Shown: positions 1-64,000 of the stretch, piece after piece
Layout of the letters: each line of letters begins with the position of its first letter
How positions within the stretch are numbered: position 1 is the first letter of the stretch
Origin: Acinetobacter populi
GTDB lineage: Bacteria > Pseudomonadota > Gammaproteobacteria > Pseudomonadales > Moraxellaceae
Assembly (NCBI RefSeq): GCF_002174125.1
Contig: NZ_NEXX01000006.1
Location: 124,001 to 188,000, forward strand
Length of the DNA: 64,000 nt
Reading direction: 5' to 3'
Position numbers and translations under genes: made by a program
Notes under the pieces: model-generated
The model's input: only the letters and a program-made list of their open reading frames with translations
What the model was told of the DNA's origin: nothing
Database searches by the model: none

Positions 1-306
1 ATTTGCCGCCACAGTCTTGCTTTGTAACAGATTAAAATGCTGAAAAATCATCCCAATATTGGCACGTTCATGGCGCAGTGCAGCAGCATCAAGTTGTGTC
101 AGATCCTGACCATTGATGATTACCTGCCCGGCTGTCGGTCTTTCCAGTAGATTGATCAACCGAACCAAGGTACTTTTCCCGGCACCGCTATAACCAATAA
201 TGCCAAAAATACAGCCTTCTGGAATGTCCAAATTCACCTGATCCAGTGCATGTAAGGTCTGGCCTTTCAGCTGATAATCTTTAGATATATTTTTAAATTG
301 AATCAT
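1..306 (-). CDS. metN: MetN, methionine ABC transporter ATPase (N-terminal part)
   Basis: This is the N-terminal 102 residues of the ATP-binding subunit of the D/L-methionine importer MetNIQ; the gene runs off the left edge. Translating the minus strand from the ATG at 306 gives a Walker A motif (GYSGAGKST, about residues 38-46) and a Q-loop (MIFQHFNLL) typical of MetN. The encoded protein would energise uptake through the inner-membrane permease MetI, which is not in the window and presumably follows. It lies 74 bp downstream of metQ on the same strand, so metQ-metN is likely one transcript with the binding-protein gene first. The assignment rests on the motifs and the metQ neighbour. Confidence 0.9.
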
Positions 307-380
307 ATCGCTTGAACTGTTGAAAAAAGAAGAAACAGCTAAAGCTTCCCTCTAGCTGTTTCAGTTATAGAATTATAGAA

Positions 381-1247
381 CTAGTTGGTGCCTGTAAGAT
401 AGCTTACTGGTTCATTTACATCGACCTTGGTACCGCCAAAATGTTCATCAACATATTTTTTCACAGCATCGGTATGATATAAACCACCCAGTTTTTGTAA
501 TGTCGGATCATTCTGACGCGATTCGGCAGCCGCCAGTACATTGACATTCAATTTGGTACTTTGATCAATCGGCTCATAATATACTGCATCTTTGAGGACG
601 TTCAAACCGCCTTCCATTGCCAATGTATTACCCAGCACAATCGCATCAACATCATCTTTAACACGAACTGCGGTAGCCATCTGAATCGGCTTAATCACCA
701 ATTTTTTGGCATTGGCAGTAATATCGGCAGGTGTGCCTTTTACAGGGTCAAAACCGTCTTTTAGGCTAAGTAAACCAGCACTTTGTAGTAACAACAAGGC
801 GCGGGATTCATTCGCACCATCATTGGGAATGGCAATGGTTGCCCCTTGTGGAAACTGATCAATGGCTTTGTATTTGCTGGAATAAATCCCCATTGGTTCA
901 AGATAAGTGGTAGACACAGGTGCTATTTTGTCTTTATTGGCAGCGTTATATGCAACCAGATATGCATACGACTGGAATGCATTGGCATCAACTTCTTTAT
1001 TGGCTGCCGCAGTATTCATGGCAACATAATCGGTAAAGTTTTTCACTTCCAGCTTGATGCCAGCTTCTTTGGTTTCTGGCAAAGTTGCAATATAACGCCA
1101 GATATCGGCATCCGAACCAGTAGATGCCAGTACCACAGTTTGTAGTCCATCTGTGGTTGCCTTGTCTTGTGTCGCTGTTTCCGGTTGTTTGCCACATGCT
1201 GTCAGCAATACCGATGCACTTAAGAAAAGACCAATTAGTTTTTTCAT
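381..1247 (-). CDS. metQ: MetQ, methionine-binding lipoprotein
   Basis: This is a 288-residue substrate-binding lipoprotein of the NlpA/MetQ family that delivers methionine to the MetNI transporter. The N-terminus is a lipoprotein signal (hydrophobic stretch ending LLTAC, with Cys18 as the lipidated residue), so it should be anchored in the periplasm. Family features include the early TGSDADIWRYIA segment and the internal IAIPNDGANESRALLLLQSAGL block that lines the ligand cleft. The start at 1247 has a good AAGGTAA ribosome site just upstream. The 362-bp upstream region should hold the promoter; no SAM riboswitch or Met-box was recognised. Confidence 0.93.
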   Translation of the reverse strand: MKKLIGLFLSASVLLTACGKQPETATQDKATTDGLQTVVLASTGSDADIWRYIATLPETKEAGIKLEVKNFTDYVAMNTAAANKEVDANAFQSYAYLVAYNAANKDKIAPVSTTYLEPMGIYSSKYKAIDQFPQGATIAIPNDGANESRALLLLQSAGLLSLKDGFDPVKGTPADITANAKKLVIKPIQMATAVRVKDDVDAIVLGNTLAMEGGLNVLKDAVYYEPIDQSTKLNVNVLAAAESRQNDPTLQKLGGLYHTDAVKKYVDEHFGGTKVDVNEPVSYLTGTN

Positions 1248-1609
1248 AGGATTACCTTAAAATGGAATTCTTGTTTAATTGTTTGACACACTAAACATGA
1301 GAAAGAAAATGGTTTATAAAAATGGGCTTAGCACCACAATTTTCAAATCAAAACGAAAATATGAGGTCCTAAAAATGTCGCCATCATAGCAATAAATATA
1401 AATCTGTTATAGTGGAGAATCTTTTCCGACAATTTTGTCACAAGTGTTTTTGTGGCCTTATGTATATAAATCACCCAAAACAGCTGATCTTGCAGAGAAA
1501 ATCAGTGTTTTAGATATTATTTTGATGATTTTTAGCGCCATCTTTATCAATTTTTCTGCGATTAACAGCAGGATTTATTATAAATTCTCAATGCCGCTAA
1601 GTGCCTTAT
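1248..1609. other. Intergenic region between metQ and bioA
   Basis: This stretch of 362 AT-rich bases must carry the metQ promoter and the 3' end of the bioA transcript. I see no strong hairpin with a T-run and no convincing gene. A short open frame on the plus strand (about 1435-1629) has no ribosome site and runs into the bioA 3' end. Confidence 0.5.
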
Positions 1610-2935
1610 TTAATCGGTCAGTGCAATAGAACGTACAATTTTTTTCACTGCCGATAATAAAATGTCTAATTCCTGTGCATCAATAATATAGGGAGGCATG
1701 ATATACACCAGTTTCCCAAACGGACGAATCCAGATACCCAGTGTCAGACACTGCTGCTGAATCTCTGCCATATCCACGGACTGACGCATTTCGACCACAC
1801 CGATCGCACCCAGTACCCGCACATCCGCCACCTGTGGCAAAGCAGCAAGTTCACTTAAGGAAGATTGAATCTGCGCCTGAATCTGCATGATTTTGCCTTG
1901 CCAGTCCTGTGCCCGTAAGACCTGAATCGACTTTAACGCCACTGCACATGCCAGTGGATTGGCCATAAAGGTCGGACCATGCATAAATGCGCCAGGTACA
2001 CCCTGACTAATGGTTTCAGCTACATGATCAGTGGTTAGTGTGGCAGATAATGTCATATAACCACCAGTTAAGGCTTTACCGATGCACATGATATCTGCTT
2101 CGATACCGGCATGTTCACAGGCAAACATTTTACCGGTACGACCAAAACCGGTCGCGATTTCATCCAGAATAAGTAAAACCTGATACCGTTTGCACAGCGC
2201 AGCCACTTGCCGTAAATATTCGGGATGATACATACGCATACCACCAGCACCCTGTACAATCGGCTCAACAATAAACGCAGCAATAGACTGATGATGCTGT
2301 TTAAGAATCTGTTCTACGGGTTCAATATCCTGTGGCAGCCATTCACCATCAAAACGCGATTGCGGCGCTGGGACAAAAAAGCGTTGTGGCAAGCTACTCC
2401 CAAAAATATGATGCATGCCTGTGACAGGATCGCACACCGACATCGCATTCCATGTATCGCCATGATAGCCAGAGCGTGTGGTAATAAAATTGGTTTTCTT
2501 ATTTTTGTCTGGTGTAAATCCATTGTTTGTTGAACTGTTCTTTGCTGACCCTGATTTTGATGACCAAAACTGCACTGCCATTTTTAAGGCCACTTCAACA
2601 GCAACCGATCCTGAATCGGCATAAAAAATCTTGCTCAGATGTTGCGGCACAATCTCCAATAATTGCTTGCCTAAATCAATTGCAGGTTGATGCGTCAGAC
2701 CACCAAACATGACATGCGCCATAGATTTTAATTGATGCTCAATTGCCTGATTTAACTGCGGATGATTATAGCCATGAATCACACACCACCACGACGACAT
2801 CCCATCTATCAGGCGTTCACCGCTATCTAGTTCAAGATATACACCCTGTGCAGACTTGACTTTAAACGTCGGTAAAGGGTCAATCATGGAAGTATAAGGA
2901 TGCCAAAGATGCTGATGGTCAAAAGGGTCGTGCAT
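1610..2935 (-). CDS. bioA: BioA, adenosylmethionine-8-amino-7-oxononanoate aminotransferase
   Basis: This 441-residue PLP enzyme transfers an amino group from S-adenosylmethionine to 7-keto-8-aminopelargonate to make 7,8-diaminopelargonate in biotin synthesis. Diagnostic BioA sequence is present: LWHPYTSM at the N-terminus, [49 protein letters not shown], the [13 protein letters not shown] metal/PLP region, the Schiff-base lysine in [11 protein letters not shown] and [13 protein letters not shown]. About 16-20 extra polar residues (roughly 135-155, rich in Ser, Asn and Lys) sit between the VQFW and TTRSGYHGD segments, where the E. coli protein has a short turn. No other bio gene is adjacent, so bioA appears monocistronic here; its promoter faces that of the peroxiredoxin gene. 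Confidence 0.95.
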
Positions 2936-3039
2936 AATAAATCGATCAAAAACAGAATCGCGATAGTTTTACATATTTAAGCCCGCAGTCCTATGGCAAA
3001 ATGACCTGTTGTATCTCAACGAATAATTTTTATAATTTG

Positions 3040-3074
3040 AGAAATTATTTCTGCTATGATGAGAATAATTCCGA
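3040..3074 (+). promoter_or_regulatory. Candidate operator upstream of peroxiredoxin gene
   Basis: A perfect 13-bp palindrome (AGAAATTATTTCT, 3040-3052) is followed by a Fur-box-like string (TGAGAATAATTCCGA, 3060-3074) that fits the 7-1-7 Fur pattern at about 10 of 14 informative positions. Both lie within 45 bp of the peroxiredoxin start and between the divergent bioA and prx genes. The reading as a metal or redox operator is only suggestive. Confidence 0.25.
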
Positions 3075-3083
3075 TTTAAACCT

Positions 3084-3659
3084 ATGGTTCCAACAATGAT
3101 AAAAAATATATGTTGTGCAATTTCAATCGCCGTGCTGTCAATAACGACCAGTTCCAGTTTCGCCGAAAACTCCCTTCTTAAACCCAGTCAGGAAGGGCAG
3201 AAACAATGGGTGGGACAACTCGCGCCGGCCTTCAAATTACAGGATCAAAACCAGAAATGGCATGAACTAAAAGACTATAAAGGCAAATGGGTGGTTTTAT
3301 ACTTTTATCCTAAGGATAATTCGCCAGGTTGTACCCAAGAAGCCAAACAATTTAAAGAACTTTATCCGCAATTTTTAAAATCCAATGCAGTGGTATTAGG
3401 CGCAAGTTTGGATGATGTCAAATCTCATCAGGTATTTTCTGAAAAATTGGGTCTACCCTTTCCCATTCTTGCAGATTCAGATCACCAGCTCGCAGAAAAA
3501 CTCGGTATCGTCCGAAATCTGGGGATTGCCAAAGTTGCCAAACGTGAAAGTTTCTTAATCGATCCGCAAGGTGTGGTGGTTTATCATTATAGTAGTGTTA
3601 ATACCCAGACTCATGCTGATGAAGTACTGAAAGATATTCAAAAATTACAGAAAAAGTAA
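3084..3659 (+). CDS. Exported PrxQ/Bcp-type peroxiredoxin
   Basis: This is an AhpC/TSA-family thiol peroxidase of the Bcp/PrxQ group with an N-terminal signal peptide (hydrophobic core, then SSFA before the mature part), so it probably acts in the periplasm against peroxides. The peroxidatic cysteine is in YPKDNSPGCTQEA (Cys83). The resolving cysteine found five residues later in many PrxQ proteins is replaced by lysine (Lys88), so this is probably a 1-Cys enzyme or uses another reductant. The fold motifs GKWVVLYFYPKD and FPILADSDHQLAEKLG are clear. The ATG at 3096 is an alternative start; neither has a strong ribosome site. A bidirectional terminator separates it from the convergent ferritin gene. 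Confidence 0.88.
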   Translation: MVPTMIKNICCAISIAVLSITTSSSFAENSLLKPSQEGQKQWVGQLAPAFKLQDQNQKWHELKDYKGKWVVLYFYPKDNSPGCTQEAKQFKELYPQFLKSNAVVLGASLDDVKSHQVFSEKLGLPFPILADSDHQLAEKLGIVRNLGIAKVAKRESFLIDPQGVVVYHYSSVNTQTHADEVLKDIQKLQKK

Positions 3660-3675
3660 AAATACACAGCAAAGA

Positions 3676-3701
3676 AAAAGGTCGGCAATTGCCGACCTTT
3701 T
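3676..3701. terminator. Bidirectional terminator between prx and ferritin genes
   Basis: The stem AAAAGGTCGGC / GCCGACCTTTT with an AATT loop is perfect, with A-runs and T-runs on either side, so it can end transcripts from both convergent genes. Confidence 0.9.
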
Positions 3702-3714
3702 CATCTCATCACGA

Positions 3715-4179
3715 TTACATTTGTGACTGAATATAGTTTTGTAAACCAACTTTCTCAATCAAGCCTAACTGTTTTTCCAGCCAGTACGTATGATCTTCTT
3801 CGGTATCAGACAATTGCTGACGCAGCATATCACGGCTAATAAAATCGCCATTTTCTTCACACAATTTAATGCCTTTTGCCAGTTTTTCACGCACGTGATA
3901 TTCAAGGGCAAGGTCTGCTTTTAAACAGGACACGACATCTGTACCGACATTAATGTCTTCACGATTCATATTCGGTGTACCTTCAAGAAATAATACACGA
4001 CGAATAATCGCATCGGCATGTGCAGCTTCTTCCTGCATTTCATGATCAATACGTTCGTAAATTTTTGGTAAACCCCAGTCTTCATACATACGGGAATGGA
4101 TCAAATATTGATCGCGAGCAGCCAGTTCGCCACCGATCAACATATTAAGATAGTCTATGACTGCTGGATTGCCTTTCAT
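3715..4179 (-). CDS. ftnA: Bacterioferritin, haem-less FtnA type
   Basis: This 154-residue iron-storage ferritin oxidises Fe(II) at a di-iron centre and stores iron in a 24-mer cage. The ATG at 4179 is chosen because an AGGAG site sits 8 bases upstream; the longer frame from a TTG at 4194 would start inside that site. The ferroxidase ligands expected from E. coli Bfr are present (Glu18, Glu51, His54, a Glu near 93, Glu127, His130). The haem-ligating Met52 is Ala here. From memory the whole protein resembles P. aeruginosa FtnA (PA4235), which also lacks that methionine, rather than the haem-binding Bfr partner. No bacterioferritin-associated ferredoxin gene is adjacent. Confidence 0.92.
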
Positions 4180-4544
4180 AATATTGCTCCTCAATTTTCA
4201 AGTATTATGCACTATTCGATGATAATTTAAAAGCCAAAAATGTATTTAAATGTTTGATTTATAATAATTAAAAATGAGAAACAAACGCATTTACACTTTA
4301 TCTCCATGTTGTATTTAAATACTATCTTTTCGTTAAGCTGTTGAATTTATATTCAATAATATGCGTTCTGAAGAGCGAATTTTTTCAATCCTTTCCTCGG
4401 CTTTAGCACTATTTACAAATATTAGCATCTCAAATTCAATATTCCTTGTCAGACGACAGTTTCCTACGCACAATAGAAACCATGATCAATATTTTAGTTT
4501 GTATTATTTCTTGTTGCTTTCTCGATTAAAAAGGAAATTCAAAT
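4180..4544. other. Divergent promoter region of ferritin and SDR genes
   Basis: These 365 very AT-rich bases must hold both promoters. No operator was recognised; in particular I see no good Fur box. An open frame starting at 4361 on the plus strand overlaps the start of the next gene in another frame and has no family resemblance. Confidence 0.5.
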
Positions 4545-5606
4545 ATGACAATTGTGGATCAATCCAAGCCTATTCTGGTCACAGGTGCAACAGGCTATGT
4601 CGCAGGATGGATCATTGCCAATCTGTTAAATCAGGGCTATACCATCCATGCCACAGTGCGTAATCCCGAAAATAGAAAAAGTATTGAACACTTAATTGAT
4701 ATTGCTGCGCGATCTTCAGGTGCTATTCATTTTTTTAAGGCCAATTTACTACAGCCACAAGATTTTGATGCAGCCATGCACGGCTGTGAAATTGTCATTC
4801 ATACTGCTTCGCCTTTTGTGGTGAGCAATTATAAAGATGCGGTAAAAGATATTATTGAGCCGGCAATTCAGGGGACCAAAAATGTTCTGGAATCGGCAAA
4901 CCGGACAGAAAGCGTCAAGCGAGTTGTATTAACCTCAAGTATTGCGGCAACTTATGGTGATGCCATCGAAATTTTAGGCAAAACCAATCATTGTTTTGAT
5001 GAAAATGACTGGAATAACACGAGCAATAAAGACCACCAGCCTTATCCTTATTCCAAAGTTGCAGCTGAACGTGAAGCCTGGAAAATGCAATCAGAACAAA
5101 GTCGATGGAATCTGGTTTGTATTAACCCTGCACTGGTGATGGGACCCTCTTTAACTGCCAATACACAATCAGGTAGTGTTGAGGTTTTACAGCAGTTTGG
5201 TGATGGCACGACACTGGCAGGTGTACCGCCAATGTGGAATGGTATTGTTGATGTTCGAGATGTGGCCGATGCCCATATTGCCGCCGCATTTACACCGGAT
5301 GCCCGTGGCCGTTATATCATCAGCGGTGGTACATTAAGCCTGTTAGAAATGGGGAAAATCTTAAAATCTCATTTTGGTGGTCGCTATCCGTTTCCACGTT
5401 TTGAAGTACCTAAAGCATTATTTACCTTGGTTGCGCCTTTGTTTGGATTAACTCGGCAATTTGTCAAACTGAATATGGGCTATCCTATTTATTTTAATAA
5501 CAAACGTAGTATCGATGAGTTAGGGATTCAGTATCGTGATATTCATCAAAGTGTGATTGAGCATTTTCAGCAATTAATTGATGATGGTATTGTGAAAAAA
5601 CGCTAA
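4545..5606 (+). CDS. Extended SDR, dihydroflavonol-4-reductase-like aldehyde/ketone reductase
   Basis: This is a 353-residue NAD(P)-dependent extended short-chain dehydrogenase of the dihydroflavonol-4-reductase / cinnamoyl-CoA-reductase-like group. The Rossmann motif is TGATGYVAGW (about residues 13-22), the next conserved block is VIHTASPF, and the catalytic Tyr-x3-Lys is in YPYSK near residue 165, preceded by the VVLTSSIAA serine segment. An AAGGAA ribosome site precedes the ATG. Bacterial members usually reduce aldehydes or ketones with broad specificity; the natural substrate is unknown. It stands alone, followed by a hairpin and then by the tannase-like gene, so a link to plant phenolics is possible but unproven. 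Confidence 0.85.
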   Translation: MTIVDQSKPILVTGATGYVAGWIIANLLNQGYTIHATVRNPENRKSIEHLIDIAARSSGAIHFFKANLLQPQDFDAAMHGCEIVIHTASPFVVSNYKDAVKDIIEPAIQGTKNVLESANRTESVKRVVLTSSIAATYGDAIEILGKTNHCFDENDWNNTSNKDHQPYPYSKVAAEREAWKMQSEQSRWNLVCINPALVMGPSLTANTQSGSVEVLQQFGDGTTLAGVPPMWNGIVDVRDVADAHIAAAFTPDARGRYIISGGTLSLLEMGKILKSHFGGRYPFPRFEVPKALFTLVAPLFGLTRQFVKLNMGYPIYFNNKRSIDELGIQYRDIHQSVIEHFQQLIDDGIVKKR

Positions 5607-5629
5607 TTCTTTTTCCCTTTCCAATACAA

Positions 5630-5658
5630 ATACAGCGATGCCTTGGCGCTCGCTGTAT
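5630..5658 (+). terminator. Hairpin downstream of SDR gene
   Basis: A perfect 9-bp stem (ATACAGCGA / TCGCTGTAT) has a loop that itself contains GCC-TT-GGC, giving a strong compound hairpin 23 bases after the stop codon. Only a weak T-rich tract follows. Confidence 0.6.
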
Positions 5659-5852
5659 CGTTTCAACATTTATTTTAAACTTTATTCTATCGATAAAAAT
5701 CCTCAAACAAATAATGGTCAAACGGATAACCTGCACATTCTCTTCATCATTCAAGGAATTTAACAATACTTTGCCTACATTTTTATTTTGTAAGTTAAAT
5801 TATGATTAACAAAACTTGATCTATTCTTTTAACGTTTTTATCGGGGCATAGA

Positions 5853-7463
5853 ATGACGCACGCAAAAAAATCCCTCTTGATGCTCAGTTTACTGGGTAGC
5901 GGTTTATTCACTGGCTGTAATACCACTTCACTCCAGCAAAGTTCTAATCTATCTTCCTCTACTGTAAGCAAATACTCTCTTGATTTTAATCCACAAAATT
6001 ATAGTGTCCAGTCTGTTGAAGTTGATGGAAAAAAGATTGCTGTCCGTGCTTATGAAAATATTGTGTATGTTGCAAACCCTGTAGATACCGATTATCAAAT
6101 CATGAACATTTATATTCCCGAAGATTATTTTCATGATAAAAGTATCGGGGCATATAATGCGGCAACTGCACCGATCTTTTTTCCTAATCAGGTCGGTGGC
6201 TATATGCCTGGCAAACCTGCAACACTCAATGGCCGTGGTGGAATGGGCGGTGGCATGCCACCAATGTCCTCTCGCGACAACACAGCAGGCCAGACCAATA
6301 CACAAACAAATAGATCAGGTTCACAGACAAATAGTGTTGCAACCGCATTATCACGAGGTTATATCGTCGCTTCGGCAGGCGCTCGTGGACGTACTACACA
6401 AAATGCTCAGGGCATCTATACAGGTAAGGCGCCCGCTGCCATTGTAGATCTTAAGGCAGCGGTCAGTTATTTACATTTTAATGATGCCCGTATGCCGGGC
6501 GATGCCAATAAAATCATTTCAAATGGAACCAGTGCAGGTGGTGCATTATCTGCGTTACTGGGTGCTACCGGAGATCATCCGGAATATCGTCCATATCTCA
6601 CAGCATTGGGTGCAGCACCTGCATCAAATGCCATTTTTGCAGTATCGGCCTATTGTCCAATCAGTAATCTGGATCATGCCGACAGTGCCTATGAATGGCA
6701 ATTTAAAGGAATCAATACCTATAAAAATATTAAAATGTCCATGCTGGACTATAATGTCCAACGTCAAACAAGCGATGGCACACTTACTTCCGACCAGATT
6801 CAATATTCACAGCTCTTGGCACAGACTTTTCCTGCTTATCTCAATGGTCTAAAACTACATGATACACATCAGCAATTATTACAACTAGATACACAGGGTG
6901 AAGGTAGCTTCAAAAATTACGTCAAACAATTTGTAATTAATTCTGCCCAAAAAGCACTGGCTCAAGGTACCGATCTATCCGTTTTTAGCTGGTTAACAGT
7001 TAAGGATGGTAAAGTCGTTGATCTTGATTTCGATCAATATCTGCATTATCTGGGACGTATGAAAACACCGGGTGCATTTGATGGTAGAGATTTAAGTACA
7101 GGTGAAAATCAGTTGTTTGGTACAGAAAAAATTGATAAACAGCATTTTACTGATTTTGCACAAACACATAATAATGCTGCCAATGCGACCCAGGCAGATG
7201 CCCAAATAGTAAAACTAATGAATCCTAATCCTTATATTGGTCTGGCACAATCCAATACAGCCAGTCATTGGCGTATCCGTCATGGCAGTAAAGACAGTGA
7301 TACATCACTTGCTATACCGGTAATTTTGGCGACGCTACTGGAAAATAAAGGTTATGACGTAGATTTTGCTCTGGCATGGGATAAACCACACAGTGGAGAT
7401 TACGACTTAACCGAATTATTTAGCTGGATGGATCAGATTAGCCAACAAACTTCTAAAAAATAA
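5853..7463 (+). CDS. Tannase-like (subtype B) alpha/beta-hydrolase lipoprotein
   Basis: This 536-residue secreted esterase carries a lipoprotein signal (LFTGC, Cys22). The fold is alpha/beta-hydrolase with the nucleophile in SNGTSAGGA (Ser227), a late Asp in HGSKDSD (about 481-483) and a His in DKPHSGDYD (about 513). This spacing and the GTSAGG elbow match subtype B bacterial tannases, which hydrolyse gallate esters of tannins. A Gly/Met/Gln/Asn-rich, low-complexity insert (about residues 127-162) interrupts the N-terminal part. The product is probably anchored in a membrane facing the periplasm or outside. It appears to be a single-gene unit with its own terminator. The substrate could be another phenolic ester. 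Confidence 0.8.
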   Translation: MTHAKKSLLMLSLLGSGLFTGCNTTSLQQSSNLSSSTVSKYSLDFNPQNYSVQSVEVDGKKIAVRAYENIVYVANPVDTDYQIMNIYIPEDYFHDKSIGAYNAATAPIFFPNQVGGYMPGKPATLNGRGGMGGGMPPMSSRDNTAGQTNTQTNRSGSQTNSVATALSRGYIVASAGARGRTTQNAQGIYTGKAPAAIVDLKAAVSYLHFNDARMPGDANKIISNGTSAGGALSALLGATGDHPEYRPYLTALGAAPASNAIFAVSAYCPISNLDHADSAYEWQFKGINTYKNIKMSMLDYNVQRQTSDGTLTSDQIQYSQLLAQTFPAYLNGLKLHDTHQQLLQLDTQGEGSFKNYVKQFVINSAQKALAQGTDLSVFSWLTVKDGKVVDLDFDQYLHYLGRMKTPGAFDGRDLSTGENQLFGTEKIDKQHFTDFAQTHNNAANATQADAQIVKLMNPNPYIGLAQSNTASHWRIRHGSKDSDTSLAIPVILATLLENKGYDVDFALAWDKPHSGDYDLTELFSWMDQISQQTSKK

Positions 7464-7475
7464 TAATGATTGATC

Positions 7476-7504
7476 ATCAGAGGATAAAATATTTGTCCTC
7501 TGAT
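7476..7504. terminator. Terminator between tannase-like and DUF2799 genes
   Basis: The 9-bp perfect stem ATCAGAGGA / TCCTCTGAT has an 11-base AT loop and sits between two convergent genes. Confidence 0.75.
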
Positions 7505-7525
7505 CATTTATAACGTGACAATACA

Positions 7526-8077
7526 TTAACGAAAACTATTTTTCAGTGCTTCCAGCTGAACTTGTGCCTGTTTCAATTCATCATAGTATCTTTCCAGCTC
7601 ACGAGATTTGGAAATACGATCCTGCATCAGTTTTTCTTTTTTGGCTTTATCGTCTTCTTTAATCAATTGATCATCCAGACGATCAATATCCTGTTTGGTA
7701 TATTTGATACTTTGCTGGGTTTGATAATAATTGGAAGCCACCTGATGATAGGGTTTTACCTTGGTATAATTCGGCTCAGGACAGGCACTAATACTGCCAC
7801 TACCCGTTAAAGATAAATTAAAAATATTTTCTGGCTGACAATATTGTTGAATACTTTGGGCATATGCTTGCTGATATTGCTGAATTTTTGTAGCAGAAAT
7901 ATTCACCCCTTGTTTGCTACAACTGTCTTGACGTGATTCAGCACGACTCGTATATCCTTTTAAGGCATCCTGTGAACCCAACGCTGCCCAATTGGCTGTT
8001 TGACACTCACTGGCCGTCATGGTCTGACAGGCCGATAAAAGCAATGGACTGATCAAAAGCAATATAGTTTTTTTCAT
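7526..8077 (-). CDS. DUF2799-type lipoprotein
   Basis: This is a small envelope lipoprotein (183 residues) with a lipobox LLSAC. The ATG at 8077 has a GGGGAA ribosome site; a longer frame to 8128 would overlap ligA and has none. After the signal, the segment ECQTANWAALGSQDALKG with nearby conserved cysteines matches the DUF2799 family, whose function is unknown. The C-terminal half is strongly charged and heptad-like (about residues 120-180), suggesting a coiled coil. It starts 10 bases after the ligA stop, so the two are probably cotranscribed without an obvious functional link. Confidence 0.82.
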   Translation of the reverse strand: MKKTILLLISPLLLSACQTMTASECQTANWAALGSQDALKGYTSRAESRQDSCSKQGVNISATKIQQYQQAYAQSIQQYCQPENIFNLSLTGSGSISACPEPNYTKVKPYHQVASNYYQTQQSIKYTKQDIDRLDDQLIKEDDKAKKEKLMQDRISKSRELERYYDELKQAQVQLEALKNSFR

Positions 8078-8087
8078 ATATGTTCCC

Positions 8088-10145
<2,058 letters not shown>

Positions 10146-10173
10146 TTAAACATATTGTTCATAAAAAATTAAT

Positions 10174-10566
10174 TTACATCATAAAAATTAAATTAACCGT
10201 AATGAGATGGATCAAAGTGACTATCAATGCAAATAAGAATGAAATACTCAACTTACTTTTGATAGAAATCGAAGATTGTATATGTCTAAAAATTATTATA
10301 TTTATAGAAATAAATAAAAATATAAAATACAATTTTACTGAATGCTTCTCAAAATAACCTAAAAACAATGAAAATATTACATAAAATCCAAATCCTCCAA
10401 CGATAGAAAAAATAATATTTTTATTTGAGATATTAATTTCGACATTCAGATATTTATTAATTAAACTCTTAATAACTCTGCAAATACACACTAAATAAAG
10501 AATATATATAAAAAGGAATCCTATTGATATCAATGCAATTAAACCAAAAGGAGGAGCAACGGTCAT
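10174..10566 (-). CDS. Small hydrophobic membrane protein, unknown
   Basis: I do not recognise this 130-residue protein. It has about four hydrophobic segments (residues roughly 8-30, 48-70, 78-95 and 108-128) separated by short Lys/Asn-rich links, so it should be an integral inner-membrane protein. Codon use is far more AT-rich than in ligA or yqiK on either side, with many ATA and TTA codons. It lies between the yqiK terminator and ligA on the same strand, starts without a strong ribosome site and has no recognisable promoter. It may be a recent acquisition or a lineage-specific orphan; expression is uncertain. Confidence 0.5.
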   Translation of the reverse strand: MTVAPPFGLIALISIGFLFIYILYLVCICRVIKSLINKYLNVEINISNKNIIFSIVGGFGFYVIFSLFLGYFEKHSVKLYFIFLFISINIIIFRHIQSSISIKSKLSISFLFALIVTLIHLITVNLIFMM

Positions 10567-10601
10567 ATTCAGATCTCTATCTTAAATAAATATTTAAAAA
10601 A

Positions 10602-10620
10602 AAGCCTCACGACGAGGCTT
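10602..10620 (-). terminator. Rho-independent terminator of yqiJ-yqiK operon
   Basis: The stem AAGCCTC / GAGGCTT has a 5-base loop and, read on the minus strand, is followed by a run of eight T. It lies 14 bases after the yqiK stop. Confidence 0.9.
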
Positions 10621-10633
10621 CTTATTTTACCGG

Positions 10634-12334
10634 TTATTTATCAGCTTTTGGCTTTAACCCTTGAGTCAAACCATTAATATCACCACCCTGTAAACCCAGT
10701 TCATTCATTAAACTATCAATTAACGGGGCTTGAGAACGATAACGCAACGCACTATTTACCACCTGATCGGATAATGATGCATTGTTATTGCCAATTTCAC
10801 TATTTTCAGCCGATGCTGTCGTTCCGGCAAAACCATTTAAACCATTGACCTGTAAAATTTTGATGTCATCAATATTTTCCATCGGTTTAACACTTTCACG
10901 AATAATGTCAGGTAAATGTTTGAGCAATGCCAGACGTACCTGCATTTCCACCTGTTCGGCAGACAAGACATTGGCTGCTTCATTGACTGCCCGTGTCCCT
11001 TCGGCATCTACCTGATATTGTTTCTCCAATGCTTGTGCTAACAAGACTTTGGCATCAGCTTCACCTTTGGCGTTTAAGCGTACTTTTTCTGCTTCGGCTT
11101 CGGCAGCAATACGCACTGCTTCGGCTTCATCGGCTGCTGCTTTTTTACCGGCATCGGCAGCCACAGTAATCGCAATCGCATCTTTTTCCGCAGATTGTTT
11201 CGCTGCTACCAGTTCAACCGCTTTTTGTCGTTCTGCCCGTTGTGTTTCCCGTACAGTAATCACTTCTTCTTCGGCTTTAACGGCTTCGGCACGGGCTTTA
11301 TCTGCCTGAGCTTTGGCTTCCGATTCGGCACGGGACTTTTCCGCAATGGCAATGGCACGGTCCTGCTCAGCCAATTCAATGGTTTTTTTCTGCTCTACCG
11401 TCGCACGTTCAATTGCCTGTGATTTTTGAATATTTTCATTTTCCACATCACGGGCTGCGGCAATGCGTCTTAACTCGACCTCACGTTCAGCAGCAATGCG
11501 GGCTTCCTCTGCCTCACGTTTTTTAGCTGATTCCTGTGAAGCGATTTCTGCCATTTGTTCGGCTTTACGAATCGCCACTTCACGTTCTTGCTGCATTTTT
11601 GCATATTCTTCTTCACGAGAAATTTGCAAACGTGCTTGTTCTGCTTCAAGGTTTTTAGCACGAATGGCAAGATCGGCATCCTGCTCGATGTCATTACGTT
11701 TTTTACGACGATCTTCGATGGTTTCAGTCAGTTTAGTTAAACCTTCGGCATCAAACGCATTTTGTGGATTAAAAAATTTGAAACTAGTTTGATCCAAACC
11801 GGTGAGAGATACTGTTTCCAATTCCAGACCATTTTTGGATAAATCTTCAGACACCACTTGTTGAACTTTTTGTACAAAATCCACCCGTTTTTCGTGTAAT
11901 TCTTCCATTGCCATTTCCGCAGCAACAGCACGTAAAGAATCGACAAATTTCCCTTCGACCAGATCTTTTAATTCCTGTGGTGACATGGTTTTTTGCCCCA
12001 ATGTCTGTGCTGCGGTCGCAATAGATTCTGCGGTCGGTTTCACCCGCACATAGAATTCTGCCATCACATCAACCCGCATACGATCACGGGTAATCAATGC
12101 CTGATCGGCAGCACGGCGTACTTCCAGACGCAAAGTATTCATATTAACAGGAATAATTTCATGCAAAATCGGCAGAACCAATGCCCCCCCGTTTAAAATC
12201 ACTTTTTCGCCGCCAAAACCTGTACGAACAAAAGATACTTCCTTACTCGAACGACGATATAGTCGTGCCAGAATCACCCCAAGAATAATCAGTCCAAGTA
12301 ATATCGCACCAGCCAAAATCAATATTTCAATCAT
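10634..12334 (-). CDS. yqiK: YqiK, flotillin-family membrane scaffold protein
   Basis: This 566-residue flotillin-like protein has one N-terminal transmembrane helix (about residues 3-22), an SPFH/band-7 domain (about 30-190) and a very long Ala/Glu/Arg-rich heptad region (about 210-440) that should form a coiled coil, followed by the conserved C-terminal segment with LLKHLPDIIRESVKPM. Flotillins oligomerise on the inner membrane and organise membrane microdomains. It follows yqiJ after 55 bases on the same strand, the conserved yqiJ-yqiK pair of enterobacteria. No NfeD-type gene other than YqiJ is present. Confidence 0.92.
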   Translation of the reverse strand: MIEILILAGAILLGLIILGVILARLYRRSSKEVSFVRTGFGGEKVILNGGALVLPILHEIIPVNMNTLRLEVRRAADQALITRDRMRVDVMAEFYVRVKPTAESIATAAQTLGQKTMSPQELKDLVEGKFVDSLRAVAAEMAMEELHEKRVDFVQKVQQVVSEDLSKNGLELETVSLTGLDQTSFKFFNPQNAFDAEGLTKLTETIEDRRKKRNDIEQDADLAIRAKNLEAEQARLQISREEEYAKMQQEREVAIRKAEQMAEIASQESAKKREAEEARIAAEREVELRRIAAARDVENENIQKSQAIERATVEQKKTIELAEQDRAIAIAEKSRAESEAKAQADKARAEAVKAEEEVITVRETQRAERQKAVELVAAKQSAEKDAIAITVAADAGKKAAADEAEAVRIAAEAEAEKVRLNAKGEADAKVLLAQALEKQYQVDAEGTRAVNEAANVLSAEQVEMQVRLALLKHLPDIIRESVKPMENIDDIKILQVNGLNGFAGTTASAENSEIGNNNASLSDQVVNSALRYRSQAPLIDSLMNELGLQGGDINGLTQGLKPKADK

Positions 12335-12389
12335 TTGCTATAATCCCAATTCAACATTGTTGTTAAAATTTTGCAATCCTTATACCGGA

Positions 12390-13043
12390 TTAAACCTGAT
12401 CCTTTAAGATTGCTTTAAAAATTGTGTTGTGTTTCGATACCAATAAAATTTCATGGCCCTGTTTAAGCACCTGATCCTGATCCGGTTCGACCATAATATA
12501 ATGTGTTTGTCCAAACTGGTCTTTTAGTTTGGCCTGTGCAGGATAACCCTGACGTGCTTCACCAATCACGATTTGCGCGACAGAACCGATCAATTCGTCA
12601 CTATAAATGGCAGTGGTAAAATCTTTCGGTAAGATGCGATAAAGTCCCATCGAGACATAACGTACGATCGGCAACACCAGAAAAAATACCACGATACCAG
12701 CCAACCATGCCACTAAATATTGGTTAAAAATCACCAGCCAAATATGCTGTAAAATAAGCCCAGCAACACCATATGAGGCTAAAAACACCACCAGCCACAT
12801 CAATACTGGTACACGACCAATATAGAGCCAAGTCAAAAACTGTACAAAAGCACCAGTGGAGGTGGCATCAAGATGAATGTCGGGTATGGCATGATCAGCC
12901 AGACTTTCAGGTAAAAGTTGATCTAGCCAGTCGCTAATACCGCCCACAAATAAATTAATAATTTCAAGAATGCCTAACATCAGCATGATGGTTAAGGCAA
13001 CGGAAAACCAGAGATTTGCAGGTTGTGTAATGAATTCCCACAT
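12390..13043 (-). CDS. yqiJ: YqiJ, NfeD-like OB-fold membrane protein
   Basis: This 217-residue inner-membrane protein has several hydrophobic helices (about residues 10-32, 70-95 and 100-125) followed by a C-terminal OB-fold-like domain (about 150-217, with SVAQIVIGEARQGYPAQAKLKDQFG). It matches the YqiJ family, thought to act with the flotillin YqiK as NfeD does with other flotillins. It is the first gene of the yqiJ-yqiK pair. Function beyond membrane organisation is not established. Confidence 0.88.
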   Translation of the reverse strand: MWEFITQPANLWFSVALTIMLMLGILEIINLFVGGISDWLDQLLPESLADHAIPDIHLDATSTGAFVQFLTWLYIGRVPVLMWLVVFLASYGVAGLILQHIWLVIFNQYLVAWLAGIVVFFLVLPIVRYVSMGLYRILPKDFTTAIYSDELIGSVAQIVIGEARQGYPAQAKLKDQFGQTHYIMVEPDQDQVLKQGHEILLVSKHNTIFKAILKDQV

Positions 13044-13347
13044 CAGAGGCCCTCTTTATAAATGAACTATAGTATTCATTAAATTGTTATAAATAAATGT
13101 AATAAAATCAAAATTCTAAAAACAACATTAATGATTTATTTTAAGTTATTTTATAACACAAATCATTCTCAATAACTAGGCTTTGTTGGGATTTAGAATT
13201 GATTTGGCAATATAAAGCCAATGCAAGTTTAATCGGGAAAACCATAACAAGCAGTGGCTTTGGAGGAAGAATAAGGCGCCTTTTATAATAGGAAAATGAT
13301 CATTTTAATTATTTTTATCGTTAAAAAATGAATGGATTTTTTTAATA
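13044..13347. other. Intergenic region upstream of yqiJ
   Basis: These 304 bases hold the yqiJ promoter region and the 3' side of the HAD phosphatase gene. A string near 13150-13170 (reverse strand TTGAGAATGATTTG) resembles half of a Fur box but is weak. Nothing else was recognised. Confidence 0.4.
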
Positions 13348-14082
13348 TTACTCACGATCACCTTGGTCATACCCATAGGCAGCGTTAAATTCAATATGCT
13401 GTAAAATTTCATCGAGGGATTGGATCAAAACCACTTGATCATCTTCCTGATCATGAAATCCTTCCAGCATCAATGCGTGCATGCCTGCCCGACGGGCACC
13501 AAAAATATCATTCACCGGATGATCACCAATAAACAGGCATTGTTGCGGTAAAACCTGTAAATTATTTGCAACATATTGAAAAATTTCAGGTGATGGTTTT
13601 TTAATGCCAACAGATTCCGAACTAACAATCATATCAAAATAATGTTGTATGCCTAAACCTTCGATAATTTTAAGCCGTGTGGCATGACCGCCATTAGAAA
13701 CAATTGCCAGTTTAAAACCCTGTGATTTTAATTGTTGTAAGACCTGCTCTGCACCAGCCATTAATACCGCACACAAGCCAAATTGAGTAAACCACAATTC
13801 AGCCAACTCATCTAAATCCGGTTTTCGTTGCCAATGCAATTCCTGAATTAAAGCATACGCAACCGAATGACCAATGGTTTTATGGGTTAATAACTCAACG
13901 TCGGGATAACCGCCTTGATCTATACGATGAATAATTTTTTCGATCACATCAATATCAATCTGTACCAAGTCGGTCTGATAAACCTGAGAAAAATATTCAC
14001 TAAAGCGCCGGATACTTTTCCCCCGATGAGTCAAGGTATTATCCAGATCAAATAATATGGCACGTAACTGGTGTTTAAGCAT
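13348..14082 (-). CDS. HAD-family phosphatase (YjjG/Gph-like)
   Basis: This 244-residue haloacid-dehalogenase-type hydrolase has motif I FDLDNTLT (Asp12 and Asp14), motif II IVSNGG (about 128-133), a motif III lysine in GIKKPSPEIF (about 164) and motif IV IGDHPVNDIFGARRAG. A helical cap is inserted between motifs I and II, so it belongs to subfamily I. Members dephosphorylate small phosphate esters such as nucleotides or phosphoglycolate; the substrate cannot be read from the sequence. It is 66 bases downstream of the zinc peptidase gene on the same strand. Confidence 0.85.
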   Translation of the reverse strand: MLKHQLRAILFDLDNTLTHRGKSIRRFSEYFSQVYQTDLVQIDIDVIEKIIHRIDQGGYPDVELLTHKTIGHSVAYALIQELHWQRKPDLDELAELWFTQFGLCAVLMAGAEQVLQQLKSQGFKLAIVSNGGHATRLKIIEGLGIQHYFDMIVSSESVGIKKPSPEIFQYVANNLQVLPQQCLFIGDHPVNDIFGARRAGMHALMLEGFHDQEDDQVVLIQSLDEILQHIEFNAAYGYDQGDRE

Positions 14083-14148
14083 TGTTTTGGCTCAGTGTAT
14101 CCGGTCAAAGAGATATTTTACAATCTGTTGCCCATCGTAAAAAATTGA

Positions 14149-15057
14149 TTAAAGCTGTTGAGCGCTAAAGGTATCACACTGATTGATATCGCCCGACTGA
14201 TAGCCACGCTCAAACCAACGCTGGCGCTGTGCACTGGTCCCGTGGGTAAAGCTGTCTGGTACAACTGCACCTCGTGCTTTACGTTGCAAATAATCATCGC
14301 CAATTTTCTCTGCGGCATCCATGGCTTCGGCAATATCACCCTGTTCTAAGAACTGGGTACGTTGCTGGTTATGATTCGCCCAGAGTCCGGCAAAACAATC
14401 GGCCTGTAATTCCTGACGCACAGAAAGTTGATTGCCCTGTGCCTGACTAGCACTGGCACGTGCCTGATTGACCTGTTGAGAAATACCCAATAAGGTTTGT
14501 ACATGATGGCCCACTTCATGTGCAATCACATAAGCCAAAGCAAAATCCCCAGCCTGATCGTTACGGGAAAGCTCCGAACTATTCTTATCGCCAGTAATCC
14601 CCATCTGGCTACGCATTTCTTTAAAAAATGAAGTGTCGATATATACTTTCTGATCTGCCGGGCAATAAAACGGCCCCATGGCAGATTGTCCTGTGCCACA
14701 ACCTGTAGGCGTTGCATTATTGTATAAAACCAAACCGGGATTTACATATGTTTCGCCATGTTGCTTAAAGATATCCGCCCAAGTATCTTCAGTATCGGCT
14801 AAAATAGTTGCCACAAATTGTCTGGCTTCCTGTTGTTCCGCAGTTTCATTTTCAGGGGCTGTCTGTGATTGACTGCTGGTCTGCTGTGTCACTTGCTGCG
14901 TGGCCTGATAAGCCTGTTGTGGATCGACACCAAAGAATTTCCAGGCCACAAAAGCGACCACCAGTCCAATGATACTAATGCCACCACCGACTTTTGCACC
15001 GCCACCACCGCGACGATCCTCAATATTGTTACTTTCCCGACGACCTTTCCAGCGCAT
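14149..15057 (-). CDS. ypfJ: YpfJ-type neutral zinc metallopeptidase
   Basis: This 302-residue membrane-anchored putative zinc peptidase has a basic, Gly-rich N-terminus (about residues 1-26), one transmembrane helix (about 27-42), a Gln-rich linker and a catalytic domain with HEVGHH (His180, Glu181, His184). The block CGTGQSAMGPFYCPADQKVYID and the downstream ELQADCFAGLWA region are family signatures. The catalytic domain should lie in the periplasm. The start is supported by an AAGGTG site. It follows the DUF808 gene after 21 bases and is probably cotranscribed with it. The physiological substrate is unknown. Confidence 0.9.
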   Translation of the reverse strand: MRWKGRRESNNIEDRRGGGGAKVGGGISIIGLVVAFVAWKFFGVDPQQAYQATQQVTQQTSSQSQTAPENETAEQQEARQFVATILADTEDTWADIFKQHGETYVNPGLVLYNNATPTGCGTGQSAMGPFYCPADQKVYIDTSFFKEMRSQMGITGDKNSSELSRNDQAGDFALAYVIAHEVGHHVQTLLGISQQVNQARASASQAQGNQLSVRQELQADCFAGLWANHNQQRTQFLEQGDIAEAMDAAEKIGDDYLQRKARGAVVPDSFTHGTSAQRQRWFERGYQSGDINQCDTFSAQQL

Positions 15058-15078
15058 ACCGACACCTTATCTACACAG

Positions 15079-16023
15079 TTAATGTGATTGTTGTTTTTTA
15101 GAAAAAACTTTTGTCAACAAACCAACAACGATTACAACAATTAATCCCGCAATTGCCCCAATGGCAAAATTAATCAGCGTAGGCGTAAATGCCCCAACAA
15201 TACTTCCTACCGCTGGCAAATGCTCGGAATAATCCACTGCATCTTCTGTCATATGATGTAAAAAAGGTACAGCGTGACTAATAATACCACCACCAACCAA
15301 AAACATGGCAATCGTGCCGACAATTGACAGAGTTTTCATCAAAATTGGCGCAAAGCCTAACAACCCACGACCAAAAGCCGCCTGCATACCCTGTTTGGTT
15401 TCATTCAGATAAAGACCGATATCATCAATTTTAACAATCAATGCCACCAGCCCATAAACCCCGATCGTCATAATAATTGCAATCAAGGACAATACACTGA
15501 GTTTGGTCAGAAAAGGCGCTGTAATCGAAAGGGTTCCCAAGGTAATCACGACAATTTCAGCAGATAAAATAAAATCTGTACGCACGGCACCTTTTACTTT
15601 TTCTTTTTCAAATTGCTTTAATGAGGCTTCATCATGGACCAGTTGTTGCTGCGCGACTTGGACATCCTGCTTTGCCTGTGGATTCTTTTTATGCTGGATA
15701 GTATGAATAATTTTTTCCATGCCTTCATAACACAAAAACAATCCACCGATCACCAGTAAAGGATTAATTAAAGCGGGTGCAATCCAGCTAATAAATAAAG
15801 CCAATGGCACCAGAATCAACTTATTCACAAATGAGCCTTTTGCGACACTCCAGACAATTGGCAATTCACGTTCGGCTCGGACACCACTGACCTGTTGTGC
15901 ATTAAGCGCCAGATCATCGCCCAATACCCCTGCGGTTTTTTTGGCAGCCATTTTACTCATCACGGCAATGTCATCCAGCACCGTTGCAATATCATCCAAC
16001 AACAGCAATAAACTACTTGCCAT
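15079..16023 (-). CDS. DUF808 (YedI-like) inner-membrane protein
   Basis: This 314-residue polytopic protein is of the DUF808/YedI family, of unknown function. The family start [35 protein letters not shown] is present in order over about residues 3-38, followed by around six to seven hydrophobic helices (for example about 70-100, 150-175, 185-205 and 285-306). An AGGATA ribosome site precedes the ATG. It is the upstream gene of a likely two-gene unit with the ypfJ-type peptidase. Confidence 0.88.
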
Positions 16024-16116
16024 AATCTTATATCCTGATTGTATTTGTCGTTATTGTAATTTCAAAAATGAGGCAGCAGATAGCTTTTTTGTCAATAAAT
16101 ACATTCTTTTGGTATG

Positions 16117-16524
16117 TTAATCTGCATCATAACGCCCCTGATGAATGATCACGGCATTCCGTGGTGGAGGTGGTGCAGTATAGAGTGGATATTGTGGCAA
16201 ATATTCTGTGGTTTTTTTATAGGTTCCACCATAAGGTAAATAAACTTCCTCACTACTCTGATAATGATACTGCGATTGAGGAGCAATATAGACCTGAACA
16301 TTCGGTGTAACTACAGCAACTTGAGGCCGCTGTGAAGGCAAAGGGTGTCTGGGCGGATAAGAATAGATTGGTACCTGATTGGGATACCGATCATCAGGTA
16401 CGGCATAATAAGGTTGGGCAGCTGTTTTTTTCGGTTCGTTATAAACCGATTTATAAGTCACAGGTGCACTTAAGGCAATACCAGCTAGCGATAGTAATAC
16501 GACAGTTAGTATGATTCTTTTCAT
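16117..16524 (-). CDS. Small secreted Pro/Tyr-rich protein
   Basis: I do not recognise this 135-residue protein. A clear Sec signal peptide (hydrophobic residues 4-18, ending ALSA before PVTY) indicates export; the mature part is rich in Pro, Tyr and Gln with no cysteine or lipobox. The ATG at 16524 is chosen for its AAGGATAG ribosome site; the frame extends to 16572 without one. It is a single gene between the DUF808 gene and the divergent trpS. An envelope or surface role is a guess. Confidence 0.65.
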   Translation of the reverse strand: MKRIILTVVLLSLAGIALSAPVTYKSVYNEPKKTAAQPYYAVPDDRYPNQVPIYSYPPRHPLPSQRPQVAVVTPNVQVYIAPQSQYHYQSSEEVYLPYGGTYKKTTEYLPQYPLYTAPPPPRNAVIIHQGRYDAD

Positions 16525-16682
16525 TATTCTATCCTTATTTTGACCATTGGCTCCCTCTAAAGTGTAACCCAATCCATAATTTTTGCCATTTTTACTTTTG
16601 TTGCGTAAGAATAACTAGGCTTTCTAGTCAACTCTAATTACAATGCCAACATATTTATTATATATCGAAAACGGGAGTCGTC

Positions 16683-17696
16683 ATGAATCAAGCTGTAGAA
16701 CGTCCAATCATTTTAACGGGAGATCGTCCAACCGGACAATTACACCTGGGACACTTTGCAGGTTCATTACGTACTCGTGTCGGATTACAGGATTCACATC
16801 AACAATATTTATTACTGGCAGATACACAGGCATTGACCGACAATGCCGATAATCCCGAAAAAGTACAACGTAATATTATCGAGGTTGCACTGGATTATCT
16901 CGCAGTCGGAATTGATCCCAATAAAACCACCATTTGTATTCAGTCCTGCTTACCAGCCCTGTTTGAGCTGACCAGCTACTATATGAATTTTGTCACGGTT
17001 GCCCGTCTGGAACGTAACCCAACCATCAAATCCGAAATTCAAATGCGTGGTTTTGAACGGGATATTCCTGCCGGATTCCTTTGTTATCCGGTTTCCCAAG
17101 CCGCAGACATCACTGCCTTTAAAGCCACCATCGTTCCTGTCGGCGAAGACCAGATTCCGATGATTGAGCAAACCAATGAAGTGGTGCGCCGTGTTAATCG
17201 TCAGATTGGTCAAAACATTTTGCCTGAATGTCAGGCACTGTTATCGAATGTTGGGCGCTTACCCGGCTTTGATGGCAAAGCTAAAATGTCCAAATCTTTA
17301 GGCAATACCATTGTGTTAAATGCAACAGATAAAGACATCAAAAAAGCAGTCAATGCCATGTATACCGATCCCAACCATTTACGCATCGAAGATCCGGGTC
17401 AGGTTGAAGGCAATGTGGTATTTACCTATCTGGATGCATTTGATCCGAATAAAGAAGAAGTTGCAGAATTAAAAGCCCATTATCGTCGTGGTGGCTTGGG
17501 TGATGGTACAGTGAAAAAACGTCTAGAAGCAGTACTGAAAGAATTGATCGAACCTATTCGTGAACGTCGCAATGAACTGGCCCAAGATCCGACCTATGTC
17601 ATGGATGTCCTACGTGATGGTACCGATAAATGCCGCCAGATTACCCAGCAAACACTGGATGAAGTGAAAGCAGGTTTAGGGTTGTTTCGGTTTTAA
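16683..17696 (+). CDS. trpS: TrpS, tryptophanyl-tRNA synthetase
   Basis: This 337-residue class I aminoacyl-tRNA synthetase charges tRNA-Trp. The HIGH-type signature is PTGQLHLGHFAG (about residues 17-28) and the KMSKS loop is KAKMSKSLGNT (about 199). The length matches the bacterial family. A GGGAG ribosome site precedes the ATG. The gene ends with an AT-rich terminator and is the last housekeeping gene before the accessory island. Confidence 0.96.
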   Translation: MNQAVERPIILTGDRPTGQLHLGHFAGSLRTRVGLQDSHQQYLLLADTQALTDNADNPEKVQRNIIEVALDYLAVGIDPNKTTICIQSCLPALFELTSYYMNFVTVARLERNPTIKSEIQMRGFERDIPAGFLCYPVSQAADITAFKATIVPVGEDQIPMIEQTNEVVRRVNRQIGQNILPECQALLSNVGRLPGFDGKAKMSKSLGNTIVLNATDKDIKKAVNAMYTDPNHLRIEDPGQVEGNVVFTYLDAFDPNKEEVAELKAHYRRGGLGDGTVKKRLEAVLKELIEPIRERRNELAQDPTYVMDVLRDGTDKCRQITQQTLDEVKAGLGLFRF

Positions 17697-17723
17697 TGTT
17701 GCAATGCGTTAATTACGTAACAG

Positions 17724-17757
17724 AACAGGTAGTTTAATCACAATAATTACCTGTTTT
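17724..17757 (+). terminator. trpS terminator
   Basis: The perfect stem AACAGGTA / TACCTGTT, followed by a short T-run, lies 28 bases after the trpS stop. Confidence 0.75.
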
Positions 17758-17863
17758 AACATTCGATTACGTGTTTACCAAAGTAATATTTTAAGTCATA
17801 CCACATAATGCTTTTAACAAGTTAAGCAAAGACTTAATTTATACCCCAAGCAAGTTATTATGG

Positions 17864-17896
17864 CGCAATGATCACCCCAATCATTGCGTTTTTTTT
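17864..17896 (+). terminator. Strong rho-independent terminator with no gene in front
   Basis: The perfect 9-bp stem CGCAATGAT / ATCATTGCG has a 7-base loop and is followed directly by eight T, about 110 bases beyond the trpS terminator. No open frame of any size precedes it on the plus strand, so it may end a small RNA transcribed from the 17758-17863 interval, or serve as a backup terminator. Confidence 0.8.
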
Positions 17897-18155
17897 ATGC
17901 TGAATTCTAAGGATCGGGTTTCTTTCTTTGCATCACATATGTTTAAACGCATTGACAGAACAAATATACACGTCGCAATTAAGCCAAAATTTATTTATAA
18001 CAACAGCAACAAATCCTAGAAATGAACAAAGCCTAACTTAGCCAAAACGAATGCTCTACGTATAATGCGATTCAAAACAAGAATAGAGACTGTACAATGA
18101 TGATTCGGTCAACAATTTATTGCTTTTTTAATAGAAAATTTAACTAATGAATAAA
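17897..18155. other. Non-coding junction between trpS and the accessory island
   Basis: These 259 AT-rich bases contain no recognisable gene. This is where housekeeping order gives way to the catabolic island. I looked for insertion-sequence ends or a direct repeat matching the right side near 39.8-40.0 kb and saw none I would defend. Confidence 0.4.
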
Positions 18156-18186
18156 GCCTTTGAGATAGTAACACCACCTCAAAGGC
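18156..18186 (-). terminator. Terminator of the sugar ABC transporter operon
   Basis: The perfect 9-bp stem GCCTTTGAG / CTCAAAGGC, read on the minus strand, lies just after the permease stop codon; the T-rich tract is imperfect. Confidence 0.7.
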
Positions 18187-18193
18187 CATAAAC

Positions 18194-19399
18194 TTAACTC
18201 TTATTTTTAGTATATACGTCGATCAATACTGCACCAAGTAATACCAATCCTTTAATTACTTGCTGATAATCAACACCAATCCCCAAGATCGACATGCCAT
18301 TGTTCATTACCCCCATGATAAATGCACCAATCACTACAGCAAAAACTTTGCCTACACCACCGGATGCAGAAGCACCGCCAATAAAACATGCAGCAATTAC
18401 ATCTAATTCAAAACCGTAACCACCAGATGGTGTGGCACTATTCAAACGAGCAGCAAACAGCAGTCCGGCAAATGCAGCCAAAATACCCATATTCACAAAG
18501 GAAAAGAAAATAACACGTTCGGTATTGATCCCTGAGAGCTTGGCTGCTTTTGCATTACCACCAACTGCATAAATACGGCGGCCTATCGTTGTCCTATTCA
18601 TGATAAAGGTATAGAAGGCAACCAAAATACCCATAATAATCAATACAGTTGGCATACCACGAGAAGATGCTAACAAATAAGAGAACACGATAATAATAGC
18701 ACTCAGTATCAAGTTCTTTAATATAAAAAACACCTTTGAACTATTATCAATACCATGCAGTACTGCTTGTTTACGCTGACGTAATTCGATCACAAAAAAA
18801 GCCACACTGACGACAATACCTAATAAAAGTGAAGTCAAATGTAAGCCTTCAATACCAAAGAAATCAGGAATAAACCCTGTACTAATAATGGTGAAACCAT
18901 CTTCAAATGGTCCAACCGATTGCCCATCAAGAGAAATCAGTGTTAATCCCCTAAACACCAACATCCCTGCCAAAGTCACAATAAATGATGGCACTGCCCA
19001 ATATGCTACCCAATATCCTTGAATCGCACCTATTACAGCGCCAGCAAGAATACATAAAATCATGGCTGGGATGAAAGACATCTCATGGGTCACCATTAAA
19101 GTGGCAGCCAAAGCCCCGGTAAATCCAACCACAGAACCAACAGAAAGGTCAATTTGTCCACATACAATCACCATCAGCATACCAAGTGCCATAATGACAA
19201 TATAACCATTTTGTAATATTAAATTTGTCAGGTTTAACGGTTGTAATAAAACATTATTTGTAGCAACCTGAAAAAAAGCCACAATAAGAATAAGGGCACA
19301 TAACAGTCCATATTCTCGTAGTCCATGTGCCAGTAGATTTGAGTTAAATTTTTTGCTTCTAGAGCGACTCGCAGGATTGGAAATGTCCATATTGCTCAT
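18194..19399 (-). CDS. mmsB: Sugar ABC transporter permease (MmsB/GguB type)
   Basis: This inner-membrane permease of a monosaccharide ABC importer has 401 residues and about ten hydrophobic helices. Family segments include GQIDLSVGSVVGFTGALAA, the cytoplasmic NRTTIGRRIYAVGGNAKAAKLSGI coupling loop and FIGGASASGGVGKV. The ATG at 19399 has a GGAGGG site at proper distance; the longer frame from 19414 starts inside that site. This places the start one base beyond the ATPase stop codon, indicating translational coupling. It is the last gene of a binding protein - ATPase - permease operon. The sugar is unknown. Confidence 0.9.
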   Translation of the reverse strand: MSNMDISNPASRSRSKKFNSNLLAHGLREYGLLCALILIVAFFQVATNNVLLQPLNLTNLILQNGYIVIMALGMLMVIVCGQIDLSVGSVVGFTGALAATLMVTHEMSFIPAMILCILAGAVIGAIQGYWVAYWAVPSFIVTLAGMLVFRGLTLISLDGQSVGPFEDGFTIISTGFIPDFFGIEGLHLTSLLLGIVVSVAFFVIELRQRKQAVLHGIDNSSKVFFILKNLILSAIIIVFSYLLASSRGMPTVLIIMGILVAFYTFIMNRTTIGRRIYAVGGNAKAAKLSGINTERVIFFSFVNMGILAAFAGLLFAARLNSATPSGGYGFELDVIAACFIGGASASGGVGKVFAVVIGAFIMGVMNNGMSILGIGVDYQQVIKGLVLLGAVLIDVYTKNKS

Positions 19400-19400
19400 T

Positions 19401-20930
19401 TTAGTTCCCTCCATTTTTCATAATAGATCGCATAATGGCTTCCTGACTGGCATCTTTTGCCAGAAACTCCCCAACAATCTTTCCTTCATTCATGACGTAG
19501 ATCCGATCACACATCCCGAGTAGCTCTGGCATCTCCGAAGAGATCATGACAATACATTTACCCTCTTGTGCTACCTGATCAATGATCGTATAAATTTCGT
19601 ACTTTGCACCCACATCAACACCACGTGTAGGTTCATCCAGAATGAGAACATCCGGTGCAGTAAATAACCATTTGCTAATCACAACTTTCTGCTGATTGCC
19701 ACCTGACAAATTACCCGTATGTTGCTCTACATCCGCACTTCTAATTCGCAGCTTATTGCGAAATTCTTTTGCAATATTGCTCTCTTGATGTTCATTCACT
19801 ACCGAATGCTTGGAAATACCTGCCAAATTGGCTAAAGAGGTATTTTTTTTAATACTTTCATCAAGTAATAACCCATAACCTTTTCTATCCTCAGTGACAT
19901 AGGCCAAACCACTATGAATTGCCTTTCGGACAGTTGATACATCGACGATCTGGTTATGAATGGAAACAGTGCCACGGATATTTTTGCCATAGGATTTACC
20001 AAAAATACTCATTGCCAGCTCAGTTCGGCCTGAACCCATAAGCCCGGCAATTCCAACAATTTCACCCTTGGCCGCGTAAATATTGATGCCTTTGATGACT
20101 TCACGTGTCGCATGATTGGGATGATCGACTTGCCAATCTTTAACTTCAAATAAAACTTCGCCAATCTTTGGGGTACGTTTCGGATAACGGTCTTCCATTG
20201 CACGACCAACCATCGCTTTAATAATCCGGTCTTCACTGACTTCTTCTTCTCGACAATTCAAATAATCGACGGAAGCACCATCACGTATAATCGTAATACT
20301 ATCGGCAACTCTGGATATTTCATTAAGCTTATGCGAGATAATGATTGATGTAACACCTTGCGACTTCAGCTCTAATAACAGCGTGAGCAAGCGGTCGCTA
20401 TCATTGTCATTCAAACTGGCTGTTGGTTCATCCAGAATCAACAGTTTGACTTCTTTTGATAATGCTTTTGCAATTTCAACCAGTTGTTGTTTACCTACAC
20501 CAAGATCGGCGATTAAAGTATCAGGCGAGTCAGATAAACCAACCTTGGCAAGAACTTGTTTGGTTTTCTTATAAGAACTATTCCAGTCAATCACCCCTGC
20601 TCTGGATTGTTCATTTCCAAGAAATATATTTTCGGTAATAGATAGCATTGGTACAAGAGCAAGCTCCTGATGAATAATGATTATTCCCTTTTGTTCACTG
20701 TCATGAATATTAGAAAATTTTTGCTCTTGACCCTGATATAAAATTTGCCCCTCAAAAGAACCATGGGGGTAAACTCCACTCAAAACTTTCATTAATGTCG
20801 ATTTACCAGCACCATTTTCACCACAAATTGCGTGGATTTCTCCCGTTTTGACCACCATGTCGACATGGCTTAGTGCCTGAACATGTCCAAAACACTTTTG
20901 AATGCCACGCATTTCAAGTATTGTTTCCAT
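19401..20930 (-). CDS. mmsA: Sugar ABC transporter ATPase (MmsA/GguA type)
   Basis: This 509-residue tandem ABC ATPase drives monosaccharide import with the adjacent permease. The first cassette has GENGAGKST (about residues 37-45), the variant signature [15 protein letters not shown] and Walker [11 protein letters not shown]. The second has the degenerate P-loop GLMGSGRTE normal for this family, the signature LSGGNQQKV and [17 protein letters not shown]. The two-domain architecture is standard for ribose/xylose/ChvE-type systems. It lies 100 bases downstream of the binding-protein gene, with two hairpins between. Confidence 0.93.
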
Positions 20931-20943
20931 ACAGTAACCCTCT

Positions 20944-21025
20944 GCTGATCAGTGCTCTGACCAGCATTTATCCATCTTAAGCGCCGTGATTGCTTTGTGA
21001 AGAACCTTTGGTCAATGATGACCAA
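20944..21025 (-). repeat. Two hairpins between binding-protein and ATPase genes
   Basis: Stem 20944-20965 (GCTGATCAG / CTGACCAGC, fully paired on the minus-strand RNA with one G-U pair) and stem 21008-21025 (TTGGTCA / TGACCAA) fill the gap between chvE and the ATPase gene. Hairpins here commonly protect the binding-protein mRNA and lower expression of the membrane genes. Confidence 0.7.
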
Positions 21026-21030
21026 GTCAC

Positions 21031-22095
21031 TTATTTCAGTTGAGTTGCTTTATAATACCCAGATGTTACAAGTACCGCATTCCAGTTACTTTTATCGACT
21101 AGAACTGGTTTGACTAAATATGTGGCGACGATCTTGGAGCCATTGTTATAAGATTTAGTATCATTTACAGGAACAGGTTTATTTTTAATAATCGCATCGA
21201 CCATTTCAGCTGCGGCTTTAGCCAATAAACGTGTATCTTTAAAGACAGTAGATGTCTGATCTCCACGGATAATGGCTTTGATATTGGCAATCTGCGCATC
21301 CTGACCTGTGATTACCGGCATGGGTTGATTCGGTCTGCCATAACCTACGCCTTTGAGAGAGGAAATAATACCCGTTGCAAGATTATCGTTCGGGGCTAAA
21401 ACAGCATTCAAACGAGCACTACCATAAAAAGCACTCAGCAGATTATCCATACGTGCCTGTGCTGTAGCACCTTCCCAACGTAAGGTTGCTACTTTGGCAA
21501 GTGCGGTTTGCTTACTGCGTACCACAAGTTTGCCGTTTGCAATATATGGATTCAGAACCGACATCGCACCTGCATTGAACATATGGGCATTATTATCATC
21601 AAGAGACCCCGCAAAAAGTTCAATATTAAATGGACCTTTACCCGCATCTAGTCCCAGTTTTTTTACGATAGAAGTGCCCTGAAGTACACCCACATGAAAA
21701 TTATCAAAAGTTGCATAATAATCAACATCTTTAGTTTTCATAATCAATTTGTCATATGAAATTACTGTAATGCCTCTTTGCTTGGCCTTACGCAATACAT
21801 TCGATACGGTTGTCCCATCCACCGGACTCACAATCAGTACTTTAACACCGGCGGTGATCATGTTTTCAATCTGAGAAATTTGTGTTGGCACATCATAGGT
21901 TGAATATTGTAAATCGGTCTTATAGCCCTTGGCTTTTAAGTTAGTAACGATATTATTACCATCCATGATCCAGCGCGCTTCTGTTTTCGTCGGCAAGGCA
22001 ATACCTATAAGCTCGCCTGCGGCATAACTACAGTTTGCAAATGCTGCCAAGACAATCGCAGCGACAGATGTGGTTAGCGTTCTATACATTTTCAT
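21031..22095 (-). CDS. chvE: ChvE-like periplasmic multiple-sugar-binding protein
   Basis: This 354-residue periplasmic binding protein is of the ChvE branch (galactose, glucose, arabinose and related sugars). A Sec signal peptide ends near SYA-A (residue 25). Family sequence includes [68 protein letters not shown] and [11 protein letters not shown]. It is the first gene of the ABC operon and divergent from the IolG-like dehydrogenase gene, so the pair probably shares a control region. Such sugar ABC systems are uncommon in Acinetobacter. The real ligand could be a cyclitol rather than a sugar. Confidence 0.9.
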
Positions 22096-22554
22096 TGTAA
22101 ATTTCCTTTAGCTTTAAGCGTAATTCGCATATCTAGATACTTTTGAACTCCATTCAAAATAGATATGACTGCTACAAAAATTGATTGTCTCGCGTGCCCG
22201 AGCGGACTTTTAATGCCGTTCTCCTTTCTTTTTACAACGTTCCTGTCGTATTTGTCCGTTCATCGGTATTTATCCAATAATCAATTACTGGGTATGATTC
22301 TTATTTCATTGACTTGGAGTATAGGAGCATCAAAATTGGAAAAAAATGTCAAAATAGAAAATGTCTTTTGCAATATCTGAAAAAATAAAAATTTGTCTTT
22401 TGGCAATAAAAATGTTAAAGCCGCAAACATTGTTAATTTCAAAAATGAAAAAGTGTTTTTAAAAATAGCTGTTTTTTTTCAAAATCCGCTTGTATACCCT
22501 AATCATCAACAAGGATATTTGCATGATTACCTATTTTCTAAAAGGACGTAAGAA
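22096..22554. promoter_or_regulatory. Divergent control region, ABC operon / IolG-like operon
   Basis: This stretch of 459 bases carries both promoters. An imperfect direct repeat is visible: TGTCTTTTGCAATA at 22362-22375 and TGTCTTTTGGCAATA at 22394-22408, start to start 32 bases (about three helical turns). It is followed by an inverted pair AATGTT / AACATT (22411-22431). No regulator gene is adjacent, so the protein that binds here would be encoded elsewhere. Confidence 0.45.
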
Positions 22555-23601
22555 ATGTTAAAAGTTGCTATTTTAGGCGCAGGACGTATTGCCCAAATTC
22601 ATTCTAAAAGTGCTTTTTTAAATTCCCAATGTGAACTCAAACTGATTGCTGACCCATGGAAAGAAGGTGTAGACAAGCTTGCCAATGAACTGCATTGTGA
22701 AGCTTGCTATGACTATTATGAAGCGATTGACCGGGATGATGTTGATGCGATTGTCATCGCAACGGCAACAGATTTACATATTGATTTAATGCTACATGCA
22801 GTAAAACGTAAAAAGCCTGTTTTATGTGAAAAGCCTATCGATTTGGATTTCCAACGCTCGATCACTGCGGTAAAAGAGATTCAAAGTCATGATGGTAAAG
22901 TCATGTTAGCCTTTAATCGTCGCTTTGATGAGGACACCATCGCAATTAAGGAAGCGATTTTAAATAACGAAATTGGAGAAATTCGTCAGGTCATCATTAC
23001 CAGCCGTGATCCTGGCATGCAGCCCGTTGAATATTTAAAAACCTCGGGTGGTATCTTCAAGGATATGACCATCCACGATTTCGATACTGCACGTTATATT
23101 CTCGGTGAAGAACCCATTGAAATTTTTGCTACAGCAAGTCGATTAGTTGATGAAGAACTTGCCAGCATTAATGATTATGATACTTGCAGTATCACGTTGA
23201 AAACCCAATCTGGAAAACAATGTATCATCAATAACTGTCGTGAGGCGGTTTACGGCTATGATCAGCGTATTGAAGTTTTAGGTTCTCAAGGTCTGTTAAA
23301 AACCCAAAACCATCGCCCCACTACCCTTAAAAAATATACACTGGATTTCACAGGTGCGCAAAAACCATTATTAAATTTCTTTTTGCAACGCTATATCAGT
23401 TCATACCGCAAGGAATTTGATGTCTTTGTATCGTGCCTTGTCGAAGGTAATGAATTTCCAACCAACTTGTTTGATGGCTTACAAGCCCTTTATTTAGCAG
23501 TATGTGCTATCGCCTCTACCGAGAGTAACAAGGCGATTGCCGTCAATCCCGAAGGTCCCAAAGAATCACTTACAGATGACATCGGATTATTTCTCTTATA
23601 A
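22555..23601 (+). CDS. Gfo/Idh/MocA oxidoreductase, inositol 2-dehydrogenase (IolG)-like
   Basis: This 348-residue NAD(P)-dependent dehydrogenase oxidises a ring hydroxyl of a cyclitol or sugar. The Rossmann motif is ILGAGRIAQIH (about residues 6-16), the catalytic lysine is in VLCEKPID (about 96), and the catalytic Asp/His pair is in GGIFKDMTIHDFDTARYILGEEP, a block characteristic of IolG (myo-/scyllo-inositol dehydrogenases). It begins a plus-strand operon with a FucP-like carrier and a TIM-barrel isomerase/dehydratase, an arrangement that suggests import, oxidation and dehydration of one compound. The assignment to inositol itself is not certain; levoglucosan and other sugar dehydrogenases share the fold. 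Confidence 0.82.
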   Translation: MLKVAILGAGRIAQIHSKSAFLNSQCELKLIADPWKEGVDKLANELHCEACYDYYEAIDRDDVDAIVIATATDLHIDLMLHAVKRKKPVLCEKPIDLDFQRSITAVKEIQSHDGKVMLAFNRRFDEDTIAIKEAILNNEIGEIRQVIITSRDPGMQPVEYLKTSGGIFKDMTIHDFDTARYILGEEPIEIFATASRLVDEELASINDYDTCSITLKTQSGKQCIINNCREAVYGYDQRIEVLGSQGLLKTQNHRPTTLKKYTLDFTGAQKPLLNFFLQRYISSYRKEFDVFVSCLVEGNEFPTNLFDGLQALYLAVCAIASTESNKAIAVNPEGPKESLTDDIGLFLL

Positions 23602-23640
23602 GAGATTAATCCCCCCCCTTTCTATTCTGATAGAGAAACG

Positions 23641-23663
23641 AGGAACATGTTAAAAATGTTCCT
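23641..23663 (+). repeat. Intra-operon hairpin between dehydrogenase and carrier genes
   Basis: The perfect stem AGGAACAT / ATGTTCCT with a 7-base loop has no T-run after it, so it is more likely a processing or stability element than a terminator. Confidence 0.6.
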
Positions 23664-23696
23664 GCTGGATGGCTAACGACTTAAAAGGAAACCGCA

Positions 23697-24974
23697 ATGG
23701 ATGCGAGTTTAAACGATATAGCGACTACCCGGATCGCTAAGAAGAAAATAATCTCATTTAAAACAGCTGTGATTTTCGTCATTGCCTGTAACTTTATTTG
23801 GGCATTTTCTCATACCCTATTGGATGTCTTGAATAAACACTTTCAGGATAAATTTAGCATTTCTCATGGTCAATCTGCTTTTATCCAAACTGCATATTTA
23901 AGTGCCTATTTTATTTCTGCCATTCCTGTTGGCTTCTTAATGAAAAAATATGGCTATAGAAACTCCATTATTGTCGGTTTAACCCTCTTTGCAGTGGGGT
24001 GTATGGGCTTCGTTCCTGCTACACAAGTTGGCACGTTCTCTGCGTTTCTTACAGCAATCTTTATATTAGCCACAGGTTTAGCCTGTTTAGAAATTGTATG
24101 CCTTTTATATGCATCCAAATTGGGTGATCCCTCGGGCGCAGCTCGTCGTTTAACCCTCACCCAAGCTTTTGGTGGTCTCGGTGGCATGTGTGGTCCGATT
24201 GTGGGCGGTGCAGTATTCTTTATCCCGGTAATGCATATTTCAGGTTTTACAGTTGAACCGGCAACGATGACCTATGCTGTCATTTCACTGCTGATTTTTG
24301 CCTTGGTCAGTTATATTCTCACCTTAAGATTCCCTGAGCAAAGTCATACTGACACATCTACAACTGCCCATAATGATAATGTTTTTGAACATTTACCATT
24401 TTCAAAGAACAAAAACCTGCATAAAGGTATGATTGGAAAATTCTGTTATACCGGCGCACATTTCGGAATTGGTGCATTTTTCATTAACTTCGCACTTGAA
24501 CATTGGCATGGCCTTACACCAAGCAAAGCAGCTTACTTTTTATCACTTGCCATGTTCTTCTACATGATGGGACGTTTTGCCGGTATCATCGTCATGAAAT
24601 ATGTTGATCCACGCAAACTCCAAATCTTTAATAGTCTCGTTTGTGCTTTGGGATGTGCTTATATTGCACTTGGCTATGACTATTCCTCTGTAGTCGTACT
24701 GATTGGCTTGTTCTTCTTTAAATCCACCCTCTATCCAACTGTATTCGCAATGGGTGTTCGTGGTATGGGCGAAAAATCACAAATGGCAGCCTCCCTCATG
24801 ATTACCATGTTTGTAGGTGGTGCCATCTTACCTCTCGTCATGGGTTATATCTCGGATATGTCGAATATGGCCACTGCCTTTATTGTACCTGTGATCTGTT
24901 ATCTACTGATCTGTTACTGTGCAATCACTCAAGATTTAACAGGTTATGATCCCAAACAAACCGCTTCTCATTAA
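23697..24974 (+). CDS. FucP-like MFS sugar/H+ symporter
   Basis: This 425-residue major-facilitator carrier has 12 predicted helices and resembles the FucP (L-fucose / glucose-galactose) branch: the first helix ends WAFSHTLLDVLNKHFQ with the acidic residue used in proton coupling, then QSAFIQTAYLSAYFISAIPVGFLMKKYGYR. It follows the IolG-like gene after 95 bases containing a hairpin, and precedes the TIM-barrel gene by 30. With the ABC importer next door, the island has two different uptake routes in this part alone. Confidence 0.85.
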   Translation: MDASLNDIATTRIAKKKIISFKTAVIFVIACNFIWAFSHTLLDVLNKHFQDKFSISHGQSAFIQTAYLSAYFISAIPVGFLMKKYGYRNSIIVGLTLFAVGCMGFVPATQVGTFSAFLTAIFILATGLACLEIVCLLYASKLGDPSGAARRLTLTQAFGGLGGMCGPIVGGAVFFIPVMHISGFTVEPATMTYAVISLLIFALVSYILTLRFPEQSHTDTSTTAHNDNVFEHLPFSKNKNLHKGMIGKFCYTGAHFGIGAFFINFALEHWHGLTPSKAAYFLSLAMFFYMMGRFAGIIVMKYVDPRKLQIFNSLVCALGCAYIALGYDYSSVVVLIGLFFFKSTLYPTVFAMGVRGMGEKSQMAASLMITMFVGGAILPLVMGYISDMSNMATAFIVPVICYLLICYCAITQDLTGYDPKQTASH

Positions 24975-25004
24975 TTCAATCTAGATTTCATTAAGGAAAA
25001 TACC

Positions 25005-25868
25005 ATGAATAAACCGGATTTACTTGCAGCATATTGGACCTTGGCAGGCAATGTTTACCCTGGTGCACCAATAGAAATTAGTCCATTTTCTTTACAGGAA
25101 CGCGTAGAGGCTGCTTCCAAGGCCGGCTGGAAAGGTATTGGTCTGGTTCTCAGTGATCTTTTGGCGACTTTGGAGAAAAATACACTAGCAGATATTCGCC
25201 AGCTCTTTAAAGACAATGATATTAAATATTTTGAACTTGAAATCCTATTAGACTGGTATCTGGATGGCGAAGGCCGTAAAGTATCCGACTATGAACGTTC
25301 CAAAATGATTGAACTGGGTGCTGAACTCGGGATGTGTAATCTAAAAATTGGCGCAAGACCGTTTGAAAACTCGCCAAATTCATTAGATAAATTGGCTGGA
25401 GAATTTTCAAAAATATGTAAAGAAGTTGCTCAGGTGAATGCCAATGTTGCTTTGGAAATCATGCCTTTTTCACGTCTTGCCACCTTGGAAGATGGTTTAA
25501 AAGTTGTTGATACTGGTGATGCAAATGGTGGCTTATGTTTAGACATCTGGCATCTTGCCCGTGGCAATATCGACTTTGAAAAAATTAGTATGGTTCCAGC
25601 CCATTTAATTAAATCTGTTGAGCTCAATGATGCAGCAGAGGACATTCAGGGTGACTTATTCAATGATTCTACACATCATCGTAAACTATGTGGTCAAGGA
25701 TCTTTTGATATTCCTCTATTTTTAAATGAAATTAAAAAAGCTGGTTTTAATCAGCCATATTATGGTGTTGAATTAATTTCACAAGATCACCGTATTCTTT
25801 CACTTGAACAGATGGCCAAAGATGCCTACGACCATACCATTCAAGCCTTTAATCCAGTAGTCGCCTAA
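25005..25868 (+). CDS. Xylose-isomerase-like TIM-barrel protein (isomerase/epimerase or dehydratase)
   Basis: This 287-residue protein is of the AP-endonuclease-2 / sugar phosphate isomerase superfamily, which includes IolE (inosose dehydratase), IolI, hydroxypyruvate isomerase and dehydroshikimate dehydratase. Metal-ligand segments are recognisable: VALEIMPF (Glu), CLDIWHLARG (Asp and His), a late His region and GVELIS (Glu). The exact reaction cannot be assigned. It is the third gene of the dehydrogenase-carrier operon and is followed by a terminator, so it likely acts on the keto product of the IolG-like enzyme. Confidence 0.8.
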   Translation: MNKPDLLAAYWTLAGNVYPGAPIEISPFSLQERVEAASKAGWKGIGLVLSDLLATLEKNTLADIRQLFKDNDIKYFELEILLDWYLDGEGRKVSDYERSKMIELGAELGMCNLKIGARPFENSPNSLDKLAGEFSKICKEVAQVNANVALEIMPFSRLATLEDGLKVVDTGDANGGLCLDIWHLARGNIDFEKISMVPAHLIKSVELNDAAEDIQGDLFNDSTHHRKLCGQGSFDIPLFLNEIKKAGFNQPYYGVELISQDHRILSLEQMAKDAYDHTIQAFNPVVA

Positions 25869-25878
25869 TAATAAACTA

Positions 25879-25915
25879 AAGTCCGAATTGTTAAGAGATA
25901 TAATGATTCGGACTT
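25879..25915 (+). terminator. Terminator of the IolG-like operon
   Basis: The perfect 10-bp stem AAGTCCGAAT / ATTCGGACTT with a 17-base loop begins 11 bases after the stop codon. Confidence 0.75.
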
Positions 25916-26370
25916 ATTCATAAAAAATTAAATTATAAAACCTTATCTCATTTCATTTAAAATATACAAATTAACACATTAAATTCAATCTATATCTTAA
26001 TAAAGATTAACGTTATGCTTCTAATAATAAAATAATAATTTAAATGTCATATAAAATTTGTAAAGCCTTTAACTTTTTTCTCAACAGATTAACCCTCAAC
26101 AATATTAAAAAATCATTGAATTCGATAATTTTAGGAAATCATTCTGTATTTATTTACTTTATGCTCTAATGTGCTTATGTTACTCATCAATAATGCAATC
26201 TTATTAATTGATGAAGTTAACTTATTTTTATCGATCAAATTTTCAAATAAAATATAACTATACTGAATATACAAATGAATCAACATAAATACGTATTTTA
26301 CTTTTCACCAATCTAGAAACTTGCACTAGCACTAACATTCACCATACTCAACAAGAAAGCTATGCACAAA
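25916..26370. other. AT-rich non-coding stretch between convergent operons
   Basis: These 455 bases show no open frame, hairpin or repeat that I can support. Neighbouring genes converge here, so no promoter is required. Confidence 0.5.
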
Positions 26371-26397
26371 AAACCGGGCGAATAGATAACCCGGTTT
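26371..26397 (-). terminator. Terminator of the sugar porter gene
   Basis: The perfect 8-bp stem AAACCGGG / CCCGGTTT is followed on the minus strand by a run of T. Confidence 0.85.
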
Positions 26398-26441
26398 CAA
26401 ATAAAATGTATTGTTACGCTATTTCAGGGACAAATATCTCT

Positions 26442-27854
26442 TTATTTTTTATACCCGATATTTCGTAATCGCTCACCTTTCATCAGATTTCTTTCCAAAG
26501 ATTCCAAACTAACATTTTTAGTTTCCGGCACAAAAAAGTAGACAAAAAATAGGAATATAAAATTCAATACAGCTAAGGCAATAAAGATATTTACAATACC
26601 AAAAATATCATTCAAATATAAGAAATAGGTGGCGACAAGAAAGTTCATTACCCAGTTGGCAAATGTAGAGCAACTCACACCAAACTCACGACCTTGTAAA
26701 GGTTGAATCTCTGCACAGAGTGTCCATACAATTGGACCAGCAGAGAGACCAAAACCGATAATAAATATAATAATACCCGCCAAACCAAATGATGCGATTT
26801 CTTGTGCAAGCCCTAATGTTAAGAGTAATAGTCCTAAAACAATGATCGATAAGCCGCTATATAGCATGGGCTTACGTCCAAACTTATCAATAATAAAAAT
26901 AGAAATAAATGTCGTCACAACAAAGAAAATACCTACAATCATTGTTGAAAATAATTGTGCCGATGTACCACTAAAGCCAGCGAGAGCAAATATTTTAGGC
27001 GCAAAAATTAAAACAATATTAATTCCTGTGAGCTGTTGAATCACTTGCAATGAAATACCCAGAAAAACCGTTTTCCTAAAGAATTTATTATTTAAGAAAA
27101 GTTTAAATCCTTTATGGCTATTTTCTGTGGTTATATTATTTTTAATTTCCTCTAACTCTTGTTTTGCAACCTCTGGGCAAACTCTAAGTTTTGTTAAAAC
27201 TGAAAGTGCCTCATCATTTCGCCCAACAGAAACCAACCATCTTGGGCTCTTGGGAACAAGTAATGCACCAATAAGCAACAAGGTTCCGGGAATAAACAGA
27301 ATAGAGAACATCACTCTCCAGCTGTCCAGAAAGTTCAGTACCCAATTCGATAAAAATGCAGCAAAAATACCAAAACTTAACATAAACTGAAATGTTGAAA
27401 TTGCTCGACCACGAAACTTTTCTGGTGATATTTCTGACACATAAAGCGGTGCAGCAAAAGTTAAAATCCCGACAGAAAGTCCGAGGAAAATACGACCAAT
27501 GACCAGAAGCAGGACTGTACTGGTAAACACACTTAAAACTGTCCCAATTAAAAAAGCAATTGAAGAAATTACGAGCGCTCGGCGTCTACCGACCAATCTG
27601 GAAATAGGAGCTGCAACAATTGCACCAATAATTGCACCAAACATCAAAGAACCAACCACCCATCCTTCCATTAATGAGGAAAGTTGAAACTCTTGTGTAA
27701 TGAGGGGTAATGCACCAGAAACCACACCCACTTCCATGCCATAAGCAAAACCAGCAATTGCAGATATTAATAAAGCATACATCATTGCAACACGTATACT
27801 TTTAGCACTATTAATAATATGATTCGTCGCCATAGTATTTTCAAGTTGATCCAT
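26442..27854 (-). CDS. MFS sugar porter (XylE/GalP/AraE/IolT family)
   Basis: This 470-residue, 12-helix proton-coupled carrier of the sugar-porter family transports hexoses, pentoses or inositols. Signature motifs are GRRRAL after helix 2, GRIFLGLSVGI, PEKFRGR, the central PKSPRWL, QQLTGINI, DKFGRKP and PETKNVSLE. The ATG at 27854 is preceded by AAAGGAT; a TTG farther upstream has no site. It is closely similar along its whole length to the second sugar porter at 35038-36414, so the two are paralogues. It is 164 bases downstream of the second Gfo/Idh gene, with a terminator between, and so probably separately transcribed. Confidence 0.88.
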   Translation of the reverse strand: MDQLENTMATNHIINSAKSIRVAMMYALLISAIAGFAYGMEVGVVSGALPLITQEFQLSSLMEGWVVGSLMFGAIIGAIVAAPISRLVGRRRALVISSIAFLIGTVLSVFTSTVLLLVIGRIFLGLSVGILTFAAPLYVSEISPEKFRGRAISTFQFMLSFGIFAAFLSNWVLNFLDSWRVMFSILFIPGTLLLIGALLVPKSPRWLVSVGRNDEALSVLTKLRVCPEVAKQELEEIKNNITTENSHKGFKLFLNNKFFRKTVFLGISLQVIQQLTGINIVLIFAPKIFALAGFSGTSAQLFSTMIVGIFFVVTTFISIFIIDKFGRKPMLYSGLSIIVLGLLLLTLGLAQEIASFGLAGIIIFIIGFGLSAGPIVWTLCAEIQPLQGREFGVSCSTFANWVMNFLVATYFLYLNDIFGIVNIFIALAVLNFIFLFFVYFFVPETKNVSLESLERNLMKGERLRNIGYKK

Positions 27855-27970
27855 TTTATATCCTTTCCATAACAAACATACCTGTATGGATTCATTATGA
27901 AGAATTTAAAATGGTGAGAATACCGCAGATTAAGAAAAACACTTTTTCGATAATCTTTAAATAAAATAAA

Positions 27971-28001
27971 AAACCTCCACATAATAAATATGTGAAGGTT
28001 T
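27971..28001 (-). terminator. Terminator of the second Gfo/Idh gene
   Basis: The stem AAACCT-CACAT / ATGTG-AGGTTT contains one C-A mismatch (G-U on the minus-strand RNA) and is followed on that strand by TTTTTTATTTT. Confidence 0.8.
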
Positions 28002-28018
28002 ATAATTAAAAGTTAAGA

Positions 28019-29092
28019 TTAAAGAGCTATTTCTGTTCCATTTTGAGCAGCAGATTCAAATAACTTTGCCAACAAAATAGAAATATTATGTGCTTGAGTT
28101 GCAGGTACCTGAGAAGGCTTTTGATTTAAATAAGAATCAAGGAAAGCATTTAATTCACGATCAAAGTAAATTGGATTACCAATTTCTGCAATTTCTGGTG
28201 AATATTCTGTCTTTTTAGTCGCCCAAATCTCAGGGAAACTTGTTTCATGCCACTCAGTCCAGCCTTGTGTTGTGCCATCAACTTTACCGGTTTGATAAAG
28301 TTTATATGATGCCGGCAAAGAACGAGATGACATAATACCTTCTGTGCCGTAAGCAGTCATATCCCAACTTTCAGTCCAAGGCAATACATCCCATGACATG
28401 AAATCAACCACAACGATTTTGTCATCATAAGTGAGAATTGCCCCAGCAGCATCTTCCCGTGACTCATCACCTTTGAAATTTTCGAATTTGGTGATACGGG
28501 CATTAACCGATTTAGGCATCCCAAAATGATAAAGTACTCGGTCAAATAAATGACAACCAATGACAAAAAACGCACCACCTAAATCTCCAGGTTGCCGCAT
28601 ATGTGCCGTTTCAGCTTCATTATGAGAACATCCAGCATGCGCACGAACCTGTAAAACTTTTCCGATTTTGCCGTGTGTTAAGCAATCTTGCATTGCATTG
28701 ATTGAAGGTGCAAAACGCCAACAATAACCAACCTGCACAAAACCATTATACTTTTCTACAGCGTCTACAATGCGTTGCGTATCCTGAACGCCACGCCCAG
28801 CAGGTTTTTCTACAAGCACAGCCTTGCCCTTTTCCAGCGCTGCAATCGTCAGATCCGCCATTTCATAACTTTTGGAATGGACTAAAATGATGTCAATGTC
28901 AGGATTATTCAGAATTTCATCTTTCGTCGATGCTGTGAGACTTAATGCCTCACAAAAAGGCTGTAAAAGTTCACTGTGATCTGCTGCACCGTAAATTTCA
29001 ATATCATCACGTCGTTGTAATGCTTTTACTCGACCAGAAGTATGAGGATGAGTAATCCCTAATAGGGCAACTTTAAGCTTGGCTTTGGGCAT
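28019..29092 (-). CDS. Gfo/Idh/MocA-type oxidoreductase, atypical
   Basis: This 357-residue nucleotide-dependent oxidoreductase is of the Gfo/Idh/MocA family. The usual Gly-rich loop is changed to LLGITHPHTSGR (about residues 10-21), without GxGxxG. The lysine motif VLVEKPAG (about 94) is intact. In GGAFFVIGCHLFDRV the histidine is kept but the aspartate normally four residues earlier is hydrophobic, so the catalytic details may differ from IolG-like enzymes. Its promoter side contains the 44-bp palindrome (29172-29215). It probably processes a cyclitol or sugar derivative imported by the neighbouring porter; the substrate is unknown. Confidence 0.78.
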   Translation of the reverse strand: MPKAKLKVALLGITHPHTSGRVKALQRRDDIEIYGAADHSELLQPFCEALSLTASTKDEILNNPDIDIILVHSKSYEMADLTIAALEKGKAVLVEKPAGRGVQDTQRIVDAVEKYNGFVQVGYCWRFAPSINAMQDCLTHGKIGKVLQVRAHAGCSHNEAETAHMRQPGDLGGAFFVIGCHLFDRVLYHFGMPKSVNARITKFENFKGDESREDAAGAILTYDDKIVVVDFMSWDVLPWTESWDMTAYGTEGIMSSRSLPASYKLYQTGKVDGTTQGWTEWHETSFPEIWATKKTEYSPEIAEIGNPIYFDRELNAFLDSYLNQKPSQVPATQAHNISILLAKLFESAAQNGTEIAL

Positions 29093-29171
29093 GATAGAAC
29101 TCCTGTAAAATACTTTCCGATTTTTTAATGCTGTTAAAACTAACTTTTTCTTTTATGGGGATAAAGTTCTT

Positions 29172-29215
29172 TTTGGGAAAATATTATTTCATGTATGAAA
29201 TAATATTTTCCCAAA
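29172..29215. repeat. Perfect 44-bp palindrome, likely operator
   Basis: Two 21-base arms are exact reverse complements around a 2-base centre (GT at 29193-29194); the core is TTTCATGTATGAAA at 29187-29200. It lies 80-123 bases upstream of the Gfo/Idh gene and 183 bases beyond the LysR stop. There is no T-run on either side, so it does not look like a terminator. A related site with 23 of 28 bases matching lies at 36950-36977. Confidence 0.85.
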
Positions 29216-29397
29216 CGTCGTGAATATCATCATATGAATTCGACTGTAAGCAATGCAAAAGTACATCATCTTTATTCCTGAATGATGTTTTAAAGCAACA
29301 ATAAGCCTCAATAACAGGTAATTCTGCAAACCAAACAAGCTAAAAATGTAATGGTTTGCCCTGCTAAAATTTCAGAATTTCATATCAATATTTTGAA

Positions 29398-30327
29398 TTA
29401 ATTTACAGACTGAATACTACTCCAGTAGCGCTCATATTCATTTAACTTAAAATCTTCAATAAGAAAATCTATAAATAAACGATTTTTAATTGGCATAAAT
29501 TGCCGACTTTGAAATGCAATATTGATTGTTAGTTCAGGTAGGCTCCAATCGGTTAAAATTGGAATTAATCGACCTTCAACAATATCCTGATAAATAATAT
29601 AAAGTGGCTGAATTAAAATACCTGCACCGCTCAATGCTGCGGCTCTTACAATCTGACCATCATTGGTTTCTAAAATCGGATCGATAGTAAAATTAAAAAC
29701 TTCTTCATCTCTGGTGAAGTTTAAAACTCTAGGATTATTTGCATGGCTATAAAGTAAAATATCATGATCTTTTAATTCTTCAATCGCCTTAGGTTTGCCT
29801 CTTTTTTTAATATAATCATATGAAGCAGCAAGAATTCTGCGTGTACTGGCCAATTTTTTTATGGTGATATTTGAGTCAGGTTCAAACTCTCGTGTACGAA
29901 TTGCCAAATCAATATTACTATCAATGATGTCGTAATAACGGTTTGCTCCAACAAGATTGATTTTAATTTTAGGATAAAGTTTATTAAATCTTGATATCAA
30001 GGGCGCCAGATGCATGATTGCAAAGGAAATAGATGATGTAATGGTCACCGTCCCTTCCGGCTCAACAGCAGCGGAACTGATAGAAGACTCGGCTTGATCT
30101 ATTTCAGCCAATAAATCCTTGCATTTTTTATAATATTCCAATCCAATATTAGTCAGTGCTAAACGTCGCGTACTTCTTTCAATCAGTCGAACATTCAAAC
30201 GACTTTCGAGGGCAGCAATATGCCGTGTGGCGGCTGCATTTGAAATCTCTAATGACTCAGCGGCCTTATTAAGTGTACCAAGCTCTGCAACTGCGACAAA
30301 AAGCTCCATGCTGGTCAATCGATCCAT
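29398..30327 (-). CDS. LysR-family transcriptional regulator
   Basis: This 309-residue LysR-type regulator has an N-terminal winged helix-turn-helix (about residues 1-60, ELGTLNKAAESLEISNAAATRHIAALE read across 15-41) and a C-terminal substrate-binding domain with the PEGTVTITSS hinge region. It is divergent from the ring-cleavage operon with 118 bases between the start codons, the classic layout for a LysR activator of an aromatic pathway. It is the only regulator gene in the island, so it is the best candidate to bind the TTTCAT-N2-ATGAAA sites. The inducer is unknown but would be an intermediate such as hydroxyquinol or maleylacetate. Confidence 0.92.
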   Translation of the reverse strand: MDRLTSMELFVAVAELGTLNKAAESLEISNAAATRHIAALESRLNVRLIERSTRRLALTNIGLEYYKKCKDLLAEIDQAESSISSAAVEPEGTVTITSSISFAIMHLAPLISRFNKLYPKIKINLVGANRYYDIIDSNIDLAIRTREFEPDSNITIKKLASTRRILAASYDYIKKRGKPKAIEELKDHDILLYSHANNPRVLNFTRDEEVFNFTIDPILETNDGQIVRAAALSGAGILIQPLYIIYQDIVEGRLIPILTDWSLPELTINIAFQSRQFMPIKNRLFIDFLIEDFKLNEYERYWSSIQSVN

Positions 30328-30352
30328 CGTTTATTCTCCTATTATTCCTAAA

Positions 30353-30389
30353 ATGAAATAAAGATTTTCCTTGGTGACATTTTATTTCA
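30353..30389. promoter_or_regulatory. Inverted half-sites in the lysR / dioxygenase control region
   Basis: ATGAAATAAA (30353-30362) and TTTATTTCA (30381-30389) form a 9-bp inverted repeat with 18 bases between. The half-site ATGAAATAA equals part of each arm of the palindrome at 29172-29215, so the same LysR protein may bind here to control itself and the operon. Confidence 0.45.
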
Positions 30390-30445
30390 AATTACATCAG
30401 CTTAGCATGACAAAAATAGGAATATGGCATTTTTATGGAAAAAAT

Positions 30446-31327
30446 ATGAAAAACTTAGACGAAAGAACGATTACCCAAGCAGTGATAGAACGCAACTCAT
30501 CTTCTGGTAATGAAAGATTGAAAGATGTGATGCATTCTCTAGTCCAACATCTCCATTCATTCGCAAGAGAAATTGAATTAACAGAAGAAGAATGGGAAAT
30601 TGGCATCAAGTTTTTAACAGATGTGGGTCAAATTTGTAGTCCAACTCGTCAGGAATTTATTCTACTCTCCGATACCTTAGGTTTATCCACCTTAGTAATT
30701 GCACAGAATCACAAAAAACCAGTAGGGTGTACAGAAGCAACTGTTTTTGGTCCATTCCATGTCCAAAATGCACCTCGCCTTCCTCTAGGTAGCAATATGA
30801 GTATCGGTGTAAAAGGTACACCCTGGTTTGTCAATGGACAAGTGCGGGGAATCGATGGGAAAGTCATCCCTTATGCAGAAATTGAAGTATGGCAAGCGGA
30901 TGATGATGGTTTTTATGATGTCCAGAAAGAGGGCCTCAATGAATATCAAGGCCGGGCTATTTTTACAGCAGACCAGGAAGGTAAATATTATTTTGAAACA
31001 ATCGTGCCAGAAGCCTACCCTATTCCGCACGATGGACCAGTTGGAAAAATGCTTGAAGCTTTAAATCGTCATCCATGGCGACCAGCTCACTTGCATTTTA
31101 TGATCAGTGCGCCGGGTTATGAGCGTTTGGTTACCCATGTCTTTAAAGAATCTGGCGAATACTTAGATTCAGATGCAGTATTTGGTGTACGATCCTCTCT
31201 CATTGCTGAATGGACCTATCATGAGAATGGTACAGATCAAAATGGACAATTCCATGCTACACCTTTTTATACGCTGGATTTTGATTTTATTCTGAACCAT
31301 AAAAAGGAAGCTGTACGTCATGATTAA
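30446..31327 (+). CDS. Intradiol ring-cleavage dioxygenase, hydroxyquinol 1,2-dioxygenase-like
   Basis: This 293-residue non-haem Fe(III) dioxygenase opens an aromatic 1,2-diol between the hydroxyls; the hydroxyquinol type gives maleylacetate. Evidence is VGCTEATVFGPFHV in the N-terminal part, the Tyr ligand region with EAYPIPHDGPVG (about 190-200), and HPWRPAHLHFMISAPGYERLVTHVF supplying both His ligands (HLH). YPIPxDGPVG and the AHLHF block favour hydroxyquinol over plain catechol dioxygenases, as does the length of 293. The ATG at 30446 has a GGAAAA site; the frame is open upstream to 30371 without one. The stop overlaps the CoA-transferase start by 8 bases. Catechol or chlorocatechol activity is the main alternative. 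Confidence 0.82.
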   Translation: MKNLDERTITQAVIERNSSSGNERLKDVMHSLVQHLHSFAREIELTEEEWEIGIKFLTDVGQICSPTRQEFILLSDTLGLSTLVIAQNHKKPVGCTEATVFGPFHVQNAPRLPLGSNMSIGVKGTPWFVNGQVRGIDGKVIPYAEIEVWQADDDGFYDVQKEGLNEYQGRAIFTADQEGKYYFETIVPEAYPIPHDGPVGKMLEALNRHPWRPAHLHFMISAPGYERLVTHVFKESGEYLDSDAVFGVRSSLIAEWTYHENGTDQNGQFHATPFYTLDFDFILNHKKEAVRHD

Positions 31328-32003
31328 TAAGATTACCACCGCAATAACAGAAACACTGTCCCAGATAAAAGATGGATCAACCATCATGATAGGTGGCTTT
31401 GGTACAGCAGGACAACCCGCTGAACTGATCGATGGTTTAATCGAATTGGGTGTCAAGGATCTGGTGATCATTAATAATAATGCCGGTAATGGCGACTATG
31501 GTCTGGCCAAACTGTTAAAAACCGGTGCGGTCCGTAAAATCATTTGTTCTTTTCCACGTCAATCCGATTCCTGGGTATTCGATGAACTCTATCATGCCGG
31601 CAAAATTGAGCTTGAATTAGTACCACAAGGCAATCTGGCCTGCCGTATTCAGGCTGCCGGTATGGGTTTGGGTGCAGTATTTACCCCAACCGGCTTTGGT
31701 ACATTATTGGCTGAAGGCAAGGAAACCCGTCATATTGATGGCAAAGATTATGTACTGGAATATCCGATCAAAGCAGACTTTGCCCTGATCAAGGCACAAC
31801 AGGGTGATCGCTGGGGCAATCTGGTTTACCGTAAATCGGCACGGAATTTTGGTCCGATTATGGCGATGGCTGCTGATATCACCATTGCTCAGGTTTCAGA
31901 AGTGGTAAAACTGGGAGCACTTGATCCGGAGCATATCATCACCCCGGGTATTTTTGTACAACATGTGGTGGCTGTGGGTACATCACAAGGTCAAGGAGCA
32001 TAA
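31320..32003 (+). CDS. pcaI: 3-oxoadipate CoA-transferase subunit A
   Basis: This 227-residue alpha subunit of succinyl-CoA:3-oxoadipate CoA-transferase (PcaI/CatI) works with the next gene product to activate 3-oxoadipate. Typical blocks are DGSTIMIGGFGTAGQP, NNNAGNGDYGLAKLL and GFGTLLAEGKETR. It starts inside the last codons of the dioxygenase gene (8-base overlap) behind AAGGAAG, so translation is coupled. Codon use is visibly GC-richer than in the lysR and TIM-barrel genes around it, suggesting this three-gene stretch came from a typical chromosomal pca/cat set. Confidence 0.92.
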   Translation: MINKITTAITETLSQIKDGSTIMIGGFGTAGQPAELIDGLIELGVKDLVIINNNAGNGDYGLAKLLKTGAVRKIICSFPRQSDSWVFDELYHAGKIELELVPQGNLACRIQAAGMGLGAVFTPTGFGTLLAEGKETRHIDGKDYVLEYPIKADFALIKAQQGDRWGNLVYRKSARNFGPIMAMAADITIAQVSEVVKLGALDPEHIITPGIFVQHVVAVGTSQGQGA

Positions 32004-32005
32004 AA

Positions 32006-32659
32006 ATGAGCTATACCAAACTGACCCGTGATCAAATTGCTGAGCGTGTGGCACAAGATATTCCCGATGGTGCTTATGTCAATCTCGGTATTGGTTTACC
32101 CACCAAAATTGCCAGTTATTTACCGTCCGATAAAGATGTGTTTTTACATTCCGAAAATGGTTTGCTGGCTTTTGGTCCACCACCTGCCAAAGGTGAGGAA
32201 GATCCGGAATTGATCAATGCCGGAAAAGAGTTTGTCACCATGTTACAAGGTGGTTGTTTTTTCCATCATGGTGATTCCTTTGCCATGATGCGCGGTGGAC
32301 ACTTGGATATCGCAGTATTAGGTGCATTCCAGATTGCTGAAAATGGTGATCTGGCCAACTGGCATACTGGAGCCAAAGACGCCATTCCTGCGGTTGGTGG
32401 TGCCATGGATCTGGCTGTGGGGGCCAAGAAAGTGTTTATTACTACTGATCATGTCACCAAAAAAGGTGAAGCCAAAATTGTTAAGGAACTCAGCTATCCG
32501 GCAACAGGTCTAAAATGCGTGGATCGTATCTATACTGATTTGTGTGTGATTGATGTGACAAGTGATGGCTTAAAAGTGATTGAGAAGGTTGAAGGATTAA
32601 GCTTTAACGAATTACAGTCATTGACTGGTGCAACACTAATTGATGCAACACAGGGTTAA
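32006..32659 (+). CDS. pcaJ: 3-oxoadipate CoA-transferase subunit B
   Basis: This 217-residue beta subunit of the CoA-transferase (PcaJ/CatJ) carries the catalytic glutamate in the HSENGLLAFGPPP region (about residue 50), which forms the covalent CoA thioester. Other family blocks are GAYVNLGIGLPTKIASYLP and MRGGHLDIAVLGAFQ. An AAGGAG site precedes the ATG, 2 bases after the stop of subunit A. It acts as a heterotetramer with subunit A in the cytoplasm. Confidence 0.93.
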   Translation: MSYTKLTRDQIAERVAQDIPDGAYVNLGIGLPTKIASYLPSDKDVFLHSENGLLAFGPPPAKGEEDPELINAGKEFVTMLQGGCFFHHGDSFAMMRGGHLDIAVLGAFQIAENGDLANWHTGAKDAIPAVGGAMDLAVGAKKVFITTDHVTKKGEAKIVKELSYPATGLKCVDRIYTDLCVIDVTSDGLKVIEKVEGLSFNELQSLTGATLIDATQG

Positions 32660-32669
32660 GGAAAACAGC

Positions 32670-33884
32670 ATGTCTACATTAAAAAATGCCTATATCGTCG
32701 ATGCCATCCGTACCCCATTTGGTCGTTATGCTGGTGGACTTGCGCCAGTACGTGCCGATGATCTGGGTGCCATTCCAATTCAGGCATTGATTGCGCGTAA
32801 TCCACAAGTCAATTGGCAACAGGTGGATGATGTCATTTATGGTTGTGCCAATCAGGCGGGTGAAGACAATCGTAATGTTGGACGCATGTCGGCTTTACTG
32901 GCAGGTTTACCATATCAGGTACCAGCAACCACCATTAATCGTTTATGTGGGTCATCACTGGATGCTATCGCGATTGCTGCTCGTGCCATCAAGGCAGGTG
33001 AAGCAGATTTAATGATTGCTGGTGGTGTTGAAAGCATGAGCCGTGCGCCTTATGTGATGGGTAAATCAGACAGTGCTTATGGACGTAGCCAGAAGATTGA
33101 AGACACCACCATGGGTTGGCGTTTTATCAATCCAAAGCTGAAAGAATTGTATGGTGTAGATACCATGCCACAAACTGCTGAAAATGTAGCAGAGCAATTT
33201 CAGATTAATCGTGCCGATCAAGACCTGTTTGCCTTAAACAGTCAACAACGCACGGCGGCAGCACAGGCCAAAGGTTATTTTAAACAAGAAATTATCCCGG
33301 TCACGATTGCACAGCGTAAAGGCGATGCCATCGTAATTGACACTGATGAGCATCCACGCACTTCAACGACACTGGAAGGTTTAAGCAAACTCAAAGGTGT
33401 GGTTAAAGCTGACGGTACAGTGACTGCGGGTAATGCATCAGGGATTAATGATGGTGCAGCAGCAGTCTTGATTGCGTCTGATCAGGCGGTGCAAGATTAT
33501 GGTTTAACCCCTAGAGCGCGGATTGTTGCGGCAACAACAGTGGGTGTAGAACCCCGGATTATGGGATTTGCGCCAGCGCCTGCAATCAAAAAGTTATTAA
33601 AACAGGCTAATCTGACCCTGGATCAGATGGATGTGATTGAGCTGAATGAAGCGTTTGCAGCACAGGCTTTGGCAGTGACTCGTAATTTAGGATTGGCAGA
33701 TGATGATATACGTATCAATCCCAATGGTGGTGCCATTGCATTGGGTCATCCATTAGGTGCCTCAGGTGCCAGACTGGTCATTACAGCCTTAAACCAACTG
33801 GAACAAACGGGTGGGAAATATGGTTTGTGTTCGATGTGTATTGGGGTAGGTCAAGGTATTGCATTGATTATTGAAAAACTATAA
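32670..33884 (+). CDS. pcaF: 3-oxoadipyl-CoA thiolase
   Basis: This 404-residue thiolase splits 3-oxoadipyl-CoA into succinyl-CoA and acetyl-CoA, the final step of the beta-ketoadipate route. The nucleophilic cysteine is in [14 protein letters not shown] (Cys93); the other catalytic residues are in [11 protein letters not shown] (His, about 360) and [10 protein letters not shown] (Cys, about 391). The ATG at 32670 has a TTAAGGAAAA site; the frame is open to 32640 without one. It is the last gene of the ring-cleavage operon and is followed by a strong terminator. The products feed the TCA genes 8 kb away. Confidence 0.95.
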
Positions 33885-33902
33885 CCCTTAAGATATTTTT
33901 AG

Positions 33903-33930
33903 AAAATGGATTATTTTTAATCCATTTTTT
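33903..33930 (+). terminator. Terminator of the ring-cleavage operon
   Basis: The perfect 11-bp stem AAAATGGATTA / TAATCCATTTT with a 4-base loop and trailing T begins 19 bases after the thiolase stop. Confidence 0.88.
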
Positions 33931-34123
33931 ATTTCATCAGCTTAATATTAATAATTATTACTTTATTAAAAAATTACTGACTATTTATTTTTAAAAATTT
34001 ATTTAAGATAATAAATTTGAAATTCTGAATTTAAAAAATAGGATGGTATTTAAAAATAAAACATATTAAATAATTACCCTATTACTTCTTTGTAATTTTT
34101 TTAATATTTAAGGATAAATATTT

Positions 34124-35023
34124 ATGTGTAATAAATTAGTGATGCCATTTTCGAATGTTTTACATTTAAATTTTCGAGATAAATTAAAGGTAATGAATAT
34201 CGCGGAGTTTAACTCCATGTCTATACAGCCACAGGAAATCAAAAAAATTATGGCTGAAGAAAAAATTAAAATTACAGATATCAAAAAAATTGCTGCTGAT
34301 TATGGTGTAACCATCACTAGGCTAGATCCACTATGCACATGGGTTCCAAAATGGGAAACCAAAAATTTCGGTTCATCTTTTAACGATGGGCATTCCACTA
34401 CACCTCAAGAATTCTTTGAAATAGCGACAGCACTTGAAGTACAAATTATGAGCTTAAATGCAACCTTTCCAGAAGGAACGTATAGTACAGAACAATTATC
34501 TGAATTCTTTTATACCATTGATTCTATGGCAAATGATCATGGCATATTATGTGGACTGGAAGCTATTCCAATGTGGGGTGTTAAAACCATTGCACAAGCA
34601 TGGGATATTGTAAATGGATCCGGATCTAAAATGGGAGGAATTGTAATTGATACTTTGCATTTTGTTCGAGGAAATTCTACCTTGGAAATGTTGGATAAAA
34701 TTCCTTCTAATAGATTTCATAATATTCAAATATGTGATGGACCATTAAATTTACCTGAAAATAAAACTTTAGAAGATGAATGTTTTTCCAGAATGTGGCC
34801 TGGAGATGGAGAGTTTCCTTTAATTGAAATTTTAAAATATCTTAAAGAAAGAAAAGTTTTACGTGAAGTATGTGCAGAAGTCTTTTCATATACAAATAAG
34901 AATAAATCTCTTGAAGAAATTGCAACTTTATCTCGAGAGAAAGTAGAAAATCTTTTTACAAAAGCAGGGATTTCCTATTCAGATCTACAATCTAATTTGA
35001 CCATTAAGAACTTTAATCAATAA
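34124..35023 (+). CDS. Second xylose-isomerase-like TIM-barrel protein (isomerase or dehydratase)
   Basis: This 299-residue sugar-phosphate-isomerase-like TIM barrel is clearly different from the one at 25005-25868. Probable metal ligands lie in CGLEAIPMWG (Glu), GIVIDTLHFVRGN (Asp and His), QICDGPL and CAEVFS (Glu). IolE inosose dehydratase and QuiC/AsbF dehydroshikimate dehydratase share this fold, so a dehydration that helps aromatise a ring is a reasonable guess; isomerase activity is equally possible. The start is supported by AAGGATA. It is very AT-rich, unlike the preceding thiolase. The next gene, a sugar porter, begins 14 bases later in the same unit. Confidence 0.78.
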   Translation: MCNKLVMPFSNVLHLNFRDKLKVMNIAEFNSMSIQPQEIKKIMAEEKIKITDIKKIAADYGVTITRLDPLCTWVPKWETKNFGSSFNDGHSTTPQEFFEIATALEVQIMSLNATFPEGTYSTEQLSEFFYTIDSMANDHGILCGLEAIPMWGVKTIAQAWDIVNGSGSKMGGIVIDTLHFVRGNSTLEMLDKIPSNRFHNIQICDGPLNLPENKTLEDECFSRMWPGDGEFPLIEILKYLKERKVLREVCAEVFSYTNKNKSLEEIATLSREKVENLFTKAGISYSDLQSNLTIKNFNQ

Positions 35024-35037
35024 AAAGGAATTTCAAC

Positions 35038-36414
35038 ATGGGTAAATATATTAACTTTTTTCGGCAGAATATCGCTGTATTTTATGCTATTTTAATTGCT
35101 TCTGTTGCCGGATTTTCTTTTGGTATGGAAAATGGCATTGTTTCCGGTGCTTTAAGTTCCTTAAAAAAAGAATTCCTTTTATCAAGTTTTATGGAAGGAT
35201 GGGTTGTAGGCTCCCTGATGGTAGGTGCCATTATTGGAACAATCATTTCTGCCCCCATTGCAACCAAAATTGGAAGACGTAAAACGCTTATTTTTTCCGC
35301 GTTATGCTTTTTAATATCCGTATCCATCACAATTTTTACCTGGAATGTTCTTGGCCTTATTATCGGTCGTATGCTCTTAGGTTTTTCGGTGGGTATGTTA
35401 ACTTTTTCTGCCCCATTATATATTTCTGAAATTGCTCCAGAAAAATATCGAGGCCGTGCAATCTCTACTTTTCAGTTCATGATTAGCTTTGGTGTATTTT
35501 TTTCGTATTTTTCCAACTGGAGTCTACATTTTTTTGAAAGCTGGCGATTGATGTATTCAGCATTATATATACCGGGCATATTATTATTAATTGGTTCATT
35601 AATTGTACCAAAGAGTCCTAGATGGTTAATTGCGCATGGGAATTATACAGAAGCCTTTAACATTCTATGTAAATTGGGGCACACCAAAACATCAGCAAAA
35701 AATGAATTGGATCAAATAAAAGAAACCATCGCTTCTACAAAAGTTAATCAAGGATTACAACTATTTCTAAATAATAAATATTTTAGGAAATCTGTATTTC
35801 TTGGTGTTTCTTTACAAACTATTCAACAACTGACAGGTGTTAATATTATCCTGATTTTCGGTCCAAAAATATTTGAGCTTGCTGGATTTAATAGTGATTC
35901 TTCTCAATTATTTTCTACTTTAATTATCGGGCTTTTTTTCCTTTTATCTACTTTTATGGCAATCTTTCTTGTAGATAGATTAGGTCGAAAACCTTTGTTA
36001 TATATTGGATTTATCACTATCATTCTTGGCTTAGCATTTCTGAGCATAGGAATTTTATACTTAATACCTATTGTGAGTATTATCAGTATAATTATATTTA
36101 TCGTAGGATTTGGTACATCCGCCGGTCCTGTTATCTGGACCTTATGTTCGGAAATACAACCATCTCATGGTCGAGAATTTGGTGTTAGCTGCTCCACCCT
36201 TTCCAACTGGGCTGTAAATTCTTTAATTGCAACCTATTTCCTTGTACTTAATGATATTTTTGGTATTGTTAATATACTTAACTTTTTAGTCTTGTTAAAT
36301 ATCTTTTTCTTACTTATTTTTTACTTCTTTGTACCAGAAACAAAAAATATTTCTCTAGAAACGATTGAAAGCAATTTACTCAAAGGGAAAAAACTTAGAA
36401 ATATTGGTTTATAG
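35038..36414 (+). CDS. MFS sugar porter, paralogue of the one at 26442-27854
   Basis: This 458-residue, 12-helix carrier of the sugar-porter family has GRRKTL after helix 2, GRMLLGFSVGM, PEKYRGR, PKSPRWL, QQLTGVNI, DRLGRKP and PETKNISLE. It matches the other sugar porter of the island closely along its length, including long identical runs around MEGWVVGSLM and REFGVSCST, so they arose by duplication or joint transfer. It is the second gene of a two-gene unit with the TIM-barrel protein (AAAAAGGAA ribosome site). Substrate is unknown; inositol-type transporters belong to this family. Confidence 0.88.
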   Translation: MGKYINFFRQNIAVFYAILIASVAGFSFGMENGIVSGALSSLKKEFLLSSFMEGWVVGSLMVGAIIGTIISAPIATKIGRRKTLIFSALCFLISVSITIFTWNVLGLIIGRMLLGFSVGMLTFSAPLYISEIAPEKYRGRAISTFQFMISFGVFFSYFSNWSLHFFESWRLMYSALYIPGILLLIGSLIVPKSPRWLIAHGNYTEAFNILCKLGHTKTSAKNELDQIKETIASTKVNQGLQLFLNNKYFRKSVFLGVSLQTIQQLTGVNIILIFGPKIFELAGFNSDSSQLFSTLIIGLFFLLSTFMAIFLVDRLGRKPLLYIGFITIILGLAFLSIGILYLIPIVSIISIIIFIVGFGTSAGPVIWTLCSEIQPSHGREFGVSCSTLSNWAVNSLIATYFLVLNDIFGIVNILNFLVLLNIFFLLIFYFFVPETKNISLETIESNLLKGKKLRNIGL

Positions 36415-36450
36415 CCCTGATGAATTAAATTTTTTGTATAAATAAGCAAA

Positions 36451-36477
36451 TTTCGATTCTATTTATTAGAATCGAAA
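36451..36477 (+). terminator. Hairpin after the second sugar porter
   Basis: The perfect 11-bp stem TTTCGATTCTA / TAGAATCGAAA with a 5-base loop lies 37 bases past the stop codon. No T-run follows, so termination is likely but not certain. Confidence 0.6.
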
Positions 36478-36499
36478 TACCTCACATCAAATTTTTAAA

Positions 36500-36860
36500 A
36501 TTATTTATGTTCAAATACTTATGGACTTAACCAGCCCTTTGTAAAATATCGTCTGATTCAATTGTAGTAATTCCAATATATGCATTTCCGACTAGAAAGT
36601 ATAACCATATACTACATGATCTTTTAATGTATGAAAGAAGCTTGCAGTTACTGCATTATCCCAGCTACCCCTCTCCATAATATACTTTTAATACAATTAC
36701 TTGTCAGAAGGAATCCCCTAAAATCATGACAGTAGTGTGAACAGAAGAAGCATTATTACGCAAGTGAATGAACTATGACATTTGTTGGATAACCCTGATA
36801 AGCTCTATATAATTAAATGTATCACACACCCGCTGCCATTCTATTTTAACGTGGATAAAC
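36500..36860 (-). pseudogene. Relic of an IS3-family transposase (OrfB C-terminal part)
   Basis: The minus strand, read from about 36850 downward, gives broken pieces of an IS3-type OrfB: a CDTFNYI stretch like the usual GDITYI, then GSWDNAVTASFFHTLK like the common CWDNAVAESFFHTLK with the catalytic Glu changed to Ala, then VVYGYTF. One base has been lost after that; restoring it gives YIEIYYNRIRRHST-GWLSP-type sequence, the normal transposase C-terminus. Several stop codons interrupt the frame. No intact ends or orfA were found. It lies between two blocks of the catabolic island and marks past insertion-sequence activity. Confidence 0.7.
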
Positions 36861-36949
36861 TCGTATTTTAAAATTAATAATTTCAAAAATAAAAATACAT
36901 TAAATTATATTAATTTAATGTAAAAACAGAGATAAAAACCTCATTCCAT

Positions 36950-36977
36950 AAGATTCTTTCATCTATGAAAATATATT
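36950..36977. promoter_or_regulatory. Second TTTCAT-N2-ATGAAA site, candidate operator
   Basis: TTTCATCTATGAAA at 36957-36970 repeats the core of the 44-bp palindrome at 29172-29215; over 28 aligned bases 23 are identical. It lies 83 bases upstream of the NTF2-like gene that precedes maleylacetate reductase. It sits inside a larger inverted repeat (AAAAACCTC 36934-36942, GAGGTTTTT 36988-36996) that could act as a terminator when the site is unbound. Confidence 0.6.
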
Positions 36978-37052
36978 TTTCCGAATAGAGGTTTTTTATT
37001 TTCCTACAAAAGTTAGGATTAACTATCTTATTTTTTATGAAATTCTTATGCT

Positions 37053-37418
37053 ATGGACGATATATTAATACAAGAACTGGAAGAAGAGCGTTTTCGATCT
37101 ATTGTCGAAAAGCGCTATGAAGATTTTGCCAAGCTTGCTCATCCAGAAATGATCTATACCCATACCACGGGTATTACTGATACCAAAGATTCATATCTCA
37201 ACAAATTATTTGCAGGTCATTACGATTACAAATGGATTAAGCATCCCATTTCAAAAATCCAGATTGTCGGTGACATTGCTCTGGTTTTTGGAGAAATGCA
37301 TTCCAATTTAATTGCAGGAAATGTAGAGAAAAGTTTAAAAAATAAGTCTCTCGCTGTATGGAAAAAAGAAAATAACGATTGGTTATTTTATGCATATCAA
37401 CCCACACCATTACCGTAA
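37053..37418 (+). CDS. Small NTF2-fold (SnoaL/DUF4440-like) protein
   Basis: This 121-residue protein has the helix-then-curved-sheet pattern of the NTF2-like superfamily (DUF4440/SnoaL): an amphipathic N-terminal helix ending in DFAKLAHPEMIYTHTTG, then VGDIALVFGEMHS and a closing WLFYAYQPTPLP. The superfamily includes ketosteroid isomerase and scytalone dehydratase, so a dehydratase or isomerase role is possible; many members have no known activity. No clear ribosome site precedes the ATG. It ends 11 bases before maleylacetate reductase, and the candidate operator lies upstream, so it belongs to the same unit. Confidence 0.7.
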   Translation: MDDILIQELEEERFRSIVEKRYEDFAKLAHPEMIYTHTTGITDTKDSYLNKLFAGHYDYKWIKHPISKIQIVGDIALVFGEMHSNLIAGNVEKSLKNKSLAVWKKENNDWLFYAYQPTPLP

Positions 37419-37429
37419 GGAAACAGCTC

Positions 37430-38497
37430 ATGAACAACGAATTTATTTATGATATTCCACAAAGCCGCGTCATTTTCGGTGCTGGTTCTCTACATAAACT
37501 TAGAGAAGAGATTGAACGCTTAGGTGCAAAAAAAGCACTGATCTTATGTACCCCGGAACAGGTAAAATTGGCAGAAAAAATTTCAGATTTACTCGGTGAT
37601 GCCTCAGTAGGGATCTTTCCAAAAGCAGTGATGCACGTACCGCTTGAATCTGCACAAGAAGCGCGAAAAGTCGCAAAAGAATTAGGTGCAGATTGTGCTG
37701 TTGCTGTAGGTGGAGGCTCTACAACCGGTTTGGGTAAAGCCATCGCTTTGGAATATGATCTTCCTATTTTAGCAATTCCAACAACTTATGCAGGTTCTGA
37801 AATGACACCTGTGTATGGCATTACAGAAAATGGCATTAAAAAAACAGGAAAAGATCCTCGCGTTTTACCCAAAACTGTTATTTATGATCCCGAATTAACC
37901 CTTACATTGCCATTAGAAATGTCAATTACCAGTGGGATCAATGCCATTGCACATGCTGCCGAAGGTTTGTATGCACAAAATGGTAATCCAATAATGTCGC
38001 TTCTTGCAGAAGAAGGTATTCGGGCATTGGCAGAAGGGCTAAAGAAATTAAAAGTAGATACACACAATATTGAAGCAAGGAGCCTGTGTTTATATGGTGC
38101 CTGGTTATGTGGATATGTCCTCGGGAATGTGGGCATGGCAATCCATCATAAACTCTGTCATACATTAGGCGGCAGTTTCAACCTTCCGCATGCGCCAACC
38201 CATACCGTTATATTAGCGCATGCCATTGCTTACAATGAAAAAGCCGCGCCCGAAGCAATGTCACGCATTAAACGTGCATTAGGTGTAACTGAAGGAACAG
38301 CTGCACAAGCGATTTTCCAACTGATTAGCGAATTAGATGCACCAAAATCATTGTCATCGTTAGGTTTAACACAGGCAGATTTGGACAAAGCCACTGATAT
38401 TGCCCTCTCCAATCCATATTGGAATCCAGAACCTATCGAAAAGAACGCCATTCGTCATTTATTGCAAAATGCTTTTGAAGGGATATCACCTCATTAA
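37430..38497 (+). CDS. Maleylacetate reductase
   Basis: This 355-residue iron-containing-alcohol-dehydrogenase-family enzyme reduces maleylacetate to 3-oxoadipate with NAD(P)H. Family evidence: YDIPQSRVIFGAGSL at the start, the nucleotide-binding VGGGSTTGLGKAIAL, PTTYAGSEMTPVYGIT, and the metal-site histidines in NAIAHAAEGLYA and HHKLCHTLGG. The ATG at 37430 has AAGGAAA at good distance; the frame is open to 37379 without a site. With the dioxygenase (30446) and the CoA-transferase/thiolase genes it completes the path from hydroxyquinol to succinyl-CoA and acetyl-CoA, though it is 3.5 kb away from them in a separate transcript. Confidence 0.9.
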   Translation: MNNEFIYDIPQSRVIFGAGSLHKLREEIERLGAKKALILCTPEQVKLAEKISDLLGDASVGIFPKAVMHVPLESAQEARKVAKELGADCAVAVGGGSTTGLGKAIALEYDLPILAIPTTYAGSEMTPVYGITENGIKKTGKDPRVLPKTVIYDPELTLTLPLEMSITSGINAIAHAAEGLYAQNGNPIMSLLAEEGIRALAEGLKKLKVDTHNIEARSLCLYGAWLCGYVLGNVGMAIHHKLCHTLGGSFNLPHAPTHTVILAHAIAYNEKAAPEAMSRIKRALGVTEGTAAQAIFQLISELDAPKSLSSLGLTQADLDKATDIALSNPYWNPEPIEKNAIRHLLQNAFEGISPH

Positions 38498-38576
38498 CGA
38501 GAACAACCGTTTAATATCGCCTATCTATACCTTATTTTAGATAGGTTCATTTTTTTCAAAAAAGGATCTTTTGAAG

Positions 38577-39758
38577 ATGAAAAAACTTTCATTATTTTTA
38601 GCTACCACAGTCATCACCACGTCCCAAATTACCATTGGCGCTGAAATTCATGGTTATTTCCGAACGGGAATGGGCACCACAGACAATGGTCAGACGCAAG
38701 AATGCTTTCAATTAACCGGCGCACCCTCTAAATATCGTCTAGGCAATGAATGTGAACAATATGGTGAACTATTTGCATCACAAAATTTATTGCAGTTATC
38801 TGATGACTCTAAAATCAATATCAATGGAATGGCGCAATTCTATAACCAGTATGGACAAACCTTAAGCTTTAATGGTGAGAATGGCTATACCCGTATGAGC
38901 CAAATCTACCTAGACTGGACAAATGTTTCCTTTTTAAATGGTGGAAATTTTTGGACAGGAAGAAGATATTACAATCGTAATGATAGCCATATATCTGACT
39001 TTTTTTATTGGAATCAAAGCGGCACCGGCTTTGGTATAGACCATTATCAACTAGAAAAATTTGCCTTGAGCTACGTCTTTTCACGAAAAGATAACCTCTT
39101 TCAGGAAGATTATGTTAATCGACATGACCTCACAATGAGTGATTTAGCCATCAATGATCGTAACAAGTTAAATATCGGCTTATCATATATTGATGATGAA
39201 AACAGTGGGTGGGCGTTAACGCTACAGAATATTACTGCCGATGTATTGAATGGTAAGAATACACTCGCTCTCCAATACGGTGAAGGTCCTGGTACTGGTT
39301 TAGGCTATACAGGTAATACAGACTTAAATCGTAACAATACATCGTTTAGATTTGTAGAAGTACTGGACTGGGAAAGTGAAAATAAAAAATTCAATGGTCA
39401 AGCCCAGTTCATCTATCAAAAAAATATCCTACAAGAATCGCCCAATAATGACTGGTTATCTCTCGGTTCAAGAACAGCCTATGTCGTAAGTGACCATTTT
39501 AAAATTTCAACAGAAGTTGGTTTTGACCAAATTAAAACCGACCACGAAAAAAGAAACATGACTAAATTAACGCTTGCACCAACCTGGTCAATGAAAGGAA
39601 CAGGTTTTTATGATCGACCAGAGCTTCGTGTTTATTATACCTATGCGTTCTGGAACGATGCTGAGCAACAATTAAGAGATCAAGTTAATCCTGACAATGA
39701 TTTTTATCGGATATCTCATGGTTCCAATTTTGGTCTTCAACTGGAATATGGTTGGTAA
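38577..39758 (+). CDS. LamB-type (maltoporin family) carbohydrate porin
   Basis: This 393-residue outer-membrane porin of the LamB family lets sugars or similar polyols enter the periplasm. A signal peptide (about residues 1-22) precedes EIHGYFRTGMG, and GAPSKYRLGNECEQYGELF, WTGRRYYNRNDSHISDFFYWNQSG and the final aromatic residue of EYGW are typical of LamB proteins. The ATG at 38577 has an AAGGATC site; a TTG six bases earlier is less likely. It follows maleylacetate reductase after 79 bases and is the last gene of the island, so it probably serves uptake of the island's substrate rather than maltodextrins. Confidence 0.85.
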   Translation: MKKLSLFLATTVITTSQITIGAEIHGYFRTGMGTTDNGQTQECFQLTGAPSKYRLGNECEQYGELFASQNLLQLSDDSKININGMAQFYNQYGQTLSFNGENGYTRMSQIYLDWTNVSFLNGGNFWTGRRYYNRNDSHISDFFYWNQSGTGFGIDHYQLEKFALSYVFSRKDNLFQEDYVNRHDLTMSDLAINDRNKLNIGLSYIDDENSGWALTLQNITADVLNGKNTLALQYGEGPGTGLGYTGNTDLNRNNTSFRFVEVLDWESENKKFNGQAQFIYQKNILQESPNNDWLSLGSRTAYVVSDHFKISTEVGFDQIKTDHEKRNMTKLTLAPTWSMKGTGFYDRPELRVYYTYAFWNDAEQQLRDQVNPDNDFYRISHGSNFGLQLEYGW

Positions 39759-39794
39759 ATTTTTTGTTTTTTCTAGATTCTAATCCTGTGTCAG

Positions 39795-39824
39795 AGTATG
39801 ACATCTAGGTGTCATACTGTTTTA
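39795..39824 (+). terminator. Terminator after the porin gene
   Basis: The perfect 9-bp stem AGTATGACA / TGTCATACT with a 6-base loop is followed by GTTTTAA. Confidence 0.8.
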
Positions 39825-40009
39825 ATACACATCATATCAACAATACAATCACTGTTTATTCATTTCTTTAATCTGAAATAAGAGCTCAACTATAGAAGAC
39901 TCTACGACAAACGCATGAATAATATCCCTTATATTGATCTAAAAAGATATAAACCCTATGTGTGAAATGACAGGAAAACAGAACATCATCAAATGACTGC
40001 CCCATCATA

Positions 40010-41056
40010 TTACTCTAGATCATTCTCCTCACGCTCTTTATGGCTTTTAAATAATTGTCTATACTTATTTAAATTTTTATATTTTTCAAATCCTTGTTGG
40101 ATAAGCTCAATAAAATCCTGCTGTGCTTCTGGTGAAGTAAAATAATAACGTTGTTTAACCAGACAAATCAAATCAATTGCAGAAGGTAAATAATGAAAAT
40201 AAGCCATGATATAAGCCATGCTTTGTTGCGATTTACCCAATAACCAAAATAAGAATGCAATCCTGATTAACACAAGCTGTTCCACCTCAGGCTCATCCAA
40301 TTGCAAGAGCATGGTATTTAACGCAGTATGCTGATCAAGATAATCTAAAAAATATTCGATTTCACTATAATTCTTAATTGGTCGAGCCAGATCAATTTTT
40401 TGATAAATATAAACACCAACTAGATTTTTTAATTGAATATGGATAGAAGCATCCTGATTAACATTAAACTGATTTAATATCCGATAAAAAACTTCCGCCG
40501 AAAATTGTGCCTGATATTTCTCAATTCTCATTAAAATCAAGGTAATTTCAGCCTGAAAAATATACTGCCTGCTTTCATCATCTAGTTGCAGGTGCTGTTC
40601 AAAAGTCTTAATTTTTTGCAAAAAATGTTGTGCTTTAAATTGATCTTTATGCTTTAAACTGTCAGCCTTAAACCAGTATGCATAAATAATTGCTCGACAA
40701 ACTGTATCATCCTGCTGATCTAATGTCCGGGCATACTCTATCATTTCATTGTGAGCATCATTTAATTGAATATGCATCCAATGATTTTGATTTTTTTTAA
40801 GCTGCACATACATCGCATTGAGGACCATAATACGAATCACAGCCTGTGTATGTTTTTTATATTTATAAATAAAATTTTGGATTGATCGATCAAATTTGAC
40901 AGGTTCACTTTCTTGCTGCGTCTGTCGCCATTGGGCTTGTGCAACCAGATACTGTACTTCCGCATGTTGGATTGAAAAATACTTAAGGATAAAGAGCTGA
41001 AGATCTTTCGCTGTTTTAAATTCTTCTCGTATCAGATCTAACTCATGTTCTTGCAT
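40010..41056 (-). CDS. Helical hypothetical protein, unknown
   Basis: I do not recognise this 348-residue protein. It is entirely helix-like, rich in Gln, His, Tyr and Leu, with no signal peptide, transmembrane segment or catalytic motif; the regular spacing of Ala, Tyr and Leu in helices suggests TPR-like repeats (for example about residues 100-290). It is a single gene upstream of nothing obvious, on the same strand as and 94 bases downstream of sucD but after the suc terminator. Composition is similar to neighbouring core genes, so it may be a resident gene and mark the right border of the island. Confidence 0.6.
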   Translation of the reverse strand: MQEHELDLIREEFKTAKDLQLFILKYFSIQHAEVQYLVAQAQWRQTQQESEPVKFDRSIQNFIYKYKKHTQAVIRIMVLNAMYVQLKKNQNHWMHIQLNDAHNEMIEYARTLDQQDDTVCRAIIYAYWFKADSLKHKDQFKAQHFLQKIKTFEQHLQLDDESRQYIFQAEITLILMRIEKYQAQFSAEVFYRILNQFNVNQDASIHIQLKNLVGVYIYQKIDLARPIKNYSEIEYFLDYLDQHTALNTMLLQLDEPEVEQLVLIRIAFLFWLLGKSQQSMAYIMAYFHYLPSAIDLICLVKQRYYFTSPEAQQDFIELIQQGFEKYKNLNKYRQLFKSHKEREENDLE

Positions 41057-41111
41057 AAATATTTAGTCACAAAACCAGATTGAAATATAATATTCATCAC
41101 AGTTTATAATA

Positions 41112-41136
41112 AAAAACCCTCATAAAGAGGGTTTTT
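41112..41136 (-). terminator. Terminator of the suc operon
   Basis: The perfect 10-bp stem AAAAACCCTC / GAGGGTTTTT with a 5-base loop lies 14 bases after the sucD stop on the minus strand. Confidence 0.92.
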
Positions 41137-41150
41137 CAAAAAATATTTTA

Positions 41151-42041
41151 TTAGGCTAAACCTTTTCCCTGAAGCACTTGCAACATGGTTGAACCTAACT
41201 CAGCAGGACTACGTGTATAAGCAATACCTGCTTTTTCAAAGGCAGCAAATTTTTCTTCTGCTGTACCCTTACCGCCGGAAATAATCGCTCCAGCATGTCC
41301 CATACGCTTGCCTTTTGGCGCAGTTACCCCTGCAATATAACCTACGACAGGTTTGGTGACATTGGATTGAATATACTCAGCAGCTTCTTCTTCGGCAGAA
41401 CCACCAATTTCACCAATCAAAATGATGGCGTCGGTATCTGGATCTTCCTGAAATAATTTCAGTGCATCAATCTGATTCATGCCGGGAATTGGATCACCAC
41501 CAATCCCAATACAAGTAGACTGCCCTAAACCAAGCTTGGTGGTTTGTGCCACTGCTTCATAGGTCAATGTACCGGAACGTGAAATAATACCAATTCGACC
41601 CGGGGTATGGATATGTCCCGGCATAATACCGATTTTACATTCGCCCGGCGTAATAACACCCGGACAATTCGGCCCCACCAGACGTGTCCCATTCCCATTG
41701 GTTTCCAGATAACGCTTAGCTTTTAGCATATCTAGTGTTGGGACACCTTCGGTAATCACGACAATCAGGCTCACTCCGGAATCCACTGCTTCAATAATTG
41801 AATCAAGCACAAAAGGTGCAGGTACATAAATTACCGAGGCATCAGCATGCGTTTCACGTACAGCATCTTTCATGGTATTAAATACGGGTAAATCCAAATG
41901 TGTCGTTCCGCCCTTACCCGGTGTTACACCACCAACAACTTTGGTGCCATATTCCAGCGCCTGTGCAGAATGGAAAGTACCATTTTTACCGGTAAAGCCC
42001 TGTACCAATACTCGTGTGTCTTTATTAATTAATACGCTCAT
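41151..42041 (-). CDS. sucD: SucD, succinyl-CoA synthetase alpha subunit
   Basis: This 296-residue alpha subunit of succinate-CoA ligase makes succinate and ATP (or GTP) from succinyl-CoA. The CoA-binding Rossmann region is [19 protein letters not shown], and the phosphorylated histidine is in [18 protein letters not shown] (about residue 250). It starts 12 bases after sucC, so the two are coupled. It is the last gene of the suc cluster and ends at a strong terminator. Confidence 0.97.
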
Positions 42042-42053
42042 GACTGATACTCC

Positions 42054-43220
42054 TTAAGCTTTTACAGCAGCAACAATTTTTTCTGCTGCATCGGCAAGAC
42101 CATTGGCAGAAGTTAATTTCAAACCTGATTCATCGAGGATTTTTGCACCCAGTTCTGCATTGTTGCCTTCAAGACGAACAACCACAGGCACAGATACGTT
42201 AACCTCTTGAACCGCTGCAATAATGGCTTCAGCAATCATGTCACAACGTACAATACCACCAAAGATATTAATCAATACACCTTGGACAGAGGTATCTGCC
42301 AAAATGAGTTTAAAAGCTTCAATCACACGTTCTTTGGTGGCCCCACCGCCAACATCAAGGAAGTTTGCAGGTTGTCCACCATAGAGTTTGATGATGTCCA
42401 TAGTCGCCATGGCAAGACCGGCACCATTGACCATACAGCCAATATTACCTTCCAAAGCAACATAATTTAACTCATGTTCAGATGCTTTTAATTCGCGTTC
42501 ATTTTCTTGTGATTTATCACGTTCTGCGGCAAGTGCTGGCAACCGATAGAGTGCATTGGAATCAATGCCTACTTTGGCATCTACTGCAAGAATGTCGCCA
42601 TTTTCACGTACCGATAACGGATTAATTTCAAATAATGCAAAATCATTGTCAACAAATGCCTGATAGGCACCTGTTATCAATTTTACAAACTGACCGATTT
42701 GTTTATCTTTTAATCCCAGTGCAAACGCAACTTCGCGCGCCTGAAAAGGTTGTAAGCCAACCAACGGATCTACTGTAGTCTTAATAATTTTTTCTGGTGT
42801 TTCTTCGGCAACTTTTTCAATCTCAACACCCCCTTCCGTAGATGACATAAATGTCACACGACGACTAGAGCGATCTACTACTGCACCAAGATATAATTCA
42901 CGCTCAACAGGATAAACATCCTGACAAACCAGTACACTATTTACAGGTTGACCATTGGCATCGGTTTGATACGTAACAAGACGTGTGCCAATTAAATCTT
43001 TGGCAACCTGAGCAGCTTCTTCTTTTGATTTTACAACTTTTACACCACCAGCTTTACCGCGACCACCGGCATGAACTTGGGCTTTAATAACAGCAAATTT
43101 TCCGCCCAGCTCTTCAAAGGCTGCTGCGGCTTCATCTGGCGTTGTTGCAAGGAGTCCGTCTTGGACAGGAAATCCATACTTCTTTAACAGCGCTTTTGCT
43201 TGATATTCATGTAGATTCAT
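42054..43220 (-). CDS. sucC: SucC, succinyl-CoA synthetase beta subunit
   Basis: This 388-residue beta subunit has an ATP-grasp domain at the N-terminus ([16 protein letters not shown], then the [18 protein letters not shown] nucleotide region) and the C-terminal CoA-ligase domain with [13 protein letters not shown]. Length equals the usual family length. It follows lpd after 159 bases that contain a hairpin, so it is either part of one long sucAB-lpd-sucCD message with processing or has its own promoter there. Confidence 0.97.
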
Positions 43221-43328
43221 TGTTTTTCCTTAACCGTTGTGCATTCTGATTTTTCACGCTAGCCAATCTATCTAATCCCAACCATAGATCTTTGTCTAGA
43301 CTTTTACACTTTGTTATTACATTAAAGT

Positions 43329-43357
43329 GACAATCCCTTCATTGCAAAAGGATTGTC
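43329..43357 (-). repeat. Hairpin between lpd and sucC
   Basis: The stem GACAATCC / GGATTGTC extends with TT/AA, lies 23 bases after the lpd boundary on the sucC side and lacks a T-run. It may act in mRNA processing or stability rather than termination. Confidence 0.6.
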
Positions 43358-43379
43358 TTTACAAGTTTTATCTCAAAAC

Positions 43380-44973
<1,594 letters not shown>

Positions 44974-45022
44974 CTTAGTATTTAACGACCCTATTTTGAT
45001 AAAGGGATTTTATTCAAACCAA

Positions 45023-46252
45023 TTAAAGATCAAGCAATAGTGATGCTGGCTCTTCCAGTAATTCCTTGATCGTCACCAAGAAACCAACCGCTTCTTTACC
45101 ATCAATTAAACGGTGGTCATAAGACAATGCAAGATACATCATTGGTAAAATTTCAACCTGACCATTGACTGCCATTGGGCGATCCTGAATTTTGTGCATA
45201 CCCAGAATAGCAGTTTGTGGTGGGTTGATAATTGGTGTAGACAATAATGAACCGAAAGTACCACCATTGGTAATGGTAAATGTACCACCTGTCATGTCTT
45301 CAAGGCTCAATTTACCTTCGCGGGCCTTGGCAGCATAAGCACCGATACCACCTTCGATTTCTGCATAGCTCATACGATCAGTATCACGCAGTACAGGAAC
45401 AACCAGACCACGATCTGAAGATACCGCTACACCAACATCATAGAAACCGTGATAAACGATATCATCACCATCGATAGATGCATTCACTGCTGGATAACGT
45501 TTTAATGCTTCTGTCGCTGCTTTAATAAAGAACGACATAAAGCCAAGACGCGCACCATGACGTTTTTCAAAACGATCTTTATATTGTTTGCGAAGTTCCA
45601 TGATTGGTTTCATGTTAACTTCGTTAAAGGTTGTCAGCATTGCAGTTTCTTGTGTAGCAGACAGGAGACGTTCTGCAACACGTTTACGCAGACGTGTCAT
45701 TGGTACACGTTTTTCAACACGCTCACCAACAGCCACACTTAATGGTGTTACTGCAGGTTTAGCTTGATGATTTACGACATCTTGTTTGGTAATACGACCA
45801 CCACGACCTGTACCATCTACACTCGCTGCATCAAGACCTTTTTCAGTCAATGCTTTACGAACTGCTGGTGCCTGATCCTGAACACTCTCTTGTGGCTGAC
45901 TACGCTCAACAACAGGTGCAGCACCTGCTTCAGTTTTTTCTACAGCTTCTTCAACATGCGCTGTATCATTCACCGCTTGTGTGCTGTCCGCACCAGATGC
46001 AGCCTGACCCGCAGCACCTGCTTCAAAATCTGCAATCACTTCAGCAGAAAGTACTGTATCACCTTCATTTTTGATAATTTTGCTAATCACGCCATCAGCA
46101 GGAGCAACAACTTCCAATACAACTTTGTCAGTTTCGATATCACAGATGACTTCATCACGTGATACAGCCTCCCCAACTTGTTTGTGCCAAGCTGCAATTG
46201 TTCCATCGGCGACCGACTCTGGAAATACCGGTGCTTTAATTTCAGTTGCCAT
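45023..46252 (-). CDS. sucB: SucB, dihydrolipoyl succinyltransferase (E2)
   Basis: This 409-residue E2 core of the 2-oxoglutarate dehydrogenase complex has a lipoyl domain at residues 1-80 with the lipoylated lysine in [10 protein letters not shown] (Lys43), an Ala/Pro/Glu-rich linker, a peripheral-subunit-binding domain (about 125-160, [14 protein letters not shown]) and the catalytic acyltransferase domain ending in [12 protein letters not shown] with the active-site His. The ATG shares one base with the sucA stop codon, so translation is coupled. Confidence 0.97.
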
Positions 46253-49104
46253 TATTGATTATCTCCTGTTACTTCAACCTGTACGCCCAATGCATCTTGT
46301 ACAAGTTGAGCCTGTTGTTTTGCGTGCAAATAAGGTGAACCACATGCAGGTGCAGCTGATGCTTCACGTCCTGCATAACTAATGCTAATGTTTCTACCCA
46401 ACGGTAAAATTTCTTCATAAAGACGCGGTGCAATGAACAACCAGGCGCCCTGATTTTTCGGCTCTTCCTGTGCCCAAACCACATCTTTAATGTTTGGATA
46501 AGTTTCGATGATCGCATTCAAGACATCGGCTGGATATGGATACAATTGTTCAACACGGATAATTGCAACATTGTCCAAACCTAACTCACGACGTTTTTCT
46601 AGCAAATCGTAATAGACCTTACCACCACATATCACCAGACGATTGACATCCGCTTTATTGAGCTGATCAATCTCATCAATCACAGTCTGGAATGTACCTT
46701 CTGCCAATTCTGTCAGTGTCGATGTTGCCAGTTTATGACGTAACAATGATTTTGGTGACATCACAATCATCGGCTTACGAATCGGACGAACCACCTGACG
46801 GCGTAAAGCATGGAAGATTTGTGCTGGAGTAGTTGGTGTAAGCACTTGCATATTGTCTTCGGCACAAAGTTGCAAGAAACGTTCCAGACGTGCAGAAGAA
46901 TGTTCTGGACCCTGACCTTCATACCCATGTGGTAACAACATAGTTAAACCACAAACACGTTCCCATTTGGTTTCACCAGAAGCAATAAACTGGTCAATTA
47001 CAACCTGAGCACAGTTAGCAAAGTCACCAAATTGCGCTTCCCAGATGATCAGACTTTTTGGAACTGTCGTTGCATAACCATATTCAAATGCCAGTACTGC
47101 TTCTTCTGACAATAAAGAATCCCACACCACAAAACGCGGTTGATTTTCTTTGACATGACATAATGGAATATAAACAGAACCATCAACCTGATTATGCAAT
47201 TTTGCATGACGATGCGAGAATGTACCACGCCCTACATCTTCACCAGTGATACGAACCAGATAACCTTCATCCAGAATGGTTGCATATGCTAATGTTTCAG
47301 CAGCACCCCAATTCAATGGCATTTCACCTGTTTGCATTTTAAAGCGATCATCAATCACTTTTGCAACCTGACGCTGCATTTTGAAACCTTCTGGAAGTTT
47401 CGCCATGTTTTGACCAAGTTCTTTTAAACGCTCGATATTAAAGGTTGTATCCCAGACATCGGTATAGTCATGGCCTAAATATGGCGTCCAGTCGACAAAT
47501 AATGCTTTATTTGGTTCACGTACCAAGGCATTGGCAACATGTTTGCCTGCTTCAAGGTCGGCACGATAATCTTCAACCAACCGATCTGCGGTTGCACGAT
47601 CAATAATATTTTCAGCAATCAACTTATCAGCATACAAAGTACGTGTAGTTGGTTGTTTGGCGATTTGTTGGTACATGATTGGCTGAGTTGCTGCTGGCTC
47701 ATCAGCTTCGTTATGACCACGACGACGATAACAGAACAAGTCCAGAATCACGTCTTTACGGAAGGTATGACGGAAATCATGTGCCAATTGAGTAGCAAAA
47801 ATCACTGCTTCAGGATCATCACCATTGACATGGAAAATCGGTGCCTGAATCATTTTTGCAACATCGGTACAGTATTCGGTTGAACGGGCATCACGAGGAT
47901 CAGATGTGGTAAAACCGACTTGGTTATTCACGATGATATGAACTGTACCACCTACAGTATAGCCACGGGTTTGTGACATTTGGAAGGTTTCCATATTCAC
48001 ACCTTGGCCTGCAAATGCAGCATCACCATGAACGATTAATGGCAATACATCATCACCACCAATATCTTTACGACGTACCTGACGTGCGCGAACCGAGCCT
48101 TCTACTACTGGTCCGACAATTTCAAGATGCGACGGGTTAAATGCCAATGCCAGATGTACTTCGCCACCTGGTGTCATCACATTTGATGAAAAACCTTGGT
48201 GATATTTCACGTCACCAGAACCTTTTTTGGTTAAAGTTTTTCCTTCAAACTCACCGAACAAATCTTGTGGGTTTTTACCCATGATGTTGACCAACAAATT
48301 GAGACGGCCACGATGTGGCATACCAATCACAACTTCTTTACAGCCAACAGCACCAGCACGCTGGATCAGCTCATTCACCATCGGAATAAAGGACTCACCA
48401 CCCTCTACACCAAAGCGTTTTGCACCAACGTATTTATTACCCAGATATTTTTCCAGACCTTCGGCAGCAGTCAAACGCTCCAGAACATGTTTTTTCTGAT
48501 CAACAGAAAAATTAAATTTTCCTTTTGTACCTTCCAGACGTTGTTGAATCCAGCGTTTTTCCTTGGTGTCAACGATGTGCATATATTCTGCACCAATGGA
48601 ACCACAATAAGTTGCTTCCATATCAGCGACCATTTCACCCAAGGTCGCTTCGCTTTTACCAATTGCCAAATTACCAGTATTAAACACTGTATCCAGATCG
48701 GATTTTGATAAGCCATGTGCTTCCAATGCCAGATCTGGCACATCTTCACGTTTGGCCAAACCTAATGGATCCAGTTTTGCTTTTTGATGACCACGATTAC
48801 GATAGGCGGCAATCAACTGCAATACGGCAATTTGACGTCTTTCGTGTTCTGTACTGACCTCACCTTGCTGCATTGGCATAGCACGTCCAGAATTACGAGC
48901 AAGTAATAGAAATTGCTCACGGACATTACTATGGGGCTGATCTCCCTTAGGAAACCGATCAAAGTACTGACGCCAATCTTCACCGACTGAATCTGGCGCA
49001 GTTAAATAATTTTCATAAAGTTCTTCAATATACGCTGCACTATCAGCGGAAAGTTCTGTGTCAAGACGCAATGCGTCAGCAACATCTTGCATGAGTGGAC
49101 CCAT
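46252..49104 (-). CDS. sucA: SucA, 2-oxoglutarate dehydrogenase E1
   Basis: This 950-residue thiamine-diphosphate enzyme decarboxylates 2-oxoglutarate. The N-terminal [21 protein letters not shown] segment is typical; [23 protein letters not shown] and the ThDP region with [11 protein letters not shown] follow, then [16 protein letters not shown] and [23 protein letters not shown]. The ATG at 49104 has AGGAA very close; the in-frame ATG at 49092 is a possible true start. It heads the sucAB-lpd-sucCD group, 566 bases downstream of sdhB's start side and behind the sdh terminator. Confidence 0.96.
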
Positions 49105-49623
49105 TTCCTATTGCAAAAACAAGTTTGGTGGTCTCGTAGACACACCTACACTGGAACACTTATTGGTAAATAAGCGTCCAAGACCCTTGATCAATTCTTT
49201 CAACCAAGCGTTTTACACGATGTCAGACAATCTGACGATGAAATAAAAGCGTTATTTTGTATACTAAAGTTTCGCAACAAAATAATACTCATTCCGGTAC
49301 TACTCCAAACTTGGAGCATTTCTGCAAGACGTATGAATAAAAATAAAATCATTTTACTCTTATTCATAAGACCTTCTTCACCATCTACTTTGATTAACCA
49401 AAGTAGATAAATTTTACTTCTTATACCTTAAAAAAACCAGAACACTCAGTCATAACATATAAGTTGATAAATGCTAACATGTCTTTGCACTTCTCTTAAT
49501 TTATTCGAAACATACTATTCATAAATAAATTAAATACTGTTCTTAAATATTATGACTACGATACCTTTTTTCTTATACTTTCTCGATAGCTCTAGACAAA
49601 AGTCTTACAAAATCTTCAGACAT
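49105..49623. promoter_or_regulatory. Upstream region of sucA
   Basis: About 520 AT-rich bases lie between the sdh terminator and sucA and should carry the suc promoter and a long leader. A small perfect inverted repeat GTCAGA-CAA-TCTGAC (49222-49236) lies about 120 bases upstream of sucA. No regulator site was recognised. Confidence 0.45.
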
Positions 49624-49650
49624 AAAAAAACGCACCACTCAGGATGCGCT
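49624..49650 (-). terminator. Terminator of the sdhCDAB operon
   Basis: On the minus strand GCGCA / TGCGT with a 10-base loop is extended by A/T pairs and followed by seven T, about 20 bases after the sdhB stop. Confidence 0.88.
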
Positions 49651-49670
49651 TTTTTGCTTGATTAAGCAAA

Positions 49671-50381
49671 TTAACCTGCTTGATCCAGCAACATACTACG
49701 GATGTGGCCAATCGCCTTGGTTGGATTCAAACCTTTAGGACAAACAGACACACAGTTCATAATACCTTTACAACGGAACAAGCTAAATGGATCATCTAAA
49801 CGTGCCAAACGCTCTTGCGTTGCAGTATCACGAGAATCAATGATAAAGCGATATGCATTTAACAACGCTGATGGTCCTAAGAACTTATCAGGATTCCACC
49901 AGAATGATGGACATGAGGTTGAACAACATGCACATAAAATACATTCATATAGACCATTTAAATGTTCGCGCTCTTCAGGAGATTGCAATCGTTCTTTAGG
50001 TGGTGCCGGCTGATTATTAATCAAGAAAGGCTGAATTTTGTCATATTGATCATAGAACTGATTCATATCCACAACCAGATCTTTAATCACTGGCAGACCA
50101 GGCAATGGTCGAATGGTAATAACTTCAGGCAAGTCATTTAAATTCCATAGACATGCCAGACCATTTTTACCATTAATATTCACACCATCGGAACCACAAA
50201 TTCCTTCACGGCATGAACGACGGAAAGTTAAACTTTCATCCTGAACTTTTAATGCCAATAATGCATCAAGCAACATACGATGTTTATCGTTAAGTTCAAG
50301 TTTATAGGTTTGCATGTACGGCGCTTTATCCTTATCAGGATCATAGCGGTAGATGTGAAACGTACGAGTACCTCTACTCAT
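49671..50381 (-). CDS. sdhB: SdhB, succinate dehydrogenase iron-sulfur subunit
   Basis: This 236-residue subunit passes electrons from FAD to ubiquinone. Cysteine motifs for the three clusters are in order: [21 protein letters not shown] (2Fe-2S), [16 protein letters not shown] (4Fe-4S) and [17 protein letters not shown] (3Fe-4S). It starts 14 bases after sdhA and is the last gene of the sdhCDAB operon. Confidence 0.97.
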
Positions 50382-50395
50382 CTTAATTCTCCCAA

Positions 50396-52294
50396 TTAGA
50401 ATGTACGTGGCTTAGGTTCAATTGGATCAACAGTCAATGGTTGATAACGCACTGGCTTGTACTCTAAACGGTTGTCAGATGAATACCATAAAGTATGCTT
50501 CATCCATTCATCATCACGACGACCATAAGGATAATCTGGGTGATCTGGTGGTAACTCATAGTCTACCACTGTATGTGCACCACGACATTCTTTACGAGCA
50601 GCAGCAGAAATCAGAGTTGCTTTGGCTACTTCGTACAGATTTTCAACTTCCAATGCTTCAATACGAGCTGTATTAAATACTTTGGATTTATCTTTCAAGT
50701 GAATGTTACGGACACGCGGTTCAAGTGCAAGAATTTGTTTTACACCTTCATCAAGCAAGGCCTGTGTACGGAATACCGCTGCATGGTTTTGCACGACTTC
50801 GCGAATTGCATCCGCAACTTCCTGTGCATTTTCACCTTCAACAGTATTATCCAAATGGGTCACACGTGACAAAGTTTTTTCCAACACATCATTCGGTAAA
50901 GGTGCATAATCATCACCATGATGCTTGGTAACATAATCAATGATATGTTCACCAGCTGCTTTACCAAAGACAACCAAGTCAAGTAATGAGTTTGTACCCA
51001 GACGGTTGGCACCATGTACAGATACACAAGAACACTCACCGATTGCATAAAAGCCTTTAACCACTTTTACATAATCAGGGCAATTGCCTTCATATGAATA
51101 TTCTTTGGTTTCTTTATTATAGTGGGTGGTCAGTTGTGGATTTTCTGTCGGAACTGGCACAACAACTTGCCCATGAATATTAGTCGGAATACCACCCATT
51201 TGATAATGGATCGTTGGTACAACCGGAATAGGCTCTCTAGTGATATCCACGTTTGCGAATTTCTTGCCAATTTCAAATACTGATGGCAAACGTTTCATAA
51301 TGGTATCAGCACCCAGATGGGTCATATCCAACAGAATATAATCGCCTTTAGGTCCACAACCACGACCTTCTTTAATTTCCTGATCCATGGAACGGGATAC
51401 AAAGTCACGAGGTGCCAGATCTTTTAGTGTTGGCGCATAACGCTCCATAAATGGTTCGCCATCTTTATTACGCAGAATCGCACCTTCACCACGACAGCCT
51501 TCAGTTAATAGCACACCAGCGCCCGCGACACCTGTTGGGTGAAACTGCCAGAATTCCATATCCTGTAATGGAATACCAGCACGCGCAGCCATACCTAGAC
51601 CATCACCGGTATTGATATACGCATTGGTTGATGCACGATAAACACGCCCTGCACCACCGGTTGCAAACAAGGTTGCTTTAGCCTGGAATACTGCAATATT
51701 ACCAGTTTCCTGATCAATCGCTGTTACACCTAGTACATCACCCTCTTCATTACGAATCAGATCAAGTGCAATCCATTCCACGAAGAATTGAGTACCCATT
51801 TTTACATTGCTTTGGTATAGGGTATGCAATAAGGCATGACCAGTACGGTCAGCAGCAGCACAGGCACGCGGAACAGCCTTTTCACCATAATTTGCAGAGT
51901 GACCACCAAAAGGACGTTGGTAAATCGTACCATCCTTATTACGGTCAAATGGCATACCAAGATGTTCAAGCTCATATACAACTTTTGGTGCTTCGCGAGT
52001 CATAAACTCACAGGCATCCTGATCACTTAACCAGTCACCACCTTTTACCGTATCATAAAAGTGGTAATGCCAGTTATCTTCCTGCATATTACCAAGAGAT
52101 GCACCAATACCACCTTGTGCAGCAACGGTATGCGAACGTGTCGGGAATACTTTAGTCAATACTGCAACTTTCAAACCTGCCTGTGCAAGCTGATAAGATG
52201 CACGCATACCAGAACCACCACCACCAACGATTACAGCATCGAAAGAGAGGGTTTGAATATTTGAATAATCTTCTTTAGGAGTTATTGCACCCAT
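50396..52294 (-). CDS. sdhA: SdhA, succinate dehydrogenase flavoprotein subunit
   Basis: This 632-residue flavoprotein oxidises succinate to fumarate. FAD-binding [18 protein letters not shown] is near the N-terminus, the covalent-FAD histidine is in [11 protein letters not shown], and substrate-site blocks include [21 protein letters not shown] and the late [22 protein letters not shown]. It follows sdhD after 12 bases. Confidence 0.97.
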
Positions 52295-52306
52295 GATCTT
52301 TTCCTA

Positions 52307-52672
52307 TCAATTCGCCCAGAAAATCTGGATTGCCCAGATTGCATACACAAACACCGCAATAATCACTGCCGATGTTAAGACTAGGCGTAAACCTGATGCA
52401 GAGGGACCCATTTGACGAGTCGTGACATAATCTGTAAATACCTGCCACATTCCAATCCATGCATGCGCAACCAATGATAATACCGCAAGCAATGACAATA
52501 TTTTCATCGGTAAAGTCATCATAAAGCCAGACCATTGTTCATAACTAAAATCGCCATGACACAATATCCAACCAAACACAACAAAAGTATAGACAGCCAA
52601 TACGACTGCACTGACACGCTGGATAAACCAGTCGCGTGAACCCGAACCTGTTAAACCAGTTGCACTTTTCAT
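52307..52672 (-). CDS. sdhD: SdhD, succinate dehydrogenase membrane anchor
   Basis: This 121-residue hydrophobic anchor has three transmembrane helices and helps bind haem b and ubiquinone; SGSRDWFIQRVSAVVLAVYT is typical of the first part and HAWIGMWQVFTDYV carries the haem-side histidine and conserved Asp/Tyr region. The ATG at 52672 shares one base with the sdhC stop; the longer open frame to 52735 lies inside sdhC and is rejected. Confidence 0.93.
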   Translation of the reverse strand: MKSATGLTGSGSRDWFIQRVSAVVLAVYTFVVFGWILCHGDFSYEQWSGFMMTLPMKILSLLAVLSLVAHAWIGMWQVFTDYVTTRQMGPSASGLRLVLTSAVIIAVFVYAIWAIQIFWAN

Positions 52673-53073
52673 TACAGCACCACCCAGATAAATGAAGCCA
52701 CAATACCAATTGCAGCAATTGCAAAGGCAATCCATGCTGCAATGCGACCGCTATTTAATTCTTCATTAAGGCCAAGATCTGCCAGTAAGTGTTTGATACC
52801 CATCACAAGGTGAAAATATAAACCTGCAACAAATATCCACACGATAAAACGTACAAAGAAATTACCAAATACGACATTTTTGACATAATCAAAACCTTCG
52901 GGCGAAGATAATGATCGATCCAAGATCCATAAGAGAACTGGCACTAATAAGAAAACAATGACACCTGACAAACGGTGTAAAATCGATGCAATAGCCACGG
53001 GTGATTTTAAGTTTACAGCTAAAACTTGACCCATGGACAAATTGACAGGTCTGTTGCTTTTCACAGCGGGCAT
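52672..53073 (-). CDS. sdhC: SdhC, succinate dehydrogenase cytochrome b556 subunit
   Basis: This 133-residue membrane subunit has three helices; the block IASILHRLSGVIVFLLVP carries the quinone-site Ser/Arg and LYFHLVMGIKHLLADLG the haem-ligand His. N-terminal NRPVNLSMGQV is usual. It is the first gene of sdhCDAB and is divergent from gltA. Confidence 0.94.
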   Translation of the reverse strand: MPAVKSNRPVNLSMGQVLAVNLKSPVAIASILHRLSGVIVFLLVPVLLWILDRSLSSPEGFDYVKNVVFGNFFVRFIVWIFVAGLYFHLVMGIKHLLADLGLNEELNSGRIAAWIAFAIAAIGIVASFIWVVL

Positions 53074-53699
53074 CCTGTAGTAACAACTCCAAAAACAGGA
53101 GTTTATGAATTAATTCGAAGGAAAGCTGGCATTATTAGGCAAAGCTTGCCCAACTCAAATGACAGGGAATTATAAAACGCACAACATAAAAATACAAATA
53201 CGTTTGCAAAAAACTTCTTTAAAATTACTTAATTGAGAATTGTTTTCATTAAGAAATCATCAAGAAGCCCTGTTTAGATAATGTACATTAATCATTCTTA
53301 AATTTGTAACAAATAAGACTTTGGTGCAATTTATTTATATACGCTTTTAGCGATATAAAAATATCCGCGCAAAACATCAAACAATGAGATATACAAATCT
53401 TCTTACAATTGTTTGAGTGAAAATAGCATGTTTTGCAGTAAGCTTGATACGTGTTACTGATCAATAAATATGACTAGGACATTATATCATTGCCTTGGGT
53501 GGAGTGTGAGGTTTTATAATTTTTTGGCTAAATTGTACAAAAATTAGCAAACTGGCGAGTTTTTTCTGCTAAATGAGAATTGACAAAATCTCAACACTCA
53601 CTAATCTTATAGCAAATTTCAGCAGTCTGATTGATTTTAAGAAATTTCATCTTCCAAACAAATCAGATTTTACATTCACCAGGACAGGAGAGCTTTTGA
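53074..53699. promoter_or_regulatory. Divergent control region of sdhCDAB and gltA, with Fur-box-like site
   Basis: This stretch of 626 AT-rich bases holds both promoters. GAGAATTGTTTTCATTAAG at 53235-53253 matches the 19-bp Fur consensus at about 12 positions and lies some 160 bases upstream of sdhC. TTGACA at 53580-53585 with TAATCT 16 bases later is a possible gltA -35/-10 pair. Iron control of sdh is known in other proteobacteria, mostly via small RNAs; here it is an inference. Confidence 0.4.
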
Positions 53700-54974
53700 A
53701 TGTCTGAAACAACTGGTAAAAAAGCCGTTTTAGAACTTGATGGCAAAAGAATTGAACTTCCAATTTACAGCGGCACATTAGGTCCAGATGTAATTGATGT
53801 TGGCAGTGTATTAAAAGAAGGTCACTTTACTTTTGATCCTGGATTTATGTCTACCGCAGCTTGCGAGTCAAAAATCACATTTATCGATGGTGACAAAGGC
53901 ATTCTGTTACACCGTGGTTACCCGATTGACCAACTTGCCACACAGACTGATTATTTAGAAACCTGTTATTTATTATTAAATGGCGAATTACCAACTGCTG
54001 AACAAAAACAAGATTTTGACGCAAAAGTTCGTAAACACACCATGGTTCACGATCAAGTTAGCCGTTTTTTCAATGGCTTCCGTCGTGATGCACACCCTAT
54101 GGCAATCTTGGTTGGTGTAGTCGGTGCATTATCTGCGTTCTATCACAACAATCTCGATATCGAAGATGTTGATCATCGTGAAATTACAGCAATCCGTTTG
54201 ATTGCAAAAATTCCTACATTGGCAGCTTGGAGCTACAAATATACTGTAGGCCAACCGTTCATGTATCCACGTAACGATTTAAATTACGCGGAAAACTTCC
54301 TGTACATGATGTTTGCAACGCCTGCGGACAAAGACTACAAAGTAAATCCTGTGCTTGCCAAAGCAATGGATCGTATCTTTACCCTGCATGCTGATCATGA
54401 ACAAAATGCATCAACATCAACTGTACGTCTGGCAGGTTCTACCGGTGCAAATCCATATGCCTGTATCGCAGCAGGTATCGCAGCACTTTGGGGACCAGCG
54501 CACGGTGGTGCAAACGAAGCAGTACTTAAAATGCTTGATGAAATTGGTAGCGTAGAAAATGTTGCCGAGTTCATGGAAAAAGTAAAACGTAAAGAAGTTA
54601 AACTCATGGGCTTTGGCCACCGTGTGTACAAAAACTTCGATCCACGTGCAAAAGTCATGAAGCAAACCTGTGATGAAGTTCTGGAAGCATTGGGCATCAA
54701 TGATCCACAACTTGCATTGGCAATGGAACTTGAACGTATTGCATTATCAGATGAATATTTCATCAAACGTAACTTGTATCCAAACGTTGACTTCTACTCT
54801 GGTATCATCCTGAAAGCAGTTGGTATTCCAACAGAAATGTTTACAGTGATCTTTGCGCTTGCACGTACTGTTGGCTGGATCAGTCACTGGTTAGAAATGC
54901 ATTCTGCACCATATAAGATTGGTCGTCCGCGCCAGCTTTATACTGGTCACACCAAACGTGATATTGAGCGTTAA
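53700..54974 (+). CDS. gltA: GltA, citrate synthase (type II)
   Basis: This 424-residue citrate synthase condenses oxaloacetate with acetyl-CoA. The start [15 protein letters not shown] with the short N-terminal domain marks the hexameric, NADH-sensitive type II form of Gram-negative bacteria. Catalytic His/Asp regions are in [56 protein letters not shown] and the late FYSGIIL block. A GGAGAG site precedes the ATG. It is divergent from sdh and followed by structured 3' sequence. Confidence 0.97.
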
Positions 54975-54992
54975 TTCCCAGAAAATCTAGAA

Positions 54993-55118
54993 GATATTGT
55001 ACCGAACGAATCAGTACAATATCAGATGATTACAGGCTTGTTTTGCACAATGGTACGTCACAGCTTTTTACCATAAAAAGTCAAAAATCGTATCCAAACT
55101 GCAAAACAAGCTTTTTTT
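54993..55118 (+). terminator. Structured 3' region and terminator of gltA
   Basis: First a perfect 10-bp stem GATATTGTAC / GTACAATATC (54993-55023), then a long hairpin GCTTGTTTTGCA (55036-55047) / TGCAAAACAAGC (55100-55111) directly followed by seven T. The 52-base loop of the second contains CTTTTTA-CCA-TAAAAAG and TGGTA / TACCA pairings. This is more structure than a simple terminator needs. Confidence 0.8.
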
Positions 55119-55222
55119 AGGCCCTTAAATCCCCAAAATTTGAATATTAGCCATTCTTGATCAAGTCTTTATGTATTAAACAGCATCAAATCGAATTTTT
55201 ATTTTCAATTAAGAAGTTTGTA

Positions 55223-55672
55223 ATGTTAAAAAAAATAATTTTTATCAATATCAGTTTACTTGCCCAATCTATATGGGCATTAGAATCCGACTTTAAACAA
55301 TCAATCTATTTTCAAGCCAATCAATCTCAATTCAATCATTATCAAGCAACATTTAGCGCAAGTGGTGATATTAAAATCTCACAAGGCACGATATTAATTC
55401 AGGCATCTAGTGCAAATGGTTCACTTCGAGATGGAATGCCTTATCAAATAACACTTAAAGGCAATCCAGTAAAGTTCCAACAACAACTGGATAACGGCAT
55501 GGTCTATGGAACAGCCAATACTATTTTATATAATTCCACCTCATCCGAGATTTCATTAAAAGGTAATGCACAGATCAAACAACAAGGCGCACATTTATCC
55601 GGCGAAACCCTGCGATATAATTTGACATTAGGTGATGTAGAAGCCAAGGGTTCTGCGACCAAGCGGGTGTAA
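55223..55672 (+). CDS. LptA/OstA-like periplasmic protein, possibly truncated
   Basis: This 149-residue protein has a Sec signal peptide (ending AQSIWA before LESD) and an OstA/LptA beta-jellyroll domain (ANQSQFNHYQATFSASGDIKISQG then GNPVKFQQ, ISLKGNAQIKQQGAHLSGETLRYNL), the fold that carries LPS across the periplasm. The ATG at 55223 has AAGAAG upstream. Right after the stop TAA (55670-55672) the same frame stays open for 26 codons to a second stop at 55751-55753 and encodes IIIPPQKD-type sequence, which looks like the normal LptA tail after RV. A single change (Lys codon to TAA) would explain it. No lptB, lptC or kdsC is adjacent. Confidence 0.72.
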   Translation: MLKKIIFINISLLAQSIWALESDFKQSIYFQANQSQFNHYQATFSASGDIKISQGTILIQASSANGSLRDGMPYQITLKGNPVKFQQQLDNGMVYGTANTILYNSTSSEISLKGNAQIKQQGAHLSGETLRYNLTLGDVEAKGSATKRV

Positions 55673-55764
55673 ATCATCATTCCACCGCAAAAAGATTTAA
55701 AAATTAAAAAACTTGAATCTAGTGAAATACCATCATTAAGACCAACTGATTAATCACAAATTGT

Positions 55765-56262
55765 TTAGATCACTTCGCTTGAAGTTTTCATTGTTGGTTT
55801 TAAAAAAGGAATACAGGCTTTTAAATCATCACAATTCTGCCCTGTTCTGGATTTTAAAAAATAATCCTGTACCATCTGTGCCTGTTGCTCAATACCGTAA
55901 TGTAAAAACGATTTACCAGCCTGAATCGCATATTGATAACGTCGATCAAAGAGTGCTTTTTTAACCACAGCGATGCCTTGCTGTAATTGCCAGACATGTA
56001 CCAATTCATGAATCAACCAGGATTGCAAAGCAATACTTTCCTGCGAAAAGTCAGCTCGCCAGTCTTTTTGATGAAAATAAATATTGCCATTGGGACTCAC
56101 CGCATAATGCTGTAATACCAGCCGATGGGCGACAATATGAATATTTTCCAGTTTTAGCTGCGTCCCAAAAACAGAATATGCCAGCTCTTTTTCGCTTGTG
56201 GTCAGTGTTCTTTTCTTTAAAACCAAGAACGAGGAGATGGATTTAGAACCAATACGCAGCAT
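55765..56262 (-). CDS. Small HExxH zinc-metalloprotease-like protein (vgr-related / DUF4157-like)
   Basis: This 165-residue protein has the zinc motif SWLIHELVHVWQLQQG (His-Glu-Leu-Val-His near residues 84-88) and a downstream EQQAQMVQDYF segment that could supply the third ligand. It resembles proteins annotated as vgr-related or DUF4157-like, often near secretion or toxin loci, but no such genes are nearby here. No signal peptide is visible. It is convergent with the LptA-like gene. Confidence 0.65.
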   Translation of the reverse strand: MLRIGSKSISSFLVLKKRTLTTSEKELAYSVFGTQLKLENIHIVAHRLVLQHYAVSPNGNIYFHQKDWRADFSQESIALQSWLIHELVHVWQLQQGIAVVKKALFDRRYQYAIQAGKSFLHYGIEQQAQMVQDYFLKSRTGQNCDDLKACIPFLKPTMKTSSEVI

Positions 56263-56526
56263 ATCTACTCACATTTGCATAGAATCGGTGTAAATAAACA
56301 AAAAGTTATCTAAAATACTATGTTTTCTTTACAATTTTAAAATACAATAGCCAAGATTTAAATTCTCAACCAGAATCACGACGATTGGTATGCTATTTTA
56401 GTGTGATACACAGCGATACCAATGGACTAATGTATATTTTATTATGATGGTTGTCGTCAATATAAAAGCATAATAGTTGACCTCAACAGCATCATAAAAT
56501 CCCTAAAAAACAGGAAAATCATTCAA

Positions 56527-58152
56527 ATGCGTAATTTTAAAATTGCCCTAGCACAATACTCTCCTTCTATTGGCAACATTGCATTAAATGCAAAAAAAAT
56601 GTTGGAACAGGCACAACAAGCCCAACAACAAGGTGCAGATATTGTCGTATTTCCAGAACTTGCCTTGATCGGTTATCCACCAGAAGATCTATTATTGCGT
56701 CCAAGTTTACTTAAACGTACCCAACAGGGCTTAAGCACGCTGCAACAAATCAAAGATATTATTGTGGTGGCTGGCTATGTACATATTGATGATGCAGGTC
56801 AGCGTTATAACTCTGCTGCACTGATTAAAAATGGTGAAATACTGGGGGTTTACCACAAACAAAATCTGCCCAACTATAGTGTATTTGATGAAAAACGCTA
56901 TTTTACCCCGGGGCAACAACATCTGATTTTTGAACATGCTGGTCATAAATTCGGTATTTTAATTTGTGAAGACATCTGGATTGAACAAAATACCCAACAA
57001 CTCACCAAATTGGGTGTAGAAACCATTCTGGTACTCAATGCCTCACCTTATGAAGCAGGTAAACCACAAACGCGTCAAAATCTGGTCAGCAAACTCAGCA
57101 AAACCTATAACGTGCGTATTGTCTATGTCAATCAGGTCGGTGGACAAGATGATTTAATCTTTGATGGTGCTTCGACTGTGACCAATATTAACGGTGAAAT
57201 TGCCGCACGCGCCAAACTCACTGACGAACAATTACTATTGATTGAATATAATGCCGAAGCAAAAGCCTATCTGGTACAGGAAAAACCACCTGCACTAGAC
57301 ACTATTCCTGAAATTTATCAACTTCTGGTGATGTCAGTTCGGGATTATGTCAACCATTCTGGTTTCCCCGGTGTGATTCTAGGCTTGTCTGGCGGGATTG
57401 ACTCTGCCCTGACCTTAGCTATTGCAGTGGATGCTTTGGGTGCAAATCGTGTACAGGCTGTGATGATGCCTTATACCTATACAGCACAAATCAGTGTGGA
57501 AGATGCCGCAGCGCAGGCAAAACGTCTAGGGATCACCTTTGGTATTGCGGAAATCAATCCAATCGTCAATGGCTTTATGCAAACCCTATATCCATTCTTC
57601 GGCGATGGTCCAGCAGATGCAACAGAAGAAAATCTTCAGGCGCGTTCTCGTGGCACATTGTTGATGGCTCTCTCCAACAAGTTTGGTAATCTGGTGCTTT
57701 CAACTGGTAACAAATCCGAATTGGCAGTGGGTTACTGTACCTTATATGGCGATATGGTCGGTGGTTTTGCACCACTTAAGGATGTCTATAAAACCATCGT
57801 CTTTGAATTGGCAAAATATCGTAACTCCATTGAGAAAACACCTGTCATTCCAGAACGTGTGATTACCCGTCCACCATCAGCCGAACTGCGCCCAGATCAA
57901 AAAGATCAGGATTCACTGCCATCCTATGACATTCTCGATGCAATTTTATATATGTACATTGAAGAAGATTTAAGCCAAGATAGTATTATCGAAAAAGGTT
58001 TTGATGCAGAAGTCGTGAAAAAAGTCATTCACCTTGTCGATAGAAACGAATATAAACGCCGTCAGGGTGCGATTGGTCCACGTATCAGCTCTAGAGCATT
58101 TGGTCGCGAACGTCGCTATCCGATCGTCAATGGATGGAATGCTGGTGCCTGA
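56527..58152 (+). CDS. nadE: NadE, glutamine-dependent NAD synthetase
   Basis: This 541-residue enzyme makes NAD+ from deamido-NAD+, ATP and glutamine. The N-terminal nitrilase-type amidase domain (about 1-250) shows Glu in VVFPELALIGYPPEDLL, Lys in YHKQNLPNY and the nucleophile Cys in GILICEDIWIE. The C-terminal synthetase domain has the P-loop LGLSGGIDSALTLAIA and LSTGNKSELAVGYCTLYGDM. An AGGAAA site precedes the ATG. The last 14 bases overlap the next gene. Confidence 0.96.
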   Translation: MRNFKIALAQYSPSIGNIALNAKKMLEQAQQAQQQGADIVVFPELALIGYPPEDLLLRPSLLKRTQQGLSTLQQIKDIIVVAGYVHIDDAGQRYNSAALIKNGEILGVYHKQNLPNYSVFDEKRYFTPGQQHLIFEHAGHKFGILICEDIWIEQNTQQLTKLGVETILVLNASPYEAGKPQTRQNLVSKLSKTYNVRIVYVNQVGGQDDLIFDGASTVTNINGEIAARAKLTDEQLLLIEYNAEAKAYLVQEKPPALDTIPEIYQLLVMSVRDYVNHSGFPGVILGLSGGIDSALTLAIAVDALGANRVQAVMMPYTYTAQISVEDAAAQAKRLGITFGIAEINPIVNGFMQTLYPFFGDGPADATEENLQARSRGTLLMALSNKFGNLVLSTGNKSELAVGYCTLYGDMVGGFAPLKDVYKTIVFELAKYRNSIEKTPVIPERVITRPPSAELRPDQKDQDSLPSYDILDAILYMYIEEDLSQDSIIEKGFDAEVVKKVIHLVDRNEYKRRQGAIGPRISSRAFGRERRYPIVNGWNAGA

Positions 58153-59167
58153 AAAAAAATCTGCTCAACTGGCAGAACAACTTTATAAGCTACAAAAGGC
58201 TTATCTTAAAAACATGCTGCTTGGTGAGAAATCCCAGCAGCATCAAGAACAATTTATCGAGCATATTTTTAAAATCGCAGACCAGATTACTTTGAATCAG
58301 ATCATTGATTTACAACAGCTTACTGGTGTGGTACAGGAGCAAGTATTTAAAATCAATCTTGCTCCACCACTGCTCAGTGTCATTGGTGAAATGACCCAGA
58401 ACCAGCATCAACAGTTGATAAATAATCATGCCCCATTAAAAAGCGTTATTTCTGATCAACAGATTGAACATTGGATTCGCAAAATCCTCGAACTAGAAAA
58501 CGTATTCAATTACATCAAAACGTATATTGAACAAACACCACAAATTCGTATTTTATGCGCTTACTGGATTCATCAGAATATTGCCAGATTTACACCTGAA
58601 CCAATCCATACACTTTCAGATAAAACCAGAGCAAAACTGCCACCGCGTATTCAACAATTTATCCAGCTACAACAACAAAAACTAGAAGAAAAACTTGAGG
58701 AAAAAACTGCACAATTATTTCAGCAGCAGTTATTGTTTTTATTCAGTCTGGAACAGGAGGAATACCTTGCACTGGCATTAAGCCTTTGGGACAATCTAAA
58801 GCAAAAGCCCATTTCTGAATTTGCCTCAAAAATTTCACCGCTAGATACCGAAGAAATTTTTATTCTCGCTTATGAGTTCTGGAAAGACTATCGACATAAC
58901 AGCGGCGTACAAGACATGATTCGTCGTAGTATCCAGTATTTTTACCACACCTTTGAAAATGAATCCTTATTCTATTTATTTGAATCAACAGGTTTAAAAG
59001 TGAGTGATATTCAAATTGAGGCCCAGCGTTTTGCACCCTCAATTTTACGCCGTCTGGATCAACTGGATTTACTCGATCAATTTATTGACTTAATCATCGC
59101 ACCTTTCTTTCAACAGCAGACTACGCTCGATCAAATCGCGTCTTTTCTGGATAATCAGGCTGAATAG
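58139..59167 (+). CDS. Helical hypothetical protein coupled to nadE
   Basis: I do not recognise this 342-residue protein. It is helix-rich and Gln/Leu/Ile/Glu-rich, with no signal peptide or transmembrane helix; a heptad-like stretch (about residues 175-200, QQQKLEEKLEEKTAQLFQ) may be a coiled coil. The ATG at 58139 lies inside the end of nadE behind GGATGGA, so translation is probably coupled; the frame is open further upstream inside nadE, but that part is a shadow of nadE. A role linked to NAD synthesis cannot be claimed. Confidence 0.65.
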   Translation: MLVPEKKSAQLAEQLYKLQKAYLKNMLLGEKSQQHQEQFIEHIFKIADQITLNQIIDLQQLTGVVQEQVFKINLAPPLLSVIGEMTQNQHQQLINNHAPLKSVISDQQIEHWIRKILELENVFNYIKTYIEQTPQIRILCAYWIHQNIARFTPEPIHTLSDKTRAKLPPRIQQFIQLQQQKLEEKLEEKTAQLFQQQLLFLFSLEQEEYLALALSLWDNLKQKPISEFASKISPLDTEEIFILAYEFWKDYRHNSGVQDMIRRSIQYFYHTFENESLFYLFESTGLKVSDIQIEAQRFAPSILRRLDQLDLLDQFIDLIIAPFFQQQTTLDQIASFLDNQAE

Positions 59168-59219
59168 TACTTTTACAGGATCGCTTTGATAAGAAAGGAT
59201 TTTTAACACACAAAAAAAG

Positions 59220-59243
59220 AGGCCATACTGGGATGTATGGCCT
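59220..59243 (-). terminator. Terminator of the tRNA-Met gene
   Basis: The perfect 9-bp stem AGGCCATAC / GTATGGCCT is followed on the minus strand by TCTTTTTTTG. Confidence 0.88.
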
Positions 59244-59250
59244 ATAAAAA

Positions 59251-59327
59251 TGGTGGCTATGACTGGACTTGAACCTGTGACCCCAGCATTATGAGTGCTG
59301 TGCTCTAACCAACTGAGCTACATAGCC
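59251..59327 (-). tRNA. tRNA-Met (elongator, anticodon CAT)
   Basis: The minus strand folds as a full cloverleaf: acceptor GGCTATG / CATAGCC, D-arm GCTC-AGTTGGTTA-GAGC, anticodon stem CAGCA / TGCTG with loop CTCATAA (anticodon CAT), T-arm with TTCAAGT, and encoded CCA. The first base pair G-C and the D-arm match elongator rather than initiator tRNA-Met. One A-A mismatch lies in the T-stem. Confidence 0.96.
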
Positions 59328-59528
59328 GTAAACTGTGCGAGCATTATATATTTTCAAAGCAGCACGTCAAGTCTTTATCTCCCAACTGTTTATTCTGCGT
59401 TCAATTTTTATATTTTCCATCTGATCAGCTGGCTAGAATTGCTTTTTTATCATTCTCAACATAAAAGTAATTGACCGATCACAGCCTAAGCCGTTAAGGT
59501 TATTGATTATTTATGATGATATTTGACT

Positions 59529-60149
59529 ATGCTCGGTTTACCTTTTAATCATACCATCGCCATTATAATCATTACCGTCGTAGTGTCACTGTTGGCATTT
59601 AATCAACCAAAATTGATGAATCGTCTCATTTTCTGGGGACCTGCAATTGGTCGTGGTCAGTATGATCGTTTTATTACCTATGGCTTTGTTCATGCAGATG
59701 GCTTTCATTTGCTATTTAACATGATTACGCTATTCTTTTTTGGTAGTTTTATCGAACAATTTTATCGTCAATATGCCTTTGATATGGGCTTTGCCCTGTT
59801 TTATCTGGGTGGCTTGATTGTTTCTATTTTACCTACCTATTTTAAGCATAAAAATGATGTCAATTATTTTAGCCTAGGTGCATCAGGTGCGGTATCTGCC
59901 ATTTTATTTGCCTTTATTCTGTTTCGGCCATGGAATATTATTTACGTGTTTTTTATTCCAGTACCTGCCATTATTTTTGCTGTGCTCTATGTGGCATATA
60001 GTATCTGGGCCGAAAGACGGGGACAGTCCGGCATTAATCATGGCGCGCATTTATGGGGTGCAGCTTATGGTATCATCGTTACCATTGCCCTACAGCCGCA
60101 GGTTTTATCGATCTTTCTCTATCAGTTGACCAATCCTGGCTTTAAATAG
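59529..60149 (+). CDS. Rhomboid-family intramembrane serine protease
   Basis: This roughly 206-residue membrane protein has six hydrophobic helices. The serine of the catalytic dyad is in YFSLGASGAVSAI (GASG), the histidine in GINHGAHLWGAAYG, and the early FVHADGFHLLFNMITLFFFG block is the rhomboid WR/HxxxN region. It cleaves substrates inside the membrane; targets are unknown. The start is uncertain (TTG at 59523 and ATG at 59529), with no strong ribosome site. It is 18 bases upstream of exoX. Confidence 0.85.
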   Translation: MLGLPFNHTIAIIIITVVVSLLAFNQPKLMNRLIFWGPAIGRGQYDRFITYGFVHADGFHLLFNMITLFFFGSFIEQFYRQYAFDMGFALFYLGGLIVSILPTYFKHKNDVNYFSLGASGAVSAILFAFILFRPWNIIYVFFIPVPAIIFAVLYVAYSIWAERRGQSGINHGAHLWGAAYGIIVTIALQPQVLSIFLYQLTNPGFK

Positions 60150-60167
60150 TCTATTAGGTAATCCATT

Positions 60168-60866
60168 ATGTCTTTTAGCAGTCTTATTCTTGATACGGAA
60201 ACCCATCGTTTAAATGGTAATCCGATTGAAATTGCTTATGCCCCTATTCAACTAGATCAGCGCGGTCTTACTGTCAATGAAAGTTTGATTTATGATGAAT
60301 ATTTTGCTCTAGATCCAGATACGGAGATTCAGCTCTCCTCTATGGCAATACACCATATTTTGCCTCAGGATTTGATTGGCAAGCCCAATTTTCGAGAATT
60401 TCGCCTGCCACAAGATACGATTTATTTAATTGGTCACAATATTGATTATGATATTCAAGCCATTGCCCGTTGTGGTCAGGATGTACGTAATATCAAACCG
60501 ATTTGTACGCTGGCACTGGCACGCTATGTTTGGCCGAATCTGGATAGCCATTCTTTAAGCACACTCAGCTATGTGATTTCAGACAATCTTGAACAAACGC
60601 GACAACAGCTTAAAAATGCCCATAATGCCAAAACGGATATTCTGCTTACAGCAAATCTACTGGATAAAATTATCCAGCATTATCAGATTACCGATATTGA
60701 ACAACTTTATCAGCAGTCCCAGCAAGCACGTTTGCCGCAGTTTATGCCGTTTGGTAAATACAAGGGCACACCGCTGACACAGGTGCCTATTGACTATGTA
60801 CAGTGGTTGTTACGCCAAAATGATATAGATCCATATTTAAGGCAGGCATTGGAACAAAGTTTCTAG
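60168..60866 (+). CDS. exoX: ExoX-like DnaQ-superfamily exonuclease
   Basis: This 232-residue DEDD exonuclease has ILDTETHRL (Exo I), SMAIHHI, LIGHNIDYDIQ (Exo II) and AHNAKTDILLT (Exo III), with a C-terminal DUF3820-like segment FGKYKGTPLTQVPIDYVQWLL as in E. coli exodeoxyribonuclease X. It likely removes 3' ends during repair or mismatch excision. An AGGTAA site precedes the ATG, and the gene may be cotranscribed with the rhomboid gene. Confidence 0.82.
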   Translation: MSFSSLILDTETHRLNGNPIEIAYAPIQLDQRGLTVNESLIYDEYFALDPDTEIQLSSMAIHHILPQDLIGKPNFREFRLPQDTIYLIGHNIDYDIQAIARCGQDVRNIKPICTLALARYVWPNLDSHSLSTLSYVISDNLEQTRQQLKNAHNAKTDILLTANLLDKIIQHYQITDIEQLYQQSQQARLPQFMPFGKYKGTPLTQVPIDYVQWLLRQNDIDPYLRQALEQSF

Positions 60867-60911
60867 ATTTGGACTCGATCACTGTTTTCACCATAAGGAC
60901 AGGCTAAATTC

Positions 60912-61643
60912 ATGCAATTTAAAATTGAAGCAATTGAGGTCGGCAATGCCTTACAGAACTATATCTGGATGCTGGTCGATACACATCAGCAACAAGCCGT
61001 GGTAATTGATCCGACACAGGCAGACCTTGTACTAGAGTATTGTGAAAAACAACAATTAGAACTCACTCAAATCTGGATTACCCACAAACATCCCGATCAT
61101 ACTGGTGGTGTAGCAGAATTACGCCAGCAAACCTATGCCAAAGTTTATGCACCTTTGGCAGAACGAGACAAGATCACCGAAGTTGATCATTTTCTCCAAG
61201 ATGGCGATACCTTGCATTTTGCCAAACTAAAGGTTGATGTCATTGCTACACCGGGGCATACACTCGGACATCTTTGTTATTTTATTGATGCTCTCGATGC
61301 ACTGTTTACCGGTGATACCTTATTTGCAATGGGTTGTGGACGCCTATTCGAAGGCACCTATATGCAAATGTATCATTCGCTCAATCGTCTGGCAGCCTTT
61401 CCACCGCGTAGCAAAGTTTACTGTGCACATGAATATACCGAAAGCAATGCCAGATTTGCACTGACTATTGAACCGGAGAATGTCGCCTTACAGCAGCGTT
61501 ATCAAGAAGTGCTATCTTTACGCCAACAGAATAAAATTACTTTACCCTCGACAATTGCGTTAGAATTACAGACAAATCCCTTCCTACGCTGCGAAAGTGT
61601 AGAAGAATTTCAAAAAGTACGTCAATTGAAAGATCAATTTTGA
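60912..61643 (+). CDS. gloB: GloB, hydroxyacylglutathione hydrolase (glyoxalase II)
   Basis: This 243-residue metallo-beta-lactamase-fold enzyme hydrolyses S-lactoylglutathione to lactate and glutathione in methylglyoxal detoxification. The metal motif is ITHKHPDHTGGVAEL (THxHxDH), followed by TPGHTLGHLCYF, FTGDTLFAMGCGRLFEGT and CAHEYTESNARFA. The C-terminal helical domain ends in the NPFLRC region. An AAGGACAGG site lies upstream. Confidence 0.93.
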   Translation: MQFKIEAIEVGNALQNYIWMLVDTHQQQAVVIDPTQADLVLEYCEKQQLELTQIWITHKHPDHTGGVAELRQQTYAKVYAPLAERDKITEVDHFLQDGDTLHFAKLKVDVIATPGHTLGHLCYFIDALDALFTGDTLFAMGCGRLFEGTYMQMYHSLNRLAAFPPRSKVYCAHEYTESNARFALTIEPENVALQQRYQEVLSLRQQNKITLPSTIALELQTNPFLRCESVEEFQKVRQLKDQF

Positions 61644-61781
61644 TGGTTTGACTTGACTTAAGCCTTGGCTTTCTTCAAAATATGCGACTTGTTTACGGGC
61701 TGGTTTTGTGTTGTGGTTTATTCACCAATACATATTTTAATCGAGCCCGCCCCAGACTAACTAATTTCAAGGAGTGCACGA

Positions 61782-62057
61782 GTGGCAAACTCTGCTCAAG
61801 CAAAAAAACGTGCTCGTCAAAACGTAAAAGCACGTAAACATAACGCAAGCTTGCGTTCTATGGTTCGTACCTATCTTAAACGTGTTGTTGCAGCAATCTC
61901 TGCTGGCGAACATGCGGTTGCGACTGAAGCTTACAAAAAAGCTGTACCAGTTATTGACCGTATGGCTGATAAAGGTATTATCCACAAAAATAAAGCTGCT
62001 CGTCATAAGAGCCGCTTAAATGCACAAATTAAAGCGCTGGCAACTGCTGCAAACTAA
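61782..62057 (+). CDS. rpsT: RpsT, 30S ribosomal protein S20
   Basis: This 91-residue basic helical protein binds 16S rRNA early in 30S assembly. [25 protein letters not shown] at residues 2-26 and [18 protein letters not shown] near the end are characteristic. The start codon is GTG at 61782, with AAGGAG 13 bases upstream; a GTG or weak start in rpsT is common and fits its known translational autoregulation. Confidence 0.97.
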
Positions 62058-62070
62058 TTTGTTGTATATA

Positions 62071-62097
62071 AAAAAAGCCCGTTAAGGGCTTTTTTTA
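62071..62097 (+). terminator. rpsT terminator
   Basis: AAAAAAGCCC / GGGCTTTTTT with a 5-base loop and T-run begins 14 bases after the rpsT stop. Confidence 0.93.
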
Positions 62098-62120
62098 TGT
62101 CTTGCATTTCAATGAAATGT

Positions 62121-62879
62121 TTAGATCATATTTCCAACTAACTGCTGAATATCCAGTTGTTGATGCTGCCCTCTCCAAACCCAATGTACACGACTCTGTT
62201 TAAATTCTTCTGCCTCATCAAACCAGACAAATAAACCTTCCATCATTTCCGGCCAATCCTTTTTTTCTACCTGAAAATGACCCGAAATTACCGCAACAAA
62301 TGCCGCCAAGATGGTATCGTGACTCACTGCCAGACTTAATTGTGCATTGGATTGTCGTTGATGATTCTGATGCAAATGTGAGTGGTACAACAATTCCAGT
62401 ACATCGAGCACACCATTAATCGGATGTTTCATCCCAGGCAAGGCATTTTGTACAAAACTATTGATAAACCCGACTGCACCCTGCTCACGAAAATGTGGCG
62501 CAGCCTGTTTAATATCCACCACAAAACTGCCCGGTTCCACCAATAGTTTCTGTTCGAGAATATCGATTTTGTGGGTATTTTCAACATGCACCTGATCTGC
62601 ACCAGCAATCATCAACTCTGCGGTTTCGATACAACGCTGGATCGGACTACTGATACAATTGACAATATGGCGATCTGAATTGTGGGTTAAATATTCCCCC
62701 CAAGCGAAAGCCAACTCACGTCCTTCATCAGTCAATTGCAGGTCATAACCTGCCAGACCAATGCCACGCACCACTTCCCGGAGCGAATGTCGGGTAAATA
62801 AAATCACGGAGGTATTTGTTTCTGGCAATAAATCGACTGCCTGCAACATACTTTGCGGTAAAAGTTTTAATGCGCTCAC
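62121..62879 (-). CDS. Histidine-phosphatase-family protein
   Basis: This 252-residue member of the histidine phosphatase (phosphoglycerate-mutase-like) superfamily shows the catalytic box FTRHSLRE (Arg-His-Ser, where RHG is usual), the second arginine in ISSPIQRCIETAELMI and the second histidine in LAVSHDTILAAF. Substrate is unknown. It is convergent with rpsT and lies downstream of cysQ on the same strand with a 60-base gap. Confidence 0.78.
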   Translation of the reverse strand: MSALKLLPQSMLQAVDLLPETNTSVILFTRHSLREVVRGIGLAGYDLQLTDEGRELAFAWGEYLTHNSDRHIVNCISSPIQRCIETAELMIAGADQVHVENTHKIDILEQKLLVEPGSFVVDIKQAAPHFREQGAVGFINSFVQNALPGMKHPINGVLDVLELLYHSHLHQNHQRQSNAQLSLAVSHDTILAAFVAVISGHFQVEKKDWPEMMEGLFVWFDEAEEFKQSRVHWVWRGQHQQLDIQQLVGNMI

Positions 62880-62939
62880 GATAATGATGACATGAAGTTT
62901 TGATAACGAAACTCAACTATACCATGTTCATGTGATTAC

Positions 62940-63815
62940 TCAATCTACGAACGCTCTTCCTCGTAAAAAGTCTGCCAATATCGACCAATCCTGTTTCTGA
63001 CGCAGTGCGATAAAATTGCCATTGAGCAGACTTGTCCTTTGATTATATCGAAAAGGTTGATGATTCAGATCAAACACATCACCACCAATACTTTGTAACA
63101 AGCCCTGTCCTGCCGAGGTATCCCATTCGCTGGTTGGATGAAAGCGTGGATAGACATCAATTTGCTCTTCTAGCATCATGCAAAATTTATAAGCACTGCC
63201 GGCGGCGACTTTTTCATATTCGATCTGATGTTGTTGCAAATATTGTAAAAATTCGGTGTACAAAGCACTTCGTTCAGGTCGTCGGCTCATGGCAATACGC
63301 AATACTTTCCTGTCCTGTAGCGAAACGGATGGTTCAAATTTCATCAAATGAATTTGTTGCTGTTGCCATTGCCACTTAAAAGGTAAATCACCCTGTTCAC
63401 CAATATAGATCGTTTGCTGCAAAGGTACCGCAATCGCCGAAATCACCGATTCACCAGCATTGATCAAACTTAAGTTAATGGTAAATTCGCCAGTTTGATG
63501 AATAAATTCCTTAGTACCATCTAGCGGATCGAGTAACCAGAATTTTTGCCAATTCTGCCGTCCTTGATGCTGCCCTTCTTCTGATAAAATCGGCAGATCC
63601 GGAAAATTTTGTCGTAATTGTGCAGTAATATAATCATTGGCTTTTAAATCGGCCTGTGTCACTGGAGAGTGATCTTTTTTCTCTTCAATATTAAACTGTT
63701 GACCGTCTATGAATGCCTGATATTCCCGACACAGGATTTGACTTGCCTGCCGTAAAATTTCGCATAGGTGTTGCAATTTCTGTGGCATTTGTTGTAATGC
63801 AACATCTTTAAACAT
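62940..63815 (-). CDS. cysQ: CysQ, 3'(2'),5'-bisphosphate nucleotidase
   Basis: This 291-residue lithium-sensitive phosphatase of the inositol-monophosphatase fold removes 3'-phosphate from PAP/PAPS formed in sulfate assimilation. Metal-binding blocks are SPVTQADLKAND, ILSEEGQ, LLDPLDGTKEFI and the late SEWDTSAGQGLLQ. The ATG at 63815 has GAGGAGCG at proper distance; the frame is open to 63893 but would overlap the divergent gene. It is associated with the sulfur/nucleotide recycling role by homology only. Confidence 0.92.
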   Translation of the reverse strand: MFKDVALQQMPQKLQHLCEILRQASQILCREYQAFIDGQQFNIEEKKDHSPVTQADLKANDYITAQLRQNFPDLPILSEEGQHQGRQNWQKFWLLDPLDGTKEFIHQTGEFTINLSLINAGESVISAIAVPLQQTIYIGEQGDLPFKWQWQQQQIHLMKFEPSVSLQDRKVLRIAMSRRPERSALYTEFLQYLQQHQIEYEKVAAGSAYKFCMMLEEQIDVYPRFHPTSEWDTSAGQGLLQSIGGDVFDLNHQPFRYNQRTSLLNGNFIALRQKQDWSILADFLRGRAFVD

Positions 63816-63834
63816 GCTGGTCGCTCCTCTATCT

Positions 63835-64000
63835 ATGTCTAATGTAGCAAATTTTATCCATGACACAACGCCACAATGTGTACTATTTGACATGGATGGT
63901 ACATTACTTGATCTGGCCTTTGATAATTATATCTGGATGCAACTGGTCCCAAAATTGTGGGCTGAACAAAACCAATGCGATATCGCAACGGCAAAACAGC
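63835..64000 (+). CDS. yrfG: YrfG-like GMP/IMP nucleotidase, HAD family (N-terminal part)
   Basis: This is the first 55 codons of a HAD hydrolase cut by the right edge. CVLFDMDGTLLDLAFDNY carries the nucleophile Asp box and, with the following IWMQLVPKLWAEQN, matches the YrfG nucleotidase N-terminus. The ATG is only 19 bases from the divergent cysQ ATG, so each gene's promoter must lie inside the other's 5' end or the true start is different; no ribosome site is evident for this strand. Confidence 0.78.
   Translation, partial: MSNVANFIHDTTPQCVLFDMDGTLLDLAFDNYIWMQLVPKLWAEQNQCDIATAKQ

Follow-up and report, generated by a model that had tools for sequence, protein, structure and literature searches.

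A TTTC-N6-GAAA palindrome as candidate operator of a LysR-type regulator at promoters of a hydroxyquinol and sugar-alcohol gene cluster in Acinetobacter populi

In Acinetobacter, the LysR-type regulators BenM and CatM regulate aromatic ring-cleavage genes, and their operator has the form ATAC-N7-GTAT. According to PMC5603801, LysR-type regulators recognise T-N11-A at about -65 and occupy another site at about -35; the paper presents PnpR/PnpM as a case of LysR-type regulation, that of para-nitrophenol (hydroquinone) degradation in Pseudomonas sp. WBC-3. Here we followed up a palindrome that a first-pass annotation had picked out in a 64,000-nucleotide stretch of the Acinetobacter populi genome (hereafter the window, with positions counted from its first base). 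What began as a motif seen by eye is now a candidate regulon, spanning four candidate promoters for which start sites are predicted, across a group of Acinetobacter species.

The first-pass annotation had paired two copies of the core TTTCAT-N2-ATGAAA, and both are present without a mismatch: TTTCATGTATGAAA at 29187-29200 and TTTCATCTATGAAA at 36957-36970. Recomputing the alignment of 36950-36977 with 29180-29207 again gave 23 of 28 identical bases. A genome-wide scan for the core, which the annotation had suggested as a check, returned only three matches in 3.69 Mb (3,686,702 bases in 12 contigs), two of them in the window, beginning at 29187 and 36957, and one on another contig. Under a first-order model built on the window, 0.04 exact cores are expected per 64 kb and 2.35 per 3.69 Mb, versus the 2 and 3 observed, and the occurrence of two exact cores within 7.8 kb is unusual. 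The third copy (C1:9671) overlaps the start codon of a small HigB-like ORF and was rejected as a regulon site; this toxin-like ORF, named by eye, adjoins a possible HTH protein, also named by eye. With up to two mismatches allowed, the core was not enriched in the window (13 found versus 13.2 expected from shuffles), and for this reason the core alone is weak evidence. The case for an element rests on its conservation and its position.

We assigned the element to four promoters, one of which, that of site A, had been overlooked in the first pass. The sites and their predicted -10 hexamers are as follows:

22437-22450, plus strand: site A, TTTCAAAAATGAAA, upstream of the iolG-type dehydrogenase; a less certain member
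22495-22500, plus strand: predicted -10 hexamer of A, TACCCT, 52 bp from the palindrome centre
29172-29215, minus strand: site B, a perfect 44-bp palindrome with TTTCATGTATGAAA in its middle, upstream of the Gfo/Idh oxidoreductase
29137-29142, minus strand: predicted -10 hexamer of B, TAGTTT, 52 bp from the centre (TAACTT or TAACGT in six relatives)
30341-30370, plus strand: site C, ATTATTCCTAAAATGAAATAA followed by a downstream half-site, in the gap between the divergent lysR and dioxygenase genes
30403-30408, plus strand: predicted -10 hexamer of C, TAGCAT, 52 bp from the centre (six relatives have the same hexamer; the genome G113 has TAGGAT)
36957-36970, plus strand: site D, TTTC-N6-GAAA upstream of the DUF4440, maleylacetate reductase and lamB genes
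37014-37019, plus strand: predicted -10 hexamer of D, TAGGAT, 51 bp from the centre

The full unit is longer than the palindrome: TTTC-N6-GAAA is followed 6 or 7 bases on, about one turn downstream, by a TTTC-like half-site, which at site D extends to about 36982. The 14-mer of site C (30345-30358) has one mismatch to TTTC-N6-GAAA, reading TTCC, in the window and in the genome G086. The related half-sites that the first-pass annotation had reported from the lysR/dioxygenase gap, ATGAAATAA (30353-30361) and TTATTTCA (30382-30389), are present, but the operator is better placed at 30341-30370, with TTATTTCA as an extra half-site. Promoters C (30382-30389) and A (22477-22480), and also site D of G113, have one more TTTC half-site, which lies some 34 bases from the centre, near the predicted -35 region.

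Site B has arms of 21 bases around a 2-base centre; of the 13 inverted repeats listed for the window, it alone is fully complementary, and it is also the longest perfect one without a gap. If transcription of lysR read through, B could give a 21-bp stem, as might be expected if the palindromes acted as hairpins in RNA, such as terminators or attenuators, and not as DNA bound by a protein. We rejected this reading as highly improbable: long uninterrupted stems are missing from sites A, C and D, no T-run follows B, and B was not listed in a terminator scan of 22000-37200. With the predicted -10 hexamers about 52 bp downstream of them, the sites also fall outside the predicted transcripts.

The upstream regions of orthologous genes in other Acinetobacter genomes carry the same element at the four promoters. 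We compared the window with six orthologues over 36 bp starting 4 bp before the palindrome. This footprint was the best conserved stretch of its promoter at site A (0.94, upstream flank 0.59) and site B (0.81, upstream flank 0.34), and at site D (0.80, upstream flank 0.36) it tied with windows 34 and 37 bases in; the 14-mer of site D had 0.90 identity to its six orthologues versus 0.36 upstream. Site C, at 0.75, did not stand out from its flanks (0.73 and 0.72), and as lysR coding sequence makes up part of the upstream flank, the comparison is uninformative for this site.

At all 31 sites compared (seven of A, seven of B, eight of C and nine of D), a TANNNT hexamer begins 51-53 bp away from the centre of the palindrome, and 28 of them have it at exactly 52 bp. 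When offsets from 25 to 94 were scanned, the joint score was highest at 52 (13.8; best outside 51-53, 3.9), and independent rotation of the four site profiles reached that score in a fraction 1.5e-4 of 20,000 trials, figures to be read with the following in mind: the spacing had been seen by eye before the test, the -10 matrix was an assumed one, orthologues are not independent (each site entered once, as a mean), and the hexamer is not always the best of its own row. Descent of the promoters from one ancestor is a possible alternative source of the constant spacing. The region holds hardly more consensus promoters than expected (66 versus 56.9, sd 6.5), and a promoter scan found no good -35 at the predicted promoters.

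Taking the hexamer as the -10 box would centre the palindrome near -64, a dyad position that fits the neighbourhood of -65 typical of LysR-type promoters. Transcription would then be predicted to begin about 12 bp past the first base of each hexamer (22495, 30403 and 37014 on the plus strand, 29142 on the minus strand). T-N11-A is present in all four window sites, but off the symmetry axis; the on-axis spacing is T-N10-A or T-N12-A. All four promoters have a TTTC-like tetramer at +14/+15 from the centre, in keeping with an activation half-site, with best mean matches (of 4) of 4.0 at B, 4.0 at C, 3.4 at D and a weak 3.0 at A.

The genes concerned are these:

22555-23601, plus strand: inositol 2-dehydrogenase IolG, behind site A (TIGR04380, 361.7 bits versus a cut-off of 355)
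25005-25868, plus strand: xylose-isomerase-like TIM-barrel protein, two genes after iolG
28019-29092, minus strand: Gfo/Idh/MocA oxidoreductase, behind site B
29398-30327, minus strand: LysR-type regulator (HTH_1 and LysR_substrate), candidate binder of the sites
30446-31327, plus strand: intradiol dioxygenase, best solved matches named 6-chlorohydroxyquinol and hydroxyquinol 1,2-dioxygenase
31320-33884, plus strand: 3-oxoacid CoA-transferase subunits A and B and 3-oxoadipyl-CoA thiolase
37053-37418, plus strand: DUF4440 protein, the first gene behind site D
37430-38497, plus strand: probable maleylacetate reductase, from solved-structure matches
38577-39758, plus strand: LamB-type sugar porin

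The regulator carries PF00126 (N-terminal HTH_1, E 8.8e-18) and PF03466 (C-terminal LysR_substrate, E 5.8e-32), which place it in the LysR family, and its best solved match is the LysR-family protein 3hhg, which we take to be CrgA (E 4.7e-49 over residues 7-294). No NCBIfam model scored above its cut-off for the dioxygenase. The best solved match of the probable maleylacetate reductase, 3jzd, is named iron-containing alcohol dehydrogenase and the next two are named maleylacetate reductase (solved-structure matches at E 7.5e-118 and 2.8e-116).

Across 18194-39758, IolG, Gfo/Idh and TIM-barrel proteins, sugar porters, a ChvE/GguAB-type transporter and LamB are encoded beside the hydroxyquinol ring-cleavage genes. 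A TIM-barrel gene and a sugar porter (34124-36414) sit between the thiolase and site D, and these genes have no match at that place in the relatives' loci. From the sugar porter to site D (36420-36900) there is no ORF of at least 90 aa, and the DNA looks, by eye, like a decayed gene or insertion-sequence remains.

A strict extended pattern, TTTC-N6-GAAA-N-AA-N3-TTTC with at most one mismatch, gave 6 genome matches versus 10 for its reversed control and recovered only B among the four sites, on both strands. Because the half-site spacing varies by one base, such a pattern is too rigid, and we therefore used a sequence-only profile, trained on 21 sites from other species, all of types B, C or D, with the window sequence and the A sites excluded. 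When 150 of 6667 first-look candidates in the A. populi genome were scored, the three best distinct places were C (27.8 bits, E 8.8e-6), B (24.3 bits, E 1.1e-4) and D (18.0 bits, E 0.011), matches on orthologous sites being partly expected because the training species are close relatives. Next came places at 14.7 and 14.1 bits, then A, which is not significant by itself (14.0 bits, E 0.19); in eight relatives, site A gave no profile match at E <= 0.3. We inspected four of the weaker places in the A. populi genome and rejected them as members. L039 coincides with an ORF start and L044 falls within an ORF; L042 is a short way upstream of an activator-like ORF, and L040 is where an IclR-like ORF begins that has Rieske-type ORFs as neighbours (names given by eye). 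L040 is unlinked to hydroxyquinol genes, and its match is confined to profile positions 24-44, the downstream part.

A scan of 173 genomes of the genus found a match at E <= 0.003 in 14: nine with the cluster or its G113 variant, and five others with one match each, at 21-23 bits, where about 0.5 were expected. These five matches fall within ORFs, at an ORF end or in gaps between ORFs; no hydroxyquinol genes occur in the 3 kb examined, and we did not accept them as members. Since the nine, apart from the A. populi genome itself, supplied the training sites, only their contrast with the other genomes is informative. A chance repeat in AT-rich intergenic DNA would suit the finding that cores with two mismatches are no commoner than in shuffles; conservation at orthologous promoters, the fixed distance to the -10 hexamer and the ranking of the sites in the whole genome leave that reading a next to negligible probability.

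The cluster, with a DUF4440 protein 79-81% identical, occurs in seven further genomes, so that 8 of 175 in the genus have it, A. populi included. LysR orthologues (E <= 1e-90) are found in 8 of 175 (13 candidates scored per genome listed), and all eight have strong profile matches at the cluster. The ninth of the genomes with the cluster or its G113 variant is G004, one of the 8 with the cluster itself, which is cut there by a contig end; strong matches lie at the cluster there too. At E <= 1e-80, Gfo/Idh and IolG were each found in 7 of 175 genomes, the same seven for both, again counting A. populi. Among named genome records, where records near the window's own may be absent, a LysR more than 60% identical is present in six, all Acinetobacter and including A. 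albensis, within the best 80 of 182 relatives; the remaining 74 of those 80 have at most 37% identity.

In G113 (C12:50000-68000), the LysR is 66% and the DUF4440 protein 39% identical to those of the window. The neighbours there are a flavin reductase, an acyl-CoA-dehydrogenase-like protein and an amidohydrolase, with an IclR_C protein near the upper-pathway genes, and no IolG or Gfo/Idh orthologue was found at E <= 1e-80. G113 has sites C and D, the latter with one mismatch; both show TANNNT at 52, and both are in the training set. This context suggests that the LysR goes with the hydroxyquinol genes, as part of that half of the cluster, and that its inducer may be hydroxyquinol or a later product. 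The A. populi genome has a second hydroxyquinol cluster (C8:98000-117000), with a dioxygenase 38%, a maleylacetate reductase 49% and a DUF4440 protein 35% identical; its LysR proteins are 27.5 and 29.5% identical to the window's LysR, and no TTTC-N6-GAAA occurs in its 19 kb. A third hydroxyquinol cluster, in G031, has two TTTC-N6-GAAA, at 596 and 4192, outside its genes at 6057-16692.

The sites might instead serve another regulator encoded elsewhere, for example of the IclR, LacI or GntR type, with the adjacent LysR having a different operator. An even-spaced symmetric palindrome is not textbook LysR spacing, and the IclR_C protein of G113 points the same way. We nevertheless judge this unlikely. 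LysR is the only regulator recognised among the scanned ORFs of at least 110 aa in 22555-39758; it is divergent from a presumed target with which it shares a promoter region (lysR at 29398-30327 on the minus strand, dioxygenase from 30446 on the plus strand), and site C lies between the two, in lysR's own promoter. The -64 position suits a LysR protein, and G113, despite a different upper pathway, has sites C and D alongside the LysR.

We consider it very probable, from these sequence comparisons, that the palindrome is the operator of the LysR encoded at 29398-30327 and serves a small regulon of B, C and D and, less surely, A. A small regulon had been proposed in the first pass, and it is supported by the few genomic matches, the conservation at orthologous promoters, the near-constant distance to a -10-like hexamer and the matches in all eight LysR-bearing genomes of the genus; its scope has widened from three promoters to four, and the operator is longer than first described. 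LysR would bind TTTC-N6-GAAA centred near -64 and, one turn further downstream, would also reach the weaker half-site. Given an inducer, for which hydroxyquinol and the products of ring cleavage are the probable candidates, it would activate the Gfo/Idh gene (B), the lysR/dioxygenase operon (C), the DUF4440-maleylacetate reductase-lamB unit (D) and, less surely, the iolG operon (A). What we infer here is that LysR binds the sites and that it activates and does not repress, together with the inducer and where the operons begin and end. The hydroxyquinol pathway and the adjoining sugar-alcohol genes are probably switched on together.

That the iolG operon belongs to the regulon is itself somewhat more likely than not. 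An overlapping account, in which B, C and D form the LysR regulon and site A is a chance resemblance, with iolG controlled otherwise, is a possibility of lesser weight that we take seriously: at A, TTTT replaces the downstream TTTC, the G086 copy reads TGTC, the profile score is only the 14.0 bits given above, and TTTC-N6-GAAA by itself is expected about 2.7 times per 64 kb. Against a separate A stand its footprint, the best conserved of its promoter, and a TANNNT at exactly 52 bp in 7 of 7 genomes.

LysR control of all four promoters would tie sugar-alcohol-type genes (iolG, Gfo/Idh, lamB) to hydroxyquinol ring cleavage and, if real, points to the pathway's substrate class and to a direct way to the inducer. 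As for the classical myo-inositol (iol) pathway, IolG is present and IolD was not found: none of the nine genomes exceeds the TIGR04377 cut-off of 715 bits (best 210.1), versus 3 of 14 control genomes, which disfavours that route. We tentatively propose another, on which we would not insist, leading from a cyclitol (a deoxyinositol such as quercitol, or inositol) by way of hydroxyquinol and maleylacetate to 3-oxoadipate. The cyclitol would be oxidised by the IolG/Gfo-type dehydrogenases, the TIM-barrel and DUF4440 proteins would dehydrate and aromatise the product to hydroxyquinol, and the dioxygenase would open the ring, with maleylacetate leading to 3-oxoadipate. On this view the cyclitol genes (A and B) would have been added to a LysR circuit for hydroxyquinol that was already in place (C and D, also in G113). 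The formulae balance, from deoxyinositol, C6H12O5, by oxidation to C6H10O5 and, minus two waters, to hydroxyquinol, C6H6O3. The route fits the gene set and the formulae; its enzyme steps and substrate we infer only. We found no literature tying cyclitols to hydroxyquinol, as judged from titles, abstract openings and term counts, with few subscription papers covered. This proposed route is the more novel part, beside a LysR circuit of a known kind.

A LysR-type switch is a well-known kind of control circuit, of which the candidate regulon would be a further member. The G113 locus presumably resembles gamma-resorcylate/resorcinol-to-hydroxyquinol clusters; it has the same LysR, operator and lower hydroxyquinol genes as the window, and differs in its amidohydrolase, flavin reductase and acyl-CoA-dehydrogenase-like genes and in the absence of IolG and Gfo/Idh orthologues at the threshold used. 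BenM and CatM are of the same genus and regulator type, but they are distant from the window's LysR (45-50 bits) and their operator differs. The PnpR system (PMC5603801) is alike in having one LysR-type regulator for several separate catabolic operons, one with maleylacetate reductase, and a recognition site near -65 with a second near -35; its upper pathway and genus are different. Unlike the PnpR system, the Acinetobacter populi cluster has an even-spaced TTTC-N6-GAAA, and its candidate regulon takes in cyclitol/sugar-type genes.
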